From contig JAJBTU010000026.1 in NCBI GenBank assembly GCA_020860715.1, positions 1-51,114 of the forward strand: DNA of 51,114 nt, read 5' to 3'. Of this stretch, positions 1-51,114 are shown piece by piece. The notes under the pieces are model-generated. The model did not search any database. It saw only the letters and a program-made list of their open reading frames with translations, and was not told the DNA's origin. Each line of letters begins with the position of its first letter. The first letter of the stretch is position 1. Made by a program: the position numbers and the translations under genes. This DNA comes from Clostridiales bacterium (GTDB lineage: Bacteria > Bacillota > Clostridia > Lachnospirales > Lachnospiraceae).

Positions 1-144
1 GAAAAAATTGCTCATAGTCCGAAAAAAGCGAAGCTCTTCGGTATCAGTAATGTTGATTGATTCATCCAGTAACTCTATACCTGGTTCAAATGTCTTTTGA
101 CACAGCAAATATGCTTCATGGATTGCTCTTGTTTTTTCAGTCAT
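1..144 (-). CDS. Zeta-type TA antitoxin, N-terminal part (cut by window edge)
   Basis: The minus strand reads an open 48-codon N-terminus beginning MTEKTRAIHEAYLLCQKTFE and running off the left edge. It matches the antitoxin at 17308-17490 in 41 of 48 residues by direct comparison, so the two are paralogues. By analogy with that pair, a zeta-like kinase toxin should follow just beyond the window. It lies outside the mobile element, about 250 bp upstream of and divergent from the interrupted substrate-binding protein gene. The function is inferred only from the paralogue's position next to a zeta-like toxin. Confidence 0.8.
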   Translation of the reverse strand, partial: MTEKTRAIHEAYLLCQKTFEPGIELLDESINITDTEELRFFRTMSNFF

Positions 145-192
145 TGATATCGTCTTCTTTCTGTTATGTCGGCAATAGTTGCATTGATCACT

Positions 193-221
193 ACTTTATT
201 GGTAGCTAGTGGCTTTGTCAA
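193..221 (-). promoter_or_regulatory. Putative sigma-A promoter of the left antitoxin
   Basis: On the minus strand a perfect -35 TTGACA (216-221) is followed 17 bp later by TAAAGT (193-198), about 50 bp upstream of the antitoxin ATG at 144. Confidence 0.5.
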
Positions 222-396
222 GAAGAAATAATCAGATGATAATCTCGGATAGACAAGATTAGCTGATTTCAGACAAATCCGCCTGATGCTGTATGGAAGC
301 ATTGGAAGACGGCATGAGTTTACGTCCACAAAATACCAAGTAGCGTTTTCCCGAATATTTCATATGATAAAGAAAACCATTTTAAAGGATTATCAT

Positions 397-894
397 ATGA
401 AAAGGAAACGAATCATGGCGGCAGCTTTTTCTCTGATACTTGTGATCGGGAATTCTACAGCCGCCTTTGCTATGGATGAGGCAGCTTTATCGGAGACGGA
501 GTCCGCTGTAGCAGAAACAGAGCAGGAACTCACCGCTGTCACCTTAAACGAAGTGGCTCATTCAATCTTCTACGCACCGCAGTACGTGGCGATTGAGTTG
601 GGTTATTTTGAGGAGGAAGGTATTGATCTTACAGTTGTGACGGGCTTCGGCGCGGATAAGACAATGACTGCGCTGATTTCTGGTGAGGCGGATATCGGGT
701 TTATGGGCTCGGAGTCCTCGATTTATACCTACAGCGGCGGTGCGGCGGATGCACCGGTCAATTTTGCGCAGCTCACCCAGCGCGCCGGGAATTTTGTGGT
801 CGCCAGAGAGGATACCGATGAATTTGAGTGGAGTGATCTGATCGGAAAAGATGTGTTGGGCGGGCGTGCGGGTGCCGTCCCCTTGTTAATGTAA
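397..894 (+). pseudogene. NMT1/SsuA-like substrate-binding protein, 5' fragment
   Basis: This is the N-terminal half of a periplasmic-type ABC substrate-binding protein of the SsuA/NMT1/THI5 kind. It has a signal peptide (about residues 1-28, ending TAAFA) and the family pattern of a short strand, FYAPQYVAIELGYFEEEG, then GEADIGFMG. The ATG at 397 is chosen because AAAGGA sits 8 nt upstream. After position 874 the frame enters the mobile element and stops at 894, giving about 165 residues. The missing half resumes at 19679; joined at CGGGTG the reading frame is restored (GRAG then GMPEMV). The intact protein would probably deliver a small organic substrate to a SsuBC-type transporter that is not in the window. 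Confidence 0.9.
869..874 (+). other. attL core
   Basis: This is the left copy of the 6 bp CGGGTG shared by both junctions. Reading inward from the two cores, the element ends are mirror images: AATGTAAAT occurs at 888-896 and, inverted, at 19655-19663, at the same distance from the core. The dyad centre falls on the GG at 871-872, the predicted crossover dinucleotide. Confidence 0.85.
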
Positions 895-945
895 ATTATG
901 AGACGATTGTAATTTTATATAACTGGGTGGAAAGGATGGAACAAA

Positions 946-1422
946 ATGAACGATTTGAGACAAAGGATTCATGACGACAGCAACGGCTTGGACTATGTGC
1001 TTGTTGGAGATTATTACATCCCTGACCTGATTCTGGACAAGCCTAAGGAAGAACCAGAGGAACAGCGCTCTATTGGGAAATGGGGACGGATGCACAAAGA
1101 ATATCTGAAGGAATGCCGTCCGGTGGTGTATAATAATCTGCTGCTGTCCGGCAGACTTTGGGCATATCTTGCCGACCTGAATGAGCAAGCACAGGCGCGC
1201 CTGGAAGTCATCATTGATCAGATGAAAGATACCGAAGGTGTGACTGAGGATTTGAAGCGCCGTGATTACTGGAAGCGCCCCCTCGTTTCACTCGGCGGCA
1301 AGTCGGGTGCCCATATAAAAACGCTTCGCGTTGGGGCACCCTGGTGGGGCTGGGTGCAGCATATGGAAAACATCCAGAATCGTGCCGAGGAGATCATCCG
1401 GGCAGAAATGATTTATCAATGA
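946..1422 (+). CDS. tnpV: TnpV-family transposon protein with internal insertion
   Basis: The protein has 158 residues and matches the TnpV family of Tn4451-like elements: a GDYYIPDL strand near the N-terminus, then IGKWGRMHKEYLKECRP, LLLSGRLWAYLADLNEQAQ and the C-terminal WVQHMENIQNRAEEI. Usual TnpV proteins are about 120 residues; here about 28 extra residues lie between TEDLKRRD and GWVQHM (DNA about 1261-1350), carrying an inverted repeat. TnpV's role is not established; it may assist excision. In the circular form its start would overlap the end of the recombinase frame (stop at 972-974), which suggests coupled expression. The family call is sure, the function is not. Confidence 0.85.
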   Translation: MNDLRQRIHDDSNGLDYVLVGDYYIPDLILDKPKEEPEEQRSIGKWGRMHKEYLKECRPVVYNNLLLSGRLWAYLADLNEQAQARLEVIIDQMKDTEGVTEDLKRRDYWKRPLVSLGGKSGAHIKTLRVGAPWWGWVQHMENIQNRAEEIIRAEMIYQ

Positions 1423-1442
1423 CTATGTATTGGAACAGCGGA

Positions 1443-1468
1443 GCCGTCTCTTCGGAGGCGGCTTTTCT
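1443..1468 (+). terminator. Rho-independent terminator after tnpV
   Basis: GCCGTCTC, loop TTCG, GAGGCGGC (one G-T pair), followed by TTTTCT. It lies 20 bp after the tnpV stop and closes the left transcription unit. Confidence 0.85.
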
Positions 1469-1495
1469 ATTCTGTCTGAATGATATAGTTTAATC

Positions 1496-1524
1496 TGGTA
1501 AAGGGGCATTTTGACCCCTTACCA
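1496..1524. repeat. Palindrome P1, left flank of cargo
   Basis: This imperfect palindrome has arms GGTAAAGGGG and CCCCTTACC around a CATTTTGA centre. It belongs to the same family as the palindromes at 1731-1751 and 11238-11467, which share a G-rich arm and a TCA-N3-TGA type centre. The 200 bp between here and the next palindrome hold no recognisable gene. Confidence 0.7.
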
Positions 1525-1721
1525 AAGGCATACTGTCTGCATTTAGAGGCTTTGAAAGCCTTATTTTTAAGGGTAAAATGAGAGCAAAAGTGATATCCGT
1601 GGAAATTTTATCGAGGATGCTTATTTTTGTGTTTCTAAATGCGGACAATGGAAAAATGAGAGAAAAGCAAGGAATGGAATGAATCATTTGAAACCACAGG
1701 TATCGGCAATCGCGATCTTTG

Positions 1722-1757
1722 ATGCAAGGTAAGTGGTCAAAATGACCACTTAGCAAA
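1722..1757. repeat. Direct repeat with 21 bp palindrome, left copy
   Basis: The palindrome AAGTGGTCA / AAA / TGACCACTT (1731-1751) sits inside a near-identical stretch of about 35 bp that recurs in the same orientation at 11392-11427; one base differs in the part before the palindrome. The two copies bracket the cargo exactly: this one ends 14 bp from the histidine kinase stop. Confidence 0.9.
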
Positions 1758-1770
1758 AATAAGAGACAAA

Positions 1771-3093
1771 TCAGTGGATTGATATTTGTTTGCTGTTCGT
1801 ATTTGCAGGCAGCACTACTATAAATTCGGCGCCTCCCTCCGCTGAATCCTGCACAGAGATAGTGCCATCATGCAGTTCCATAATCTCTTTCGCAATGCTT
1901 AGTCCCAGCCCGAAATGATTTTTGTCGGTTCTGGACTGATCATACCGATAGAAACGCGAAAATATTTTTTCCTTTGCGTCGTCCGGAATGCCGGGGCCGC
2001 TGTCACTTACTGTAATGGTAAATTTATCGTGAGATTCAAAGACAGCGGCCAAAATATGCCCGCCCTCAGGAGTATAGGAAACCGCATTATCAAACAAAAT
2101 TGTGAAAACCTGTGTTAAACGTTCAGGATCGCAGTATGCCATAGCGTCGGATTCTTCAGGAATTGAGATTTCCAGAAAAATATTTTTGTGTATCGCAGCC
2201 GCTTCAAATTTTTCATATGTTTCCAGAAACAGGGTGTACAGGCAGACGTCTTTTTTATGGATTGCGATCTTGCCATTATCCAGGGAGGCAAGCGTGAACA
2301 TATCATTTACAAGGCGTTGCATACGCAGGCTTTCTTTTTTTATAGTCTGAAGAAATTCCTTTTTCTGACCTGGACAGGATTCCATTGCAGACAGGGACGA
2401 AATCAGCACGGCCAGGGGCGAGCGTAGTTCGTGTGAAGCATCCGCAAAGAAATTGATCTGGCGCTTATGCCCTTCTTCCAATGGACGAACGAGGTGGCGA
2501 ATCAGGAAGAATGACAGCAGGCTTAACAGGAAAATAGCGCACAGAGTAATCATAATAACAGACCGATAAAGGCTGTTCGTCCAGATATCCTGCAACACGG
2601 GAAAGCGGATAGCAGTGATACAGAGAACAGAATAATTCGTGGAAATATAGGCCACGGATGTCTGACAGCTTCTGCTGATTCCCTCAGAGCTTTTATTCAT
2701 TTGAAACTCTTTGTGTACAAGCGAAGAACCGTCTGCGACCGAAAGCTCTGAGATGGCAAATTCATTCAAAGCCGTTTCCTGCGCCTGGGTAAACAACAAT
2801 TCCACATCTGCATCCACTTGATTTTGGCGATAGAGAAGAGGCTCTCCGTTATCCAGAACCGAAATTATAAGGTCGTTGCTCAAACATACTTCGTCAAGCC
2901 AGGAATGGGAAAGCGTAACCTCTCCGGTGAAATCCTGATAAAGCTCACTCACCGTTTCCTCAAAATCCTGAAAGCTGGTCAGTTCTTCGTTTTGGTGAAG
3001 CAGAAAGAGTAAAACAGCAGTCATAGACAATAGAATCAGAGAGATGATAAGGATACAGAAAAGTGTCATTTTTATGCGGAGTTTACGGAACAT
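1771..3093 (-). CDS. Sensor histidine kinase
   Basis: This 440-residue membrane sensor kinase autophosphorylates and passes phosphate to the adjacent response regulator. Two membrane segments (about residues 10-31 and 178-197) enclose a roughly 145-residue extracellular sensor domain that I do not recognise. The catalytic core is complete: H-box FFADASHELRSPL, N-box LFDNAVSYTPEG, G1 DSGPGIPDD, an F-box around FSRFYRYD and G2 HFGLGLSIAKE. It starts directly after the regulator's stop, so the two are cotranscribed and probably translationally coupled. The target operon lies divergent, beyond the regulator. The signal is unknown; the neighbouring lipoprotein and adaptor suggest something outside the cell. 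Confidence 0.95.
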   Translation of the reverse strand: MFRKLRIKMTLFCILIISLILLSMTAVLLFLLHQNEELTSFQDFEETVSELYQDFTGEVTLSHSWLDEVCLSNDLIISVLDNGEPLLYRQNQVDADVELLFTQAQETALNEFAISELSVADGSSLVHKEFQMNKSSEGISRSCQTSVAYISTNYSVLCITAIRFPVLQDIWTNSLYRSVIMITLCAIFLLSLLSFFLIRHLVRPLEEGHKRQINFFADASHELRSPLAVLISSLSAMESCPGQKKEFLQTIKKESLRMQRLVNDMFTLASLDNGKIAIHKKDVCLYTLFLETYEKFEAAAIHKNIFLEISIPEESDAMAYCDPERLTQVFTILFDNAVSYTPEGGHILAAVFESHDKFTITVSDSGPGIPDDAKEKIFSRFYRYDQSRTDKNHFGLGLSIAKEIMELHDGTISVQDSAEGGAEFIVVLPANTNSKQISIH

Positions 3094-3777
3094 TTATTCA
3101 GACACCTCCTCTACATTCAATCGATATCCTGCACCTCTTACTGTTTTTAACTGGACGAGACTGTCAAGTTTCTTCAAATGATTTCGCAGAAGATAGATGA
3201 AATTATCCACATTCCGGTTCTCCACCTCCGCATTCCCATTCCAGACATTTGCAAGGAGCGCCTCTCTCGAAAAGGTCTGGTTTGCGTGATTCATGAAAAA
3301 TAAAAGAAGGGCGGATTCACGCGCAGTAATCGGCACTGTTTTTCCGTTACATAGTAAGACCTGTTTATTTGTGTCTAAAACCAGATCTCCAACAGATGGC
3401 GGGCCGGTCTTTATTATTTGAGGCCGACGAAGAATGCAGTGGATACGAGCTAACAGTTCTTCGAAAGCGAATGGTTTTACCAGATAATCGTCAGCTCCGC
3501 GGTTCAGACCTTCAATTTTTTGCTCCAGATCGCCTATACCTGTGAGAAAGATCACAGGTATAGCAATCCCCTTATCCCTTATAATCTGTAGAAAATCAAT
3601 GCCACTTAAAACCGGCATCTTCCAGTCGAGCAGAATCAGATGGTAGGTCTGCTGCTGCAGGTAAAACAGGCCGTCATTGCCATTTGTACAGGTATCCGTT
3701 TCGAATCCGCTGTTGGCAAGCTGTATCTTTAACGAGTAAGAAAAATCAAGATCATCTTCAATCAGCAATATTCTCAT
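3094..3777 (-). CDS. OmpR-family response regulator
   Basis: It has 227 residues with an N-terminal receiver domain (acidic pair IEDD, phospho-acceptor Asp in LILLDWKMP, conserved Lys in LVKPFAFEELLARI) and a C-terminal winged-helix domain ending VRGAGYRLNV. It is the first gene of a minus-strand pair with the histidine kinase. OmpR/PhoB-type regulators bind tandem half-sites about 11 bp apart, and exactly such repeats lie in the divergent intergenic region (4197-4274), so it most likely activates the operon starting at 4340. That last step is inference from site spacing and position. Confidence 0.95.
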   Translation of the reverse strand: MRILLIEDDLDFSYSLKIQLANSGFETDTCTNGNDGLFYLQQQTYHLILLDWKMPVLSGIDFLQIIRDKGIAIPVIFLTGIGDLEQKIEGLNRGADDYLVKPFAFEELLARIHCILRRPQIIKTGPPSVGDLVLDTNKQVLLCNGKTVPITARESALLLFFMNHANQTFSREALLANVWNGNAEVENRNVDNFIYLLRNHLKKLDSLVQLKTVRGAGYRLNVEEVSE

Positions 3778-4196
3778 GTGTGCCTCTCTCTTTCATAATA
3801 ATACAAAATTCTATTCCATAAATGGCCTGAATATTTGCTGCCAGTTTAAAAACTTCATTACTGCAAGTAGTATCAATGCAAATTCTGGTTATACCAAAAT
3901 CGTCTTTCTGAGAAAACTGTGATTCTTTCGTGATAGACTGCGTATTTCCTCAGAAGTATTCAGAACTCTGGTTTTTGTGCTGGTGTACCATGCCTTTGAT
4001 ATCTTGTCAAGGATACGCAGAGCTACCTTTGCTATTCTTGACTGTCCGCCTGAGATATGGATAAATGCAACCGAGGAACATACCTGAAGACTGCGCGGTT
4101 CAAAGTAGGATCATCATATAGCAGGACTGGGATGAGTGCGCTACTTGAACATATACAGCATAAACTTCTTGTAATTTACATTATACACTACGAATG
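3778..4196. other. Intergenic region between regulator and cargo operon
   Basis: About 420 bp with no convincing gene. On the minus strand a frame stays open for roughly 70 codons (about 3889-4107, containing ISGGQSRIAKVALRIL) without a start codon or ribosome site. It might be the relic of a displaced gene, but I cannot identify it. The right end holds the operator and promoter described separately. Confidence 0.4.
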
Positions 4197-4291
4197 TCTA
4201 AATTTTATCTAATCTTCAATGATTTTTAGACGAAAATTAGATAAAGAAATTTTTCCATTTAGATTAAATTTAGATATTTGCCTGATAGAAT
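4197..4291 (+). promoter_or_regulatory. Putative response-regulator operator and promoter of the cargo operon
   Basis: There are three pairs of 5 bp half-sites, each pair spaced exactly 11 bp: TCTAA at 4197 and 4208 (inverted), TTAGA at 4226 and 4237, and TTAGA at 4259 and 4270. The two TTAGA pairs are themselves in 11 bp phase (4226 to 4259 is 33 bp). The last pair ends 11 bp before a -10-like TAGAAT (4286-4291), and no good -35 is visible where one would lie. This is the arrangement of a PhoB/OmpR-activated promoter in which the regulator replaces the -35 contact. Translation starts at 4340. Confidence 0.7.
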
Positions 4292-4339
4292 GGTATCAGA
4301 AGCAAGGAGCAGGAATGCTGAAAGGAGAAAGCGGAGGCT

Positions 4340-5182
4340 ATGACAAGACAAAAACGCTGGAAGGGCTATCTATGGATTTTGCCGAGCCTTTTTGGAACAA
4401 TTATTTTTTACTGTGTACCACTGATGGACGTAATCCGCCGCTCAGTGACGGAAAATGCAGGTTCTGCATTTGTTGGACTGAAGAATTTTCAAACGGTTTT
4501 TAACAATACAGCCTTTCAGCTGGCAGCAAAAAATACGCTGCGATTTATTGCCGTATGCATCCCGCTTCTGCTGTCTTTGTCATTGCTGTTGGCAGTAGTG
4601 ATCGTGCGATGCCGATGGGGGAATTTTTATAAAAGTGCAATGCTGCTGCCGATGGTTTTACCGGCGGTGTCGGTGGCACTGATCTGGAAGCTTTTGTTCC
4701 ATAACCATGGCGTATTAAACGGGGGATTGACCCTGATCGGGCTTCAAACAACAGACTGGCTGAATTCGGGGGCGTCCTTCTGGGTTCTGGTGCTCAGCTA
4801 TCTGTGGAAAAATATCGGGTATGACATAGTTTTGTGGATAGCTGGCCTGCAGCAGATTGAAAATGACATTTACGAAGCAGCCCGTGTGGATGGAGCCGGG
4901 GAAATCAGGATATTTTTCTGGATTATTCTTCCAAATATGAAGCAGGTATTTTACACAGTGGCGGTGCTGTCCCTGCTGAATTCTTTTAAAGTGTTCCGGG
5001 AGGCTTATCTGGTGGCGGGCAATTATCCGCATGAAAGCATGTATTTGATGCAGCATCTGTTTAACAACTGGTTTGCGGCGCTGTCCCTGGATAAGATGTC
5101 AGCAGCATCTGTGCTGCTGGGCATGGTGATCCTTTTGATGATCATTCTTTTGTACAGGGCGTGGGGAGACGATCTCTGCTGA
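4340..5182 (+). CDS. Sugar-type ABC transporter permease (MalF-like)
   Basis: This 280-residue inner-membrane permease of the carbohydrate uptake type-1 family has six predicted membrane segments and the cytoplasmic EAA loop EAARVDGAGEIRIFFWIILP, which docks to the ATPase. It is the first gene of the cargo operon, 29 bp before its partner permease. The ATG at 4340 follows GGAGG very closely (2 nt) and AAAGGAG at 12 nt, so the exact start is slightly uncertain. The expected ATP-binding subunit is absent; a shared MsmX/UgpC-type ATPase from elsewhere in the genome could energise it. The lipoprotein at 8894-11194 is the likely binding partner. Confidence 0.9.
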   Translation: MTRQKRWKGYLWILPSLFGTIIFYCVPLMDVIRRSVTENAGSAFVGLKNFQTVFNNTAFQLAAKNTLRFIAVCIPLLLSLSLLLAVVIVRCRWGNFYKSAMLLPMVLPAVSVALIWKLLFHNHGVLNGGLTLIGLQTTDWLNSGASFWVLVLSYLWKNIGYDIVLWIAGLQQIENDIYEAARVDGAGEIRIFFWIILPNMKQVFYTVAVLSLLNSFKVFREAYLVAGNYPHESMYLMQHLFNNWFAALSLDKMSAASVLLGMVILLMIILLYRAWGDDLC

Positions 5183-5210
5183 CCCTGGAGAGAGGAGTGG
5201 ATATAAGGAT

Positions 5211-6056
5211 ATGAAGCATTGCGGAAAGGGAATGGAAGCGTTGATACTGCTGTTTATTCTGGTTATGATCGTTCCGGTTTGCATACTGGCAGCAGGTTCT
5301 TTTATGGGTGAAGATGAACTGATCCTGAAGCTAGGCGCGATCCTTGGAACAGGGGACGGTTATGCGGAACTGACGCTGACGCCCATTTATCCGACATTAA
5401 AAGCGTATGTAGAAGTTTTGCTGGACACGCCGGAATTTTTTGTAATGTTCTGGAATTCCGTGAAGATTACAGCAGGCTCATTGGCAGTGCAGCTTATATT
5501 TGGCACATTAGCCGCATGGGGATTCGCTAAATGGGAGTTTCCTTTGAAGAAAGCGTTGCTGTGGCTGTATATTGTTCTGATGTTGATGCCTTTTCAGGTA
5601 TTGATGCTCTCGGATTATCTGGTTTTGCAGAGGCTGAATCTGCTGGATAGTCATCTGGGGCTGATACTGCTGTGCGGATTTTCGACATTTCCGGTTTTCA
5701 TTATGTATCGGTTTTTCTGTGGGATTCCGGACGACGTGATGGAGGCGGCCAGGCTGGATGGGGCGGGAGATGTCAAATTGTTTTTTTACATTGGGCTTCC
5801 GCTTGGAAAATCCGGTATATTCTCTGCAATGATCCTTGGGTTTCTGGAAAGCTGGAGTATGATTGAGCAGCCAATGACATTTTTAAAAACGAAGAGCCTG
5901 TGGCCATTATCCATTCTGCTGCCGGAAATCGAATCGGGAAGCATCGGGTTTGCGTTTGGAGTGTCTGTGTTGACTTTCCTTCCTGCCTTGCTGATATTTT
6001 TAAATGGGCAGGAGTATCTGGAAAAGGGAATATCCGCTTCACAGGTGAAGCAGTGA
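5211..6056 (+). CDS. Sugar-type ABC transporter permease (MalG-like)
   Basis: This is the second permease of the pair, 281 residues, with a long extracytoplasmic loop after the first membrane segment, the conserved NSVKITAGS region and the EAA loop EAARLDGAGDVKLFFYIGLP. GAGAGGAG and AAGGAT precede the ATG. With the upstream gene it should form the heterodimeric channel of an importer. MalG proteins usually end in a segment that contacts the ATPase; the C-terminus here is slightly degenerate (EKGISASQVKQ). The substrate cannot be told from sequence. Confidence 0.9.
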   Translation: MKHCGKGMEALILLFILVMIVPVCILAAGSFMGEDELILKLGAILGTGDGYAELTLTPIYPTLKAYVEVLLDTPEFFVMFWNSVKITAGSLAVQLIFGTLAAWGFAKWEFPLKKALLWLYIVLMLMPFQVLMLSDYLVLQRLNLLDSHLGLILLCGFSTFPVFIMYRFFCGIPDDVMEAARLDGAGDVKLFFYIGLPLGKSGIFSAMILGFLESWSMIEQPMTFLKTKSLWPLSILLPEIESGSIGFAFGVSVLTFLPALLIFLNGQEYLEKGISASQVKQ

Positions 6057-6086
6057 AACAATATAAAACGAAAGTGGGATAAAAAT

Positions 6087-7574
6087 ATGAAGAAATGGCT
6101 TAGGAACGTCAGTGTCGGTTTTCTGACTGTAATGGTCAGCTTTACCTTTCTTTCACGGGCAGCTGCGAGCGTGACAACTGATGTGGTTCAGACCCAGAAA
6201 GCGGTTTCCGGAAGGATCAGCCATTCGGTGAGCGTGTCCGGAAAAATTGAATCGACGCAGGAAATATCCATAACGGTTCCGGCACAGAGAACGGTTGAGG
6301 CTGTTTATGTGCAGGAAGGTGACGGTGTAGAAGCTGGTGACGCCCTTTTTTTGCTCTCCGAAAACCAGGAACTGGCGGAGGCACAGGAAGCGTTTTATAC
6401 ATGGGAGACAAAGGAACGGATGAATCTGGAAACTGCGGCGGACACTTACCTTAATGCATATGAGAGCTGGCAGAAATATCTGACAAAAACAGATGGCTGG
6501 TACTGGAAATCGGAAGCAGACCATGAAGAGGACGATTTGGAGGAAGCCATGCGGGCGGCCCAGTATGAGTATTTTGAAAAATATAAGACTTATCTGGAAA
6601 CCTATGTCAAATGGCAGGAGGATGTGATTGAAAATTTTGACACTGATAATTCTGATGTAGAAAATACCCGCAATGAAGTTTTCAGCGCCAGGGAGGCAGT
6701 CGTGACTGCAAGGTCAGCTTATTATGAATATCAGCGCAGCAGGGATAAGACCTACCAGTATTCCCGTACAGATGAAGAAAAGGAACTGCGGGAAGCGCTG
6801 GAAGATGCGATTGCGGACTATGAGGAGGCACTGGACACTTTTGAAAGCGGGCTGGCGGAAAAGGTGAAAGACATTGCGGATGCGGAAGATGGGCTTTCCG
6901 ATGACTGTATTGTGTATGCGGAAACGGCGGGAACCGTAAAGGATGTAAATGTCTTGGCGGGTGATACGACTACCACGTCAGCGGCTGCGGTGCTGGCGGT
7001 GGATTCCGAAAACAAGAAGGTTACAGTCACCGTGTCTGCCGAATATGAGGAATACATAGAGGCGGGAGACAGTGTAACCGTAACAAAATATGGGGAGACG
7101 GAATCAATCGCAGGAGCAACCATATCTGATATCCAGTATGACGAGGATGATACGAGCTTATTGAAAGTGACTGTTTTACTGACATCAACGACTGCCTCGG
7201 AAAAAGATTCATCCAATAGTGAAGATGTTTCTGCTGAAGGAACGGAAATTGTAATCGCAGAAAATACCAGTGAGGGACTATCCCTTGGAGAACAGGTAAC
7301 GGTGACATTTGATAAACAATCAGAGCAGTACAGTATGCTGGTTCCGGTAAATGCAATTTATACTGACAACGATGAGACTTATGTATTGATCGTGCAGGAA
7401 ACAGAAGGAATCCTGGGTACGGTGCTGGAAGCACAGAAAGTTATAGTGACAGTACTGGATAAAAACAGCAGTTATGCGGCTATTTCAGCCACGGGAGCAG
7501 TTGACCAGGATATTATCACCCAGTCAGACCGCGAGGTAAAAGATGGAAACAGGGTCAGAAAGCAGGTCTCATGA
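6087..7574 (+). CDS. HlyD/RND-type periplasmic adaptor-like protein
   Basis: The protein has 495 residues, with an N-terminal signal or anchor segment (about 9-27), then SVSGKIESTQEISITVPAQ and VQEGDGVEAGDALFLLSE, the paired lipoyl-like and beta-barrel signature of membrane-fusion adaptors. A long charged coiled coil (about residues 95-270) and a C-terminal barrel follow (LSLGEQVTVTF, LVPVNAIY). In Gram-positives such adaptors accompany MacB-type exporters. The gene overlaps the MacB-like gene by 4 nt (ATGA), so the two are coupled. The odd point is that this adaptor sits in one operon with importer-type permeases and has no MacB ATPase. Confidence 0.85.
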   Translation: MKKWLRNVSVGFLTVMVSFTFLSRAAASVTTDVVQTQKAVSGRISHSVSVSGKIESTQEISITVPAQRTVEAVYVQEGDGVEAGDALFLLSENQELAEAQEAFYTWETKERMNLETAADTYLNAYESWQKYLTKTDGWYWKSEADHEEDDLEEAMRAAQYEYFEKYKTYLETYVKWQEDVIENFDTDNSDVENTRNEVFSAREAVVTARSAYYEYQRSRDKTYQYSRTDEEKELREALEDAIADYEEALDTFESGLAEKVKDIADAEDGLSDDCIVYAETAGTVKDVNVLAGDTTTTSAAAVLAVDSENKKVTVTVSAEYEEYIEAGDSVTVTKYGETESIAGATISDIQYDEDDTSLLKVTVLLTSTTASEKDSSNSEDVSAEGTEIVIAENTSEGLSLGEQVTVTFDKQSEQYSMLVPVNAIYTDNDETYVLIVQETEGILGTVLEAQKVIVTVLDKNSSYAAISATGAVDQDIITQSDREVKDGNRVRKQVS

Positions 7575-8713
7575 GCATGAGAAAAAGAAGAAAACAGGAT
7601 GCCAAAAGCCAGCAAAAAGAATATTTATATCCATGTGAATTGATGGAACCGGCAGCTATAGCTGCCCGGATATCTGACTGGATGAGAATTATAATCTGCA
7701 TGGTATTATTGGTAATTTGTGTTGCTATGGGATTCAGGGAACTGCGAGGTTTTCAAAGCCAGGATGGCAGATGGAGCTATGTGAGTAATGGTGGTATTTC
7801 CCTGCAAACGGCAGAGGAAATACTGGAAGCAGTCGCCTCAGATCAGAATCTGACAGACATGGTATTCTGGGCGCAGAAAAGTGACCAGGTAATATCCGTT
7901 ACAGAGCCGGTGGAAAGGGAAACGGAAGCAAATGTGATCTTGATTCGCGGTGATCCGCGTCTTCTGGTTGGTAACTATAACGTGCCACAAAGTGGGGATA
8001 CAAACGGATGCCTGATCAATAAATCTACTGCCTTGAAACTCTTCGGCAATACAGATGTAATTGGTCTTTCAGTATGCTATGATGGCCGGGAATATCAGAT
8101 ACTTGGCTTGCTGGACATCTCCGAATCTGCAATAATCATCCAGATGCCTTTAGGGAGCGGGGAAGTATTTACAAGGGTTACTGCGGAAAAGAATGGAGAT
8201 ACCACAAGCTGGAATCTGAAAAATACGCTTCAAAACAAATATCAGGTTTCGTTAAGTGAGATTCGGTGGGGCTTCCTGCGCGAGATTGTAAAAATTCTGT
8301 TCTGCTTCAATGTGATGGCAGTTTACGCCCGGCTGGTTCATTCCCGGAGGCGTAGAGCGAAAAAAACATGGCGGGCTGATTGCATTTATCTGCGTTTCGC
8401 TGGCACTATAAAATTTCTTATAGGTGTTTTATTACTGGTATTCTTATTGAAATTAACAGGAATGACTCAGATTTCGGCCGAATTTATACCGGCGAAATGG
8501 TCTGATTTCAGCTTTTATGGGGAGGTTCTTGATACATGGAAAGATGGAATGACCGGTTTTTTGGAACTTCCATTCTATGCACTGGAAATTCAGTGGTTTC
8601 AAAATTGTCTGAGCCTTAGCTTTTGGACCGTTTTGGGAGGTGCTGCTTCCTGCTATGCAATCCGTTATACGAGAAAAGTGACTGAGGAAAGGATAGAAGA
8701 AATATGTAACTGA
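7571..8713 (+). CDS. MacB/FtsX-like membrane protein without ATPase
   Basis: It has 380 residues. The topology resembles MacB-type permeases: one membrane segment (about 39-58), an extracytoplasmic domain of about 180 residues containing NVILIRGDPRLLVGNYNVP and LNKSTALKLFG-like text (INKSTALKLFGNTDVIG), then three membrane segments near 238-256, 279-298 and 352-371. The extracytoplasmic part resembles the MacB periplasmic core domain, though sequence similarity is weak by eye. It starts inside the adaptor's stop codon. The stop codon (8711-8713) lies inside the end of a MITE-like insertion, so the last residues may have been changed by that insertion. Confidence 0.65.
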   Translation: MSMRKRRKQDAKSQQKEYLYPCELMEPAAIAARISDWMRIIICMVLLVICVAMGFRELRGFQSQDGRWSYVSNGGISLQTAEEILEAVASDQNLTDMVFWAQKSDQVISVTEPVERETEANVILIRGDPRLLVGNYNVPQSGDTNGCLINKSTALKLFGNTDVIGLSVCYDGREYQILGLLDISESAIIIQMPLGSGEVFTRVTAEKNGDTTSWNLKNTLQNKYQVSLSEIRWGFLREIVKILFCFNVMAVYARLVHSRRRRAKKTWRADCIYLRFAGTIKFLIGVLLLVFLLKLTGMTQISAEFIPAKWSDFSFYGEVLDTWKDGMTGFLELPFYALEIQWFQNCLSLSFWTVLGGAASCYAIRYTRKVTEERIEEICN

Positions 8714-8866
8714 TTCAGAACAGCAGGCCACAGACCGCCTTCTCCGAAGGCTATATGCCGCTTGCGCGTCATATTCTCCGCTGCCGCTCCGGTCGGTACT
8801 AAACGAGCGCCACTGGCGCTCAGCACCTGAGGCTTGATGGGTCTACGCTCCGCTTCTGAACTGTTA
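8707..8866. repeat. MITE-like structured insertion
   Basis: This 160 bp GC-rich segment separates two operon genes. Its ends are imperfect inverted repeats: TAACTGATTCAGAA at 8707-8720 and, inverted, TAACAGTTCAGAA at 8854-8866. It contains two perfect hairpins, GCCTTC-tcc-GAAGGC (8737-8751) and GAGCGCC-act-GGCGCTC (8805-8821). No gene is visible in it. Its base composition differs from the genes on both sides. It may be a non-autonomous mobile element; a structured RNA affecting expression of the lipoprotein is the alternative. Confidence 0.55.
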
Positions 8867-8893
8867 TACAATATATGGAAGGAGAGGTTTGAA

Positions 8894-11194
8894 ATGAAAG
8901 AGAACATTAAAAAAATGGGTTTCGTGTTGGTTATGGTGCTTGCCTTGACCGGCTGTGGAAGTGCTACGAATACAGGCATTTCATCGGGAACGGATGATGC
9001 GGTGCAGATTGAAAGCACTACAGAAGGAACGGCTGCGAATTCACAGGAGGATTTGACCGCTGATACGGATACTGACTCTCAGAATTCAGATGTTTCAGCT
9101 TTATCTGGAACTGTAGATAACAGTGAGTCTACGTATAGGGAAGAGGATCTGGAACTGCCGGATGACAGCACGCAGATATTTGCTATGCGGGAAATTAATG
9201 GAACCCTCTGGCTGATCACGGAAAATGGTGTATATACATCGACAGACAAAGGAGACAGTTGGGCAAGGCAGGAAGAGCAGAGCGGATGGCTGCCAGAAGA
9301 AATTTCAGAGGGAGATGGTTATGCGTCAATCAGCGATTCCGGAAAGATGGCGTTTTACACGGAATCGGCAGGGATTCTTGTATATAGTACAGATGGATCG
9401 TCAACGGGACTGAGTATTACATTTGATGATGGCAGACAGTGCTATGGAATCAATTTTGCAGATGATGATACGCTGACGTTAAGAGACACCGGTTCAACTA
9501 TCTATATCCTTTCGGCTTCGGATGGCAGCATTGTTGGTACGATCCCTTCCAGTAATGAGATGCACTATGCTTATGCGCCTGTCAATGGGGAAGTCCTGAC
9601 CATTACAAATGACGGCGTGAAGATTTACAATTACAAGGGAGAATTACAGGAGGGAAACGAGATTATAAGCAGCCTTGTATCGGCTGACTATGAAGCATGG
9701 TCGACGACATCCAGCGGCGGGGGAATTGTGGATGATATAGAAGGCACCGGAATTTTCTATGCGAGCAAAAGCGGACTTTATCACTATAAATGGGGCGGAG
9801 GTGTTGCGGAAAAACTGTTTGAGGGAAGTGCTACAAAGCTGGGTGACTCTGATTATACGGTCTGGTCGGTTGCCGCACTTAGTGACTCCTGCGTTTTGTG
9901 TCATTACTTAACAGCGAGTGGCGCTTCCCTGCTGGTACGCTATTCTTTTTCAGGGAACAGCCCGACGACACAAAAACTGACACTCTATACGTTGTATGAA
10001 AATGAACTGCTGACCGATGAGGTGAATACGTTCAATCAGAACCACACAGATATTCAGGTGACAATAGAAGTGGGGCTGTCCGGAGACAGTGGCCTTACGG
10101 TTGATGATGCGATTAAAACATTGAATACGGAAATTTTGGCAGGGAACGGGCCGGACATTATTCTTCTGGACGGAATGAGTGTGGATTCCTATTCCGAGAG
10201 CGGGATGCTGGTGGACCTGTCCGGCGTTTTATCTGAAGTGGCAGAAAGTGAAGGACTTTATGAGAACATCGCATATACTTACCAGACGGATAGTGGGGCA
10301 GTCTATGCGGTGCCGGCGAGATTCCGGATTATGATGATGGTAGGGACACAGGAAAATTTGAACCAGATTACTGACCTTGATTCTCTGTGCCAGAGTATGC
10401 AGGAATGGAAAGAAGCGGACCCGGACAAGACGAGCATCCTCGGACTTTATGATGAAGAACTGCTGGAAATGATGACTGCCATCTGCTCACCGGCATGGAT
10501 GACAGAAGAAGGCTCATTGGATGAAACTGCACTTCGAGAGTTTCTGGAAGCAGTAAAATCCATCAATGATACACAGAAGGAAAATGTGAGCCAGGCAGAT
10601 ATAGACGAATTTGCCGCATCTGACGATGATAACGATTGGGGAGAGATAAAGGCTGTCCTGAATATTACAAATTTCCAGTCACAGATCATTGGACTGTTCG
10701 AATCCAGGGCACTCAATACGACAGCATCCATCGCGCAATATCTTGGCACGGATCTGATCTACGAAAGTGCAGCGGCACAGAGTAGCAACGTGTTTATTCC
10801 GGCACAGATCATAGGCATAAATGCGAAAAGCACCAACCAGGAAGCGGCTCTGGAATTTGTAAAAGAATTCCTGTCGTCGGAATGCCAGAGCGAGCTTAGT
10901 GTCTCAGACCGTGGCTATCCGATCAATAAGACTGCTTTCCAGATCATGGAAGAGGATGTCCTGGGTGCGGATGATACCGGAGAAACAAGCTGGGGAGTAA
11001 GTGCGGAAGAACTTCGCAACCTGTTTGACCAGATAGAAGCTATGATACCGGAGCTTTCCAACCGAAGTGTTACGGATGCAGTTATTACAGACAGTGTGAA
11101 AGAGGAGGGGTTGAAATATCTCTCAGGCGAGGCTGACCTGGATACTGTAGTGAGCAGTATTATGCAGACGGTGACCCTGCACTTGGCGGAATAA
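8894..11194 (+). CDS. Lipoprotein: beta-propeller-like domain fused to family-1 solute-binding domain
   Basis: It is 766 residues, starting at the ATG behind GGAGAGG. A lipoprotein signal ends at Cys21 (VLALTGCGS). An acidic, Ser/Thr-rich linker follows to about residue 75. Residues about 76-355 repeat short strands of the kind NGVYTSTDKGDSW and TNDGVKIYNYKG, typical of sialidase/BNR-like propellers. Residues about 361-766 form an extracellular solute-binding domain (LYTLYENELLTDEVNTFNQ, GPDIILLDG, LVDLSGVL, FIPAQIIGINAKS). It should be anchored outside the membrane and feed the permeases at 4340-6056. A propeller on a binding protein is unusual and suggests a large or polymeric ligand, or contact with the adaptor. 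The domain reading is by eye. Confidence 0.8.
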   Translation: MKENIKKMGFVLVMVLALTGCGSATNTGISSGTDDAVQIESTTEGTAANSQEDLTADTDTDSQNSDVSALSGTVDNSESTYREEDLELPDDSTQIFAMREINGTLWLITENGVYTSTDKGDSWARQEEQSGWLPEEISEGDGYASISDSGKMAFYTESAGILVYSTDGSSTGLSITFDDGRQCYGINFADDDTLTLRDTGSTIYILSASDGSIVGTIPSSNEMHYAYAPVNGEVLTITNDGVKIYNYKGELQEGNEIISSLVSADYEAWSTTSSGGGIVDDIEGTGIFYASKSGLYHYKWGGGVAEKLFEGSATKLGDSDYTVWSVAALSDSCVLCHYLTASGASLLVRYSFSGNSPTTQKLTLYTLYENELLTDEVNTFNQNHTDIQVTIEVGLSGDSGLTVDDAIKTLNTEILAGNGPDIILLDGMSVDSYSESGMLVDLSGVLSEVAESEGLYENIAYTYQTDSGAVYAVPARFRIMMMVGTQENLNQITDLDSLCQSMQEWKEADPDKTSILGLYDEELLEMMTAICSPAWMTEEGSLDETALREFLEAVKSINDTQKENVSQADIDEFAASDDDNDWGEIKAVLNITNFQSQIIGLFESRALNTTASIAQYLGTDLIYESAAAQSSNVFIPAQIIGINAKSTNQEAALEFVKEFLSSECQSELSVSDRGYPINKTAFQIMEEDVLGADDTGETSWGVSAEELRNLFDQIEAMIPELSNRSVTDAVITDSVKEEGLKYLSGEADLDTVVSSIMQTVTLHLAE

Positions 11195-11237
11195 AGGAAG
11201 TGAGATACCGCTTCAGATTCTCTCATGTGTTGATCTT

Positions 11238-11467
11238 GGTGAAGGGTCAATTTTGCTCTTTACTAAAATCGGAGTGTCAGTGGTCTGGGTCAGTTTGACC
11301 CAGACCAAAAACTGTTTTTGAATTGCTACATCAACAGTTTTTCTACGCTGTATCATCATGGCAGCATAAAAAATATTTCTTTTACTCTTTCATGCGAGGT
11401 AAGTGGTCAAAATGACCACTTAGCAAACAGATATCTAAAGTGGTCTGGGTCAATTTGACCCAGACCA
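11238..11467. repeat. Palindrome cluster, right flank of cargo
   Basis: Four palindromes lie between the lipoprotein stop and the XRE gene: an imperfect one at 11238-11265; a 12 bp-arm hairpin TGGTCTGGGTCA / TGACCCAGACCA at 11281-11307; the 21 bp palindrome AAGTGGTCA / TGACCACTT at 11401-11421, in the direct repeat shared with 1722-1757; and a second copy of the 12 bp-arm hairpin at 11441-11467. They lack T-runs, so simple terminators are unlikely. All share a GGTCA-N3-TGACC type centre. No gene is present in this 280 bp gap. Confidence 0.9.
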
Positions 11468-11475
11468 AAATATAT

Positions 11476-12342
11476 TCATTTCTTCTTTTTTCTCTTACTG
11501 GAATTTTTCTGCTGGTGAAGGGCCGCCCGTCCGCGCTGGCTGATGACCGTGCTCATGATGGGAGATTTGCGGATAATGCGCGCAAGGGTTTCCTGATCAT
11601 CTGGTGAGAGTCGGTCATAATCAATCTTCAATGTCTGACAGACTAAATACGCTCTTTTTTGGTCAAGGCTTCCCTCGTAGTTCAGAGCATTTTCCAGCAT
11701 TTCCTGTACTTGTTCCGTGGTCGCGGCAGTGTCATGATCCGTGTCGGCAGTTGTTTGGTCTTTCTGGTGTGCGGCACGGATGTCCCTTACAATAGAATCC
11801 AGGTCGTCATGGATTACGTGGCTGTAAAAAATATCTTCATTGACCTGTGCAAGTTCTAATGTCCGGACGGTAATATCATGATCGTCCGGCGAGTATTTTT
11901 CAATAATGGTCTGCCGTGTTTTTTCCAGAAGCTGATTCATGTCATTAATATGCATATCTGCAATCCGATCAACACAAATTTCAATATCTGTCAGAAGCTG
12001 ACAAAATCCGGGATGGAGTACCAGTTCACAGAGCAGCCGATTATTAATACAGCCGCTGCTCAATAGCTTTACCATATCATCATTCAGATGCAGAGCCTGC
12101 AGATCTGTGTCTGGATGTTTTTTATTTTCAGATAATCCCAGAAGATAATCGGTGGAGACACCATAAAATTCCGCTAGAGTTGCGATGGCGAATGGACTGA
12201 TGTCCTTAAAATTATTGGACTCATAATTACCCAGAGCAGAACGCGACAGACCTGTCTGCTCCGATAACTGTTCCAGAGTAAGGTGCTTATCGTCTACACG
12301 CAAATCCTTTAGCCGTTCCTGTATGGTCAGCTTTGTTTCCAT
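11476..12342 (-). CDS. XRE-family regulator of the mobilization region
   Basis: The 288-residue protein has an N-terminal Cro/CI-type helix-turn-helix (about residues 12-70: LTLEQLSEQTGLSRSALGNYES, then FYGVSTDYLLGLSE) and a long C-terminal part with no motif I know, ending in a lysine-rich tail. AAGGAGAC precedes the ATG. It is divergent from the relaxase across the oriT-like region, the usual place for a regulator of transfer genes. A palindrome over its own -35 (12401-12418) suggests autorepression. The C-terminal part may sense a signal or bind a partner; nothing in it shows which. Confidence 0.85.
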   Translation of the reverse strand: METKLTIQERLKDLRVDDKHLTLEQLSEQTGLSRSALGNYESNNFKDISPFAIATLAEFYGVSTDYLLGLSENKKHPDTDLQALHLNDDMVKLLSSGCINNRLLCELVLHPGFCQLLTDIEICVDRIADMHINDMNQLLEKTRQTIIEKYSPDDHDITVRTLELAQVNEDIFYSHVIHDDLDSIVRDIRAAHQKDQTTADTDHDTAATTEQVQEMLENALNYEGSLDQKRAYLVCQTLKIDYDRLSPDDQETLARIIRKSPIMSTVISQRGRAALHQQKNSSKRKKKK

Positions 12343-12389
12343 GCTTGCTGTCTCCTTTCATCTGGTCGGTTTTACCGGCCGTTTAAGGG

Positions 12390-12418
12390 ATTATAACAGA
12401 TTTCCAAAAGCGTGGAAA
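12390..12418 (-). promoter_or_regulatory. Promoter and probable operator of the XRE gene
   Basis: On the minus strand TATAAT (12390-12395) lies 17 bp after a weak -35 TTTCCA (12413-12418). That -35 is one arm of the palindrome TTTCCA-aaagcg-TGGAAA (12401-12418), well placed for autoregulation. Confidence 0.55.
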
Positions 12419-12542
12419 TATCCTTTTTCTCTCGGCTTTTCCTGCGTCTTGGACATACGGGAAAAGACCGCCCTATTTGGTACAATTCTTATAAAACAAA
12501 GGGTACATTGACAACTGAATAGCCGGCTGTGAGTGGAATATG

Positions 12543-12812
12543 CTTTCGGGGGAAGTGACGCGATGACATGAGCGCACCAAAGTGAGCAATACGCCGGGAA
12601 AAGAACCCGGCAGGAAGATTGTAGCAGATCCGGTGTAAATAGTAATTATTCGTAACTATTCAATCGGGAAACTGCCGGGCTGTGTGATTCAAGGACGGCA
12701 GTCCTTGCCGGGTCAAGGGTGGAACGCCTTGCCCAGCTAAGATTGATGCCTTGCGTCAATCTGTACTGGGTATTACCTGCCGCAAAAAGGCTCACAATCT
12801 AAGGCTGATTGA
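12543..12812. other. Putative origin of transfer (oriT)
   Basis: The 500 bp gap before the relaxase holds a run of inverted repeats: GCCGGG/CCCGGC (12593-12611), AATAGT/ACTATT (12638-12660), AAGGAC/GTCCTT (12691-12706), CAAGG/CCTTG (12714-12731) and GATTGA/TCAATC (12741-12761). Dense hairpins directly upstream of a relaxase are typical of oriT. The nick site cannot be placed from sequence. The stretch 12419-12540 shows nothing further. Confidence 0.65.
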
Positions 12813-12844
12813 GACAGGTTTGAAAGGAAGGAGATTTTTGTTTT

Positions 12845-14191
12845 ATGAAAATGACAAGGCACAACGGGCGCTCTGGCAAGAATGGAACTTACAACCCGAA
12901 GCACAATGACCGTCGGTTTAATCTGGAAAACAGTGAACACATTGACGCGGAGCGTGCAAGGAAAAATATCTATTGGGATATTTTTAACGGTTACCGATCT
13001 TTCGCGGATATGGACAAAGAGACGGAGCTTGCGGACACGTTTGAAGATGTGGAGCAATTATATTACTCTCATTTTTACCGTGACTTTGTAGAAGGACAGA
13101 ATGGACGGAACGAAAAAAACCGGCATTCGGAACGCAACCGATCTGCTGACGATATTCGGAAGAACAAAAAGACCTGTCCGGAAGAATCGCTCTTTCAGCT
13201 TGGGACGATGGATGATCATGCTTCGCCGGAAGTATTGCTGCAGGTGGCGCTGGAGTTTATGGATGCATTCGAGAAAAGATTTGGTTCCCATATCCATATA
13301 CTGGACTGGGCGCTTCATCTGGATGAGAGTACGCCGCATATTCATGAGCGCCATGTGTTCGACTGTGAAAACAAGTATGGTGAACTGTGTCCGCAACAGG
13401 AGAAAGCACTGGAAGCTTTAGGCTTCGACTTGCCGGAGCCGGACAAGAAAGCAGGACGTTATAATAACCGGAAGATGGTTTTCGATTCTGCCTGTCGCGC
13501 GATGATGTTTGATATTGCAAAAAGTCACGGCTTAAATCTGGATGAGGAGCCGGAATACGGAGGCTGCAAATATCTGGAGAAACAGGATTATATTCTGATG
13601 AAACAGAAAGAAAAAATCTCGAAACGTGACCTGACAATTGAACAACAGGGAGAGAAAATCTCCGATCAGGTCAAGACATTGCTGGTTCAAAACGCGGAGA
13701 TCAAAGAGAACGCCGGGCAGATCAGAGAACAGACGGAGAAGCTGGAGGAACTATCTTTAAAGGTTGAAGATGTGGAGACTTTGATACAGGATGTATCGGA
13801 AGCTGCCTACGATAAAGCGGTGGAAGTCGTGACTGAAAAAGTCCGGGTGCAGACCCAGCAGGAGGACATTGCTGCGGTTGCTGATTATCAGAAAAAACTT
13901 AATCTGCCGGATGCGAAAGTCAACTCCAAAGTGCTGCCTACGGTTAATAGAGTTCTGGATAATGTCCAGTCAATTTTGAAAAATGCTGCAAAGCAGATGC
14001 AGAAAAAAATCAGCACCGCACTGAAAGCGCCGGAGAACAGAAACAATGGTGTGGAACAGGTGAAGGAAAAAGCCAGGGAATCTATCTATGACGCTCTTAA
14101 GAGAGGTAAGATCAAAGCTGATCAACAGAATGAGGAACGCCGGGCACGGCAAAGTGGCCGACAAACCCGAAAAAAGAATATGGAGATATAA
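12845..14191 (+). CDS. MobV-like (Mob/Pre family) relaxase
   Basis: This 448-residue protein probably nicks the element at oriT and pilots the strand during transfer. The key evidence is the metal-binding histidine motif HLDESTPHIHERHVF (about residues 158-172), as in Mob/Pre relaxases, preceded by an N-terminal domain beginning TRHNGRSGKNGTYNPKHNDR. From about residue 250 onward it is a long charged coiled coil (EKISKRDLTIEQQGEKIS and similar heptads), ending in a basic tail. GGAAGGAGA lies upstream of the ATG. Related proteins are sometimes mislabelled as serine/arginine-rich matrix proteins. The relaxase call is firm; the MOB class is less so. Confidence 0.8.
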   Translation: MKMTRHNGRSGKNGTYNPKHNDRRFNLENSEHIDAERARKNIYWDIFNGYRSFADMDKETELADTFEDVEQLYYSHFYRDFVEGQNGRNEKNRHSERNRSADDIRKNKKTCPEESLFQLGTMDDHASPEVLLQVALEFMDAFEKRFGSHIHILDWALHLDESTPHIHERHVFDCENKYGELCPQQEKALEALGFDLPEPDKKAGRYNNRKMVFDSACRAMMFDIAKSHGLNLDEEPEYGGCKYLEKQDYILMKQKEKISKRDLTIEQQGEKISDQVKTLLVQNAEIKENAGQIREQTEKLEELSLKVEDVETLIQDVSEAAYDKAVEVVTEKVRVQTQQEDIAAVADYQKKLNLPDAKVNSKVLPTVNRVLDNVQSILKNAAKQMQKKISTALKAPENRNNGVEQVKEKARESIYDALKRGKIKADQQNEERRARQSGRQTRKKNMEI

Positions 14192-14252
14192 CCGGCGCTT
14201 GCCATTTTCATATTGAGAATGTCGGGCGCATTTTTATTTTGATGAGGAGATT

Positions 14253-14912
14253 GTGATGAATGTATTTGAAGCGGTGAAACAGTTTGTCACTCCCCGGCAG
14301 GCTGCGGAGCATTACGGGGTAAAAGTAAACCGGAGCGGGATGGCCTGCTGCCCATTTCATTCCGATAAGAATCCAAGTATGAAGTTTTATAAGCAGCGAT
14401 TCCACTGCTTTGGCTGTCAGGCTGACGGTGATGTGATTGACTTCGCAGCTCGGCTTTTTGGTTTATCGGTAAAGGAGGCTGCAGAAAAGCTGGCTACTGA
14501 CTTTGGAATTAATTATGAAAGCAGTCATAAAAGCGGGAGCCGTGCGTCACCCCGTCCGGTGAAAAGAAAAATATCGGAAGAACTGCGTTTTAAACAGGCA
14601 GAGCAAAAGTGTATCCGTGTTTATTCGGATTATCTCCGGCTGTTAGAACGGTGGCGGACAGAATACGCTCCGAAGCCGGATGAGAAAAACTGGCATCCGC
14701 TGTTTGTGGAAGATTTGAAAAAACAGACGTATGTGGAATATCTGCTTGATGTACTGCTGTCTGGATCTTTGAAAGAACGTGCGGAGTTGATCGCAGCACA
14801 GGGAGAGGAGGTGATACGGATTGAACGAAGAATATCAGAATTTGCCGCCCGAGACCCGGCAGGCCGTGGAGAATGCCGCCCGGCTGCTCGAACCGGCACG
14901 GACGACAGATGA
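14253..14912 (+). CDS. CHC2 zinc-finger DNA primase-like protein
   Basis: The 219-residue protein has an N-terminal CHC2-type zinc finger: CCPFHSDKNPSMKFY, then FHCFGCQADGDVIDFAARL, as at the start of DnaG. The Toprim catalytic domain is absent, so it is a primase N-terminal module alone. It overlaps the VapE gene by about 90 bp in another frame. Together they probably support replication of the excised circle or complementary-strand synthesis after transfer. Stand-alone CHC2 proteins next to VapE-like ATPases are common on clostridial mobile elements. Confidence 0.85.
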   Translation: MMNVFEAVKQFVTPRQAAEHYGVKVNRSGMACCPFHSDKNPSMKFYKQRFHCFGCQADGDVIDFAARLFGLSVKEAAEKLATDFGINYESSHKSGSRASPRPVKRKISEELRFKQAEQKCIRVYSDYLRLLERWRTEYAPKPDEKNWHPLFVEDLKKQTYVEYLLDVLLSGSLKERAELIAAQGEEVIRIERRISEFAARDPAGRGECRPAARTGTDDR

Positions 14913-16233
14913 AGTACGGGAGATGTTAATCCAGAACGAAAAAGGGCAAGTTATGCAGCGGTTTGAGAATTATGTGACCGCCCTGACCTGCGACCCGCTT
15001 CTGCACGACGCAATCCGGCTGAATACCATGACGGAGCGTGTGGAAATTGTGAAGCCGGTCGGATGGAAACGGAAAACATCGGCATTGACAGATACGGACC
15101 TGCGGTATCTGCGGCTGCACCTGGAACAAAATTATGATTTGGGGAATCCAAAGAATATTGCAGAAGCCGTGGAACTGATTGCCAACGAACGGCAGTTTCA
15201 TCCGGTCTGTGAGCTGCTGGAATCTTTGCAGTGGGACGGGACAGAACGAATTCGACACGCGCTGCATCGTTTTCTCGGTGCAACAGAAGATGATTTCAGT
15301 TATGAGGTTCTGAAGCTGTTTATGATGGGCTGCATTGAGCGCGTCTACCATCCGGGATGCAAGTTTGATTATATGCTTTGTCTGGTCGGCGGACAGGGCG
15401 CCGGAAAGTCGTCATTCTTCCGGCTGCTGGCAATTCATGATGAATGGTTCTCAGACGACCTTAAAAAGTTGGACGATGATAATGTCTATCGGAAAATGAG
15501 CGGCCATTGGATCATCGAAATGTCGGAAATGCTGGGTATTGGAACAGCAAAAAGCACAGACGAGATCAAGTCATTTTTAAGCCGCCAGAAGGAGACCTAC
15601 AAAGACCCGTATGACAAATACGCGCGGGACAGGCTCCGGCAGTGTGCGTTTGGCGGCACTACCAACCGGATGGACTTTCTTCCTCTTGACCGGACAGGCA
15701 ACCGTCGGTTTCTGCCGGTACTTGTGGATATGGACAAAGCGGAGATTCATCTTCTGGAGAACGAAGCAGAAAGCCGCGCCTATATGATCCAGATGTGGGC
15801 GGAGGCTATGGAATTGTATCAAAAGAAAGACTATGAACTGAAATTTCCGGAACGCCTGGAACCCCAGCTTCTGGCAATTCAGAAAGAGTGTATGCCGGAT
15901 GACAGTCTGGCAGGTATTATTCAGGTCTTTCTTGATCAGTTCAAAGGAGAAGCGGTCTGCACCTTACAGTTATATCGGGAGGCGTTAAAGCATCCGTTTG
16001 ACCGGCCGACGAACCGTGAATCGCGTGAGTTGAATGACATCATGAACAACAGCGTGATCGGCTGGAAGAAATGTGAGAAGCAGCGCCGGATTCCGGGATA
16101 TGGACAGCAACGTGCCTGGGAACGTGACGGGAGCGGACAGAAAGGCACAAAAGATGTCAACCATGTCAACGAATCAGACGGGTTGCCGGATGGCTTTGAA
16201 CCTGTTCCGGAGCAGATGGATCTGCCTTTTTAA
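14821..16233 (+). CDS. VapE/VirE-domain ATPase (replication helicase-like)
   Basis: The protein has 470 residues and a TTG start at 14821, chosen because GGAGGTGAT stands 8 nt upstream and the frame begins NEEYQNLPPE. The P-loop GGQGAGKSS (about residues 190-198), WIIEMSEM (Walker B region), and FGGTTNRMDFLPLDRTGNRRFLP match the virulence-associated E family, superfamily III-like ATPases of phage and island replication modules. It lies directly upstream of GTTGACA repeats; two more copies fall inside its 3' end. It probably opens or unwinds the origin of the excised element. The name refers to family history, not virulence. Confidence 0.9.
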   Translation: MNEEYQNLPPETRQAVENAARLLEPARTTDEVREMLIQNEKGQVMQRFENYVTALTCDPLLHDAIRLNTMTERVEIVKPVGWKRKTSALTDTDLRYLRLHLEQNYDLGNPKNIAEAVELIANERQFHPVCELLESLQWDGTERIRHALHRFLGATEDDFSYEVLKLFMMGCIERVYHPGCKFDYMLCLVGGQGAGKSSFFRLLAIHDEWFSDDLKKLDDDNVYRKMSGHWIIEMSEMLGIGTAKSTDEIKSFLSRQKETYKDPYDKYARDRLRQCAFGGTTNRMDFLPLDRTGNRRFLPVLVDMDKAEIHLLENEAESRAYMIQMWAEAMELYQKKDYELKFPERLEPQLLAIQKECMPDDSLAGIIQVFLDQFKGEAVCTLQLYREALKHPFDRPTNRESRELNDIMNNSVIGWKKCEKQRRIPGYGQQRAWERDGSGQKGTKDVNHVNESDGLPDGFEPVPEQMDLPF

Positions 16234-16434
16234 CTGTATCTGTCAACAAAAAGCAAAGTCTGTTGACACTGCGTTGACAGGTCTGTTGACAGCTTATTTC
16301 CTTTATTTACGGGCTTTTTTCTCCTTATTTCTTTTATCAACAAAAAAGAAAAGGAAAAGAAAAAAATTGCGGATGAGGGGCAGGGAAAGCGTAAGAAAAA
16401 ATTTTCTGATGCTTGTTGACGGGAATCGTTGACA
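16155..16434. repeat. Iteron-like GTTGAC repeats, putative replication origin
   Basis: Eight copies of GTTGAC(A) in both orientations: inverted at 16155-16161, 16164-16170 and 16241-16247; direct at 16262-16268, 16273-16279, 16285-16291, 16415-16420 and 16428-16434. Three direct copies are spaced 11-12 bp, on one helix face. Between the groups lies a purine-rich A-tract (about 16330-16367). Iterons plus an easily melted tract behind a VapE gene suggest an origin for the excised circle. The rest of the 16234-16530 gap holds no gene. Confidence 0.6.
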
Positions 16435-16530
16435 CCCCTGCCGGCCTCGTTCCCTATTAGATAGACAGGCACGAAAAATGCCGGATGTCAATATCATAAA
16501 AATATCAGGACATGAAAGGAAGTGATAACG

Positions 16531-16713
16531 ATGCGAAAGCCAACATACTATCTCTGGCGAAGTGACTTTTCGTCGCAACAGGATTTTAAAGCAGAGCGTG
16601 AAAAATATTCCAGAATCGGCTTCCGGGTTGTCACATTCCTGGACGGCCCGACGGATGCTGACATCAACACCGGAATCAAAGCTCTGGTAAAAAATCACTG
16701 GGATAAACAATAA
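16531..16713 (+). CDS. Small conserved-looking element protein
   Basis: This protein of 60 residues begins MRKPTYYLWRSDF and contains FRVVTFLDGPTDADINTGI, followed by a C-terminal KNHWDKQ. The ATG at 16531 is preferred over a GTG at 16522 because GAAAGGA lies at proper distance only from the ATG. I do not recognise a domain. It looks soluble and well formed, and similar small proteins occur beside mobilization modules. The function is unknown. It sits tail to tail with the toxin gene. Confidence 0.6.
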   Translation: MRKPTYYLWRSDFSSQQDFKAEREKYSRIGFRVVTFLDGPTDADINTGIKALVKNHWDKQ

Positions 16714-16721
16714 CAATGAAA

Positions 16722-17303
16722 TCAGATTGTACGCACATTGGGAAGAGCTTCGACCAGCCATTTGCAGTTGAAATCAAATTCGATCCATTTGCCATTCTGA
16801 TATTTTGCAACGCTTGTAAACTCTGAAGTATTATCAAATATTTCTACAACATCGCACAAGGGGATAATATTTTTCAAAGCGGCCATGGATACAGAATATC
16901 TTTTTCTTACCGTAGCTTCATCAATACCGTGACCGCCTTTTTGAACCCGTTGCTGTACCCTTTGGACAGCCAGATCGGCGTTTTCCAGTCCAATATAAAA
17001 AAGCTTTATCAGATAGCCGTTCTCTCTGGCCTTCTGAATCGTTGAGAAGATAGAGCGTCCTGAAAGCGTGGTTTCCTGATTAAAGGACACGCCATCTTCA
17101 ATGTACTGATGCAATTTTCTTACGCATCCCTGCATGGCGGAAATTTGATCTTTTGTATTTTTCCAGTCGCCGCCATTGTTCAGCAAAATCTCATCCGGAT
17201 TTATTCTGGCTTCATCTGGAGTTTGAGAAACTACCTTGTAGATGGTAGACTTTCCGGCACCATTTACACCGGCATAAAGAGTATATGTCTTTCTGCTATC
17301 CAT
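16722..17303 (-). CDS. Zeta-like toxin kinase
   Basis: This 193-residue P-loop kinase is of the zeta-toxin kind, whose characterised members phosphorylate UDP-N-acetyl sugars and block cell-wall synthesis. Motifs are Walker A GVNGAGKST (residues 12-20), INPDE (about 35-39), QETTLSG (about 77-83) and the arginine-rich GGHGIDEATVRKRY (about 132-145). It follows the 60-residue antitoxin gene by 4 nt in one minus-strand operon. A stabilising role for the element is likely. That the substrate is UDP-GlcNAc is knowledge of the family, not seen here. Confidence 0.85.
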   Translation of the reverse strand: MDSRKTYTLYAGVNGAGKSTIYKVVSQTPDEARINPDEILLNNGGDWKNTKDQISAMQGCVRKLHQYIEDGVSFNQETTLSGRSIFSTIQKARENGYLIKLFYIGLENADLAVQRVQQRVQKGGHGIDEATVRKRYSVSMAALKNIIPLCDVVEIFDNTSEFTSVAKYQNGKWIEFDFNCKWLVEALPNVRTI

Positions 17304-17307
17304 GAAG

Positions 17308-17490
17308 TTATACCTCTTTTATAATTTTCCGCTGTTTTTGCTGCATGAAAAAATCGCTCATAGTTCGAAAGAATCGAAGCTCTTCGGTATCTGTGATATT
17401 GGTTGATTCGTCTAACAATTCTATACTTGGATCAAATGTTTTTTTGCACATTAAATAGGCTTCATGAATTGCTCCTGTTTTTTCAGTCAA
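17308..17490 (-). CDS. Antitoxin of the zeta-like toxin
   Basis: This acidic 60-residue protein (TEKTGAIHEAYLMCKKTFDP, then ELLDESTNITDTEELRFF) is encoded first in the operon, 4 nt before the toxin. It is not an epsilon homologue I can recognise; the antitoxin role rests on size, order and spacing. A close paralogue is cut by the left edge of the window (1-144), outside the element. Confidence 0.75.
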   Translation of the reverse strand: MTEKTGAIHEAYLMCKKTFDPSIELLDESTNITDTEELRFFRTMSDFFMQQKQRKIIKEV

Positions 17491-17614
17491 TTATCTCATC
17501 TTCCTTTCCTTTTCGAGCCGCTGATCGGCTTTTTACATTGTAATGATGTAGCGATACTGCTGCATGAAATATACGCATTTAAATGAAAACATAGCATCGT
17601 CTGATGTTTACAGT

Positions 17615-17643
17615 ATTATACTCCCTAAAACGGTCTCTGTCTA
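17615..17643 (-). promoter_or_regulatory. Promoter of the toxin-antitoxin operon
   Basis: The minus strand has TAGACA (17638-17643), a 17 bp spacer and TATAAT (17615-17620), upstream of the antitoxin start at 17490. Confidence 0.6.
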
Positions 17644-17677
17644 TTGCCGCTTTGACATAAAAAAATGAAAAATTTTA

Positions 17678-17706
17678 TAGACAATCCTCTTTTTCAGATA
17701 TATAAT
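17678..17706 (+). promoter_or_regulatory. Promoter of the recombinase gene
   Basis: TAGACA (17678-17683), 17 bp spacer and TATAAT (17701-17706). GGAGG at 17742-17746 precedes the ATG at 17755. It is divergent from the toxin-antitoxin promoter 35 bp away and uses the same hexamers. Confidence 0.7.
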
Positions 17707-17754
17707 AAATTTACATTGTGTTAAGGTAATTAAATTACATCGGAGGATTCGAAG

Positions 17755-19704
17755 ATGAATGCAGGCTATGTCCGTCTTTCCAGAGATGACGACCACAAAA
17801 ATTACGTTTCAATAGAGAACCAGAAACTGATTATCAATCAATACGCTGATGAACAGGGAGAAGCGATTGACCGCTGGTATGAAGATGATGGTATCTCCGG
17901 TTATGTCTTTGACCGGCCGGGATTTCAGCAGCTCATGGAGGATCTGGACAAGGATATTGATACTGTCTATGTGAAAGACTTTTCCCGCCTCGGCAGGCAC
18001 AATGCAAAGGTTCTCCTGCTGCTGGATGAATTTCAGGAACGCGGGAAGCATCTGATCGTCATTGATGATAATTATGATTCCATGGATTCCAGCGATGACA
18101 CCATTGGTATCAAAACATGGTTTAATGAACGATATGTAAAGGATACCAGTAAGAAAATCAAACGTGCCATTGGCGCCAGACAAAAAGAAGGAACCTTGAT
18201 CACGCGGCCTCCTTTTGGCTATCAGAGGAATGCGAAAGATAAGACGATCCTGGAGATTGTTCCAAAAGAAGCGGATGTAGTGAAGGAGATTTATGATCTT
18301 TATCTTTCCGGCTCCGGTTATCGTAAGATTTCAGTGTATCTAACGGAACAGGGGCAGCCTACGCCGTCCATGATACAAAGAGAACGTGAATTGGAAGAAG
18401 GGCGTCTGTCGAAACGGGTGATTGCCTCCAAATGGTCTGACGGCATGGTCAAGGATATTTTGGACAATGATTTTTATATTGGTACCTTTCGCCTGAAAAA
18501 AAGGATGAGAAAAACGGTTCATGGAAAAGATAAGCGTGTTCCAAAGGAAGAACAGATTGTTTTTGAGGATCATCATCCGGCTATCATTGATAAAACAACG
18601 TTTGATCTGGTACAGGAATTAAAGGAAAAGCGCAATCGGACGAATTATCGCGGCAGCCGCGGACAGTGGCTTGGCTCGGAAATCCCTAATCCGTTCGGAA
18701 GCTGTCTGTTTTGTAAGGACTGCGGCAGCCGGCTCACACCGATCAAACGCCAGACGTCCAGCAGGGAACGGAAATATTATATCTGTACTACCTATAATAC
18801 GAAAGGCAGGCAATACTGCGCAAAGGCTCATCTGATCGAGGAAGAGGACCTGATGGATGATGTCCTGACGTATATCAAAATGTGCCGGAATGCGTTATGC
18901 GAGGTGATTGCTACCTATGACCTGAAGGATTTTGAAGCTGAGAAAAAATCCCTGGAGGAAAAACGTCTGGAACTGAACGCAGCGATCAATGAACGAAAAG
19001 GGCAGCTAAAGGTGCTTTTTTCGCAGAAAGTAAAGGATCTGGCTGCGGCGGCCGGGAATGAAGAGCTGGTATATGAGGTTTATGACTCCATGCAGAAAGA
19101 TTTGTTCGCCCAGATTCATGGCCTTGAAATGCAGCTGAAAGAGCTGGATGAGACAAAGCTGGAGACGCCGGATGTGAAAGATAAGCTGAAGAATGCTCTG
19201 GATGTGGTGGATAAGATTATTGCCGGAGGGACTCTGGACCGCAGGGACATTGAATTGCTGATTGAACGCATTGAAGTGGATGAGAACGGGATGCCGGAGA
19301 TCACGTTAAAATATGGTTTATCCAATCTGATCCAATACAGTCCTGCTGATGAGATGAACCGTCGGGAAAATGTCATCATCGCGATTGTGATGAAGCTGAT
19401 CAGTGAAGAGGAGCGTGCCTGCACGTCAGCAAAATATTTATCTGCGCACATCACGGAGCTGGGTTTTAAGAAAACAAAGAAAAGCATCCTGCCCTATATT
19501 GAACTGATGAAGGAGCTTGGAATTCTGGAGGAAACAGATAATTCGCTGAAACCATACAATATTGTGAAAACAAAGGAGGAAATTGCGGCGTTTATCAGCA
19601 GGTATGTACCCGGTTTGCCTGAGGATATCACTGCAAGGCAGCTATCGGACAGATATTTACATTCTGTTATGTACGACGGGTGGTATGCCGGAAATGGTAT
19701 TTGA
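17755..19704 (+). CDS. Large serine recombinase (TnpX/TndX type)
   Basis: The 649-residue site-specific recombinase integrates and excises the element. The N-terminal resolvase domain (about 1-150) has catalytic Ser9 in GYVRLSRDD and the arginine motif FSRLGR. A recombinase domain follows (about 160-290), then a zinc ribbon (CLFCKDCGSRL ... CTTYNTKGRQYC) with a long coiled coil (about 395-480). The final codons (WYAGNGI) are chromosomal, read from the split target gene. In the circular element the frame would instead continue 33 codons past the core to a stop at 972-974, overlapping the tnpV start. Recombinase length and C-terminus therefore depend on the integration state. Confidence 0.95.
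   Translation: MNAGYVRLSRDDDHKNYVSIENQKLIINQYADEQGEAIDRWYEDDGISGYVFDRPGFQQLMEDLDKDIDTVYVKDFSRLGRHNAKVLLLLDEFQERGKHLIVIDDNYDSMDSSDDTIGIKTWFNERYVKDTSKKIKRAIGARQKEGTLITRPPFGYQRNAKDKTILEIVPKEADVVKEIYDLYLSGSGYRKISVYLTEQGQPTPSMIQRERELEEGRLSKRVIASKWSDGMVKDILDNDFYIGTFRLKKRMRKTVHGKDKRVPKEEQIVFEDHHPAIIDKTTFDLVQELKEKRNRTNYRGSRGQWLGSEIPNPFGSCLFCKDCGSRLTPIKRQTSSRERKYYICTTYNTKGRQYCAKAHLIEEEDLMDDVLTYIKMCRNALCEVIATYDLKDFEAEKKSLEEKRLELNAAINERKGQLKVLFSQKVKDLAAAAGNEELVYEVYDSMQKDLFAQIHGLEMQLKELDETKLETPDVKDKLKNALDVVDKIIAGGTLDRRDIELLIERIEVDENGMPEITLKYGLSNLIQYSPADEMNRRENVIIAIVMKLISEEERACTSAKYLSAHITELGFKKTKKSILPYIELMKELGILEETDNSLKPYNIVKTKEEIAAFISRYVPGLPEDITARQLSDRYLHSVMYDGWYAGNGI
19677..19682 (+). other. attR core
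   Basis: This is the right copy of CGGGTG, lying inside the last codons of the recombinase. It joins the 3' half of the target gene in frame. Inside the element the mirrored motif ATTTACATT (19655-19663) is the counterpart of AATGTAAAT at attL. Confidence 0.85.
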
Positions 19705-20257
19705 GTTCATTCTGAAACAGAACGGCATTGACCCGTCTGAAGTCAATATTAATCAGTCCATCGACTTTGGTTCCACCGCGGCGGCTTTTTCCGGCGGGCA
19801 GGGCGATTACACGATCGAGTTCGAGCCGAGCGCGACCGCGCTGGAGCAGGAGGGCGTCGGCTATGTTGTGGAATCGCTGGGCGTAGAGTCCGGTTACGTG
19901 CCGTATACGGCGTATTGTGCGAAGCTAAGCTATCTCACGGAGCATCCGGATGTAATACAGGCGTTTACCAATGCACTGCAAAAGGGCATGGACTATGTGA
20001 ATGCTCACACGCCTGAAGAAATTGCTGAGATAATCGCGCCGCAGTTTCCGGAGAACGATGTGGAGACCATCACTGCCATTGTGGAACGCTATTATGAACA
20101 GGACACCTGGAAGGAAAACCTGATTTTTGAAGAGGAGAGTTTTGAACTTTTGCAGGACATTCTGGAGAGTGCGGGAGAACTGGAAGAACGCGTGCCGTAT
20201 GATGATCTGGTCACTGACGAATTTGCCCAAAAAGCGGCAGAGAGCACAGAAGAGTAG
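19679..20257 (+). pseudogene. NMT1/SsuA-like substrate-binding protein, 3' fragment
   Basis: This is the C-terminal half of the gene begun at 397, about 190 residues, in frame from the attR core: GMPEMVFEFILKQNG, then GDYTIEFEPSATALEQEG and a C-terminal helical region ending AAESTEE. Features expected of the second lobe of SsuA/NMT1 proteins are intact, and no internal stop is seen. The gene is broken only by the element and would be repaired by precise excision. It has no start of its own. Confidence 0.9.
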
Positions 20258-20293
20258 AAAAGACAAAAACGCAAAAGCGCGTGCCTAAAGATG

Positions 20294-20367
20294 AGCCTGA
20301 CAGAGCGTGTCAGGCTTATTACCTGCTGTGTGCGGAAGAGCAGGAGCCGAAAAACCGTCTCCTGCTC
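20294..20367. terminator. Two perfect hairpins between convergent genes
   Basis: AGCCTGACA/TGTCAGGCT (20294-20316) and GAGCAGGAG/CTCCTGCTC (20338-20367) are 9 bp perfect stems between the substrate-binding fragment and the convergent XRE gene. They have weak T-runs and probably stop transcription from both sides. Confidence 0.5.
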
Positions 20368-20404
20368 AATTGCCTGTCTGACGCACGCGCTGACGGGTAA
20401 TGGG

Positions 20405-20662
20405 TTACGATTCTTCCTGCGTGGAATTGTCGGCATCGTCCGCCGGAACAAATTCCAGCAGATCTCCGATCCCGCATTCCAACACAGTACAGAGTCTGGC
20501 AAGCACCGCGATATCCAGCCGGGCAATATCGTTGTTGCAGTAATGATTGAGTTGTGTGCGCTGCATTTCTGCGCGGTGTGAAAGCCGGTTCTTGCTGATT
20601 CCGCGCTCTTTGATTAACTCATCGAGATGGATCCGGATGGTTCCAAATTGTCTTTCGTTCAT
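20405..20662 (-). CDS. XRE-family transcriptional regulator (small)
   Basis: It is an 85-residue Cro/C1-type helix-turn-helix protein (IHLDELIKERGISKNRLSHRAEMQRTQLNHYCN), then LDIAVLARLCTVLECGIGDLLEFVP and a short acidic tail. AGAGGAAC lies upstream of the ATG at 20662, and TATAAT occurs on the minus strand at about 20752-20757. It is divergent from spoIIP. Such single-domain regulators are common in this group; the target is unknown. The region up to spoIIP also holds the inverted repeat TGTAAGAT/ATCTTACA (about 20788-20816). Confidence 0.85.
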   Translation of the reverse strand: MNERQFGTIRIHLDELIKERGISKNRLSHRAEMQRTQLNHYCNNDIARLDIAVLARLCTVLECGIGDLLEFVPADDADNSTQEES

Positions 20663-20891
20663 GGCAGTTCCTCTTTTCCTTTGTTGTTTGCCGGTAATCC
20701 TGAAGGCACTGAACAGTTGCGTTTGTTGAATTTGTATGATACGCGTGTACGAATTATAGTATGCATGAAACAGAACAGAAAAAACAGTTGTAAGATATCT
20801 GATTAGACATCTTACACACACATATATTATTTCTTGCTTCCATCTCGTCTATTTTATTTTTTTGCAGCATAGGATAGATACAGGAGGCCTT

Positions 20892-22208
20892 ATGCGAAAA
20901 AACAGCTGGCTGCAGAAATTTCTTTATTTTTTAATGGCGATACTGGGAGCCTACATTATATATAAAAGCGGATGCCTGCTGCTTCTGGAGAACCGGCTGC
21001 AAAAGGTGTCGGAGGATGGGAGTATACAGCGCTCTCTTGAAGATTCTGCCATGCGAACGTGGGCATCCGCTTACACGGCGGCGGTGGAAGGAAAACAGAG
21101 CGGAAATACATGGTCTTTCTGGATGAGTCAGATCGCGCCGGTGTTCAGCTATGCGGTGGATCAGGCGGAGACCGGAGATGAGACAGAGGAAGACCAAATG
21201 ACGGAGTTACAGACGGAGGCTGAGACAGATACGGAAGGAACAGCGGAACTGCAGGCGGAGGCAGCAACTGAGACAGAAACGATGGCACACGTGAGTGATA
21301 TGACAGAAGAACAGGCGGAAAATGCGGGGACAGAGAAATCGAACGAGACATCGGAAGGCGGGGAAGAAACGCAGATAGGGAGTGCGGAAACGTCTGCGGA
21401 TGAGATTCCTGTACAGGAGACCATGGTCGGCACGATTTTTTCGCAGGCGCTGCCGCAGCTTCTTGATTTTACTTATCTGCTTTCGAATTATTACAACGTG
21501 GATGCGGATACGTCGGCGGATGCGGAGCTTCTGGATGTGGAAAAGCTGCTTTCTGCGGATCTGAGCATAGGACAGGATTTGTCTGTCCCGCAGATATTGA
21601 TTTATCATACCCATTCGCAGGAAGCCTTTGCGGATTCTGTGGAGGGTGAGGTGAGTGATACGATTGTCGGCATGGGAGAAATCCTTGCGGATCAGCTTCG
21701 CGCGTACGGATACAATGTAATTCATGATACCGGCGTCTATGATCTGGTGGATGGCGTGCTGGATCGGAGCGCCGCGTATGATTACGCTCGCGAGGCTGTC
21801 ACGGATATCCTGGAGGAATATCCTTCGATTGAAGTGGTAATCGATCTGCATCGTGACGGGGTGAGCGGCGGGAAAGAGGATTTTGTGACGGAAATTGACG
21901 GGGAGAGCGTCTCGAAAATCATGTTTTTTAACGGACTTTCCCGTGATGAAAACGGCGATGAGATCAGCTGGCTGCCCAATGCGTATCTGTCAGAAAATCT
22001 TGCGTTCTCTCTGCAGCTGCAGATACTGGCCAATTCTGAATATCCCGGATTTGCAAGAAAAATCTATCTGAAAGAGGAACGTTATAATCTGCATCTGCGC
22101 GCCCGTTCCCTTTTGATCGAGGCTGGCACACAGCTGAATACGGTGGAGGAGGAGCAGCGGGCGATGGAGCCGCTTGCGAATCTGATCCGGCAGGTTCTGG
22201 AACCGTAG
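20892..22208 (+). CDS. spoIIP: Stage II sporulation protein P
   Basis: The 438-residue peptidoglycan amidase/endopeptidase acts with SpoIID and SpoIIM during engulfment of the forespore. It has an N-terminal membrane segment (about 11-30) and a long acidic Glu/Thr-rich linker (about 90-175) that is larger than usual. The SpoIIP catalytic domain contains ILIYHTHSQEAF (zinc-binding His and Glu), GVYDLVDGVLDRSAAYDYAR and VVIDLHRDGVSG. AGGAGG sits 5 nt before the ATG. Next to lepA, as here, is its common position in clostridia. It should be under sporulation sigma-factor control, though I could not place a convincing promoter. Confidence 0.95.
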   Translation: MRKNSWLQKFLYFLMAILGAYIIYKSGCLLLLENRLQKVSEDGSIQRSLEDSAMRTWASAYTAAVEGKQSGNTWSFWMSQIAPVFSYAVDQAETGDETEEDQMTELQTEAETDTEGTAELQAEAATETETMAHVSDMTEEQAENAGTEKSNETSEGGEETQIGSAETSADEIPVQETMVGTIFSQALPQLLDFTYLLSNYYNVDADTSADAELLDVEKLLSADLSIGQDLSVPQILIYHTHSQEAFADSVEGEVSDTIVGMGEILADQLRAYGYNVIHDTGVYDLVDGVLDRSAAYDYAREAVTDILEEYPSIEVVIDLHRDGVSGGKEDFVTEIDGESVSKIMFFNGLSRDENGDEISWLPNAYLSENLAFSLQLQILANSEYPGFARKIYLKEERYNLHLRARSLLIEAGTQLNTVEEEQRAMEPLANLIRQVLEP

Positions 22209-22297
22209 GTTTTGAAAGAGCAGTTGTGCAGAACGCCAGGCCGCAGACTGAAGATATCGGTGCTGTTTTGGATCTGTGATTTTGAACCTGTGTCGTT

Positions 22298-22332
22298 GAT
22301 TTCGGTAAAATTAAAGGATTTCGGCGAAATTA
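22298..22332 (+). repeat. Tandem 16 bp repeat upstream of lepA
   Basis: GATTTCGGTAAAATTA (22298-22313) and GATTTCGGCGAAATTA (22317-22332) match at 14 of 16 positions, 19 bp apart. They lie about 20 bp before a -10-like TATGAT (22360-22365) that could serve lepA. Confidence 0.6.
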
Positions 22333-22492
22333 TGTTTTATCTCTCACTCGAAATGTGTTATGATACAGATAAGTATGTGTGAATATTAGTCATTGCGAAG
22401 CACTGAGCAGCCGATTTTTATAATGAGCAGTGCCGCAAAGCAGGCAGGAGAGTTTAGATACAAATAGGATACAAAAGGAGTGGCGAACGTAA

Positions 22493-24304
22493 GTGGCAGC
22501 AGATCAGAGTAAAATCAGAAATTTTTGCATCATTGCGCATATCGACCATGGCAAATCTACGCTGGCGGACCGGATCATTGAGATGACCGGGCTTCTGACC
22601 AGCCGAGAGATGCAGGATCAGGTGCTGGACAATATGGATCTTGAGCGTGAGCGCGGGATTACCATCAAGTCACAGGCGGTGCGCATTATATACAAAGCGG
22701 ACGATGGTGAAGAGTATATGTTCAACCTTATCGACACGCCGGGGCATGTGGATTTCAATTATGAAGTCTCGCGCTCTCTGGCGGCCTGCGACGGCGCGAT
22801 TCTTGTTGTGGATGCGGCGCAGGGTATCGAGGCGCAGACGCTGGCGAATGTCTATCTGGCGCTCGACCACGATCTGGATGTGATACCGGTGATCAATAAG
22901 ATTGATCTGCCGAGTGCCGATCCGGAGCGCGTGATTCATGAGATTGAGGATGTGATCGGGATCGAGGCGGAGGACGCGCCGCAGATTTCCGCAAAGACCG
23001 GCCAGAATGTACATGATGTGCTGGAACAGGTGGTGAAAAAGATTCCTGCGCCGACCGGCGATCCGGATGCACCGCTGCAGGCATTGATTTTCGACTCGGT
23101 GTACGATTCTTACAAGGGCGTCATCATCTTTATCCGCCTGATGCATGGGACGGTGAAGAAAGGGACGAGAATCCGCATGATGGCGACCGGCGCGGAGGCG
23201 GAAGTCGTGGAGGCAGGCTATTTCGGACCGGGACAGTTTATTCCGTGCGACGAGCTGAGCGCCGGTATGGTCGGTTATCTGACTGCCAGCCTGAAAAATG
23301 TCCGTGATACGCGGGTCGGCGATACGGTGACAGACGCGGAATATCCGTGTGAGGAGCCGCTGCCCGGTTACAAAAAAGTGAACCCGATGGTTTACTGCGG
23401 GATGTATCCGGTCGACGGCGCGAAGTATCCGGATCTGCGTGACGCGCTGGAAAAGCTGCAGCTGAACGATGCTTCTCTGCAGTTTGAGCCGGAGACATCC
23501 GTAGCGCTGGGATTCGGTTTCCGCTGTGGTTTTCTGGGGCTTTTGCACCTGGAAATCATACAGGAACGGCTGGAACGGGAATACAATCTCGACCTGATCA
23601 CGACCGCGCCGAGTGTGATTTATAAAGTATACAAGACAGATGGAGAGATGATCGAGCTGACCAATCCGACCAATCTTCCGGATCCGTCTCAGATTGAATA
23701 TATGGAAGAGCCGGTTGTGGAGGCTGAGATCATGGTTACCACGGAATACCTCGGCGCGATCATGGAGCTCTGCCAGCAGCGCCGCGGCATTTATGAGGGC
23801 ATGGAGTACATGGAGGAAACGCGTGCGCAGCTCAAATATACGCTGCCGCTGAACGAGATCATTTACGATTTCTTCGACGCACTCAAATCCCGCTCGCGCG
23901 GTTACGCATCCTTTGACTATGAGATGAAAGGCTATATGCGCTCGGATCTGGTAAAGCTGGATATTCTTGTCAATAAAGAAGAGGTCGACGCGCTTTCTTT
24001 TATCGTGCATGCGGATACTGCCTACGAACGCGGCCGGAAGATGTGCGAGAAGCTAAAGCAGGAGATTCCGCGCCAGCTTTTTGAGATTCCGATTCAGGCG
24101 GCGATCGGCAGCAAAATCATCGCCCGTGAGACCGTGAAAGCGATGCGCAAGGATGTGCTTGCGAAGTGCTATGGCGGCGATATCACCCGGAAGAAAAAGC
24201 TGCTGGAAAAGCAGAAGGAAGGCAAAAAGCGCATGCGCCAGTTCGGCAATGTGGAGATTCCGCAGAAAGCCTTTATGAGCGTGCTGAAATTAGATGATGA
24301 TTAA
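22493..24304 (+). CDS. lepA: Elongation factor 4 (LepA GTPase)
   Basis: At 603 residues it has the full family length. It is a ribosome-associated GTPase implicated in back-translocation and initiation fidelity. The G1 motif AHIDHGKST, switch region [27 protein letters not shown] and SAKTG are in order, followed by domains II, III and V and the LepA-specific C-terminal domain (SYDF-type text, [21 protein letters not shown]). The GTG at 22493 is used, because AAAAGGAG lies 12 nt upstream and the frame opens [20 protein letters not shown]. It lies downstream of spoIIP and upstream of nrdR. Confidence 0.97.
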
Positions 24305-24405
24305 CCAGGCAGGTATGGCAGCGTGACGGTAATGATTGATCAGACGGGCGCGGCTGCGAAGTCTGATATGATTTGCAAATGAGAATAAATCAGGAGGACA
24401 CGATT

Positions 24406-24855
24406 ATGAAATGCCCATTTTGCAACCAGGACGACACCCGTGTGGTGGATTCGAGACCCGCGGACGAAGGCGCATCGATCCGCCGGCGCAGGATGTGTGA
24501 CGCGTGCGGCAAGCGTTTTACGACCTATGAGAAGGTCGAAACGATTCCGCTGATCGTCATTAAAAAGGATCAGAGCCGGGAGCAGTACAGCCGCAGCAAG
24601 CTGGAAGCTGGTATTATGCGTGCCTGCTACAAACGCCCGATTCCGATCCGGGAAATCCGCGAGACCGTCGATGCCATCGAAAAAGAACTCTTTAATATGG
24701 AGGAAAAAGAGGTCGAGAGCAAAACCGTCGGCGAGATTGTCATGGACAACCTGAAAGACCTGGACGGTGTGGCATATGTCCGCTTTGCGTCTGTCTATCG
24801 TCAGTTCAAGGACGTCAACACGTTCATGAATGAGCTGAAAAATTTTCTGGAGTGA
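24406..24855 (+). CDS. nrdR: Transcriptional repressor NrdR
   Basis: The 149-residue ATP/dATP-responsive repressor of ribonucleotide reductase genes has an N-terminal zinc ribbon ([29 protein letters not shown]) followed by an ATP-cone domain ([20 protein letters not shown] ... [14 protein letters not shown]). The ATG at 24406 is chosen over an upstream in-frame one because CAGGAGG precedes it by 8 nt and the protein then starts at the canonical MKCPFC. Confidence 0.97.
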
Positions 24856-24881
24856 GGGCTGTTATTTACCTGCACTACCTG

Positions 24882-24935
24882 CATAACCTCAGACATCCAC
24901 CGCCTACCGCCTGCTTGCGGATGTCTGAGGTTATG
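24882..24935. terminator. Long perfect stem between convergent genes
   Basis: A 17 bp perfect inverted repeat (24882-24898 with 24919-24935, outer bases CATAACC/GGTTATG) has a 20 nt loop and lies between nrdR and the convergent SpoIID-like gene. It probably works as a bidirectional terminator. Confidence 0.7.
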
Positions 24936-24961
24936 TTTGAGACGCAGGTATTTTATTATGA

Positions 24962-26209
24962 TCATCCACCCTCCGCGATTCGGGTCACGGCGACATAGAT
25001 ATCCGAGATCCGATACCAGGTGCGGCTGCCGACGATGCCGTCCTGCGTCAGGCCAAAGACAGACTGGAACACGCGGACGGCGTTTTGCGTCGCTTCTCCG
25101 AAGATGCCGTCCGGCACCAGCTTCGGGATCAGCGGATAATTGTTGGAGATGGCGTTCAGCTGCTCCTGAATTTTGAACACATCCGCGCCGACGGAGCCGA
25201 TGGAGAGCGGGTAACCCGGATAGGACGCCGGGATGCCGGTCACGAGCTCCGCAGTGTTGATATACATGTCATCGCCGTAGTAATAATGAATGATTTCCGA
25301 TGCCGTATAGCCCTGCTCACCGAGCGCGGCGCTGCCCCACTGGGAGAGCCACTGCGGGCAGGTCACACGCGAGCCGTCGCAGTACTGCGTCAGGATCGGC
25401 TGCCTGACATTCGGCCTGGAAAGATAATTTTCAAAAAGATCATCTACCACTTCGGAGATGCTTTCGAAGATGGTTCTCCCATACACCCATTTTTGATCAT
25501 AAGCGGTCGAGGAAGTGATCGTAAAAAGATATCCTTTGTTTCTATACCATTCGGTATACACCCGATTGAGCGTAAAAGACTGGATGGCCAGAATGTTGGC
25601 TGCCAGAGTCGCGTAGGGCCAGGTCGAGTAGATCTCGCTGCTGGCGACATTTTTGATGTAATCCTTATACTGCACATAATAATCACGCGCCGAGGAGTCT
25701 CCGGGCGTCCCGTCATGTACCACGATGTATTCCGGTACGACTACCTGATCCAGAACGATTTCGCCGCTGACATTGACCGGCTTTACTTCGGCTTCTGCAA
25801 TTTTGGGCGGATAGTAGCCGTACAGCGTATGCTCCGGGATGACAATGGTATCGGGCTGCTCATCCGGCATCTGCGGGCGCAATATGACATTCTGGTAAGA
25901 GAGCTGCCCGCTGAAAACCTCTGCGCCGCTGACGGTGAGCGGCTCAAATCCGGGCGCGGTGATCGTAAGCGTATATTCCGCGTAGGGCTGCGCCTCTGAT
26001 GGTTCCAGAGAATATTCGACCGGCGGCGCAGCCAGCGAGACCGGTTCCGTCTGTCCGTTTCCATCTGTGCGTACATCCTCCAGCGTCCCGGTCGGGTCGC
26101 CGGTAAAAGAAATCGCCACCTCTGCGCCCTGGATTGGCACATTCTGCTCCGAGAGTGCACGCACCTGCAGTGTGCCTCTGTCCGAAAGATTTACATTTTC
26201 TACTGGCAT
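24962..26209 (-). CDS. SpoIID-domain protein with C-terminal peptidoglycan-binding domain
   Basis: The protein is 415 residues long. The N-terminal third looks like a carboxypeptidase-regulatory-type beta domain (LQVRALSEQNVPIQGAEVAISF). The middle carries a SpoIID/LytB-like region (YVQYKDYIKNVASSEIYSTWPYATLAANILAIQSF, then YDQKWVYGR) and CDGSRVTCPQWLSQWGSAALG. The C-terminus is a peptidoglycan-binding repeat (IGSVGADVFKIQEQL, VPDGIFGEATQNAVRVFQ). GAGGGG precedes the ATG. No signal peptide is seen, so it may act inside the mother cell on the spore cortex, or be exported another way. A spore-wall role is inferred from the domains. Confidence 0.8.
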   Translation of the reverse strand: MPVENVNLSDRGTLQVRALSEQNVPIQGAEVAISFTGDPTGTLEDVRTDGNGQTEPVSLAAPPVEYSLEPSEAQPYAEYTLTITAPGFEPLTVSGAEVFSGQLSYQNVILRPQMPDEQPDTIVIPEHTLYGYYPPKIAEAEVKPVNVSGEIVLDQVVVPEYIVVHDGTPGDSSARDYYVQYKDYIKNVASSEIYSTWPYATLAANILAIQSFTLNRVYTEWYRNKGYLFTITSSTAYDQKWVYGRTIFESISEVVDDLFENYLSRPNVRQPILTQYCDGSRVTCPQWLSQWGSAALGEQGYTASEIIHYYYGDDMYINTAELVTGIPASYPGYPLSIGSVGADVFKIQEQLNAISNNYPLIPKLVPDGIFGEATQNAVRVFQSVFGLTQDGIVGSRTWYRISDIYVAVTRIAEGG

Positions 26210-26268
26210 ATTTTTCCCCTCTGATTATGATGATTCGTAACGATTCACAGCAGTTACAGCTATCTTAT

Positions 26269-26358
26269 ATTACAGGAACCTGCTGCGCAGAACCCTGTAA
26301 TCAGATTGACGGGGCTGTCGCCCCTTTTATCGGCAGTTTCTTACAGAACTTCCGATAA
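26269..26358. other. Three consecutive hairpins in the divergent region
   Basis: ATTACAGG/CCTGTAAT (26269-26301), GGGGC-tgtc-GCCCC followed by TTTT (26311-26328) and TTATCGG/CCGATAA (26327-26358) lie between the SpoIID-like gene and the carA promoter. The middle one is a terminator on the plus strand, although no plus-strand gene ends here. The rest of 26210-26443 holds nothing recognisable. Confidence 0.5.
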
Positions 26359-26443
26359 GCTATACTATGCGAAAAGAGGATAAGTGCGAACCGAAATTAT
26401 AAATTGTAATAAATCTGACATCCAATTTCCTTTTCAAAACAAG

Positions 26444-26515
26444 TTGAAATATAAAATCGAATATGGTAGAATCTATTGACTTAAAGGAAAGCCTGTGCAT
26501 AGTCACCGGCTTTTT
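26444..26515 (+). promoter_or_regulatory. carAB promoter and leader terminator
   Basis: TTGAAA (26444-26449), 17 bp spacer and TAGAAT (26467-26472). Just after the expected start point, GCC-t-GTG / CAC-c-GGC is followed by TTTTT (26491-26515), a short intrinsic terminator inside the leader. This suggests attenuation of carAB. Further hairpins (TTACGA/TCGTAA near 26525-26555; ACTTCGCA/TGCGAAGT near 26563-26583) could be alternative structures. Confidence 0.6.
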
Positions 26516-26639
26516 GTACGAGCAGTTACGATCAATGACCATTCGTAATGATTCGGGACAGTACTTCGCATCTGCTGCGAAGTGCGCAGGAGGAAGAGGA
26601 CAGTTCGTTTTTGAGACAGGAAAGGAGTGCGGCGATCAT

Positions 26640-27806
26640 ATGAAAGCGTTTCTGATACTTGAGGACGGCACGGTGTTTACCGGCACCAGTATCGGCTCAC
26701 CGCAGGAAGTGGTGAGTGAGATTGTATTTAATACATCCATGACCGGTTATCTGGAAGTGTTGACAGACCCATCCTATGCCGGACAGGCGGTAGTGATGAC
26801 ATATCCGCTTATAGGCAATTACGGTATCTGTTATGAGGACATGGAGTCCGACAGGCCGTGGCTCGACGCATTTATTGTCCGGGAGCTTTCCCGCATCCCG
26901 AGTAATTTCCGATCAGAAGATACGATTCAGAATTTCCTTTTAAAATATGACATTCCCGGAATCGCCGGCATTGATACGCGCGCACTGACCAGAATCCTTC
27001 GTGAAAAAGGCACCATGAACGGCTGCATTACGACGGATGAGAACTATAAGCTGGAAGAGATCCTTCCGCGGCTTGCCGCCTATACGACGGGCAAGGTGGT
27101 GGAAAAGGTTACCTGTAAAGAAAAATATATGCTTGCGGGGGACGGCCCGAAGGTGGCGCTGCTGGATCTGGGCACAAAGCGGAATATCGCCCGCTCACTG
27201 AATAAGAGAGGCTGTGAAGTGACGGTCTATCCGGCATTGACAACGGCGGAGGAGATCCTTGCGTCGAAGCCGGACGGCATCATGCTCTCGAACGGTCCCG
27301 GCGACCCGAAGGAATGCGCCGGTATTATAGAAGAGATTAAGAAGCTGTATGCGTCGGATGTGCCGATTTTTGCGATCTGCCTCGGGCATCAGCTGATGGC
27401 GCTTGCGAACGGCGCGGATACCTACAAGATGAAATACGGACATCGGGGTGGCAACCATCCGGTGCGCGATCTGAAGACCGGACAGGTCTACATCTCCTCA
27501 CAGAACCACGGATATGTCGTGGACGCGGAGCACATGGATCCCGCGGTGGCGGTTCCGGCGTTTGAAAATGTCAACGACGGGACGAATGAGGGCCTTGCCT
27601 ATAACGGCAAAAATATTTTTACAATCCAGTTCCATCCGGAGGCGTCTCCGGGACCGCTGGATTCGGGCTATCTGTTTGACCGGTTTATGGAGATGATGGA
27701 GAGCCGCGCCGTGCAGAATTGCCGTTCCGGCAATGGCGCGGCCTGCGTCCTCGATTCGCGGGGCGAATCGGGACATATGATGGATAAAAAGGAGGTGCAC
27801 GCGTAA
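26640..27806 (+). CDS. carA: Carbamoyl-phosphate synthase small subunit
   Basis: The 388-residue glutamine amidotransferase subunit supplies ammonia to CarB for arginine and pyrimidine synthesis. The N-terminal CPSase_sm domain starts [14 protein letters not shown]. The class I glutaminase triad is visible: Cys in FAICLGHQ, and His and Glu in FHPEASPGP. The ATG at 26640 follows AAAGGAG. The frame stays open upstream, but only from here does the protein match the family. The last 35 residues extend beyond the usual end. The stop overlaps the carB start by one base. Confidence 0.97.
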
Positions 27807-30800
27807 TGCCAAAGAATCCGGATATCAAAAAGGTACTTGTGATCGGCTCCGGCCCGATCGTGATCGGACAGGCGGCGGAGTTTGACTACGCGGGCACGCA
27901 GGCATGCCGTGCCCTGCATGAGGAAGGCATTGACGTGGTACTGTTGAACTCGAATCCGGCGACGATCATGACGGATAAGGACATCGCAGATCATGTCTAT
28001 ATTGAGCCGCTGACTGTGGAAGTGGTCGAGCAGCTGATTTTAAAGGAACGGCCGGATTCCGTGCTGCCGACGCTCGGCGGACAGGCAGGACTGAACCTGG
28101 CAATGGAACTGGTGGAACGAGGCTTTCTGGAAAAGACCGGTGTGCGCCTGATCGGTACGACAGCGGAGACGATCAAAAAGGCCGAAGACCGTCAGGAATT
28201 TAAAAATACCATGGAAAAGATCGGCGAGCCGGTCGCGCCTTCGAAGGTCGTGGAATCGGTCGAGGAGGGCGTAGAGTTTACTCACACGATCGGTTATCCG
28301 GTGGTGCTGCGTCCGGCCTACACGCTGGGAGGCAGCGGCGGCGGCATCGCGCACAATTATGAGGAACTGGTGGAGATCCTGGAGAACGGTCTTCGCTTAA
28401 GCCGTGTCGGACAGGTGCTTGTGGAGCGCTGCATCGCCGGCTGGAAGGAAATTGAATATGAGGTGATGCGCGACGGCGCGGGCAATGTGATCACCGTCTG
28501 CAACATGGAGAATATCGACCCGGTTGGCGTACACACCGGCGACAGCATTGTCGTCGCCCCGTCGCAGACGCTCGGCGACAAGGAATACCAGATGCTGCGT
28601 ACTTCGGCTCTGAATATCATCAGCGAGCTGAAGATCACCGGCGGCTGCAACGTCCAGTTTGCACTGAACCCGGACAGCTTTGAATACTGTGTCATCGAGG
28701 TCAATCCCCGTGTGAGCCGTTCCTCGGCGCTGGCTTCCAAAGCGACAGGCTACCCGATCGCGAAAGTGGCGGCGAAGATCGCGCTCGGCTATACGCTCGA
28801 TGAAATCAAAAATGCCATTACCGGCAAGACCTACGCCAGCTTTGAGCCGATGCTGGATTACTGTGTCGTGAAGATGCCGCGTCTGCCGTTTGACAAATTC
28901 ATCAGCGCCAGCCGGAAGCTGACGACGCAGATGAAGGCGACCGGCGAGGTCATGAGCATCTGCAATAATTTCGAGGGCGCGCTGATGAAAGCCATCCGCT
29001 CACTGGAGCAGCATGTGGACTGCCTGCTTTCCTATGATTTTTCGGGACTTGACGATGACGCGCTGCTGCGGCAGCTGGAGCAGGTGGACGACCGCCGTAT
29101 CTGGGTGATCGCAGAAGCTCTGCGCCGGAAGATGCCGTATGAAAAGATCCATGAGATTACGAAGATCGATATCTGGTTCATTGACAAGCTGGCGATCCTG
29201 ACAGAGATGGAGGAACGCCTGCGCACGGAAGAACTGACCGTGGAGCTGTTAAAAGAAGCGAAGCGCATCGAGTTCCCGGACAATGTGATCGCGCGCCTGA
29301 CCGGTAAGACGGAAGACGAGATCAAACAGCTGCGCTGGGACAATGACATTATCGCCGCCTATAAGATGGTGGATACCTGCGCAGCGGAGTTTGCCGCAAG
29401 TACGCCGTATTATTATTCCGTGTTCGGAAGCGAAAACGAGGTTATTTACAATTCGGCCGGCGAAAGCGGCTGCGGCAATCCGGATGGAGCCTCTGATGAA
29501 CAGGGCAGGGCAGATGAGAAAGAAAGCGCAGCTGCCAATAAAAAGAAAAAAGTCCTCGTCCTCGGCTCCGGTCCGATCCGCATCGGCCAGGGTATTGAGT
29601 TTGACTTCTGCTCGGTGCACTGCACCTGGGCGTTTGAAAAAGAGGGCTATGAGACGATTATTATTAACAACAACCCGGAGACCGTCAGCACGGACTTTGA
29701 CATCGCGGATAAGCTGTACTTTGAGCCGCTGACGCCGGAGGATGTGGAGAATGTTGTGCGGCTGGAACATCCGGACGGGGCGGTCGTGCAGTTTGGCGGC
29801 CAGACCGCGATTAAGCTGACCGAGTCCCTGATGAAGATGGGTGTGCCGATCCTCGGTACCTCCGCGGAGAACGTTGACGCGGCGGAAGACCGCGAGCTGT
29901 TTGATGAGATTCTGGAGCAGTGCGGCATCCCGCGCCCGGCCGGTCACACGGTATTCACCGCGGAAGAGGCGAAAAAAGCAGCCAATGAGCTGGGCTATCC
30001 GGTGCTGGTGCGTCCTTCCTACGTGCTGGGCGGGCAGGGCATGCAGATCGCGATCAGCGATGAGGATGTGGAGCAGTACATCGGCGTGATCAACCGGATC
30101 GCGCAGGAGCATCCGATCCTGGTAGACAAGTATCTGGTCGGCAAAGAGATCGAGGTCGACGCGGTGTGCGACGGTGAGGATGTGCTGATTCCGGGCATTA
30201 TGGAGCACATTGAGCGCGCCGGCATCCATTCCGGCGACAGTATTTCCGTCTACCCGGCGCAGAGCATTTCCAATAAGATCAAGCGGGTCATCGAGGATTA
30301 TACGCGCAAGCTGGCGCGTTCCCTGCATGTCATCGGCCTGATCAACATACAGTTTATTGTGAGCCACGACGAGGTGTACGTGATCGAGGTCAACCCGCGG
30401 TCTAGCCGCACCGTGCCGTATATCAGCAAGGTGACGGGCATCCCGATCGTTCCGCTGGCGACGCGGGTGATCCTCGGCGCGAAGATAAGAGAACTCGGTT
30501 TTAAGCCGGGGCTGCAGCCGGAGGCGGATTACTTTGCCATCAAGATGCCGGTGTTCTCTTTTGAAAAAATTCAGGGGGCGGACATCAGCCTCGGACCGGA
30601 GATGAAGTCGACCGGTGAGTGTCTGGGCATTGCCGCGACCTTCGATGAGGCGCTTTACAAGGCGTTCCTCGGCGCGGGCATCAACCTGCCGAAGTACAAG
30701 AATATGATCATCACCGTCCGCGACGAGGACAAGGCGGACGCGGTGGAGATCGCGAAGCGGTTTGAGGCACTCGGCTACAACATCTTTGCGACAAAGGGCA

Positions 30801-31099
30801 CGGCGCGCGCTCTGATGGAAGCGGATGTGCAGGTGCGCATGACGCGCAAGGTGGAGCAGGAATCGCCGAACATCCTTGACCTGATCCTCGGACACGAGAT
30901 CGATCTGGTCATCGACACACCGTCACAGGGAGTGGAGCATGCAAAAGACGGCTTCCTTATCCGCCGCAACGCGATCGAGACCGGTGTGAATGTTCTGACC
31001 TCGCTGGATACCGCAAACGCGCTGATCACAAGCCTTGAGAACAACGACATCCACGGGCTGACGCTTGTGGATATTGCCGAGATAGACAAGAGAATGTAG
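27806..31099 (+). CDS. carB: Carbamoyl-phosphate synthase large subunit
   Basis: This 1097-residue protein makes carbamoyl phosphate from bicarbonate, ammonia and two ATP. There are two homologous ATP-grasp halves, each opening with a [14 protein letters not shown] or [14 protein letters not shown] motif. A C-terminal MGS-like allosteric domain follows (from about residue 940: [13 protein letters not shown]). A charged, low-complexity linker of about 35 residues (near 553-590, [20 protein letters not shown]) separates the halves and is longer than usual. AAGGAGGTG overlaps the end of carA, so the two are coupled. Confidence 0.97.
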
Positions 31100-31362
31100 G
31101 GATAGAGGGATGCTGCAGGAAACGCAGCAGATGTATGGAAGAAATTTCCACACTGTTTTTCTTAATTTTTACATGGTTTTCCTTGCAAAATACAGGCCGG
31201 GAGCGTAAAATGCATGTGACTGTTTGGGCCGGATCAGGAAGGCGCGAAGCAGCCGCGGATGCAGCTGGTGATGCAAAGAGAGAAACGATTTGAAAAATAT
31301 GGTTCCGGTTTCGTCTGCTTTCAGGGAAGAAACCGGGTGCCGGAATGAGCGAGGAAGATTTC

Positions 31363-31974
31363 ATGCGGAAGAAATCCCATATAGGGCTGGCAGTTTTTCT
31401 GAATGCCGCAACGCAGCTGGAGGAGATGGACAGATATCGGAAAGACTTTTACTTTGGCTCAATACAGCCGGATCTGAATCCAAGAATGTTTTCGGAACCG
31501 CACGAGTTTGAGGAGAGCTGGGCGCGGGTAAAGAAGCTGGTGCTGCAGATCGTCTCCGGCGTAAATGAGAAAGACGTAAGTCGGCATGCCGTCTGGACGC
31601 AGACCGGGATTGTGATACATTATCTGGCGGATTATTTTACGTTTCCGCATAACGCCTGTTATGAGGGGAGCCTGAAGGGACACTGTCAACATGAGAATGA
31701 ACTGAAATACCTGATGCGTGCGTATCTGTATACGGCGGAGGCCAGGGAAGTGTTTGAGACGCAGCGGCTCCGCGCAAGGCGGCTTCACACGCCGGAACAG
31801 CTGTTTTCCTATGTGGAGCGGATGCATCAGACATATATGCGGCAGGAGGATCATTCAGCATTGAATGACTGCCGCTGGATCACAGAGGTCTGTTCTTTTG
31901 GCCTGCAGGCTCTGGCCGGGATGATCTGCAGCGAACAGATGCCGGTGATCTGGCCGCAGGGCTGTGTGGCCTGA
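31363..31974 (+). CDS. Zinc-dependent phospholipase C-like protein
   Basis: This 203-residue protein resembles the zinc-dependent phospholipase C/nuclease P1 fold family common in Lachnospiraceae: RKKSHIGLAVFL at the N-terminus, FYFGSIQPDLNP, and a histidine-rich centre (GIVIHYLADYFTFPHN, HCQHENEL) that could bind zinc. No signal peptide is seen, so a cytoplasmic or unconventional role is possible. The ATG at 31363 is preferred over one six codons earlier because GAGGAAG is correctly spaced. The gap after carB (31100-31362) holds a small stem GCTGC/GCAGC but no gene. Activity is inferred from family only. Confidence 0.75.
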   Translation: MRKKSHIGLAVFLNAATQLEEMDRYRKDFYFGSIQPDLNPRMFSEPHEFEESWARVKKLVLQIVSGVNEKDVSRHAVWTQTGIVIHYLADYFTFPHNACYEGSLKGHCQHENELKYLMRAYLYTAEAREVFETQRLRARRLHTPEQLFSYVERMHQTYMRQEDHSALNDCRWITEVCSFGLQALAGMICSEQMPVIWPQGCVA

Positions 31975-32151
31975 CCGGGGGCTGTGATGCGGCTGCAGCG
32001 TGCGCCGCAGGGGAATGCACGGGACCTGTCCAGGGCGTCTTATGGACGCTCTGTTTCGTGATTTATTTGCGGCGGTGAAGGTTCCGGCATGGAAGCGCGG
32101 GAATATCATTTTATATAATGGAAATATAGAGCGGAGTTTAGGGGAACTTTG

Positions 32152-33654
32152 ATGGATCAGGAGAAACATGCTGCTTATCAAAAAGAGCGGGAATATCAGC
32201 AGAGAAAATCAGAAATAAAAGACAGACGGCGCAGGTCCCTGACGAAACAGGCGGCGGTACTGGTTCTGTTTCTCGCTGTTATCGCTCTGGCGCTCGGGGA
32301 CTACTGCCTGGATCAGACCAGGATGGCGCATCGCCTTTCCGTATATGGAGTGAGTGTGTCGGGGATGACCGTGGAGAACGCTGCACAGAAGATTGAGACG
32401 GCGTTTGCGTCTATGCCGCTTATTTTTACGGAGAACGGCGGGGAACTCTACAGCACGACACTTGGGGAGGCCGGTTTTTCACTGGATATGGACGCGCTGC
32501 GGGAGATACTGCGCGAGACGCAGTCGGAAATGCTGAAAACACGCGGCCTGATTGAACAGAAACAGAATATTGAGGTGGATTATACCATACTCACGGACGA
32601 AGCCGCACTTTCCGATACGCTCTCGGCGGAACATTTTGAAGTGGAACTGGCGAGAGAAGCCTCCTCTGAGGCATACATCACGTATGACAGCGAGGCGGGC
32701 GAATTTGTGATTGTCTCCAGCTGGCAGGGGAATGCCATTGATGAGGATAATCTTCGCGGGGTTCTGCTGGAAACGCTGGAGGAGACGCTGGAGGACGGGC
32801 TGGTGCAGGAGTCTGTGACAGTCCGGCTGGATGTCCGCTCATACGAGACCGTGGAAGTGACAGAGGATTCCGAAGAATTAAACGGGGAACTGAACGAGCT
32901 GAACCAGAGTCTGGAGAACTACCGGAATACTTCGATCGTCTATGTGTTCGGACAGGAGACGGAAGTGCTGGATTCAGATACGATCTGTTCCTGGCTGACG
33001 ATCACTGACAATGGGGTGGAACTGAACGAATCCCTGATCTGGACTTATATTGATGAACTGGCGGATACTTACAATACAAAGTATAATACGCGGTATTTTA
33101 CAACGACTGCGGGAGATACGGTGACCATAGATAACAATGAATATGGATACCGGATCGATGAGGACGCGGAATACGTGCAGCTGTGTGAGGATCTGGAAAG
33201 CGGTACGCAGATTGAGCGGGAACCTGTCTACAGCGAGTCTGGCCTGGCAAGGAACGGAGTGGACGATCTGGCGGGCAGTTATATTGAGGTCAGCGTAGAT
33301 CAGCAGCATTTGTGGCTGTATAAGGATTATTCTCTGGTTGTCAGCACAGACGTGGTGACCGGCAAGCCGACGGAGGAGCGCGAGACCCTGCAGGGCGCGT
33401 TTTCCATTGCTTACAAGGCCAGCCCTTATACGCTCAGCAGTGATTATTATGGCTATGAGACAGACGTCACCTACTGGATGCCGTTTGCCAACGGCCAGGG
33501 CCTGCACGACGCAACCTGGAGGAGCAGTTTTGGAGGGAGCCGGTATGAGAACTACGGAAGCCATGGCTGCGTTAATCTTCCGCTCTCAGCGGCCGAGACG
33601 ATTTACAATACCATCACGGCCGGGTATCCGATCATCATATACGAGCGGGAATGA
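32152..33654 (+). CDS. L,D-transpeptidase with peptidoglycan-binding-type region
   Basis: The 500-residue wall enzyme has a charged N-terminus, one membrane anchor (about 38-56), a long extracytoplasmic region of the type seen in YkuD proteins with PG_binding_4 domains ([26 protein letters not shown]), and a C-terminal L,D-transpeptidase domain. The catalytic motif is [15 protein letters not shown], with the reactive Cys in HGC. It forms 3-3 cross-links or attaches proteins to peptidoglycan. AGGGGAAC lies upstream of the ATG. Confidence 0.93.
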
Positions 33655-33740
33655 TATCAGCGCCCCAAAGAATCCGGCCGATTTGCCGTCAGCAGACGGA
33701 AATGATAAGAGAAACTATATATGAAGAAAGGAAGAAAATC

Positions 33741-34241
33741 ATGAGTTTATTAGAGACCTGGAGAGAAACGGCCTATTCACAGAATACGGACAAAAATGTG
33801 CTGAAACGGTTCTGGGAAGATTATTTTCTGAAAGAGAAGAGCATCTATGAGAAGCTGTTGGCCAATCCGGAGGAGGCTGTTTCCGGCACGGTGAAGGAGC
33901 TGGCTGAAAAATACGGTGTTACCGTGATGGAGATGACCGGTTTTCTGGACGGTATCGACGAGAGCCTGAAAACTCCGAATCCGATCAATGAGATGGAAGA
34001 GGACACGACAGTAAGCCTGGACTTTGACAACGAGAAGCTCTACAAAAACATGGTGGACGCAAAGGCGGACTGGCTGTATAACCTTCCGGCGTGGGATGAG
34101 ATTTTTGACGCGGACAAAAAACATGCGCTTTACATCGAAGCAAAAAGAATGAATACGATTGTAAAGGGCAAAAAAATCGGCCGCAATGATCCGTGCCCCT
34201 GCGGCAGCGGCAAGAAGTATAAAAACTGCTGCGGCCGCTGA
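33741..34241 (+). CDS. SEC-C domain protein
   Basis: The protein has 166 residues. Its C-terminus is a SEC-C zinc-binding motif ([20 protein letters not shown]) as at the end of SecA. The rest (about 1-140) is helical and resembles small clostridial proteins without assigned function ([35 protein letters not shown]). AAAGGAAG precedes the ATG at 33741. SEC-C motifs bind SecB or ribosomes in known cases; here the role is open. Confidence 0.85.
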
Positions 34242-34323
34242 ATCAAAAGCACTCTTTTGCGCTGCTTTGACGCAAGTGACCGGAAGAATCATACTGCGGC
34301 CGCACGGTTGATGTGGAGGGGTT

Positions 34324-35214
34324 ATGAGACATGCTCTGGAGATGGGATGCTTAATTTTAGGCATCCTTTGTCTTTTTTATTATGTGGGAATTGTATTCTA
34401 TGCGGGCATCACGACCAGCTTTTCTAAAGTATGGCTCTCTGGCGGAGCTGTGCTGATTCTGCTGTGGTCGGCTCTGCGGTACCAGAGGCTGCACCCGTAT
34501 GTCTGGCTTCGCTGCCTGACAGGTCTGGCTTTTGTTCTGATCGCTGCGATGCTTGTGATTACATGGATCATTGGCGGCCGGATTGCCGGGGCGATGCGCA
34601 CAGCGCCGCAGCAGGATCTGGAATATGTGATCGTGCTCGGAGCGCAGGTGCGCGGAACGAGTCCGTCCCTTTCTCTGAAAAAACGTCTGGAGTGCGCTGC
34701 CGGGTACGCCGAAGAAAATCCGGAGACCCTGCTCATTCTTTCCGGCGGTCAGGGCTCTGACGAGGGAATTTCGGAGGCGGAATGCATGTACCGCTGCCTG
34801 GTGGGGGCGGGGGTGTCAGAGAAACGGCTGCTTATGGAAGACGCATCCACCAGTACGAGGGAGAATCTGGCCTTTTCCGCGGAGATTATTCGCGGACTGG
34901 ATGCAGACGCGACCTTATTAACGTCGGATTTGGCTGCGGATACCGGGACTGCGGATGCCGGAAGTGATCGTACCGCTTCCGAACCGGAATCAGAAGAGGA
35001 ATCCGTAAGTTATGCCGCTGAGGCGGTGACTGCATCCGTGGGCGTCCTTTCCAGTGATTTTCATATTTACCGTGCGCTTCTTCTGGCCAGACAGACCGGA
35101 TATACGAATGTATCGGGGATTCCGGCAGAATCGGTTCCGGTGATGCAGCCGCACAATATCTTAAGGGAAATCTGTGCGGTGCTGGTGCTGAGAATCCGTT
35201 CTCATTTTTTCTGA
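34324..35214 (+). CDS. YdcF/ElyC-like (DUF218) membrane protein
   Basis: The 296-residue protein has three N-terminal membrane segments (about 8-28, 34-52 and 64-86), followed by a DUF218 domain: VIVLGAQVRGTSPSLSLKKRL, LLILSGGQGSDEGISEAECM and ASTSTRENLAFS. The conserved SDFHIYRA motif comes near the end. Between residues about 196 and 235 is an acidic insertion (TADAGSDRTASEPESEEE) that the family lacks. Relatives are linked to envelope integrity and lipid-carrier metabolism; the precise reaction is unknown. Confidence 0.85.
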   Translation: MRHALEMGCLILGILCLFYYVGIVFYAGITTSFSKVWLSGGAVLILLWSALRYQRLHPYVWLRCLTGLAFVLIAAMLVITWIIGGRIAGAMRTAPQQDLEYVIVLGAQVRGTSPSLSLKKRLECAAGYAEENPETLLILSGGQGSDEGISEAECMYRCLVGAGVSEKRLLMEDASTSTRENLAFSAEIIRGLDADATLLTSDLAADTGTADAGSDRTASEPESEEESVSYAAEAVTASVGVLSSDFHIYRALLLARQTGYTNVSGIPAESVPVMQPHNILREICAVLVLRIRSHFF

Positions 35215-35245
35215 GAAATTTATACAGATATTTTTTGATAATTTC

Positions 35246-35274
35246 TTGACGAATAAAACAGGATTTGCTATAAT
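35246..35274 (+). promoter_or_regulatory. Strong promoter of the fhs leader
   Basis: TTGACG (35246-35251), 17 bp spacer and TATAAT (35269-35274). Transcription would start near 35281, giving a leader of about 490 nt before fhs. The leader opens with a stem GCGGTCAGA/TCTGACCGC (about 35280-35316), before the riboswitch. Confidence 0.8.
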
Positions 35275-35332
35275 AATCTGCGGTCAGAGAGGCAAAACAA
35301 GATGGCTTCTGACCGCAATTTCATTATGATCT

Positions 35333-35428
35333 GTAGAGTAGATACTGTACGTTAAGTGTCACATGATGGGAAGGTCTTTGTTGTGAACGAAGGAAGAATT
35401 CCGCGTTACGGTATCGCTTCCGCTACTG
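35333..35428 (+). ncRNA. Tetrahydrofolate (THF) riboswitch
   Basis: The sequence follows the THF riboswitch consensus in order: GTAGAGTAGATA, CGTTAAGTGTC, ATGATGGGAA, AACGAAGG, CGCGTTACGGTATCGC and TTCCGCTACT. The closing stem GTAG/CTAC (35333-35336 with 35423-35426) and the next stem GATAC/GTATC (35341-35345 with 35411-35415) both form. It should sense reduced folates and tune the downstream gene. The expression platform is not clear: a T7 run at 35495-35501 follows CTGCGCAG, and the leader then continues for about 270 nt to fhs. Confidence 0.88.
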
Positions 35429-35774
35429 CGTTAAGACGGATGTCCGTTTCTGTATCTGATATTTCGGATATAGCGGCATTTGTTTCCTGCGCAGTTTTTT
35501 TGCGCCTGTTGGGCTTATCTTCCTGACAGGAACTGCTCTTATCTTTGCGAGGGAAACCGATCCGCATAATGATATGCAATTATCCTGATATCAAGATCAA
35601 ATATTATATTATTTTGATAAAATATGAACGGCACCGTTTTACAAAGCTGATTCGGCTGACGGACCATGTGCGGCGAGGCGCGTGAAAAAGGGTATTGCCT
35701 GCAGAGTGAGGCGGCCGGAGAGGTTCTTATAACAGAATGCCGGAAGGCATCAAAAGGAGAGGAGATTTTTAGCT

Positions 35775-37460
35775 ATGGGATTCAAATCAGACATTGAGAT
35801 CGCTCAGGAAACGACAATGGCTCCGATTACCGAGATCGCCGCGAAAGCCGGGATTGATGAGAAGTATCTGGAGCAGTACGGCAAGTACAAGGCAAAGATC
35901 GATTACAATCTGCTTCGTGAGACCGATAAGAAGGATGGCAAGCTGGTTCTCGTGACCGCGATCAACCCGACTCCGGCAGGCGAGGGCAAGACCACGACGA
36001 CGGTAGGTCTGGCTGACGGTATGCAGAAGCTGGGCAAGAACGTTATGGTAGCGCTCCGTGAGCCGTCACTGGGTCCGGTATTCGGCGTAAAGGGCGGCGC
36101 GGCAGGCGGCGGCTATGCGCAGGTAGTCCCGATGGAGGATATCAACCTTCACTTTACAGGCGACTTCCATGCGATCGGCGCAGCGAATAACCTGCTCGCG
36201 GCAATGCTTGACAACCATATTTTCCAGGGCAATGAGCTGAATATCGACCCGCGTAAGATTACCTGGAGACGCTGCGTGGATATGAACGACCGTCAGCTTC
36301 GTTTCGTGACAGACGGTCTTGGCGGCAGGACAAACGGTGTGCCGAGAGAAGACGGCTATGATATCACGGTTGCATCTGAGGTCATGGCAGTGCTCTGTCT
36401 GGCAAGCGATATCACAGACCTGAAGAACCGCCTTTCCAGAATCATCGTTGGCTATACTTACGGCAAGCCGTCAGAGCAGAAGCCGGTGACCGCTGGCGAT
36501 CTTCACGCACAGGGCGCAATGGCAGCGCTTCTGAAGGATGCCCTGAAGCCGAACCTGGTACAGACTCTGGAGCATGTACCGGCTATCGTTCACGGCGGCC
36601 CGTTCGCGAACATCGCACACGGTTGCAACTCCGTGACCGCTACCAAGATCGCTCTGAAGCTGGCAGATTACACGATTACAGAGGCGGGCTTCGGCGCAGA
36701 CCTCGGCGCTGAGAAGTTCCTTGATATCAAGTGCCGTATGGCTGACCTGCATCCGAACGCAGTCGTGATCGTAGCGACCGTTCGTGCTCTGAAGTACAAC
36801 GGCGGCGTTCCGAAGGCTGACCTGAACAATGAGAATCTGGAAGCGCTTGAGAAGGGTCTTCCGAACCTGCTGAAGCATGTAAGCAACATCAAGAACGTAT
36901 ACAAACTTCCGTGTGTCGTTGCGATCAACGCGTTCCCGACCGATACCAAGGCTGAGCTGGATCTCGTTGAGAACAAGTGCCGTGAGCTGGGCGTAAACGT
37001 GGCTCTGTCCGAGGTATGGGCAAAGGGCGGCGAAGGCGGCATCAAGCTGGCAGAGGAAGTCATCCGTCTGTGCGAAGAGCCGAACGACTTCTCCTTCAGC
37101 TATGAGCTGGAAGGCAGCATCGAAGACAAGCTGAATCAGATCGTTCAGAAGATCTACGGCGGCAAGGGCGTTGTTCTGACCGCACAGGCGCAGAAGCAGG
37201 CGAAGCAGCTTGAGGATATGGGCTATGGCAACTGCCCGATCTGCGTGGCGAAGACGCAGTACTCCCTGACCGATGATCCGACCAAGCTGGGTGCGCCGAC
37301 CGACTTCGAGGTAACGGTACGGAACCTCAAGATTTCCGCAGGCGCAGGCTTCATCGTAGCTCTGACCGGCGAGATCATGACCATGCCGGGTCTGCCGAAG
37401 GTACCGGCTGCGGAGCGTATCGACGTAGATGAGACAGGAAAGATTTCCGGTCTGTTCTGA
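35775..37460 (+). CDS. fhs: Formate-tetrahydrofolate ligase
   Basis: The 561-residue cytoplasmic enzyme makes 10-formyl-THF from formate, ATP and THF, feeding purine synthesis and, in acetogens, the Wood-Ljungdahl methyl branch. Family motifs are clear: [18 protein letters not shown] (P-loop), [41 protein letters not shown], and C-terminal [20 protein letters not shown]. Codon use is strongly biased, as in a highly expressed gene. GGAGAGGAG is upstream of the ATG. It is controlled by the THF riboswitch and strong promoter upstream. No other C1 genes lie next to it. Confidence 0.98.
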
Positions 37461-37507
37461 TACAGGTAACTTTGTTTCCTGTATCCTGAAATTTATGTTA
37501 TGACAGG

Positions 37508-37591
37508 GGTCCCGCCTTGCGCGGTGAATGTTTCCGGTTTGCGCAGCAGACCGGGAACGGCACTGCGATTCTATACGGCGGGGCCTTTTTT
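37508..37591 (+). terminator. Branched terminator or attenuator between fhs and DUF1576 gene
   Basis: A 9 bp stem (37508-37516 with 37577-37585, one G-T pair) closes a 60 nt interior and is followed by six T. Inside are a small hairpin CCGC/GCGG and a 9 bp stem GTTTCCGGT/ACCGGGAAC (about 37530-37558). It may simply terminate fhs, but a multibranched terminator just before a membrane-protein gene looks like a regulatory leader. A separate 8 bp stem GATACAGG/CCTGTATC lies right at the fhs stop. Confidence 0.6.
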
Positions 37592-37612
37592 CTTAAAGAG
37601 GTGTGTGAGAAA

Positions 37613-38977
37613 ATGAAAATAAAAGAAGAGGACAACAGCGCTCTGATCTTAAAAATCCTTCTTTGCTTCTCGGCCGCGTTTATCATCGCTTCCCTGTTTG
37701 CCGGCGATATCGGCAATCTGATCCCGGGATTTATCACGATCAATACCAGACCATCCCAGTTTACGATGGATTATTTTGTGCTGGGCGGCCTTGGCAGCGC
37801 GTTTCTGAACACCGGAATGGTGGGCCTTGCCTGCTGTGGGCTCCTTTATTTTACAAAGGCGAAATGCACAGGGCTGACGGTGGCGGCCTACTGGCTGAAC
37901 GTGGGATTCGCTACTTTCGGCATGACTTTTGTCGGCATCTGGCCGTTTTTCTTCGGCGTGTGGGTATATTCCAGAATCAAAAAGGTCTCCTTTGGCAGCG
38001 TGGCGAATATGGCGATGTTCTCGACCGCACTGGCTCCATTCGCGATGGAGCTGATGTTCCGCTATCCGAATCTGGAGACCAGCGGGTTTTCCTTTGTCGG
38101 CCTGCTGCTGGCAATCCTGCTGGGAGTTGTTGTCGGCTGCGCGATGCCGTCTTTGTGCGCGCACGCTCCGGCATTTCATAAAGGATATGATCTCTATAAC
38201 GCCGGACCGGCGGCCGGTTTTCTGGCTTTTCTGGTCTATTGTGTGCTGTACCGCTCTCCGGGCGTGGAGGTGCCGACGAATACGAATCTTGGCGATGGAC
38301 ACCGGCTGTTCGTGAATGTTTTTTTTATCATCGTCTTTCTTCTGTGCCTTGCGGCGGCCTGGCTGCTGGATAAGGACTGCCTGAAGAACTACAAAAAGCT
38401 GTGGGCAAGCGACGGTTATAAAACGGATTACACGTCCGCATTCGGTATGGGGGCGACGCTGGTCAATATGGCTGTTTACGGCCTGTTTATCCTTCTCTAT
38501 TACAACGTAGTGCAGGGGATGACCGTGACGGACGGACAGCTCGTATTTACCGGCGCAAAGTTCACCGGCGCGACGATGGGCGCGATCATGTGCATGTATG
38601 CGTTCTGTGCGCAGGGTGCGCAGCCCCGGACCGTATTTCCAATTATGGTTGGCTACGCGATCGCGTCCTTTCTTCCGTTCTTCATGTATGTGGGTGGCGT
38701 GACAGATACACAGAACTGGACGCTCACGACGCAGGCCATTCTCGTGGGGATGTGCTTCGCCAGCGGTCTTGCTCCGGTTTCCGGCAAATACGGCTTCTGG
38801 GGCGGAGTGATTGCGGGCGCACTGCATGCGACGCTTGTTATGAGCGTACCGCTGCTGCACGGCAGCTTTTGTCTGTACAACGGCGGCTTCACCTGCGGAA
38901 TTGTCGCGTTCCTGCTGATTCCCGTATTTGAGTGCTTTTGGAAAACCAAAGAGGAACGTCTGGCTGCGCACAAATAA
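37613..38977 (+). CDS. DUF1576 integral membrane protein
   Basis: The 454-residue protein has about 11-12 predicted membrane segments and belongs to the DUF1576 family (LNTGMVGLACCGLLYFTKA, GTLxN-like repeats such as FGMGATLVNMAVYGL, TGAKFTGATMGAIMCMYAF). The ATG at 37613 is chosen because AAAGAGGTG lies upstream; the frame is open earlier across the terminator. The family has no characterised function that I know; the repeated architecture suggests a transporter. It sits 22 nt after the branched terminator, which may regulate it. Confidence 0.8.
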   Translation: MKIKEEDNSALILKILLCFSAAFIIASLFAGDIGNLIPGFITINTRPSQFTMDYFVLGGLGSAFLNTGMVGLACCGLLYFTKAKCTGLTVAAYWLNVGFATFGMTFVGIWPFFFGVWVYSRIKKVSFGSVANMAMFSTALAPFAMELMFRYPNLETSGFSFVGLLLAILLGVVVGCAMPSLCAHAPAFHKGYDLYNAGPAAGFLAFLVYCVLYRSPGVEVPTNTNLGDGHRLFVNVFFIIVFLLCLAAAWLLDKDCLKNYKKLWASDGYKTDYTSAFGMGATLVNMAVYGLFILLYYNVVQGMTVTDGQLVFTGAKFTGATMGAIMCMYAFCAQGAQPRTVFPIMVGYAIASFLPFFMYVGGVTDTQNWTLTTQAILVGMCFASGLAPVSGKYGFWGGVIAGALHATLVMSVPLLHGSFCLYNGGFTCGIVAFLLIPVFECFWKTKEERLAAHK

Positions 38978-38984
38978 ACAGAAT

Positions 38985-39527
38985 TTATTTCTGCGCGGTT
39001 TTCAGCGCTTTTGAAATCGCGTTCAGCAAAAGCTGGGAGGTATATCTGTTCTCCGCGGAGCAGGTGATGCCGTCCAGCTTTTGTTTTTCAAGAATTTGTG
39101 AGACAAGGTTATCAAAGGAGGAGGAAACCAGCGGATAAGCGGCTGCTGTTGCCTCGCTTAGATTTACCAGCTCAATGGAACGGATGGAATCAGAACTGAC
39201 TGTGACCTGCACATCGACCGCCGAATCGCCCAGCATGAGAGAGGATGCGTAGACGCCCGCAACGTAAGTACCCGAACCTGCAGAGGCAGAGGCTGGCGAT
39301 ACATCGCTTTGCGTGGCATCACTCTGCGCTGCATCGTCCTGTGCCGTACTGTTCTGGACCGCATCACTTTGCATGGTTTCACTCTGTGTTGCGGCTGTAT
39401 TGTTTTGACTTCCCTGACGGAACATCAGGACCAGACAGACAATCAGCAGAAGGATAAAGAAGGCAAGCAGGATCGTGTAAATAATTTCCCGAAGCCTGAA
39501 AACAATGATTTTTGAACCGGAACCCAT
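38985..39527 (-). CDS. FMN-binding domain membrane-anchored protein
   Basis: It has 180 residues: a single N-terminal membrane segment (about 17-37), a low-complexity Gln/Ser/Asp/Ala linker of repeats like QSDA and QSDAT (about 45-85), then an FMN_bind-type domain (TYVAGVYASSLMLGDSAVDVQVTV, IRSIELVNLSEATAAAYP, QILEKQKLDGITCSAENRYTSQLLLNAI). Relatives carry covalent FMN outside the membrane in electron transfer; the Ser/Thr that would take FMN is plausibly in CSAENRYTS. GGAG precedes the ATG. It is convergent with the DUF1576 gene. Confidence 0.75.
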   Translation of the reverse strand: MGSGSKIIVFRLREIIYTILLAFFILLLIVCLVLMFRQGSQNNTAATQSETMQSDAVQNSTAQDDAAQSDATQSDVSPASASAGSGTYVAGVYASSLMLGDSAVDVQVTVSSDSIRSIELVNLSEATAAAYPLVSSSFDNLVSQILEKQKLDGITCSAENRYTSQLLLNAISKALKTAQK

Positions 39528-39583
39528 ATTGTAACTCCACGTGCCAGAATTTATTCTATTATATTGGGCATGGGAGAATTTTT

Positions 39584-39679
39584 ATGCAGAAATATGAAAA
39601 CAGAACAGCAGTAACCGCTTCGGACTGCCGCGGGGAAGATCAGACTTTACAAATACGTTTTCGGGATGGTAAGATATAA
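39584..39679 (+). CDS. Possible 31-residue peptide
   Basis: A short frame begins MQKYENRTAVTASDC with GGGAG 8 nt upstream and TATTAT-like boxes before it. It is the only gene-like signal in the 309 bp gap 39528-39836, and may be chance. Nothing identifies it. Confidence 0.2.
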   Translation: MQKYENRTAVTASDCRGEDQTLQIRFRDGKI

Positions 39680-39836
39680 CATCGAAAAGAACCGTCAGGA
39701 CGGGAATGGAAAAATAATGTAAAGAGTCAAAGATTCCGGCGCTTTTCCGTATAAAAATCCGTAAAATAGTACATATTATGACTGAACGGTCGACGGACCG
39801 AAATTAACAGGATTATATGTAAAGGAGAACAAGGAT

Positions 39837-40307
39837 ATGAAACGCTGGAAAAAGTACGTATTATGTATCGCCTGCGTCTGCTGCATGGCTCTGCTGGCAG
39901 GCTGCGGCAATGACAATGGAAATTCCGACGGCAGCACGACGGAGAATACGGAATCAGACGCCGGGAACACCGCGGATAATTCTGAGGATGGAACGGGTAC
40001 GGATGATGCAGGTACAGACGATATCAATGGTACAGACGGCGCCAATGATGCGGACGGAACGGAGGACGACGGACTTGTAAATGACGCTTCCGACGGCAGC
40101 ACGGACGGGACGGCCGGTACAGACGGCGGTATGAGGACGGGAGACTCAAATAGCACAGACAACGGCAGCTCGGCCGCGGACGATCTCGGCGATGCCGGAG
40201 AAGACATTGTGGACGGTGTCGGGGATGCGGGGAAAGACGTGATTGACGGCGTAGAGGATGCCGGGGACGCGCTGACCGGCAATGAGACAAACGCAGAGAA
40301 TAAGTAA
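39837..40307 (+). CDS. Acidic low-complexity lipoprotein
   Basis: The 156-residue protein has a clear lipoprotein signal (CCMALLAGCGN, lipid Cys near residue 23), then almost only Asp, Gly, Thr, Asn, Ala and Ser in irregular DGT/DGA repeats, ending with a short helix-prone stretch (GDAGEDIVDGVGDAGKDVIDGVEDAGDAL). AAAGGAG precedes the ATG. It should be anchored on the outer face of the membrane; the composition suggests a spacer or cation-binding tail. The function is unknown. Confidence 0.7.
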   Translation: MKRWKKYVLCIACVCCMALLAGCGNDNGNSDGSTTENTESDAGNTADNSEDGTGTDDAGTDDINGTDGANDADGTEDDGLVNDASDGSTDGTAGTDGGMRTGDSNSTDNGSSAADDLGDAGEDIVDGVGDAGKDVIDGVEDAGDALTGNETNAENK

Positions 40308-40372
40308 ACGGACAGGCCGGGCGGGAGCAGACAAAGCGCTCCTGCCTGGTGCAGAAGAGAAAGGAGTACGGT

Positions 40373-41149
40373 ATGCGGTTTCGTCCGTGTATTGACATAC
40401 ATAATGGAAAAGTAAAACAGATCGTAGGCGGCAGCCTGCGGGATGAAGGAGACGCCGCCAGAGAGAACTTTGTATCCGAACGGGACGCTGCTTTTTTCGC
40501 GGAACTCTATCAGAAGGACAATCTTCGCGGCGGACACGTGATCCTGCTCAACCCATCGACATCGCCTTACTATGAGGCGACAAAGGCGCAGGCAATGCGC
40601 GCGCTTGCCGCATATCCGCAGGGCCTTCAGCTCGGCGGCGGCGTAAATCCGGAAAATGCCTCAGAATTTCTTGATGCGGGGGCGTCTCACGTGATTGTTA
40701 CATCGTACGTTTTCCGGGATGGACAGATTCGTTACGAAAATCTTGAGCGGCTTGTCCGTGTGACCGGACGGGAACATCTGGTGCTGGATCTGAGCTGCCG
40801 CAAAAAAGAAGGAGCGTATTACATTGTGACGGACCGCTGGCAGAAATTTACCGAAGTGCGTCTGAGCGAGGAGACGCTGGATGAGCTGGCAGGATATTGC
40901 GATGAATTTCTGGTGCACGCGGCAGATGTGGAAGGAAAATCCGCCGGAATTGAAACTGAGGTGGCAAAGCTGCTTGGCGGCTGGGGAAAACGGCCGGTTA
41001 CCTATGCCGGAGGGGTTGGAAGCTATCATGATCTGCAGGTCCTGAGCGAAGCAGGAAAAGAAAAGGTGGACGTGACCATCGGCAGCGCTCTGGATCTGTT
41101 CGGAGGGCCGCTGTCCTATCGCGAAATACTGCGGATACTGCATTCCTGA
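40373..41149 (+). CDS. hisA: HisA-like ProFAR isomerase, eukaryotic type
   Basis: This 258-residue TIM-barrel isomerase is of the histidine pathway. It resembles the HIS6 branch found in yeast and plants: RPCIDIHNGKVKQIVGG at the N-terminus, GGHVILLNPSTSPYYEATK, LQLGGGVNPENASEFLDAGASHVIVTSYVF, LDLSCRKKEGAYYIVTDRWQ and TYAGGVGSYHDL. AAAGGAG precedes the ATG at 40373. No other his genes are adjacent, so it is isolated from its pathway. A hairpin GGCGGGAGC/GCTCCTGCC lies just upstream (about 40318-40347). Confidence 0.9.
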   Translation: MRFRPCIDIHNGKVKQIVGGSLRDEGDAARENFVSERDAAFFAELYQKDNLRGGHVILLNPSTSPYYEATKAQAMRALAAYPQGLQLGGGVNPENASEFLDAGASHVIVTSYVFRDGQIRYENLERLVRVTGREHLVLDLSCRKKEGAYYIVTDRWQKFTEVRLSEETLDELAGYCDEFLVHAADVEGKSAGIETEVAKLLGGWGKRPVTYAGGVGSYHDLQVLSEAGKEKVDVTIGSALDLFGGPLSYREILRILHS

Positions 41150-41217
41150 AATTGCTAGAAAATTGTGAGAAATGCACGAGAAGAGTTTGAATTATTTGGA
41201 AAATTTAGAAGTTTTTA

Positions 41218-41245
41218 TTGAAAAATACGGGATGTGTGCTATAAT
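41218..41245 (+). promoter_or_regulatory. hpf promoter
   Basis: TTGAAA (41218-41223), 16 bp spacer and TATAAT (41240-41245), about 30 bp before the hpf start. Confidence 0.7.
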
Positions 41246-41277
41246 GACTCTATCATCAAGCAAAGGAGATGGACAGT

Positions 41278-41805
41278 ATGAAGTTTATTATCAGCGGTAA
41301 AAATATTGAAGTATCCGATGGCCTGAAGGCTGCGATCAAAGAAAAACTGGGAAAACTTGAGCGGTATTTCACTGCAGACACAGAGATCATCGTTACACTG
41401 AGCGTGGAAAAAGAAAGACAGAAGATAGAAGTGACCATTCCTGTGCGGGGCAATATCATCCGTTCTGAGCAGGTAAGCAACGACATGTATGTATCCATTG
41501 ACCTTGTTGAAGAAGTGATTGAGCGCCAGCTTCGTAAATATAAGGAAAAGATTATTGACCGTCATCAGGGAGGAAATAATTTCCGCAAAGAGTTTATCGA
41601 GAAAGAGTCTGAACCGCTGGATGAGGTGAAGATCATCCGCACAAAGCATTTTGACATGAAGCCGATGTATCCGGAGGATGCGTGTGTACAGATGGAACTG
41701 CTCGGACACAACTTTTATGTGTTCGTCAATGCCGAGAGCGATCAGGTGAATGTGGTATATAAGAGAAAAGGCAATACCTACGGCCTGATTGAGCCGGAAT
41801 ATTGA
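41278..41805 (+). CDS. hpf: Ribosome hibernation-promoting factor, long form
   Basis: The 175-residue protein has the N-terminal HPF/YfiA domain (KFIISGKNIEVSDGLKAAIKEKL ... VTIPVRGNIIRSEQ) and the C-terminal dimerisation domain of long-form HPF (VKIIRTKHFDMKPMYPEDACVQMELLGHNFYVF). It makes 100S ribosome dimers in slow growth. The ATG at 41278 is preferred to one three codons earlier because AAAGGAGAT is correctly spaced. Confidence 0.97.
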   Translation: MKFIISGKNIEVSDGLKAAIKEKLGKLERYFTADTEIIVTLSVEKERQKIEVTIPVRGNIIRSEQVSNDMYVSIDLVEEVIERQLRKYKEKIIDRHQGGNNFRKEFIEKESEPLDEVKIIRTKHFDMKPMYPEDACVQMELLGHNFYVFVNAESDQVNVVYKRKGNTYGLIEPEY

Positions 41806-41854
41806 AACGGCCTGACAGGAAAACAGTCTGAGAACAGTCTGACAGGATAAAAAA

Positions 41855-41886
41855 GCCCCCGGAATGAATCATTCCGGGGGCTTTTC
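41855..41886. terminator. Bidirectional terminator between hpf and tRNA-Leu
   Basis: GCCCCCGGAAT/ATTCCGGGGGC (41855-41881) is flanked by A6 on the left and TTTT on the right, so it serves hpf on the plus strand and the tRNA gene on the minus strand. Confidence 0.92.
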
Positions 41887-41887
41887 G

Positions 41888-41972
41888 TGCGGAAGATGGG
41901 ACTTGAACCCACACGAGCGCAATGCTCACAAGATCCTTAGTCTTGCTCGTCTGCCAGTTCCGACACTTCCGC
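41888..41972 (-). tRNA. tRNA-Leu (anticodon AAG)
   Basis: It is an 85 nt class II tRNA with acceptor stem GCGGAAG/CTTCCGC, D-arm GGAACTGGCAGAC, anticodon stem CAAGA/TCTTG with loop CTAAGGA (bases 34-36 AAG), a long variable arm GAGCATTGCGCTC and T-loop TTCAAGT. CCA is not encoded. A34 would need deamination to inosine to read CUC. Confidence 0.93.
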
Positions 41973-42044
41973 GAACAAACGGTATTATATCAAACGGAGT
42001 AGTATAAGTCAACAAAAATTTTTAAAAAATAAAAAAGAAAGCGC

Positions 42045-42073
42045 TTGACTTTTCGGGATACGTATAGTATTAT
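42045..42073 (+). promoter_or_regulatory. tRNA-Leu(CAG) promoter
   Basis: TTGACT (42045-42050), 17 bp spacer and TATTAT (42068-42073), about 30 bp before the tRNA. Confidence 0.75.
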
Positions 42074-42103
42074 AGCCGATGTGAGTCAGATGACTTGCCA
42101 AGC

Positions 42104-42187
42104 GCGGAGGTGGCGGAATTGGCAGACGCGCAGGCTTCAGGTGCCTGTGGTAGCAATATCGTGTGGGTTCAAGTCCCATCCTCCGCA
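42104..42187 (+). tRNA. tRNA-Leu (anticodon CAG)
   Basis: It is an 84 nt class II tRNA with acceptor stem GCGGAGG/CCTCCGC, anticodon stem CAGGC/GCCTG with loop TTCAGGT (34-36 CAG), a long variable arm and T-loop TTCAAGT. CCA is not encoded. It is divergent from the other tRNA-Leu. Confidence 0.95.
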
Positions 42188-42192
42188 TCAAA

Positions 42193-42224
42193 ACTTCCCG
42201 CAGATTACAGCGGGAAGTTTTTTT
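42193..42224 (+). terminator. Terminator of tRNA-Leu(CAG)
   Basis: ACTTCCCGC/GCGGGAAGT (42193-42218) is followed by a T7 run. Confidence 0.93.
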
Positions 42225-42384
42225 GTTCTATTGGAAAACCGTGTTTTATGGAGAATTTTGTTAAAGAAGTGTTTGACATTTGACCGTATAACAGGGATAA
42301 TGGATTTCGACAAAGGTTTGCGGCTGTGAAAATGCAGGAAAGCACGCAGCAGCGCGGATGATTCAGCAGGCGGGAGAATATGGA

Positions 42385-43476
42385 ATGAATTTAAAGAAAG
42401 CATTTATAATCAGCTTAACTACAGTGGCGGCCCTCGTTCTGGCCATGTTTATAGCCATCCCCAATGTGTTCAGCTACTTCTACGGAAGCGCGGATTACCT
42501 TGCCGATGAGGACGCTGTGGTCGAAGATACGATACCGGAGGAGGAGACGGATGAAGGCGTCGGCGATCTGGTGAGCGATGAGGAACTGGCGGCCATTCAG
42601 GATGCGATGGATTCTTCCAGAAGTGTGCTTTCAGCGGATGAGATCTACAACGTGCTCCTCATCGGCGTGGACCGTCAGGAGAAGACCTGGAACGGCAATT
42701 CCGACTGTATGATTCTGCTTTCCATCAATACGAAGGACAACCGCGTGACGATGGTTTCCCTGATGCGTGATACATATGTGAACATTCCGGATGTCGGCTA
42801 TAAGAAGCTGAATGCGGCGTATGCATATGGCGCCGGACCGCTTCTCTGCGAGACAGTGACGGAGACCTACAAGATCGAGGTGGACAATTATGTCGCTGTC
42901 GATTTCTGGGATCTGGTGGATATTATTGATATCATCGGCGGTCTGGATATGGAGATTGAGGAGGAAGAGGTTGAAATTACGAACCTCTATATACAGGATA
43001 TGTGTGAGCGCCTGCTTGAAATCGATCCTTCCGGACATTATTTCCCGGAAGAAGGAGGAGAAGTCCGTGCGGACGGCGTGATGGCGGTCGCTTACGCGCG
43101 CAACCGTTTTGTCGGCAACTCGGATTTCGACAGGACGGAGCGGCAGAGGTACATTCTGACACAGCTGATGGAGGAGGTAAAACAGCTTTCTCTTGCGCAG
43201 ATGACGGAAAAGATGCAGTCAATTCTGGAATACGTCACTACGAACATTCCGGAGACCGATATCTGGAGTCTGGTGACAGAACTGCCGGATCTTTTGGAAT
43301 ATGAATTTGAGACGAGCCGTGTTCCCTATGACGGAATGTACAGTACAATCTATGTGAACGGGCAGGATATGCTGGTTCCGGACTGGGATGAGACGCTGGA
43401 GATTCTTCATGATTTTATCTATGGAAGCGATGAGGAGAGTACGGAAGAGAGTACGGAGGCGTCCGCTGCATCATGA
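42385..43476 (+). CDS. LytR-CpsA-Psr (LCP) family protein
   Basis: The 363-residue membrane-anchored ligase is of the kind that attaches wall polymers to peptidoglycan. It has one N-terminal membrane segment (about 6-28), an acidic linker, then the LCP domain: NVLLIGVDRQEKTWNGNSDCMILLSINTK is split over its first strands, followed by MVSLMRDTYVNIPDVGYKKLNAAYAYG and VMAVAYARNRFVGNSDFDRTERQR, containing the conserved Arg/Asp residues. The second in-frame ATG (42385) is preferred by spacing from GGGAG. Its stop overlaps the start of the phosphatase gene by 4 nt. Confidence 0.93.
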   Translation: MNLKKAFIISLTTVAALVLAMFIAIPNVFSYFYGSADYLADEDAVVEDTIPEEETDEGVGDLVSDEELAAIQDAMDSSRSVLSADEIYNVLLIGVDRQEKTWNGNSDCMILLSINTKDNRVTMVSLMRDTYVNIPDVGYKKLNAAYAYGAGPLLCETVTETYKIEVDNYVAVDFWDLVDIIDIIGGLDMEIEEEEVEITNLYIQDMCERLLEIDPSGHYFPEEGGEVRADGVMAVAYARNRFVGNSDFDRTERQRYILTQLMEEVKQLSLAQMTEKMQSILEYVTTNIPETDIWSLVTELPDLLEYEFETSRVPYDGMYSTIYVNGQDMLVPDWDETLEILHDFIYGSDEESTEESTEASAAS

Positions 43477-44306
43477 GGGACGGCGTGAGTAAAAAGATAT
43501 TTTTTACAGATCTTGACGGTACGCTGCTTAACGATCAGAAGGAAATCACATCCGGCAATCAGGCCGCGGTGGATCGGGCGCTTGAGGAAGGACATAAAGT
43601 GGTCGTTACGACCGGGCGGCCGCTGGCAAGCGCGCTGATTCAGGCAGAACGACTGGGGCTTACGCGGGAAGGATGCTATGTGATCGCGTTTAACGGCGGT
43701 GAGATTTACGATACATCCTGCCGCAGGTCAATTTACCGCAGAACGGTTCCTAGGGCATTGATTCCGCCGATTTTTGAGGCCGCACATCAGCGCGGCATTT
43801 ATATTCAGACATTTTCTGACCGGGAGGTTCTTACAGAAGAGGACCGCCCGGAACTTTATGAGTATGTGAAGCGTACGCTGCAGACTTGCCGGGTCGTCCC
43901 TTCGATAGCGGAGGCGCTCGATCAGGAACCGTGCAAGCTGCTTGCGATCGAGGAGAAGGACAGGGGGCAGATTGAGGAATTTCAGCGCTGCCTGACACAG
44001 CGGTATGCCGGTGTTCTGAATGCTTATTTTTCCAACAATTCTTATCTGGAGATTGTGCCCGATGCGGTGACGAAAGGGCAGGCTTTGCTCTGGATGTGCG
44101 GCTTTCTGCAGATTCCGGTCGAATGTTCCGTAGCGGCAGGAGATGCGCCGAACGATATTGAGATGATTGAGGCGGCGGGTGTCGGCGTGGCTATGGCCAA
44201 TTCGTTCCCTGGTGTAAAAGAGCACGCGGATTATGTGACGGAAGTGGACAACAACCACGACGGGGCAGCAGAGATCATTCACAGATTTCTTCTGCAGGAC
44301 GAATAA
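43473..44306 (+). CDS. Cof-type HAD-superfamily phosphatase
   Basis: The 277-residue protein has HAD motif I FTDLDGTLLND with nucleophile Asp, motif II TTGRP, and motifs III/IV VTKGQALLWM and AGDAPNDIEMIEAAGVGVAMANS, with a C2-type cap of Cof proteins. It probably dephosphorylates sugar phosphates or cofactors; the exact substrate is unknown. It is translationally coupled to the LCP gene (ATGA overlap). Confidence 0.93.
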   Translation: MRDGVSKKIFFTDLDGTLLNDQKEITSGNQAAVDRALEEGHKVVVTTGRPLASALIQAERLGLTREGCYVIAFNGGEIYDTSCRRSIYRRTVPRALIPPIFEAAHQRGIYIQTFSDREVLTEEDRPELYEYVKRTLQTCRVVPSIAEALDQEPCKLLAIEEKDRGQIEEFQRCLTQRYAGVLNAYFSNNSYLEIVPDAVTKGQALLWMCGFLQIPVECSVAAGDAPNDIEMIEAAGVGVAMANSFPGVKEHADYVTEVDNNHDGAAEIIHRFLLQDE

Positions 44307-44348
44307 GATGAAAAGCGGTATCCGGATGATCTTGCCCTGGCGGAAAGG

Positions 44349-44822
44349 TCAGCCCGACATCGGGCCGGCCGCGTCTGCATCAACAATGTCGAGCAGATCA
44401 TCGAAATGAATGGTTTTTACAGCGTCACCTTTCTCTGACTGCTCACCTGTGCGGATCCGGATCGTCCGGAAGACGGGGTCAAACGCTTCCACATATCCGG
44501 TCAGCGAAACATAATAGCCGACATCCCCGTCGGAGACGTCGGGTATAAAATAAGTTGCCGTGACAGTCATACCGCACTTTACCCGCAGGAGCCTGTCGGA
44601 TAATGCTGCGGATTCTTCTTCGGACAGCGAGACCCGGCTGCGGCGAAGCAGCTTTCCGGTCTCGGCAGAGAGCCGGTCCGAATGGCCGCGAAGAGCGGCA
44701 AACGGGGCAAAAATCTTTGCCCGCTCATCAAGCGGCATCCGGGGATGCTTTCGGAAAACGGCCGGATCCTCCGGCCATGAGCGATGGATAATGTCTTTGT
44801 AGACCTCTTCTGCAGGGGTCAT
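44349..44822 (-). CDS. YolD-like protein
   Basis: The 157-residue protein resembles YolD (DERAKIFAPFAALRGHSDRL, then KTIHFDDLLDIV at the end), the usual partner of UmuC-type polymerases in Firmicutes. AGGAGG lies 8 nt before the ATG. It is last in the minus-strand SOS operon, 20 bp after the polymerase. The mechanism of YolD is not settled; it may be the functional analogue of UmuD. Confidence 0.85.
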   Translation of the reverse strand: MTPAEEVYKDIIHRSWPEDPAVFRKHPRMPLDERAKIFAPFAALRGHSDRLSAETGKLLRRSRVSLSEEESAALSDRLLRVKCGMTVTATYFIPDVSDGDVGYYVSLTGYVEAFDPVFRTIRIRTGEQSEKGDAVKTIHFDDLLDIVDADAAGPMSG

Positions 44823-44842
44823 TCTGCAGGCCTCCTTTCCTT

Positions 44843-46300
44843 TCAGGCTTTATGGCCGCCAATCTGACCGTTGCGCTCCCGCATGGTCGCGCCCTCCTCA
44901 AAGTTTATCCCTTTCAGGACAGCATTCTTGCCGTAACGGTTTTTGATGGAAGCCACAGCTGCCTGCAGTTTACGTTCTTTTTCCTGCTTTTTTGTATCTG
45001 AGAACAGATCATATTGATAGATCCCCTCATCTGCGGAGACATGTCCGGCGGCAATGGTGATGCGCCTTACTGTCAGATTTCGGTCGGCAATCTTCTCAAA
45101 AAGCTGTGTGGCGGCGTCCAGAATGACAGAACCAAGATTCGTGGCGGAGTAAAACCGGCAGCTTCCGTGCGCCGGTTTCGGAACCAGACGGCCATAGTGA
45201 TCCGCTCTGGCATCGCCGGTGTAAATGCCCTGATCCACGTTTTCCCTGTCGTAGCCGATATCCAGTGTGAGACTGTCCGTAACCAGCCCTTTTTCTGTCA
45301 GCTGCAGCACCAGACTGTCTGCCATCTCACGAACAATCACTTCTGCCCGGTCAAACGGATACGGTTCAGAGAGCACCTGCCCTTCTGAGATGCTGTGGTC
45401 ATCCGTCTTATAATTCCTGATGTGCACCATGGTGACAGGCTCAATGCCCCAGGCGTGGTCGATGAGAATCTCGGCGTCAATGCCGAAGGTTTTATAAAAC
45501 CATTCCGGATCGGCAAGGCTTTCGCGCGCGATATCCCCCATTGTATAGAGGCAGTGCTTCTCCAGCTTTCGGGCGGTCGCCCTGCCAATGCGCCAGAAAT
45601 CAGTCAGAGGCCGATGATCCCACAGAGCGGCTTTGTAGGTGTATTCATCCAGCTCGGCGATCCGGACACCGTCCTGGTCGGCCCTGACGTGTTTTGCCAC
45701 GATATCCATGGCAATCTTCGCAAGGTAAAGATTGGTGCCGATGCCGCCCGTGGCTGTGATGCCTGTGGCATAGAGTACCTCGCGGATCATGGTCATGGTA
45801 AGCTGCCGCGCTGTCATCTGCCAGGTCCCAAGGTAGGCGGTCGCATCGATGAATACCTCATCAATGCTGTAGGCGAAGATGTCCTCCGGAGCGACATATT
45901 TCAGATAAATGGAATAAATCTGTGCCGAGATCTCCACATAGCGCGCCATGCGGGGCGGAGCCGTGATGTAGGTGAGCTTCAGCCATGGGTCGGCCGCAAG
46001 AGCATTCGCATCGAAGGAAGAGGAGGAAAACTCCGCTTTGGGATCATGTGTGATCCGGCGAAGACGCTGCAGACGCTCTGCATTGATCCGCTCTGCGGCC
46101 TGAACCACCTCAAACAGCCGCGGCCGTCCGGAAATACCGCAGGCTTTCAGAGAAGGAGAGACGGCAAGGCAGATGGTCTTCTCTGTCCGGGACTCATCAG
46201 CGACTACAAGATGTGTGGTCAGCGGATCCATGCGGCGGTCAACGGCCTCACAGCTAGCATAATATGACTTTAAATCAATGGCAAGACAGGCTCTGGCCAT
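44843..46300 (-). CDS. Y-family DNA polymerase (UmuC/UvrX-like)
   Basis: This 485-residue translesion polymerase has palm-domain acidic residues in ACLAIDLKSYYASCEA and YSIDEVFIDATAYL, then TGITATGGIGTNLYLAKIAMD and a helix-hairpin-helix region (DFWRIGRATARKLEKH). The little-finger domain follows. It lies in an operon with a YolD-like gene under a LexA box, so it is induced by DNA damage and probably error-prone. Chromosomal UvrX-like polymerases of this type are also common on mobile DNA. Confidence 0.95.
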   Translation of the reverse strand: MARACLAIDLKSYYASCEAVDRRMDPLTTHLVVADESRTEKTICLAVSPSLKACGISGRPRLFEVVQAAERINAERLQRLRRITHDPKAEFSSSSFDANALAADPWLKLTYITAPPRMARYVEISAQIYSIYLKYVAPEDIFAYSIDEVFIDATAYLGTWQMTARQLTMTMIREVLYATGITATGGIGTNLYLAKIAMDIVAKHVRADQDGVRIAELDEYTYKAALWDHRPLTDFWRIGRATARKLEKHCLYTMGDIARESLADPEWFYKTFGIDAEILIDHAWGIEPVTMVHIRNYKTDDHSISEGQVLSEPYPFDRAEVIVREMADSLVLQLTEKGLVTDSLTLDIGYDRENVDQGIYTGDARADHYGRLVPKPAHGSCRFYSATNLGSVILDAATQLFEKIADRNLTVRRITIAAGHVSADEGIYQYDLFSDTKKQEKERKLQAAVASIKNRYGKNAVLKGINFEEGATMRERNGQIGGHKA

Positions 46301-46398
46301 GGCACTTCACCGTCCTTTCATGAACTGTTTTTCGAAACAGTCTGCCGGCCCTTTTCATGGAAACGCGAAACCATATTGCTGAAGTTCGCTCTCAGCCG

Positions 46399-46719
46399 CT
46401 ATCCGGCATCATCGGCACCGCAGTCGCCCCGCACTTCCACAAACCATCTTCCGTGTCTCCCCCGGAAGCGGGAATCCATCTGCTCAAAAAACAGATGCTT
46501 CACCTGTCCCTGGATCACTACCGTATAGCAGTCGCCCGGAAGATCGATGCCGACCGTGCCGGCAGGGCGGAAATCATGCACAGCTTCTATCCTGAACGTA
46601 CGCCCGTCTGCCCATGTGATGGTCTTAGGCTGCGTATAGCCGGTAGCGTCGGTGTCGGAATTGACCGTCACATAGACCTTCTCTCTGGACGGGTGCAGAG
46701 CTTTTGCTTTTGGATGCAC
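46399..46719 (-). CDS. Small hypothetical protein heading the SOS operon
   Basis: It has 106 residues from a GTG at 46719, 11 nt after GAGGAGG. An earlier in-frame GTG at 46729-46731 overlaps the ribosome site and is rejected. The sequence (REKVYVTVNSDTDATGYTQPKTITWADGRTFRIEAV, then TVVIQGQVKHLFFEQ, GRWFVEV) suggests an all-beta fold. I recognise the arrangement of a small protein, polymerase and YolD, but no function for it. It follows the LexA box and promoter directly. Confidence 0.75.
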   Translation of the reverse strand: MHPKAKALHPSREKVYVTVNSDTDATGYTQPKTITWADGRTFRIEAVHDFRPAGTVGIDLPGDCYTVVIQGQVKHLFFEQMDSRFRGRHGRWFVEVRGDCGADDAG

Positions 46720-46743
46720 AGATCGTGTCACCTCCTCGGAATA

Positions 46744-46793
46744 CGAACATTTGTTCTGTATGTTAGAATACTATAATGAGAAGAAAATGTCAA
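46744..46793 (-). promoter_or_regulatory. SOS promoter with LexA box
   Basis: On the minus strand TTGACA (46788-46793), 17 bp spacer and TATTCT (46765-46770). At the start point lies CGAAC-ATTT-GTTC (46744-46756), the Gram-positive LexA/DinR operator (CGAAC-N4-GTTCG type). Confidence 0.9.
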
Positions 46794-46897
46794 CTGGAAA
46801 CATTTAAAACAATGGTTATGGGAACCGGCATGGGCTCCGCATCTGCTAAATAGGCTTGAAATCTCGAAAAATACCAGTTGCAATCTTCAAATCGTGA

Positions 46898-46926
46898 TTG
46901 AATTCAGAGAATCCGACTGCTATAAT
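46898..46926 (+). promoter_or_regulatory. Promoter of the type I RM operon
   Basis: TTGAAT (46898-46903), 17 bp spacer and TATAAT (46921-46926), 40 bp before the XRE start. Confidence 0.75.
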
Positions 46927-46967
46927 ATATGCAGTGGCTTCAAATGGTTAATCGGGAGGATTTTATG

Positions 46968-47195
46968 ATGGCAGTCAGCTATAACAAACTCTGGAAAATG
47001 CTTATTGATAAAGGCATGAGTAAGACAGAGGTCATTCGGAAAGCTGGAATCAGCACAAATGCGATGGCACACCTGGGAAAGAACGAGGATGTCCGTGTTG
47101 CCGTGCTTGTAAAGATATGTATAGCGCTGGACTGTACAATGAATGATATTATGGAGATCATACCTGATAAAACGGAGGGGAACAGTAATGGTTGA
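46968..47195 (+). CDS. XRE-family regulator of the RM operon
   Basis: The 75-residue single-domain helix-turn-helix protein (SYNKLWKMLIDKGMSKTEVIRKAGISTNAMAHLGKN, CIALDCTMNDIMEIIP) is of the YozG/Cro type. Two ATGs are adjacent (46965 and 46968); the second has better spacing from GGGAGGA. The stop overlaps the hsdM start by 8 nt. By position it could act like a controller protein timing methylase and nuclease expression; no operator is obvious. Confidence 0.88.
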   Translation: MAVSYNKLWKMLIDKGMSKTEVIRKAGISTNAMAHLGKNEDVRVAVLVKICIALDCTMNDIMEIIPDKTEGNSNG

Positions 47196-48750
47196 CACAA
47201 AGAAAGAACAGGAACGGGACGAGCTGCACCGTGCGATCTGGGCCATTGCCGACGAACTCCGGGGTGCCGTGGACGGCTGGGACTTCAAAAATTATGTTCT
47301 CGGCACAATGTTCTACCGCTATATCTCTGAAAATCTGGTCAACTATATCAATCAGGGTGAGATCGACGCTGGGAACACGGATTTTGACTATGCTGCCATG
47401 CCTGACGCAGAGGCAGAGGAGGCCAGAAAAGGACTTGTTGAAGAAAAGGGCTTCTTCATTTTGCCCAGTGAGCTTTTCTGGAACGTTTTGAATGTGGCTC
47501 CCAGCGATGAAAACCTGAATATGACACTGGAAACTATCTTCCGGCACATTGAGGAGTCTGCAAAAGGCAGCGAATCCGAGGGCAGTTTCGCTGGATTGTT
47601 CGATGATTTTGATGTGAACAGCAATAAGCTGGGCAGCACCGTGGCAAAGCGGAATGAGAAGCTGGTCAAGCTGTTAAACGGCGTGGCGGCCATGAACCTG
47701 GGCGATGTGAAGCACCACGACATTGACGCCTTTGGTGATGCCTATGAATACCTGATGACCATGTATGCCAGTAATGCGGGCAAATCTGGCGGCGAGTTCT
47801 TTACACCCGCCGATGTCTCTGAGTTGCTGACCCGGCTCGGAACTGTCGGAAAAACAGAGATCAATAAAGTATATGACCCTGCGTGTGGCTCTGGCTCACT
47901 ATTATTGAAGGCAGAAAAAATTCTTGGAAAAGATGCTGTTCGCAACGGCTTCTTTGGTCAGGAGATCAATATCACCACCTACAACCTTTGCCGCATCAAT
48001 ATGTTTCTCCACGATGTGGGCTTCGATAAATTCAATATTGCTTGTGAGGACACGCTGACTGCACCCCAGCATTGGGATGATGAGCCGTTTGAGCTGATCG
48101 TCAGTAATCCTCCCTATTCGATCAAATGGGAGGGGTCAGATAATCCGCTGCTCATCAACGATCCCCGCTTTTCTCCTGCCGGAGTGCTGGCCCCCAAGAG
48201 CAAGGCGGACATGGCCTTTATTATGCACAGCCTTTCCTGGCTGGCTGCCAACGGAACGGCGGTTATTGTCTGCTTCCCCGGCATCATGTATCGTGGCGGC
48301 GCTGAACAGAAGATCCGTAAATATCTGATTGACAATAACTTTATCGACTGTATCATCCAACTCCCCAGCAACCTGTTTTTCGGTACTTCTATCGCCACCT
48401 GCATCATGGTACTGAAAAAGGGCAAGACGGACAACAAGGTTCTGTTCATTGACGCTACCAATGAGTGTATCAAGGTCACGAACAATAATAAGATGACCGC
48501 CGACAACATTGACCGGATCGTCGCGGCATTTACTGCCCGTGCGGACGAAGCGCACTTCACCCATCTGGCTTCTTATGATGAGGTAGCCGACAATGACTAC
48601 AACCTTTCCGTATCCACCTATGTGGAGGCGGAGGACACACGGGAGAAGATCGACATCGTAAAGCTAAATGCAGAGATCGAGGGAATCGTCGCCCGTGAGC
48701 AGGTGCTTCGGGACGAGATTGCCAAGATTATTGCGGAGATCGAGGTATGA
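47188..48750 (+). CDS. hsdM: Type I restriction-modification methyltransferase subunit
   Basis: The 520-residue N6-adenine methyltransferase subunit has an N-terminal HsdM helical domain (LHRAIWAIADELRGAVDGWDFKNYVLG), SAM-binding motif I DPACGSGSLLLKAEK, catalytic motif IV VSNPPYSIKWEG, and GGEFFTPADVSELL before them. The ATG at 47188 follows GGAGGGGAAC. It forms the M2S complex with HsdS. The stop overlaps the next gene by 4 nt. Confidence 0.97.
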   Translation: MVDTKKEQERDELHRAIWAIADELRGAVDGWDFKNYVLGTMFYRYISENLVNYINQGEIDAGNTDFDYAAMPDAEAEEARKGLVEEKGFFILPSELFWNVLNVAPSDENLNMTLETIFRHIEESAKGSESEGSFAGLFDDFDVNSNKLGSTVAKRNEKLVKLLNGVAAMNLGDVKHHDIDAFGDAYEYLMTMYASNAGKSGGEFFTPADVSELLTRLGTVGKTEINKVYDPACGSGSLLLKAEKILGKDAVRNGFFGQEINITTYNLCRINMFLHDVGFDKFNIACEDTLTAPQHWDDEPFELIVSNPPYSIKWEGSDNPLLINDPRFSPAGVLAPKSKADMAFIMHSLSWLAANGTAVIVCFPGIMYRGGAEQKIRKYLIDNNFIDCIIQLPSNLFFGTSIATCIMVLKKGKTDNKVLFIDATNECIKVTNNNKMTADNIDRIVAAFTARADEAHFTHLASYDEVADNDYNLSVSTYVEAEDTREKIDIVKLNAEIEGIVAREQVLRDEIAKIIAEIEV

Positions 48751-49797
48751 CTATGGCAGACAATAAAAATGAATTGAGCAATGCGTATCAGCCAATGGTT
48801 GATGATATTAAAGAGATCATTGAAGAAGGGCGAAATAAAGCCTATTCTTCTGTGAACTCCATTATGACCATGACTTATTGGAACATTGGCCGTCGTATCG
48901 TCGAGGAAGAACAGCGTGGGCAGGAGCGTGCCCAATACGGGAAGAAGCTGATTAAATATCTTTCAGAGCAGCTACAGCTAACGTATGGGGGCGGATTTAG
49001 CGAGCGCTACCTTGCGTATTTCAGGAAATTTTATCTGACCGTACCGAACCCGGAAATTTTGCAAACGCATTTGCAAAATTTGAGCTGGTCACATATTCTG
49101 ATGACCCTTCGGGTGGGAGATGAGACTGCAAGGCGGTGGTATCTGACAAATGCCAGCACACAGGGCTGGAGCGTGAAGCAGCTGAGCCGAAATATCTCAA
49201 CGCAGTATTATGAGCGTCATTATGCGGCACCGCAGCTTACAGAGGCAAAGAAAGCTCCTGATAAGCTGGAAATACTGAAAACGCCTGTCATGGCGGAATT
49301 TCTCGGCTTCAAGATGGAGGAAAGCTATTCGGAATCCGATCTGGAGTCCAGCATTATCAGCCACTTGCAGGAGTTTTTGATGGAGATGGGAAAAGGGTTT
49401 GCTTTTGTCGCCCGTCAACAGCATATCCGCACCGAAGCGGACGATTACTACATTGACCTTGTGTTTTACAATGTGGTTTTGAAGTGCTATGTCCTGATTG
49501 ACCTGAAAATCGGAAAGGTAACCCATCAGGACGTGGGACAGATGGATATGTATGTCCGTATGTATGACGAATTGAAATGTACGGAGGGCGATAACCCCAC
49601 CCTTGGGATCGTGCTTTGCTCCGAAACAGATCAGGATATTGCGAGATACTCCATTCTCAAGGACAACGAGCATCTCTTTGCCACTAAATACAAGCTGAAT
49701 CTGCCGTCCGAGGAGCAGTTGAAGGTAGAGATCGAGCGGCAAAAGGAAATTTTCTATATGCAGCACCCTGCCCTAAAGGAAAAGGAGGGCGAAGCGG

Positions 49798-49805
<8 letters not shown>
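48747..49805 (+). CDS. DUF1016/YhcG-like PDDEXK nuclease family protein
   Basis: The 352-residue protein has an N-terminal DUF1016 helical domain (AYSSVNSIMTMTYWNIGRRIVEEEQRG ... YGGGFSERYLAYFRKFY, LSWSHILMTLRV) and a C-terminal PDDEXK-like nuclease domain (GKGFAFVARQQHI, DDYYIDLVFYNVVLKCYVLIDLKIGKVTHQD, where D and DLK fit the active site). It is coupled to hsdM (4 nt overlap) and to hsdS (8 nt overlap), so it belongs to the operon. Such genes often sit inside type I RM loci; their role there is not established. Confidence 0.93.

Positions 49806-51114
<1,309 letters not shown>

Follow-up and report, generated by a model that had tools for sequence, protein, structure and literature searches.

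A gene set of sugar-type permeases, a binding lipoprotein, an HlyD-type adaptor, a MacB-like subunit and a two-component pair without an ABC ATPase gene of its own

The analyzed window, a stretch of 51,114 nucleotides, contains five codirectional genes that lie opposite a divergent two-component pair, and all seven genes are intact. The pair is encoded on the minus strand and consists of a sensor histidine kinase of 440 residues (HK, 1771..3093; HisKA and HATPase_c) and an OmpR-type response regulator of 227 residues (RR, 3094..3777; Response_reg 1.2e-25, Trans_reg_C 7.4e-19). The five genes on the plus strand encode an importer permease of the UgpA/MalF type (P1, 4340..5182; Pfam BPD_transp_1 1.3e-13), one of the UgpE/MalG type (P2, 5211..6056; Pfam BPD_transp_1 1.7e-10), a membrane-fusion adaptor of the HlyD/MacA type (495 residues, 6087..7574), a MacB-like subunit with a predicted type VII fold and no NBD (380 residues, 7571..8713), and a lipoprotein of 766 residues when counted from its ATG (8894..11194; SBP_bac_1/8). 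Between the latter two genes lies a copy of a dispersed repeat (8713..8845) that is also found in L023/L046 and, as partial copies, in other loci. The sensor pair facing five genes of importer and exporter type, as claimed in the initial annotation, is thus present in full, and neither the ORF list nor Pfam revealed an ABC ATPase gene within the set in the window. The genes of the set are under purifying selection (dN/dS 0.07-0.37), which rules out that the set is decaying. No description of the seven genes as a set was found in the literature searched, and the set is apparently undescribed.

In the window an integrated element of 18.8 kb (875..19676) carries the set as cargo, a point that the initial annotation does not mention. 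The element was delimited on the basis of an empty site in two genomes of the same genus (L141 and L142), the flanks of which overlap by 6 bp. The element splits an NMT1-like binding-protein gene, leaving ORF pieces at 286-894 and 19583-20257, and carries the gene of a large serine recombinase (17755..19704, plus strand; Resolvase 2.2e-27, Recombinase 1.5e-26). It also encodes TnpV, an HTH regulator, a DnaG-type zinc ribbon and VapE. A plasmid search with the cassette as query gave no match.

We have collected 377 relatives of the lipoprotein from one genome collection and examined 80 related loci. All five operon genes were found together in 57 of these and all seven genes in 51, which answers positively the check on conserved co-occurrence that had been proposed, and the arrangement persists down to about 20-30% protein identity. 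This recurrence, combined with the purifying selection, indicates that the arrangement is more than chance, and a chance neighbourhood is ruled out by the conservation across the related loci. Carriers of the set occur sporadically in the family of the window (56 of 397 genomes) and are rare outside that family. Among the loci in which P1, P2 or the adaptor was missed, three reach a contig end (L042, L044, L046), one has P1 split into two ORFs (L103), and in L049 the binding-protein gene is present as a fragment only. In nine loci solely the MacB-like gene is missing (L056, L062, L067, L068, L104, L106, L107, L109 and L114), and the MacB-like part is therefore accessory and not obligatory.

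The same loci were inspected for an ATPase. Inside the set none was found in any of the 80 loci, nor in any of the 20 loci of a second sample, using a profile that was built from only two ATPases, with scores of at least 40 counted, so that a divergent ATPase could escape it. That the profile works follows from the ABC ORFs that it retrieved in the flanks of 21 of the 80 loci. The second sample comprised 19 hand-picked matches and one match from another list, and it overlaps the larger sample in genomes (e.g. L145 and L087), so that the two are not independent. The earlier statement that the set lacks an ATPase gene was borne out both in the window and in these relatives, and a local deletion of the gene from the window is rejected on these counts.

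The kinase has an extracellular portion of about 145 residues, flanked by two TM segments (assigned by eye), and belongs to the general OmpR-partner type; it is no known sugar sensor. HK and RR both accompany the set in 63 of the 67 informative loci. The complete pair is absent in L049, L056, L062 and L093 of the 80-locus sample and in L149 and L156 of the 20-locus sample; in L062 the kinase is present and a regulator match is absent. Between the regulator and the operon there are three direct-repeat sites of the form TTAGAY-N5-TTAGAY (4196-4212 on the minus strand, 4226-4242 and 4259-4275 on the plus strand), compared to 0.04 expected in the window. These three are the only ones in the 2.67-Mb genome, for which a backward-read control pattern gives 2. 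Direct repeats are present in 45 of 54 homologous regulator-operon intergenic regions versus 2.6 expected, and an alignment of five close loci adds to the evidence for the sites. The three sites in the window are likely those to which the regulator would bind. The co-occurrence of the genes, the divergent two-component pair and the conserved repeats between pair and operon together provide good support for the view of the initial annotation that the locus represents one functional unit.

Both permeases score above the Pfam cut-off for BPD_transp_1 and have retained the EAA loop. In 71 homologues of P1 the loop residues were E in 69 and A, A, D and G in all 71; in 71 homologues of P2 they were E in 68, A (39) or S (32) at the first A position, A in 69 at the second, and D and G in all 71. 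Since the loops are intact, P1 and P2 should still dock an ATPase, which is probably of the UgpC type and encoded elsewhere in the genome. The thought that the genome of the window has no MalK-type ATPase was dropped in view of a UgpC-like ATPase gene elsewhere in that genome (G000:C31), the OB-fold region of which is interrupted by a repeat insertion. A full MsmX orthologue was not found in the genome of the window, the best match being partial. The proposed borrowing of a host ATPase is only indirectly supported: it is in line with the intact EAA loops and with the MalK-type OB domain found in 54 of 56 carriers (carrier count from listings), but the domain is not enriched relative to the non-carriers (304 of 341, p = 0.14). 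For nine other permease pairs the presence of an ATPase was judged from the ABC_tran list, the signature scan being weak and having missed the ATPase-like ORF of L125.

The lipoprotein has the lipobox LTGC, and its ORF can be extended to a TTG at 8834. The C-terminal residues 357-766 form a sugar-type solute-binding domain (Pfam SBP_bac_1/8, 2e-10), the nearest solved relatives of which bind sugars. The initial annotation named an extracellular polymer or peptide; in 5 of the 80 loci a GH5 cellulase gene lies nearby. The solute-binding protein of CUT1-type importers is of the carbohydrate type, and so is the lipoprotein. The N-terminal region (residues about 78-352) is propeller-like, as judged from profile matches, one Asp-box (STDKGDSW) and the predicted strand pattern; in the fold searches both lists were filled by matches to the solute-binding domain.

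The adaptor, the length of which varies among homologues, scores 28.6 bits against Pfam HlyD_D23, just below the cut-off of 30 bits, and 3e-14 against NCBIfam RND_mfp, also below its cut-off, and it matches MacA (4dk1) at 8.7e-10. These matches fall below the curated cut-offs, yet are repeated family-wide. The MacB-like protein of the window matches MacB_PCD weakly (20.4 bits, cut-off 27), but this domain is found at E up to 0.01 in half of its relatives (26 of 52). In addition, the family profile matches the solved extracellular domain of YknZ (4.7e-6) and the predicted structure (pLDDT 85.4, pTM 0.80) matches MacB. The protein is thus predicted to keep the MacB or type VII fold, and a WSDF motif is conserved in the extracellular loop between TM3 and TM4. 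What the family lacks is the usual coupling region: at 0.01 the Pfam FtsX domain was found in none of 52 members, whereas a canonical neighbouring MacB permease scored 78.7 bits, and the gap between TM2 and TM3, where MacAB-type systems have the coupling helix of the FtsX domain, has a median of 16 in 42 members versus 30 in the canonical neighbour (a rough hydropathy estimate). A MacB-type ATPase is therefore unlikely to run the subunit, for which a nucleotide-binding domain is neither fused nor encoded in the operon.

On balance we read the set, with modest confidence, as a sensor-controlled CUT1-like type I importer, probably of an oligosaccharide or glycan fragment, that has an extracytoplasmic adaptor assembly and is powered in trans. 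The solute-binding domain of the lipoprotein would hand the ligand to P1-P2, and a MalK/UgpC/MsmX-type ATPase from elsewhere would dock on the EAA loops and drive import. The adaptor and the motor-less MacB-like subunit, in physical complex with the permease, may form an extracellular scaffold or conduit beside it, and the propeller region may provide an extra contact to the wall, the glycan or the adaptor. The kinase would sense the ligand or the state of the transporter, and the regulator would switch the operon via the TTTAGAGA-type direct repeats. The adaptor and the MacB-like subunit could also serve a function other than import.

Parts of this arrangement have known counterparts. In Bacillus subtilis several CUT1-type sugar importers make use of one common ATPase, MsmX (PMC11466899), and like the set, these combine a solute-binding protein of carbohydrate-type fold and two permeases having intact EAA loops with the lack of an operon ATPase; unlike these, the set adds the adaptor, the MacB-like subunit, the propeller-like region and its own OmpR-type sensor pair. 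The YtrBCDEF operon of the same species similarly mixes different ABC membrane proteins, one of type VII (YtrEF; PMC11466899), but it carries two ATPases of its own (PMC7828314) and, in the sections of these sources drawn on here, is described without an HlyD-type adaptor or a sugar-type solute-binding protein.

The set is found repeatedly across a major gut-bacterial family. Adaptors and MacB-type subunits are usually part of exporters that have a motor of their own, and the set departs from this. Its motor-less type VII subunit can be put to the test, and the direct repeats open the regulon and the inducing signal to direct testing. If the parts cooperate, this would show that a single machine can combine ABC parts of type I and type VII. 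A more far-reaching and rather doubtful version is that of a hybrid ABC machine of a new class, in which the ATPase in trans would drive the type I core, an adaptor ring and the motor-less type VII subunit would form a superstructure in the envelope zone for guiding, holding or unfolding an extracellular polymer that is to be imported, the propeller-binding lipoprotein would be the loading arm and the sensor pair would report activity. This would be the architecture of a tripartite pump, reversed for import in Gram-positive-type cells.

The near-constant company of HK and RR could also mean that the lipoprotein, P1-P2, the adaptor and the MacB-like protein form a sensing complex that detects extracellular glycan or envelope damage and signals to the kinase as BceAB does to BceS, import being incidental or lost. 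A signalling relay without transport had also been offered in the initial annotation, and may apply. Transporter-based sensing has a published precedent in BceAB-BceS (PMC7828314), which likewise has ABC-derived membrane proteins next to a two-component pair in Firmicutes and differs from the set in having BceA and a large permease of the BceB type; moreover, no motor seems to be coupled to the MacB-like subunit and the repeat pattern is confined to this locus in the genome. Nevertheless, we hold it unlikely. The near invariance of the EAA loops suggests that ATP-driven cycling is conserved, and in contrast to kinases of the BceS type, that of the set possesses an extracellular domain. In addition, the complete pair is absent from the six loci listed above, and a glycan-degrading (GH5 cellulase) gene lies near the set in 5 of the 80 loci.

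Still less probable is that one switch controls two modules, an importer and a separate wall-zone device of adaptor and MacB-like protein for another substrate or machine, e.g. a complete MacAB-type exporter. It would account for the nine loci that kept binding protein, P1, P2 and adaptor without a MacB-like match, and for the divergence of the MacB-like proteins, which is the least correlated with that of the other genes (Spearman 0.36-0.53, from a weak co-divergence comparison made among the linked genes only). An adaptor-ATPase-adaptor run indeed lies upstream of the kinase gene, followed in L059, the only locus examined in this respect, by a canonical MacB permease, but such a neighbouring exporter is found in only 4 of the 80 loci (L059, L060, L086 and L091). 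Moreover, P1-P2 are accompanied by the adaptor even in loci devoid of the MacB-like gene, and the family without the coupling region is unlikely to be driven by a MacB-type ATPase. We consider it very improbable that the set serves in defence or immunity against antimicrobial peptides in the manner of YknWXYZ or BceAB, by keeping such peptides away from the membrane or signalling their presence. YknX-YknZ, the nearest functional relatives of the adaptor and the MacB-like protein, do protect against SDP (PMC5985334), the sensor pair is of the OmpR type and the set travels on a mobile element in the window. YknWXYZ and other Gram-positive MacAB-type systems also share the adaptor beside a MacB-type protein, for which family profile and fold match YknZ. 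However, the MacB-type motor is missing, and the set has neither a YknY-type ATPase nor a recognisable FtsX coupling domain. Adaptor and MacB-like protein are here combined with an importer and with a lipoprotein whose binding domain is of the carbohydrate type, and sugar-type permeases with intact EAA loops are foreign to the YknWXYZ and BceAB systems.

As to the importer reading, one locus may have a different partner. In L161 the binding-protein gene is preceded, at a distance of 114 bp and on the same strand, by the start of two fused-type ABC exporter genes, which makes another ATPase partner possible there, and fused-type ABC exporters are also found near the set in L149.

The seven genes of the set are all present and intact in the window, in agreement with the initial annotation. 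The sensor pair lies on the reverse strand (kinase HK, 3093-1771; OmpR-type regulator RR, 3777-3094) and the five other genes on the forward strand, where the sugar-type permeases P1 (start 4340) and P2 (start 5211) are followed by the HlyD-type adaptor (start 6087), the MacB-like protein (start 7571) and the binding protein, a lipoprotein of 766 residues (8894-11194). The best models for P1 and P2 were UgpA and UgpE, with scores far under the cut-offs of those models. A comparison with two relatives of the same genus (L041 and L048) revealed purifying selection on all seven genes, with dN/dS values of 0.07-0.10 for P1 and P2, 0.11-0.22 for HK, RR, the adaptor and the lipoprotein, and 0.36-0.37 for the MacB-like gene. 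A dispersed repeat, with copies and part-copies in relatives, separates the MacB-like and lipoprotein genes (8713-8845).

The set is real and conserved, and by the tests applied it corresponds to no known system. A search of one genome collection with the lipoprotein family yielded 377 relatives, and among the best 80 (loci L041-L120) the five genes occur together in 57 and all seven in 51, a co-occurrence that supports the functional unit initially proposed. Counting for each gene the loci in which it was found or in which more than 7 kb followed the binding-protein gene, P1 is present in 70/75, P2 in 70/74, the adaptor in 71/73 and the MacB-like gene in 61/70 of these best loci; the kinase-regulator pair is present in 63 of the 67 that hold it or extend more than 5 kb upstream. 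Contig ends account for several of the misses (L042, L044, L046). Nine loci continue beyond the adaptor without a MacB-like match (L056, L062, L067, L068, L104, L106, L107, L109 and L114), and the MacB-like gene is therefore an accessory part of the set. The gene order P1-P2-HlyD-MacB-SBP (SBP, the binding protein) is that of the close relatives of the window, and most other loci have SBP-P1-P2-HlyD(-MacB); exceptions include L163, where P1-P2 come last, and L066, L118 and L155, where the SBP lies on the far side of the kinase pair. In 13 of the 80 loci the binding protein comes as two to four tandem copies, and in five (L065, L067, L104, L106, L107) a small protein without Pfam match lies beside the copies. 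In a second, overlapping sample of 20 loci, picked via the MacB-like gene, all five genes were found in every locus and both HK and RR in 15; neither is found in L149 and L156, and the stretches of L148, L150 and L151 end too early to be scored. Of 397 genomes sampled from the family of the window, 56 carry a member of the MacB-like family, as do 2 of 398 in a phylum-wide sample, one of the two being the window's own; G060 (L033) is a further case from outside the family.

The absence of an ABC ATPase gene, as initially claimed for the window, extends to the relatives: the scans revealed none within the core span of the best 80 of the 377 or of the 20 MacB-like-based loci, so that the contrary case, related loci with an ATPase in the set, was encountered in neither sample. 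A flanking ABC ATPase is found in 21 of the 80, at scattered positions, the nearest to the set being those of L080 (83 bp away, and convergent with the kinase gene), L066 (669 bp) and L041 (698 bp). Four loci (L059, L060, L086, L091) have a run of adaptor, ATPase and adaptor genes upstream of the kinase gene; only that of L059 was read, and there a canonical MacB permease comes next. L156 encodes an ATPase of 378 residues, with an OB_MalK domain, 1.4 kb upstream of the binding-protein gene and past two unrelated ORFs. In L161 two fused-type ABC exporter genes on the same strand as the binding-protein gene start 114 bp before it, and L149 has another about 1.9 kb upstream; these exporters have membrane domains of their own.

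The EAA loops, with which permeases dock an ATPase, are near-invariant among 71 homologues of P1 (E in 69; both A, D and G in all 71) and 71 of P2 (E in 68, the second A in 69, D and G in all 71, with S in place of the first A in 32). As untouched loops should drift, we infer from these alignments that P1-P2 are probably served by an ATPase encoded in trans. A MalK-type OB domain is available in carrier genomes and not enriched there: it occurs in 358 of the 397 genomes of the family, and comparing two genome lists by reading gave 54/56 carriers of the MacB-like family versus 304/341 others (p = 0.14). In the window's genome no full MsmX orthologue was found and a search with OB_MalK scored no match. 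It has one UgpC-like ATPase (contig 31, G000:C31:93847-95061; 2.3e-97 and 326 bits to the UgpC model, cut-off 432) with a partial OB_MalK of 23 bits, its OB-fold region being broken by a repeat insertion. The same genome has 43 BPD_transp_1 matches, and nine more permease pairs, which judging from the adjacent genes appear to be of the sugar type, lie in seven stretches extracted from it. None of its 89 ABC_tran matches falls within these stretches, and thus ATPase sharing seems to be usual among its permease pairs.

The control region points to a dedicated switch. In 45 of 54 loci the region that separates the regulator gene from the start of the operon contains an exact 7-base direct repeat with a spacing of 10-12 bases, versus 2.6 expected after base shuffling; by our own count 32 of these regions contain TTAGAG or CTCTAA, 5 TTTAGAT or GTCTAA, 5 TTAAAG and 3 another sequence. 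Three such sites lie in the window (4196-4212, 4226-4242 and 4259-4275; 0.04 expected). The pattern derived from this locus is found nowhere else in the 2.67-Mb genome, where its backward-read control has 2 matches, which suggests that RR is dedicated to the operon through putative binding at the repeats.

The component parts are of known kinds and the novelty is their union, in which a type I importer is joined by an adaptor and by a type VII subunit that has no motor. Published reports provide precedents for single features, namely BceAB-BceRS (PMC7828314), YknXYZ (PMC5985334) and MsmX sharing (PMC11466899); in literature listings, mostly outside subscription journals, no description of the combination was found. 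The most likely reading, at slightly better than even odds, is a glycan importer onto which an extracellular adaptor assembly would have been added, with import driven by an ATPase in trans and switched by the set's own sensor pair. The flanking ORFs of the 80 loci form 98 clusters, 13 of them in at least 5 loci. One of the 13 is a GH5 cellulase, encoded in the vicinity of the set in five loci (L066, L069, L078, L090, L113), which leans towards a glycan ligand. In L113 its gene ends 2.8 kb ahead of the set, in the four others at a distance of 18-380 bp, and the one member scanned has a CBM2. Since four of the five loci come from rabbit-gut ('Lapin') assemblies, the association may reflect a single inheritance; the other scanned clusters (SNF2 helicase, PPK2, dehydrogenase, polysaccharide deacetylase) look unrelated. 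That the set is instead a sensing complex is possible and rather unlikely. We consider it improbable that two modules merely share one switch, and a role in peptide defence more improbable still.

The set of the window resides on an integrated element. At its left edge the window has an interrupted NMT1-like binding-protein gene, which is whole in two genomes of the same genus (L141, L142), where window 327/337-874 joins 19677 onward with a 6-base overlap. The abutting flanks therefore define an inserted element of 18.8 kb (about 875-19676), which encodes TnpV-type, DnaG-type zinc-ribbon and VapE-type proteins, an HTH regulator, a large serine recombinase and, on the reverse strand, a protein with a Zeta-toxin-like kinase domain (16722-17303). 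L027, from another genome, shares the left junction and carries the set at this site up to the end of the contig, and in L021 a large serine recombinase gene directly follows the lipoprotein gene. Near-identical repeats of the type GTGGTCAAAATGACCAC flank the seven genes (1716-1757 and 11386-11427) and a second, palindromic pair follows them (11279-11310 and 11439-11470); these pairs are perhaps cargo boundaries or terminators. A 160-base direct repeat with 83% identity links the contig start (1-160) to the inside of the element (17347-17506).

A repeat of about 78-81 bases, most commonly reading ETPPRSASAASRASDAENASRFAGA, lies in frame within protein genes at positions that differ among relatives, for instance in the adaptor, MacB-like and lipoprotein genes of L022, L024, L025 and L026. 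It has 13 matches in the window's genome (e.g. G000:C31:94683-94754) and a search of 25 genomes found it in 6. By a loose rule, applied with no control, 33 of the 41 copies inspected sit within an ORF open on both sides. We take it to be reminiscent of the Rickettsia palindromic elements. Finally, a gene that by eye resembles a type I restriction specificity subunit (window 50327-50375 and 51056-51114; L040:3-1847) adjoins a large helicase-like ORF; it contains 4.1 copies of a 12-base repeat as well as a tract of AGCA tetranucleotides reaching an N gap, and may vary in length or phase.
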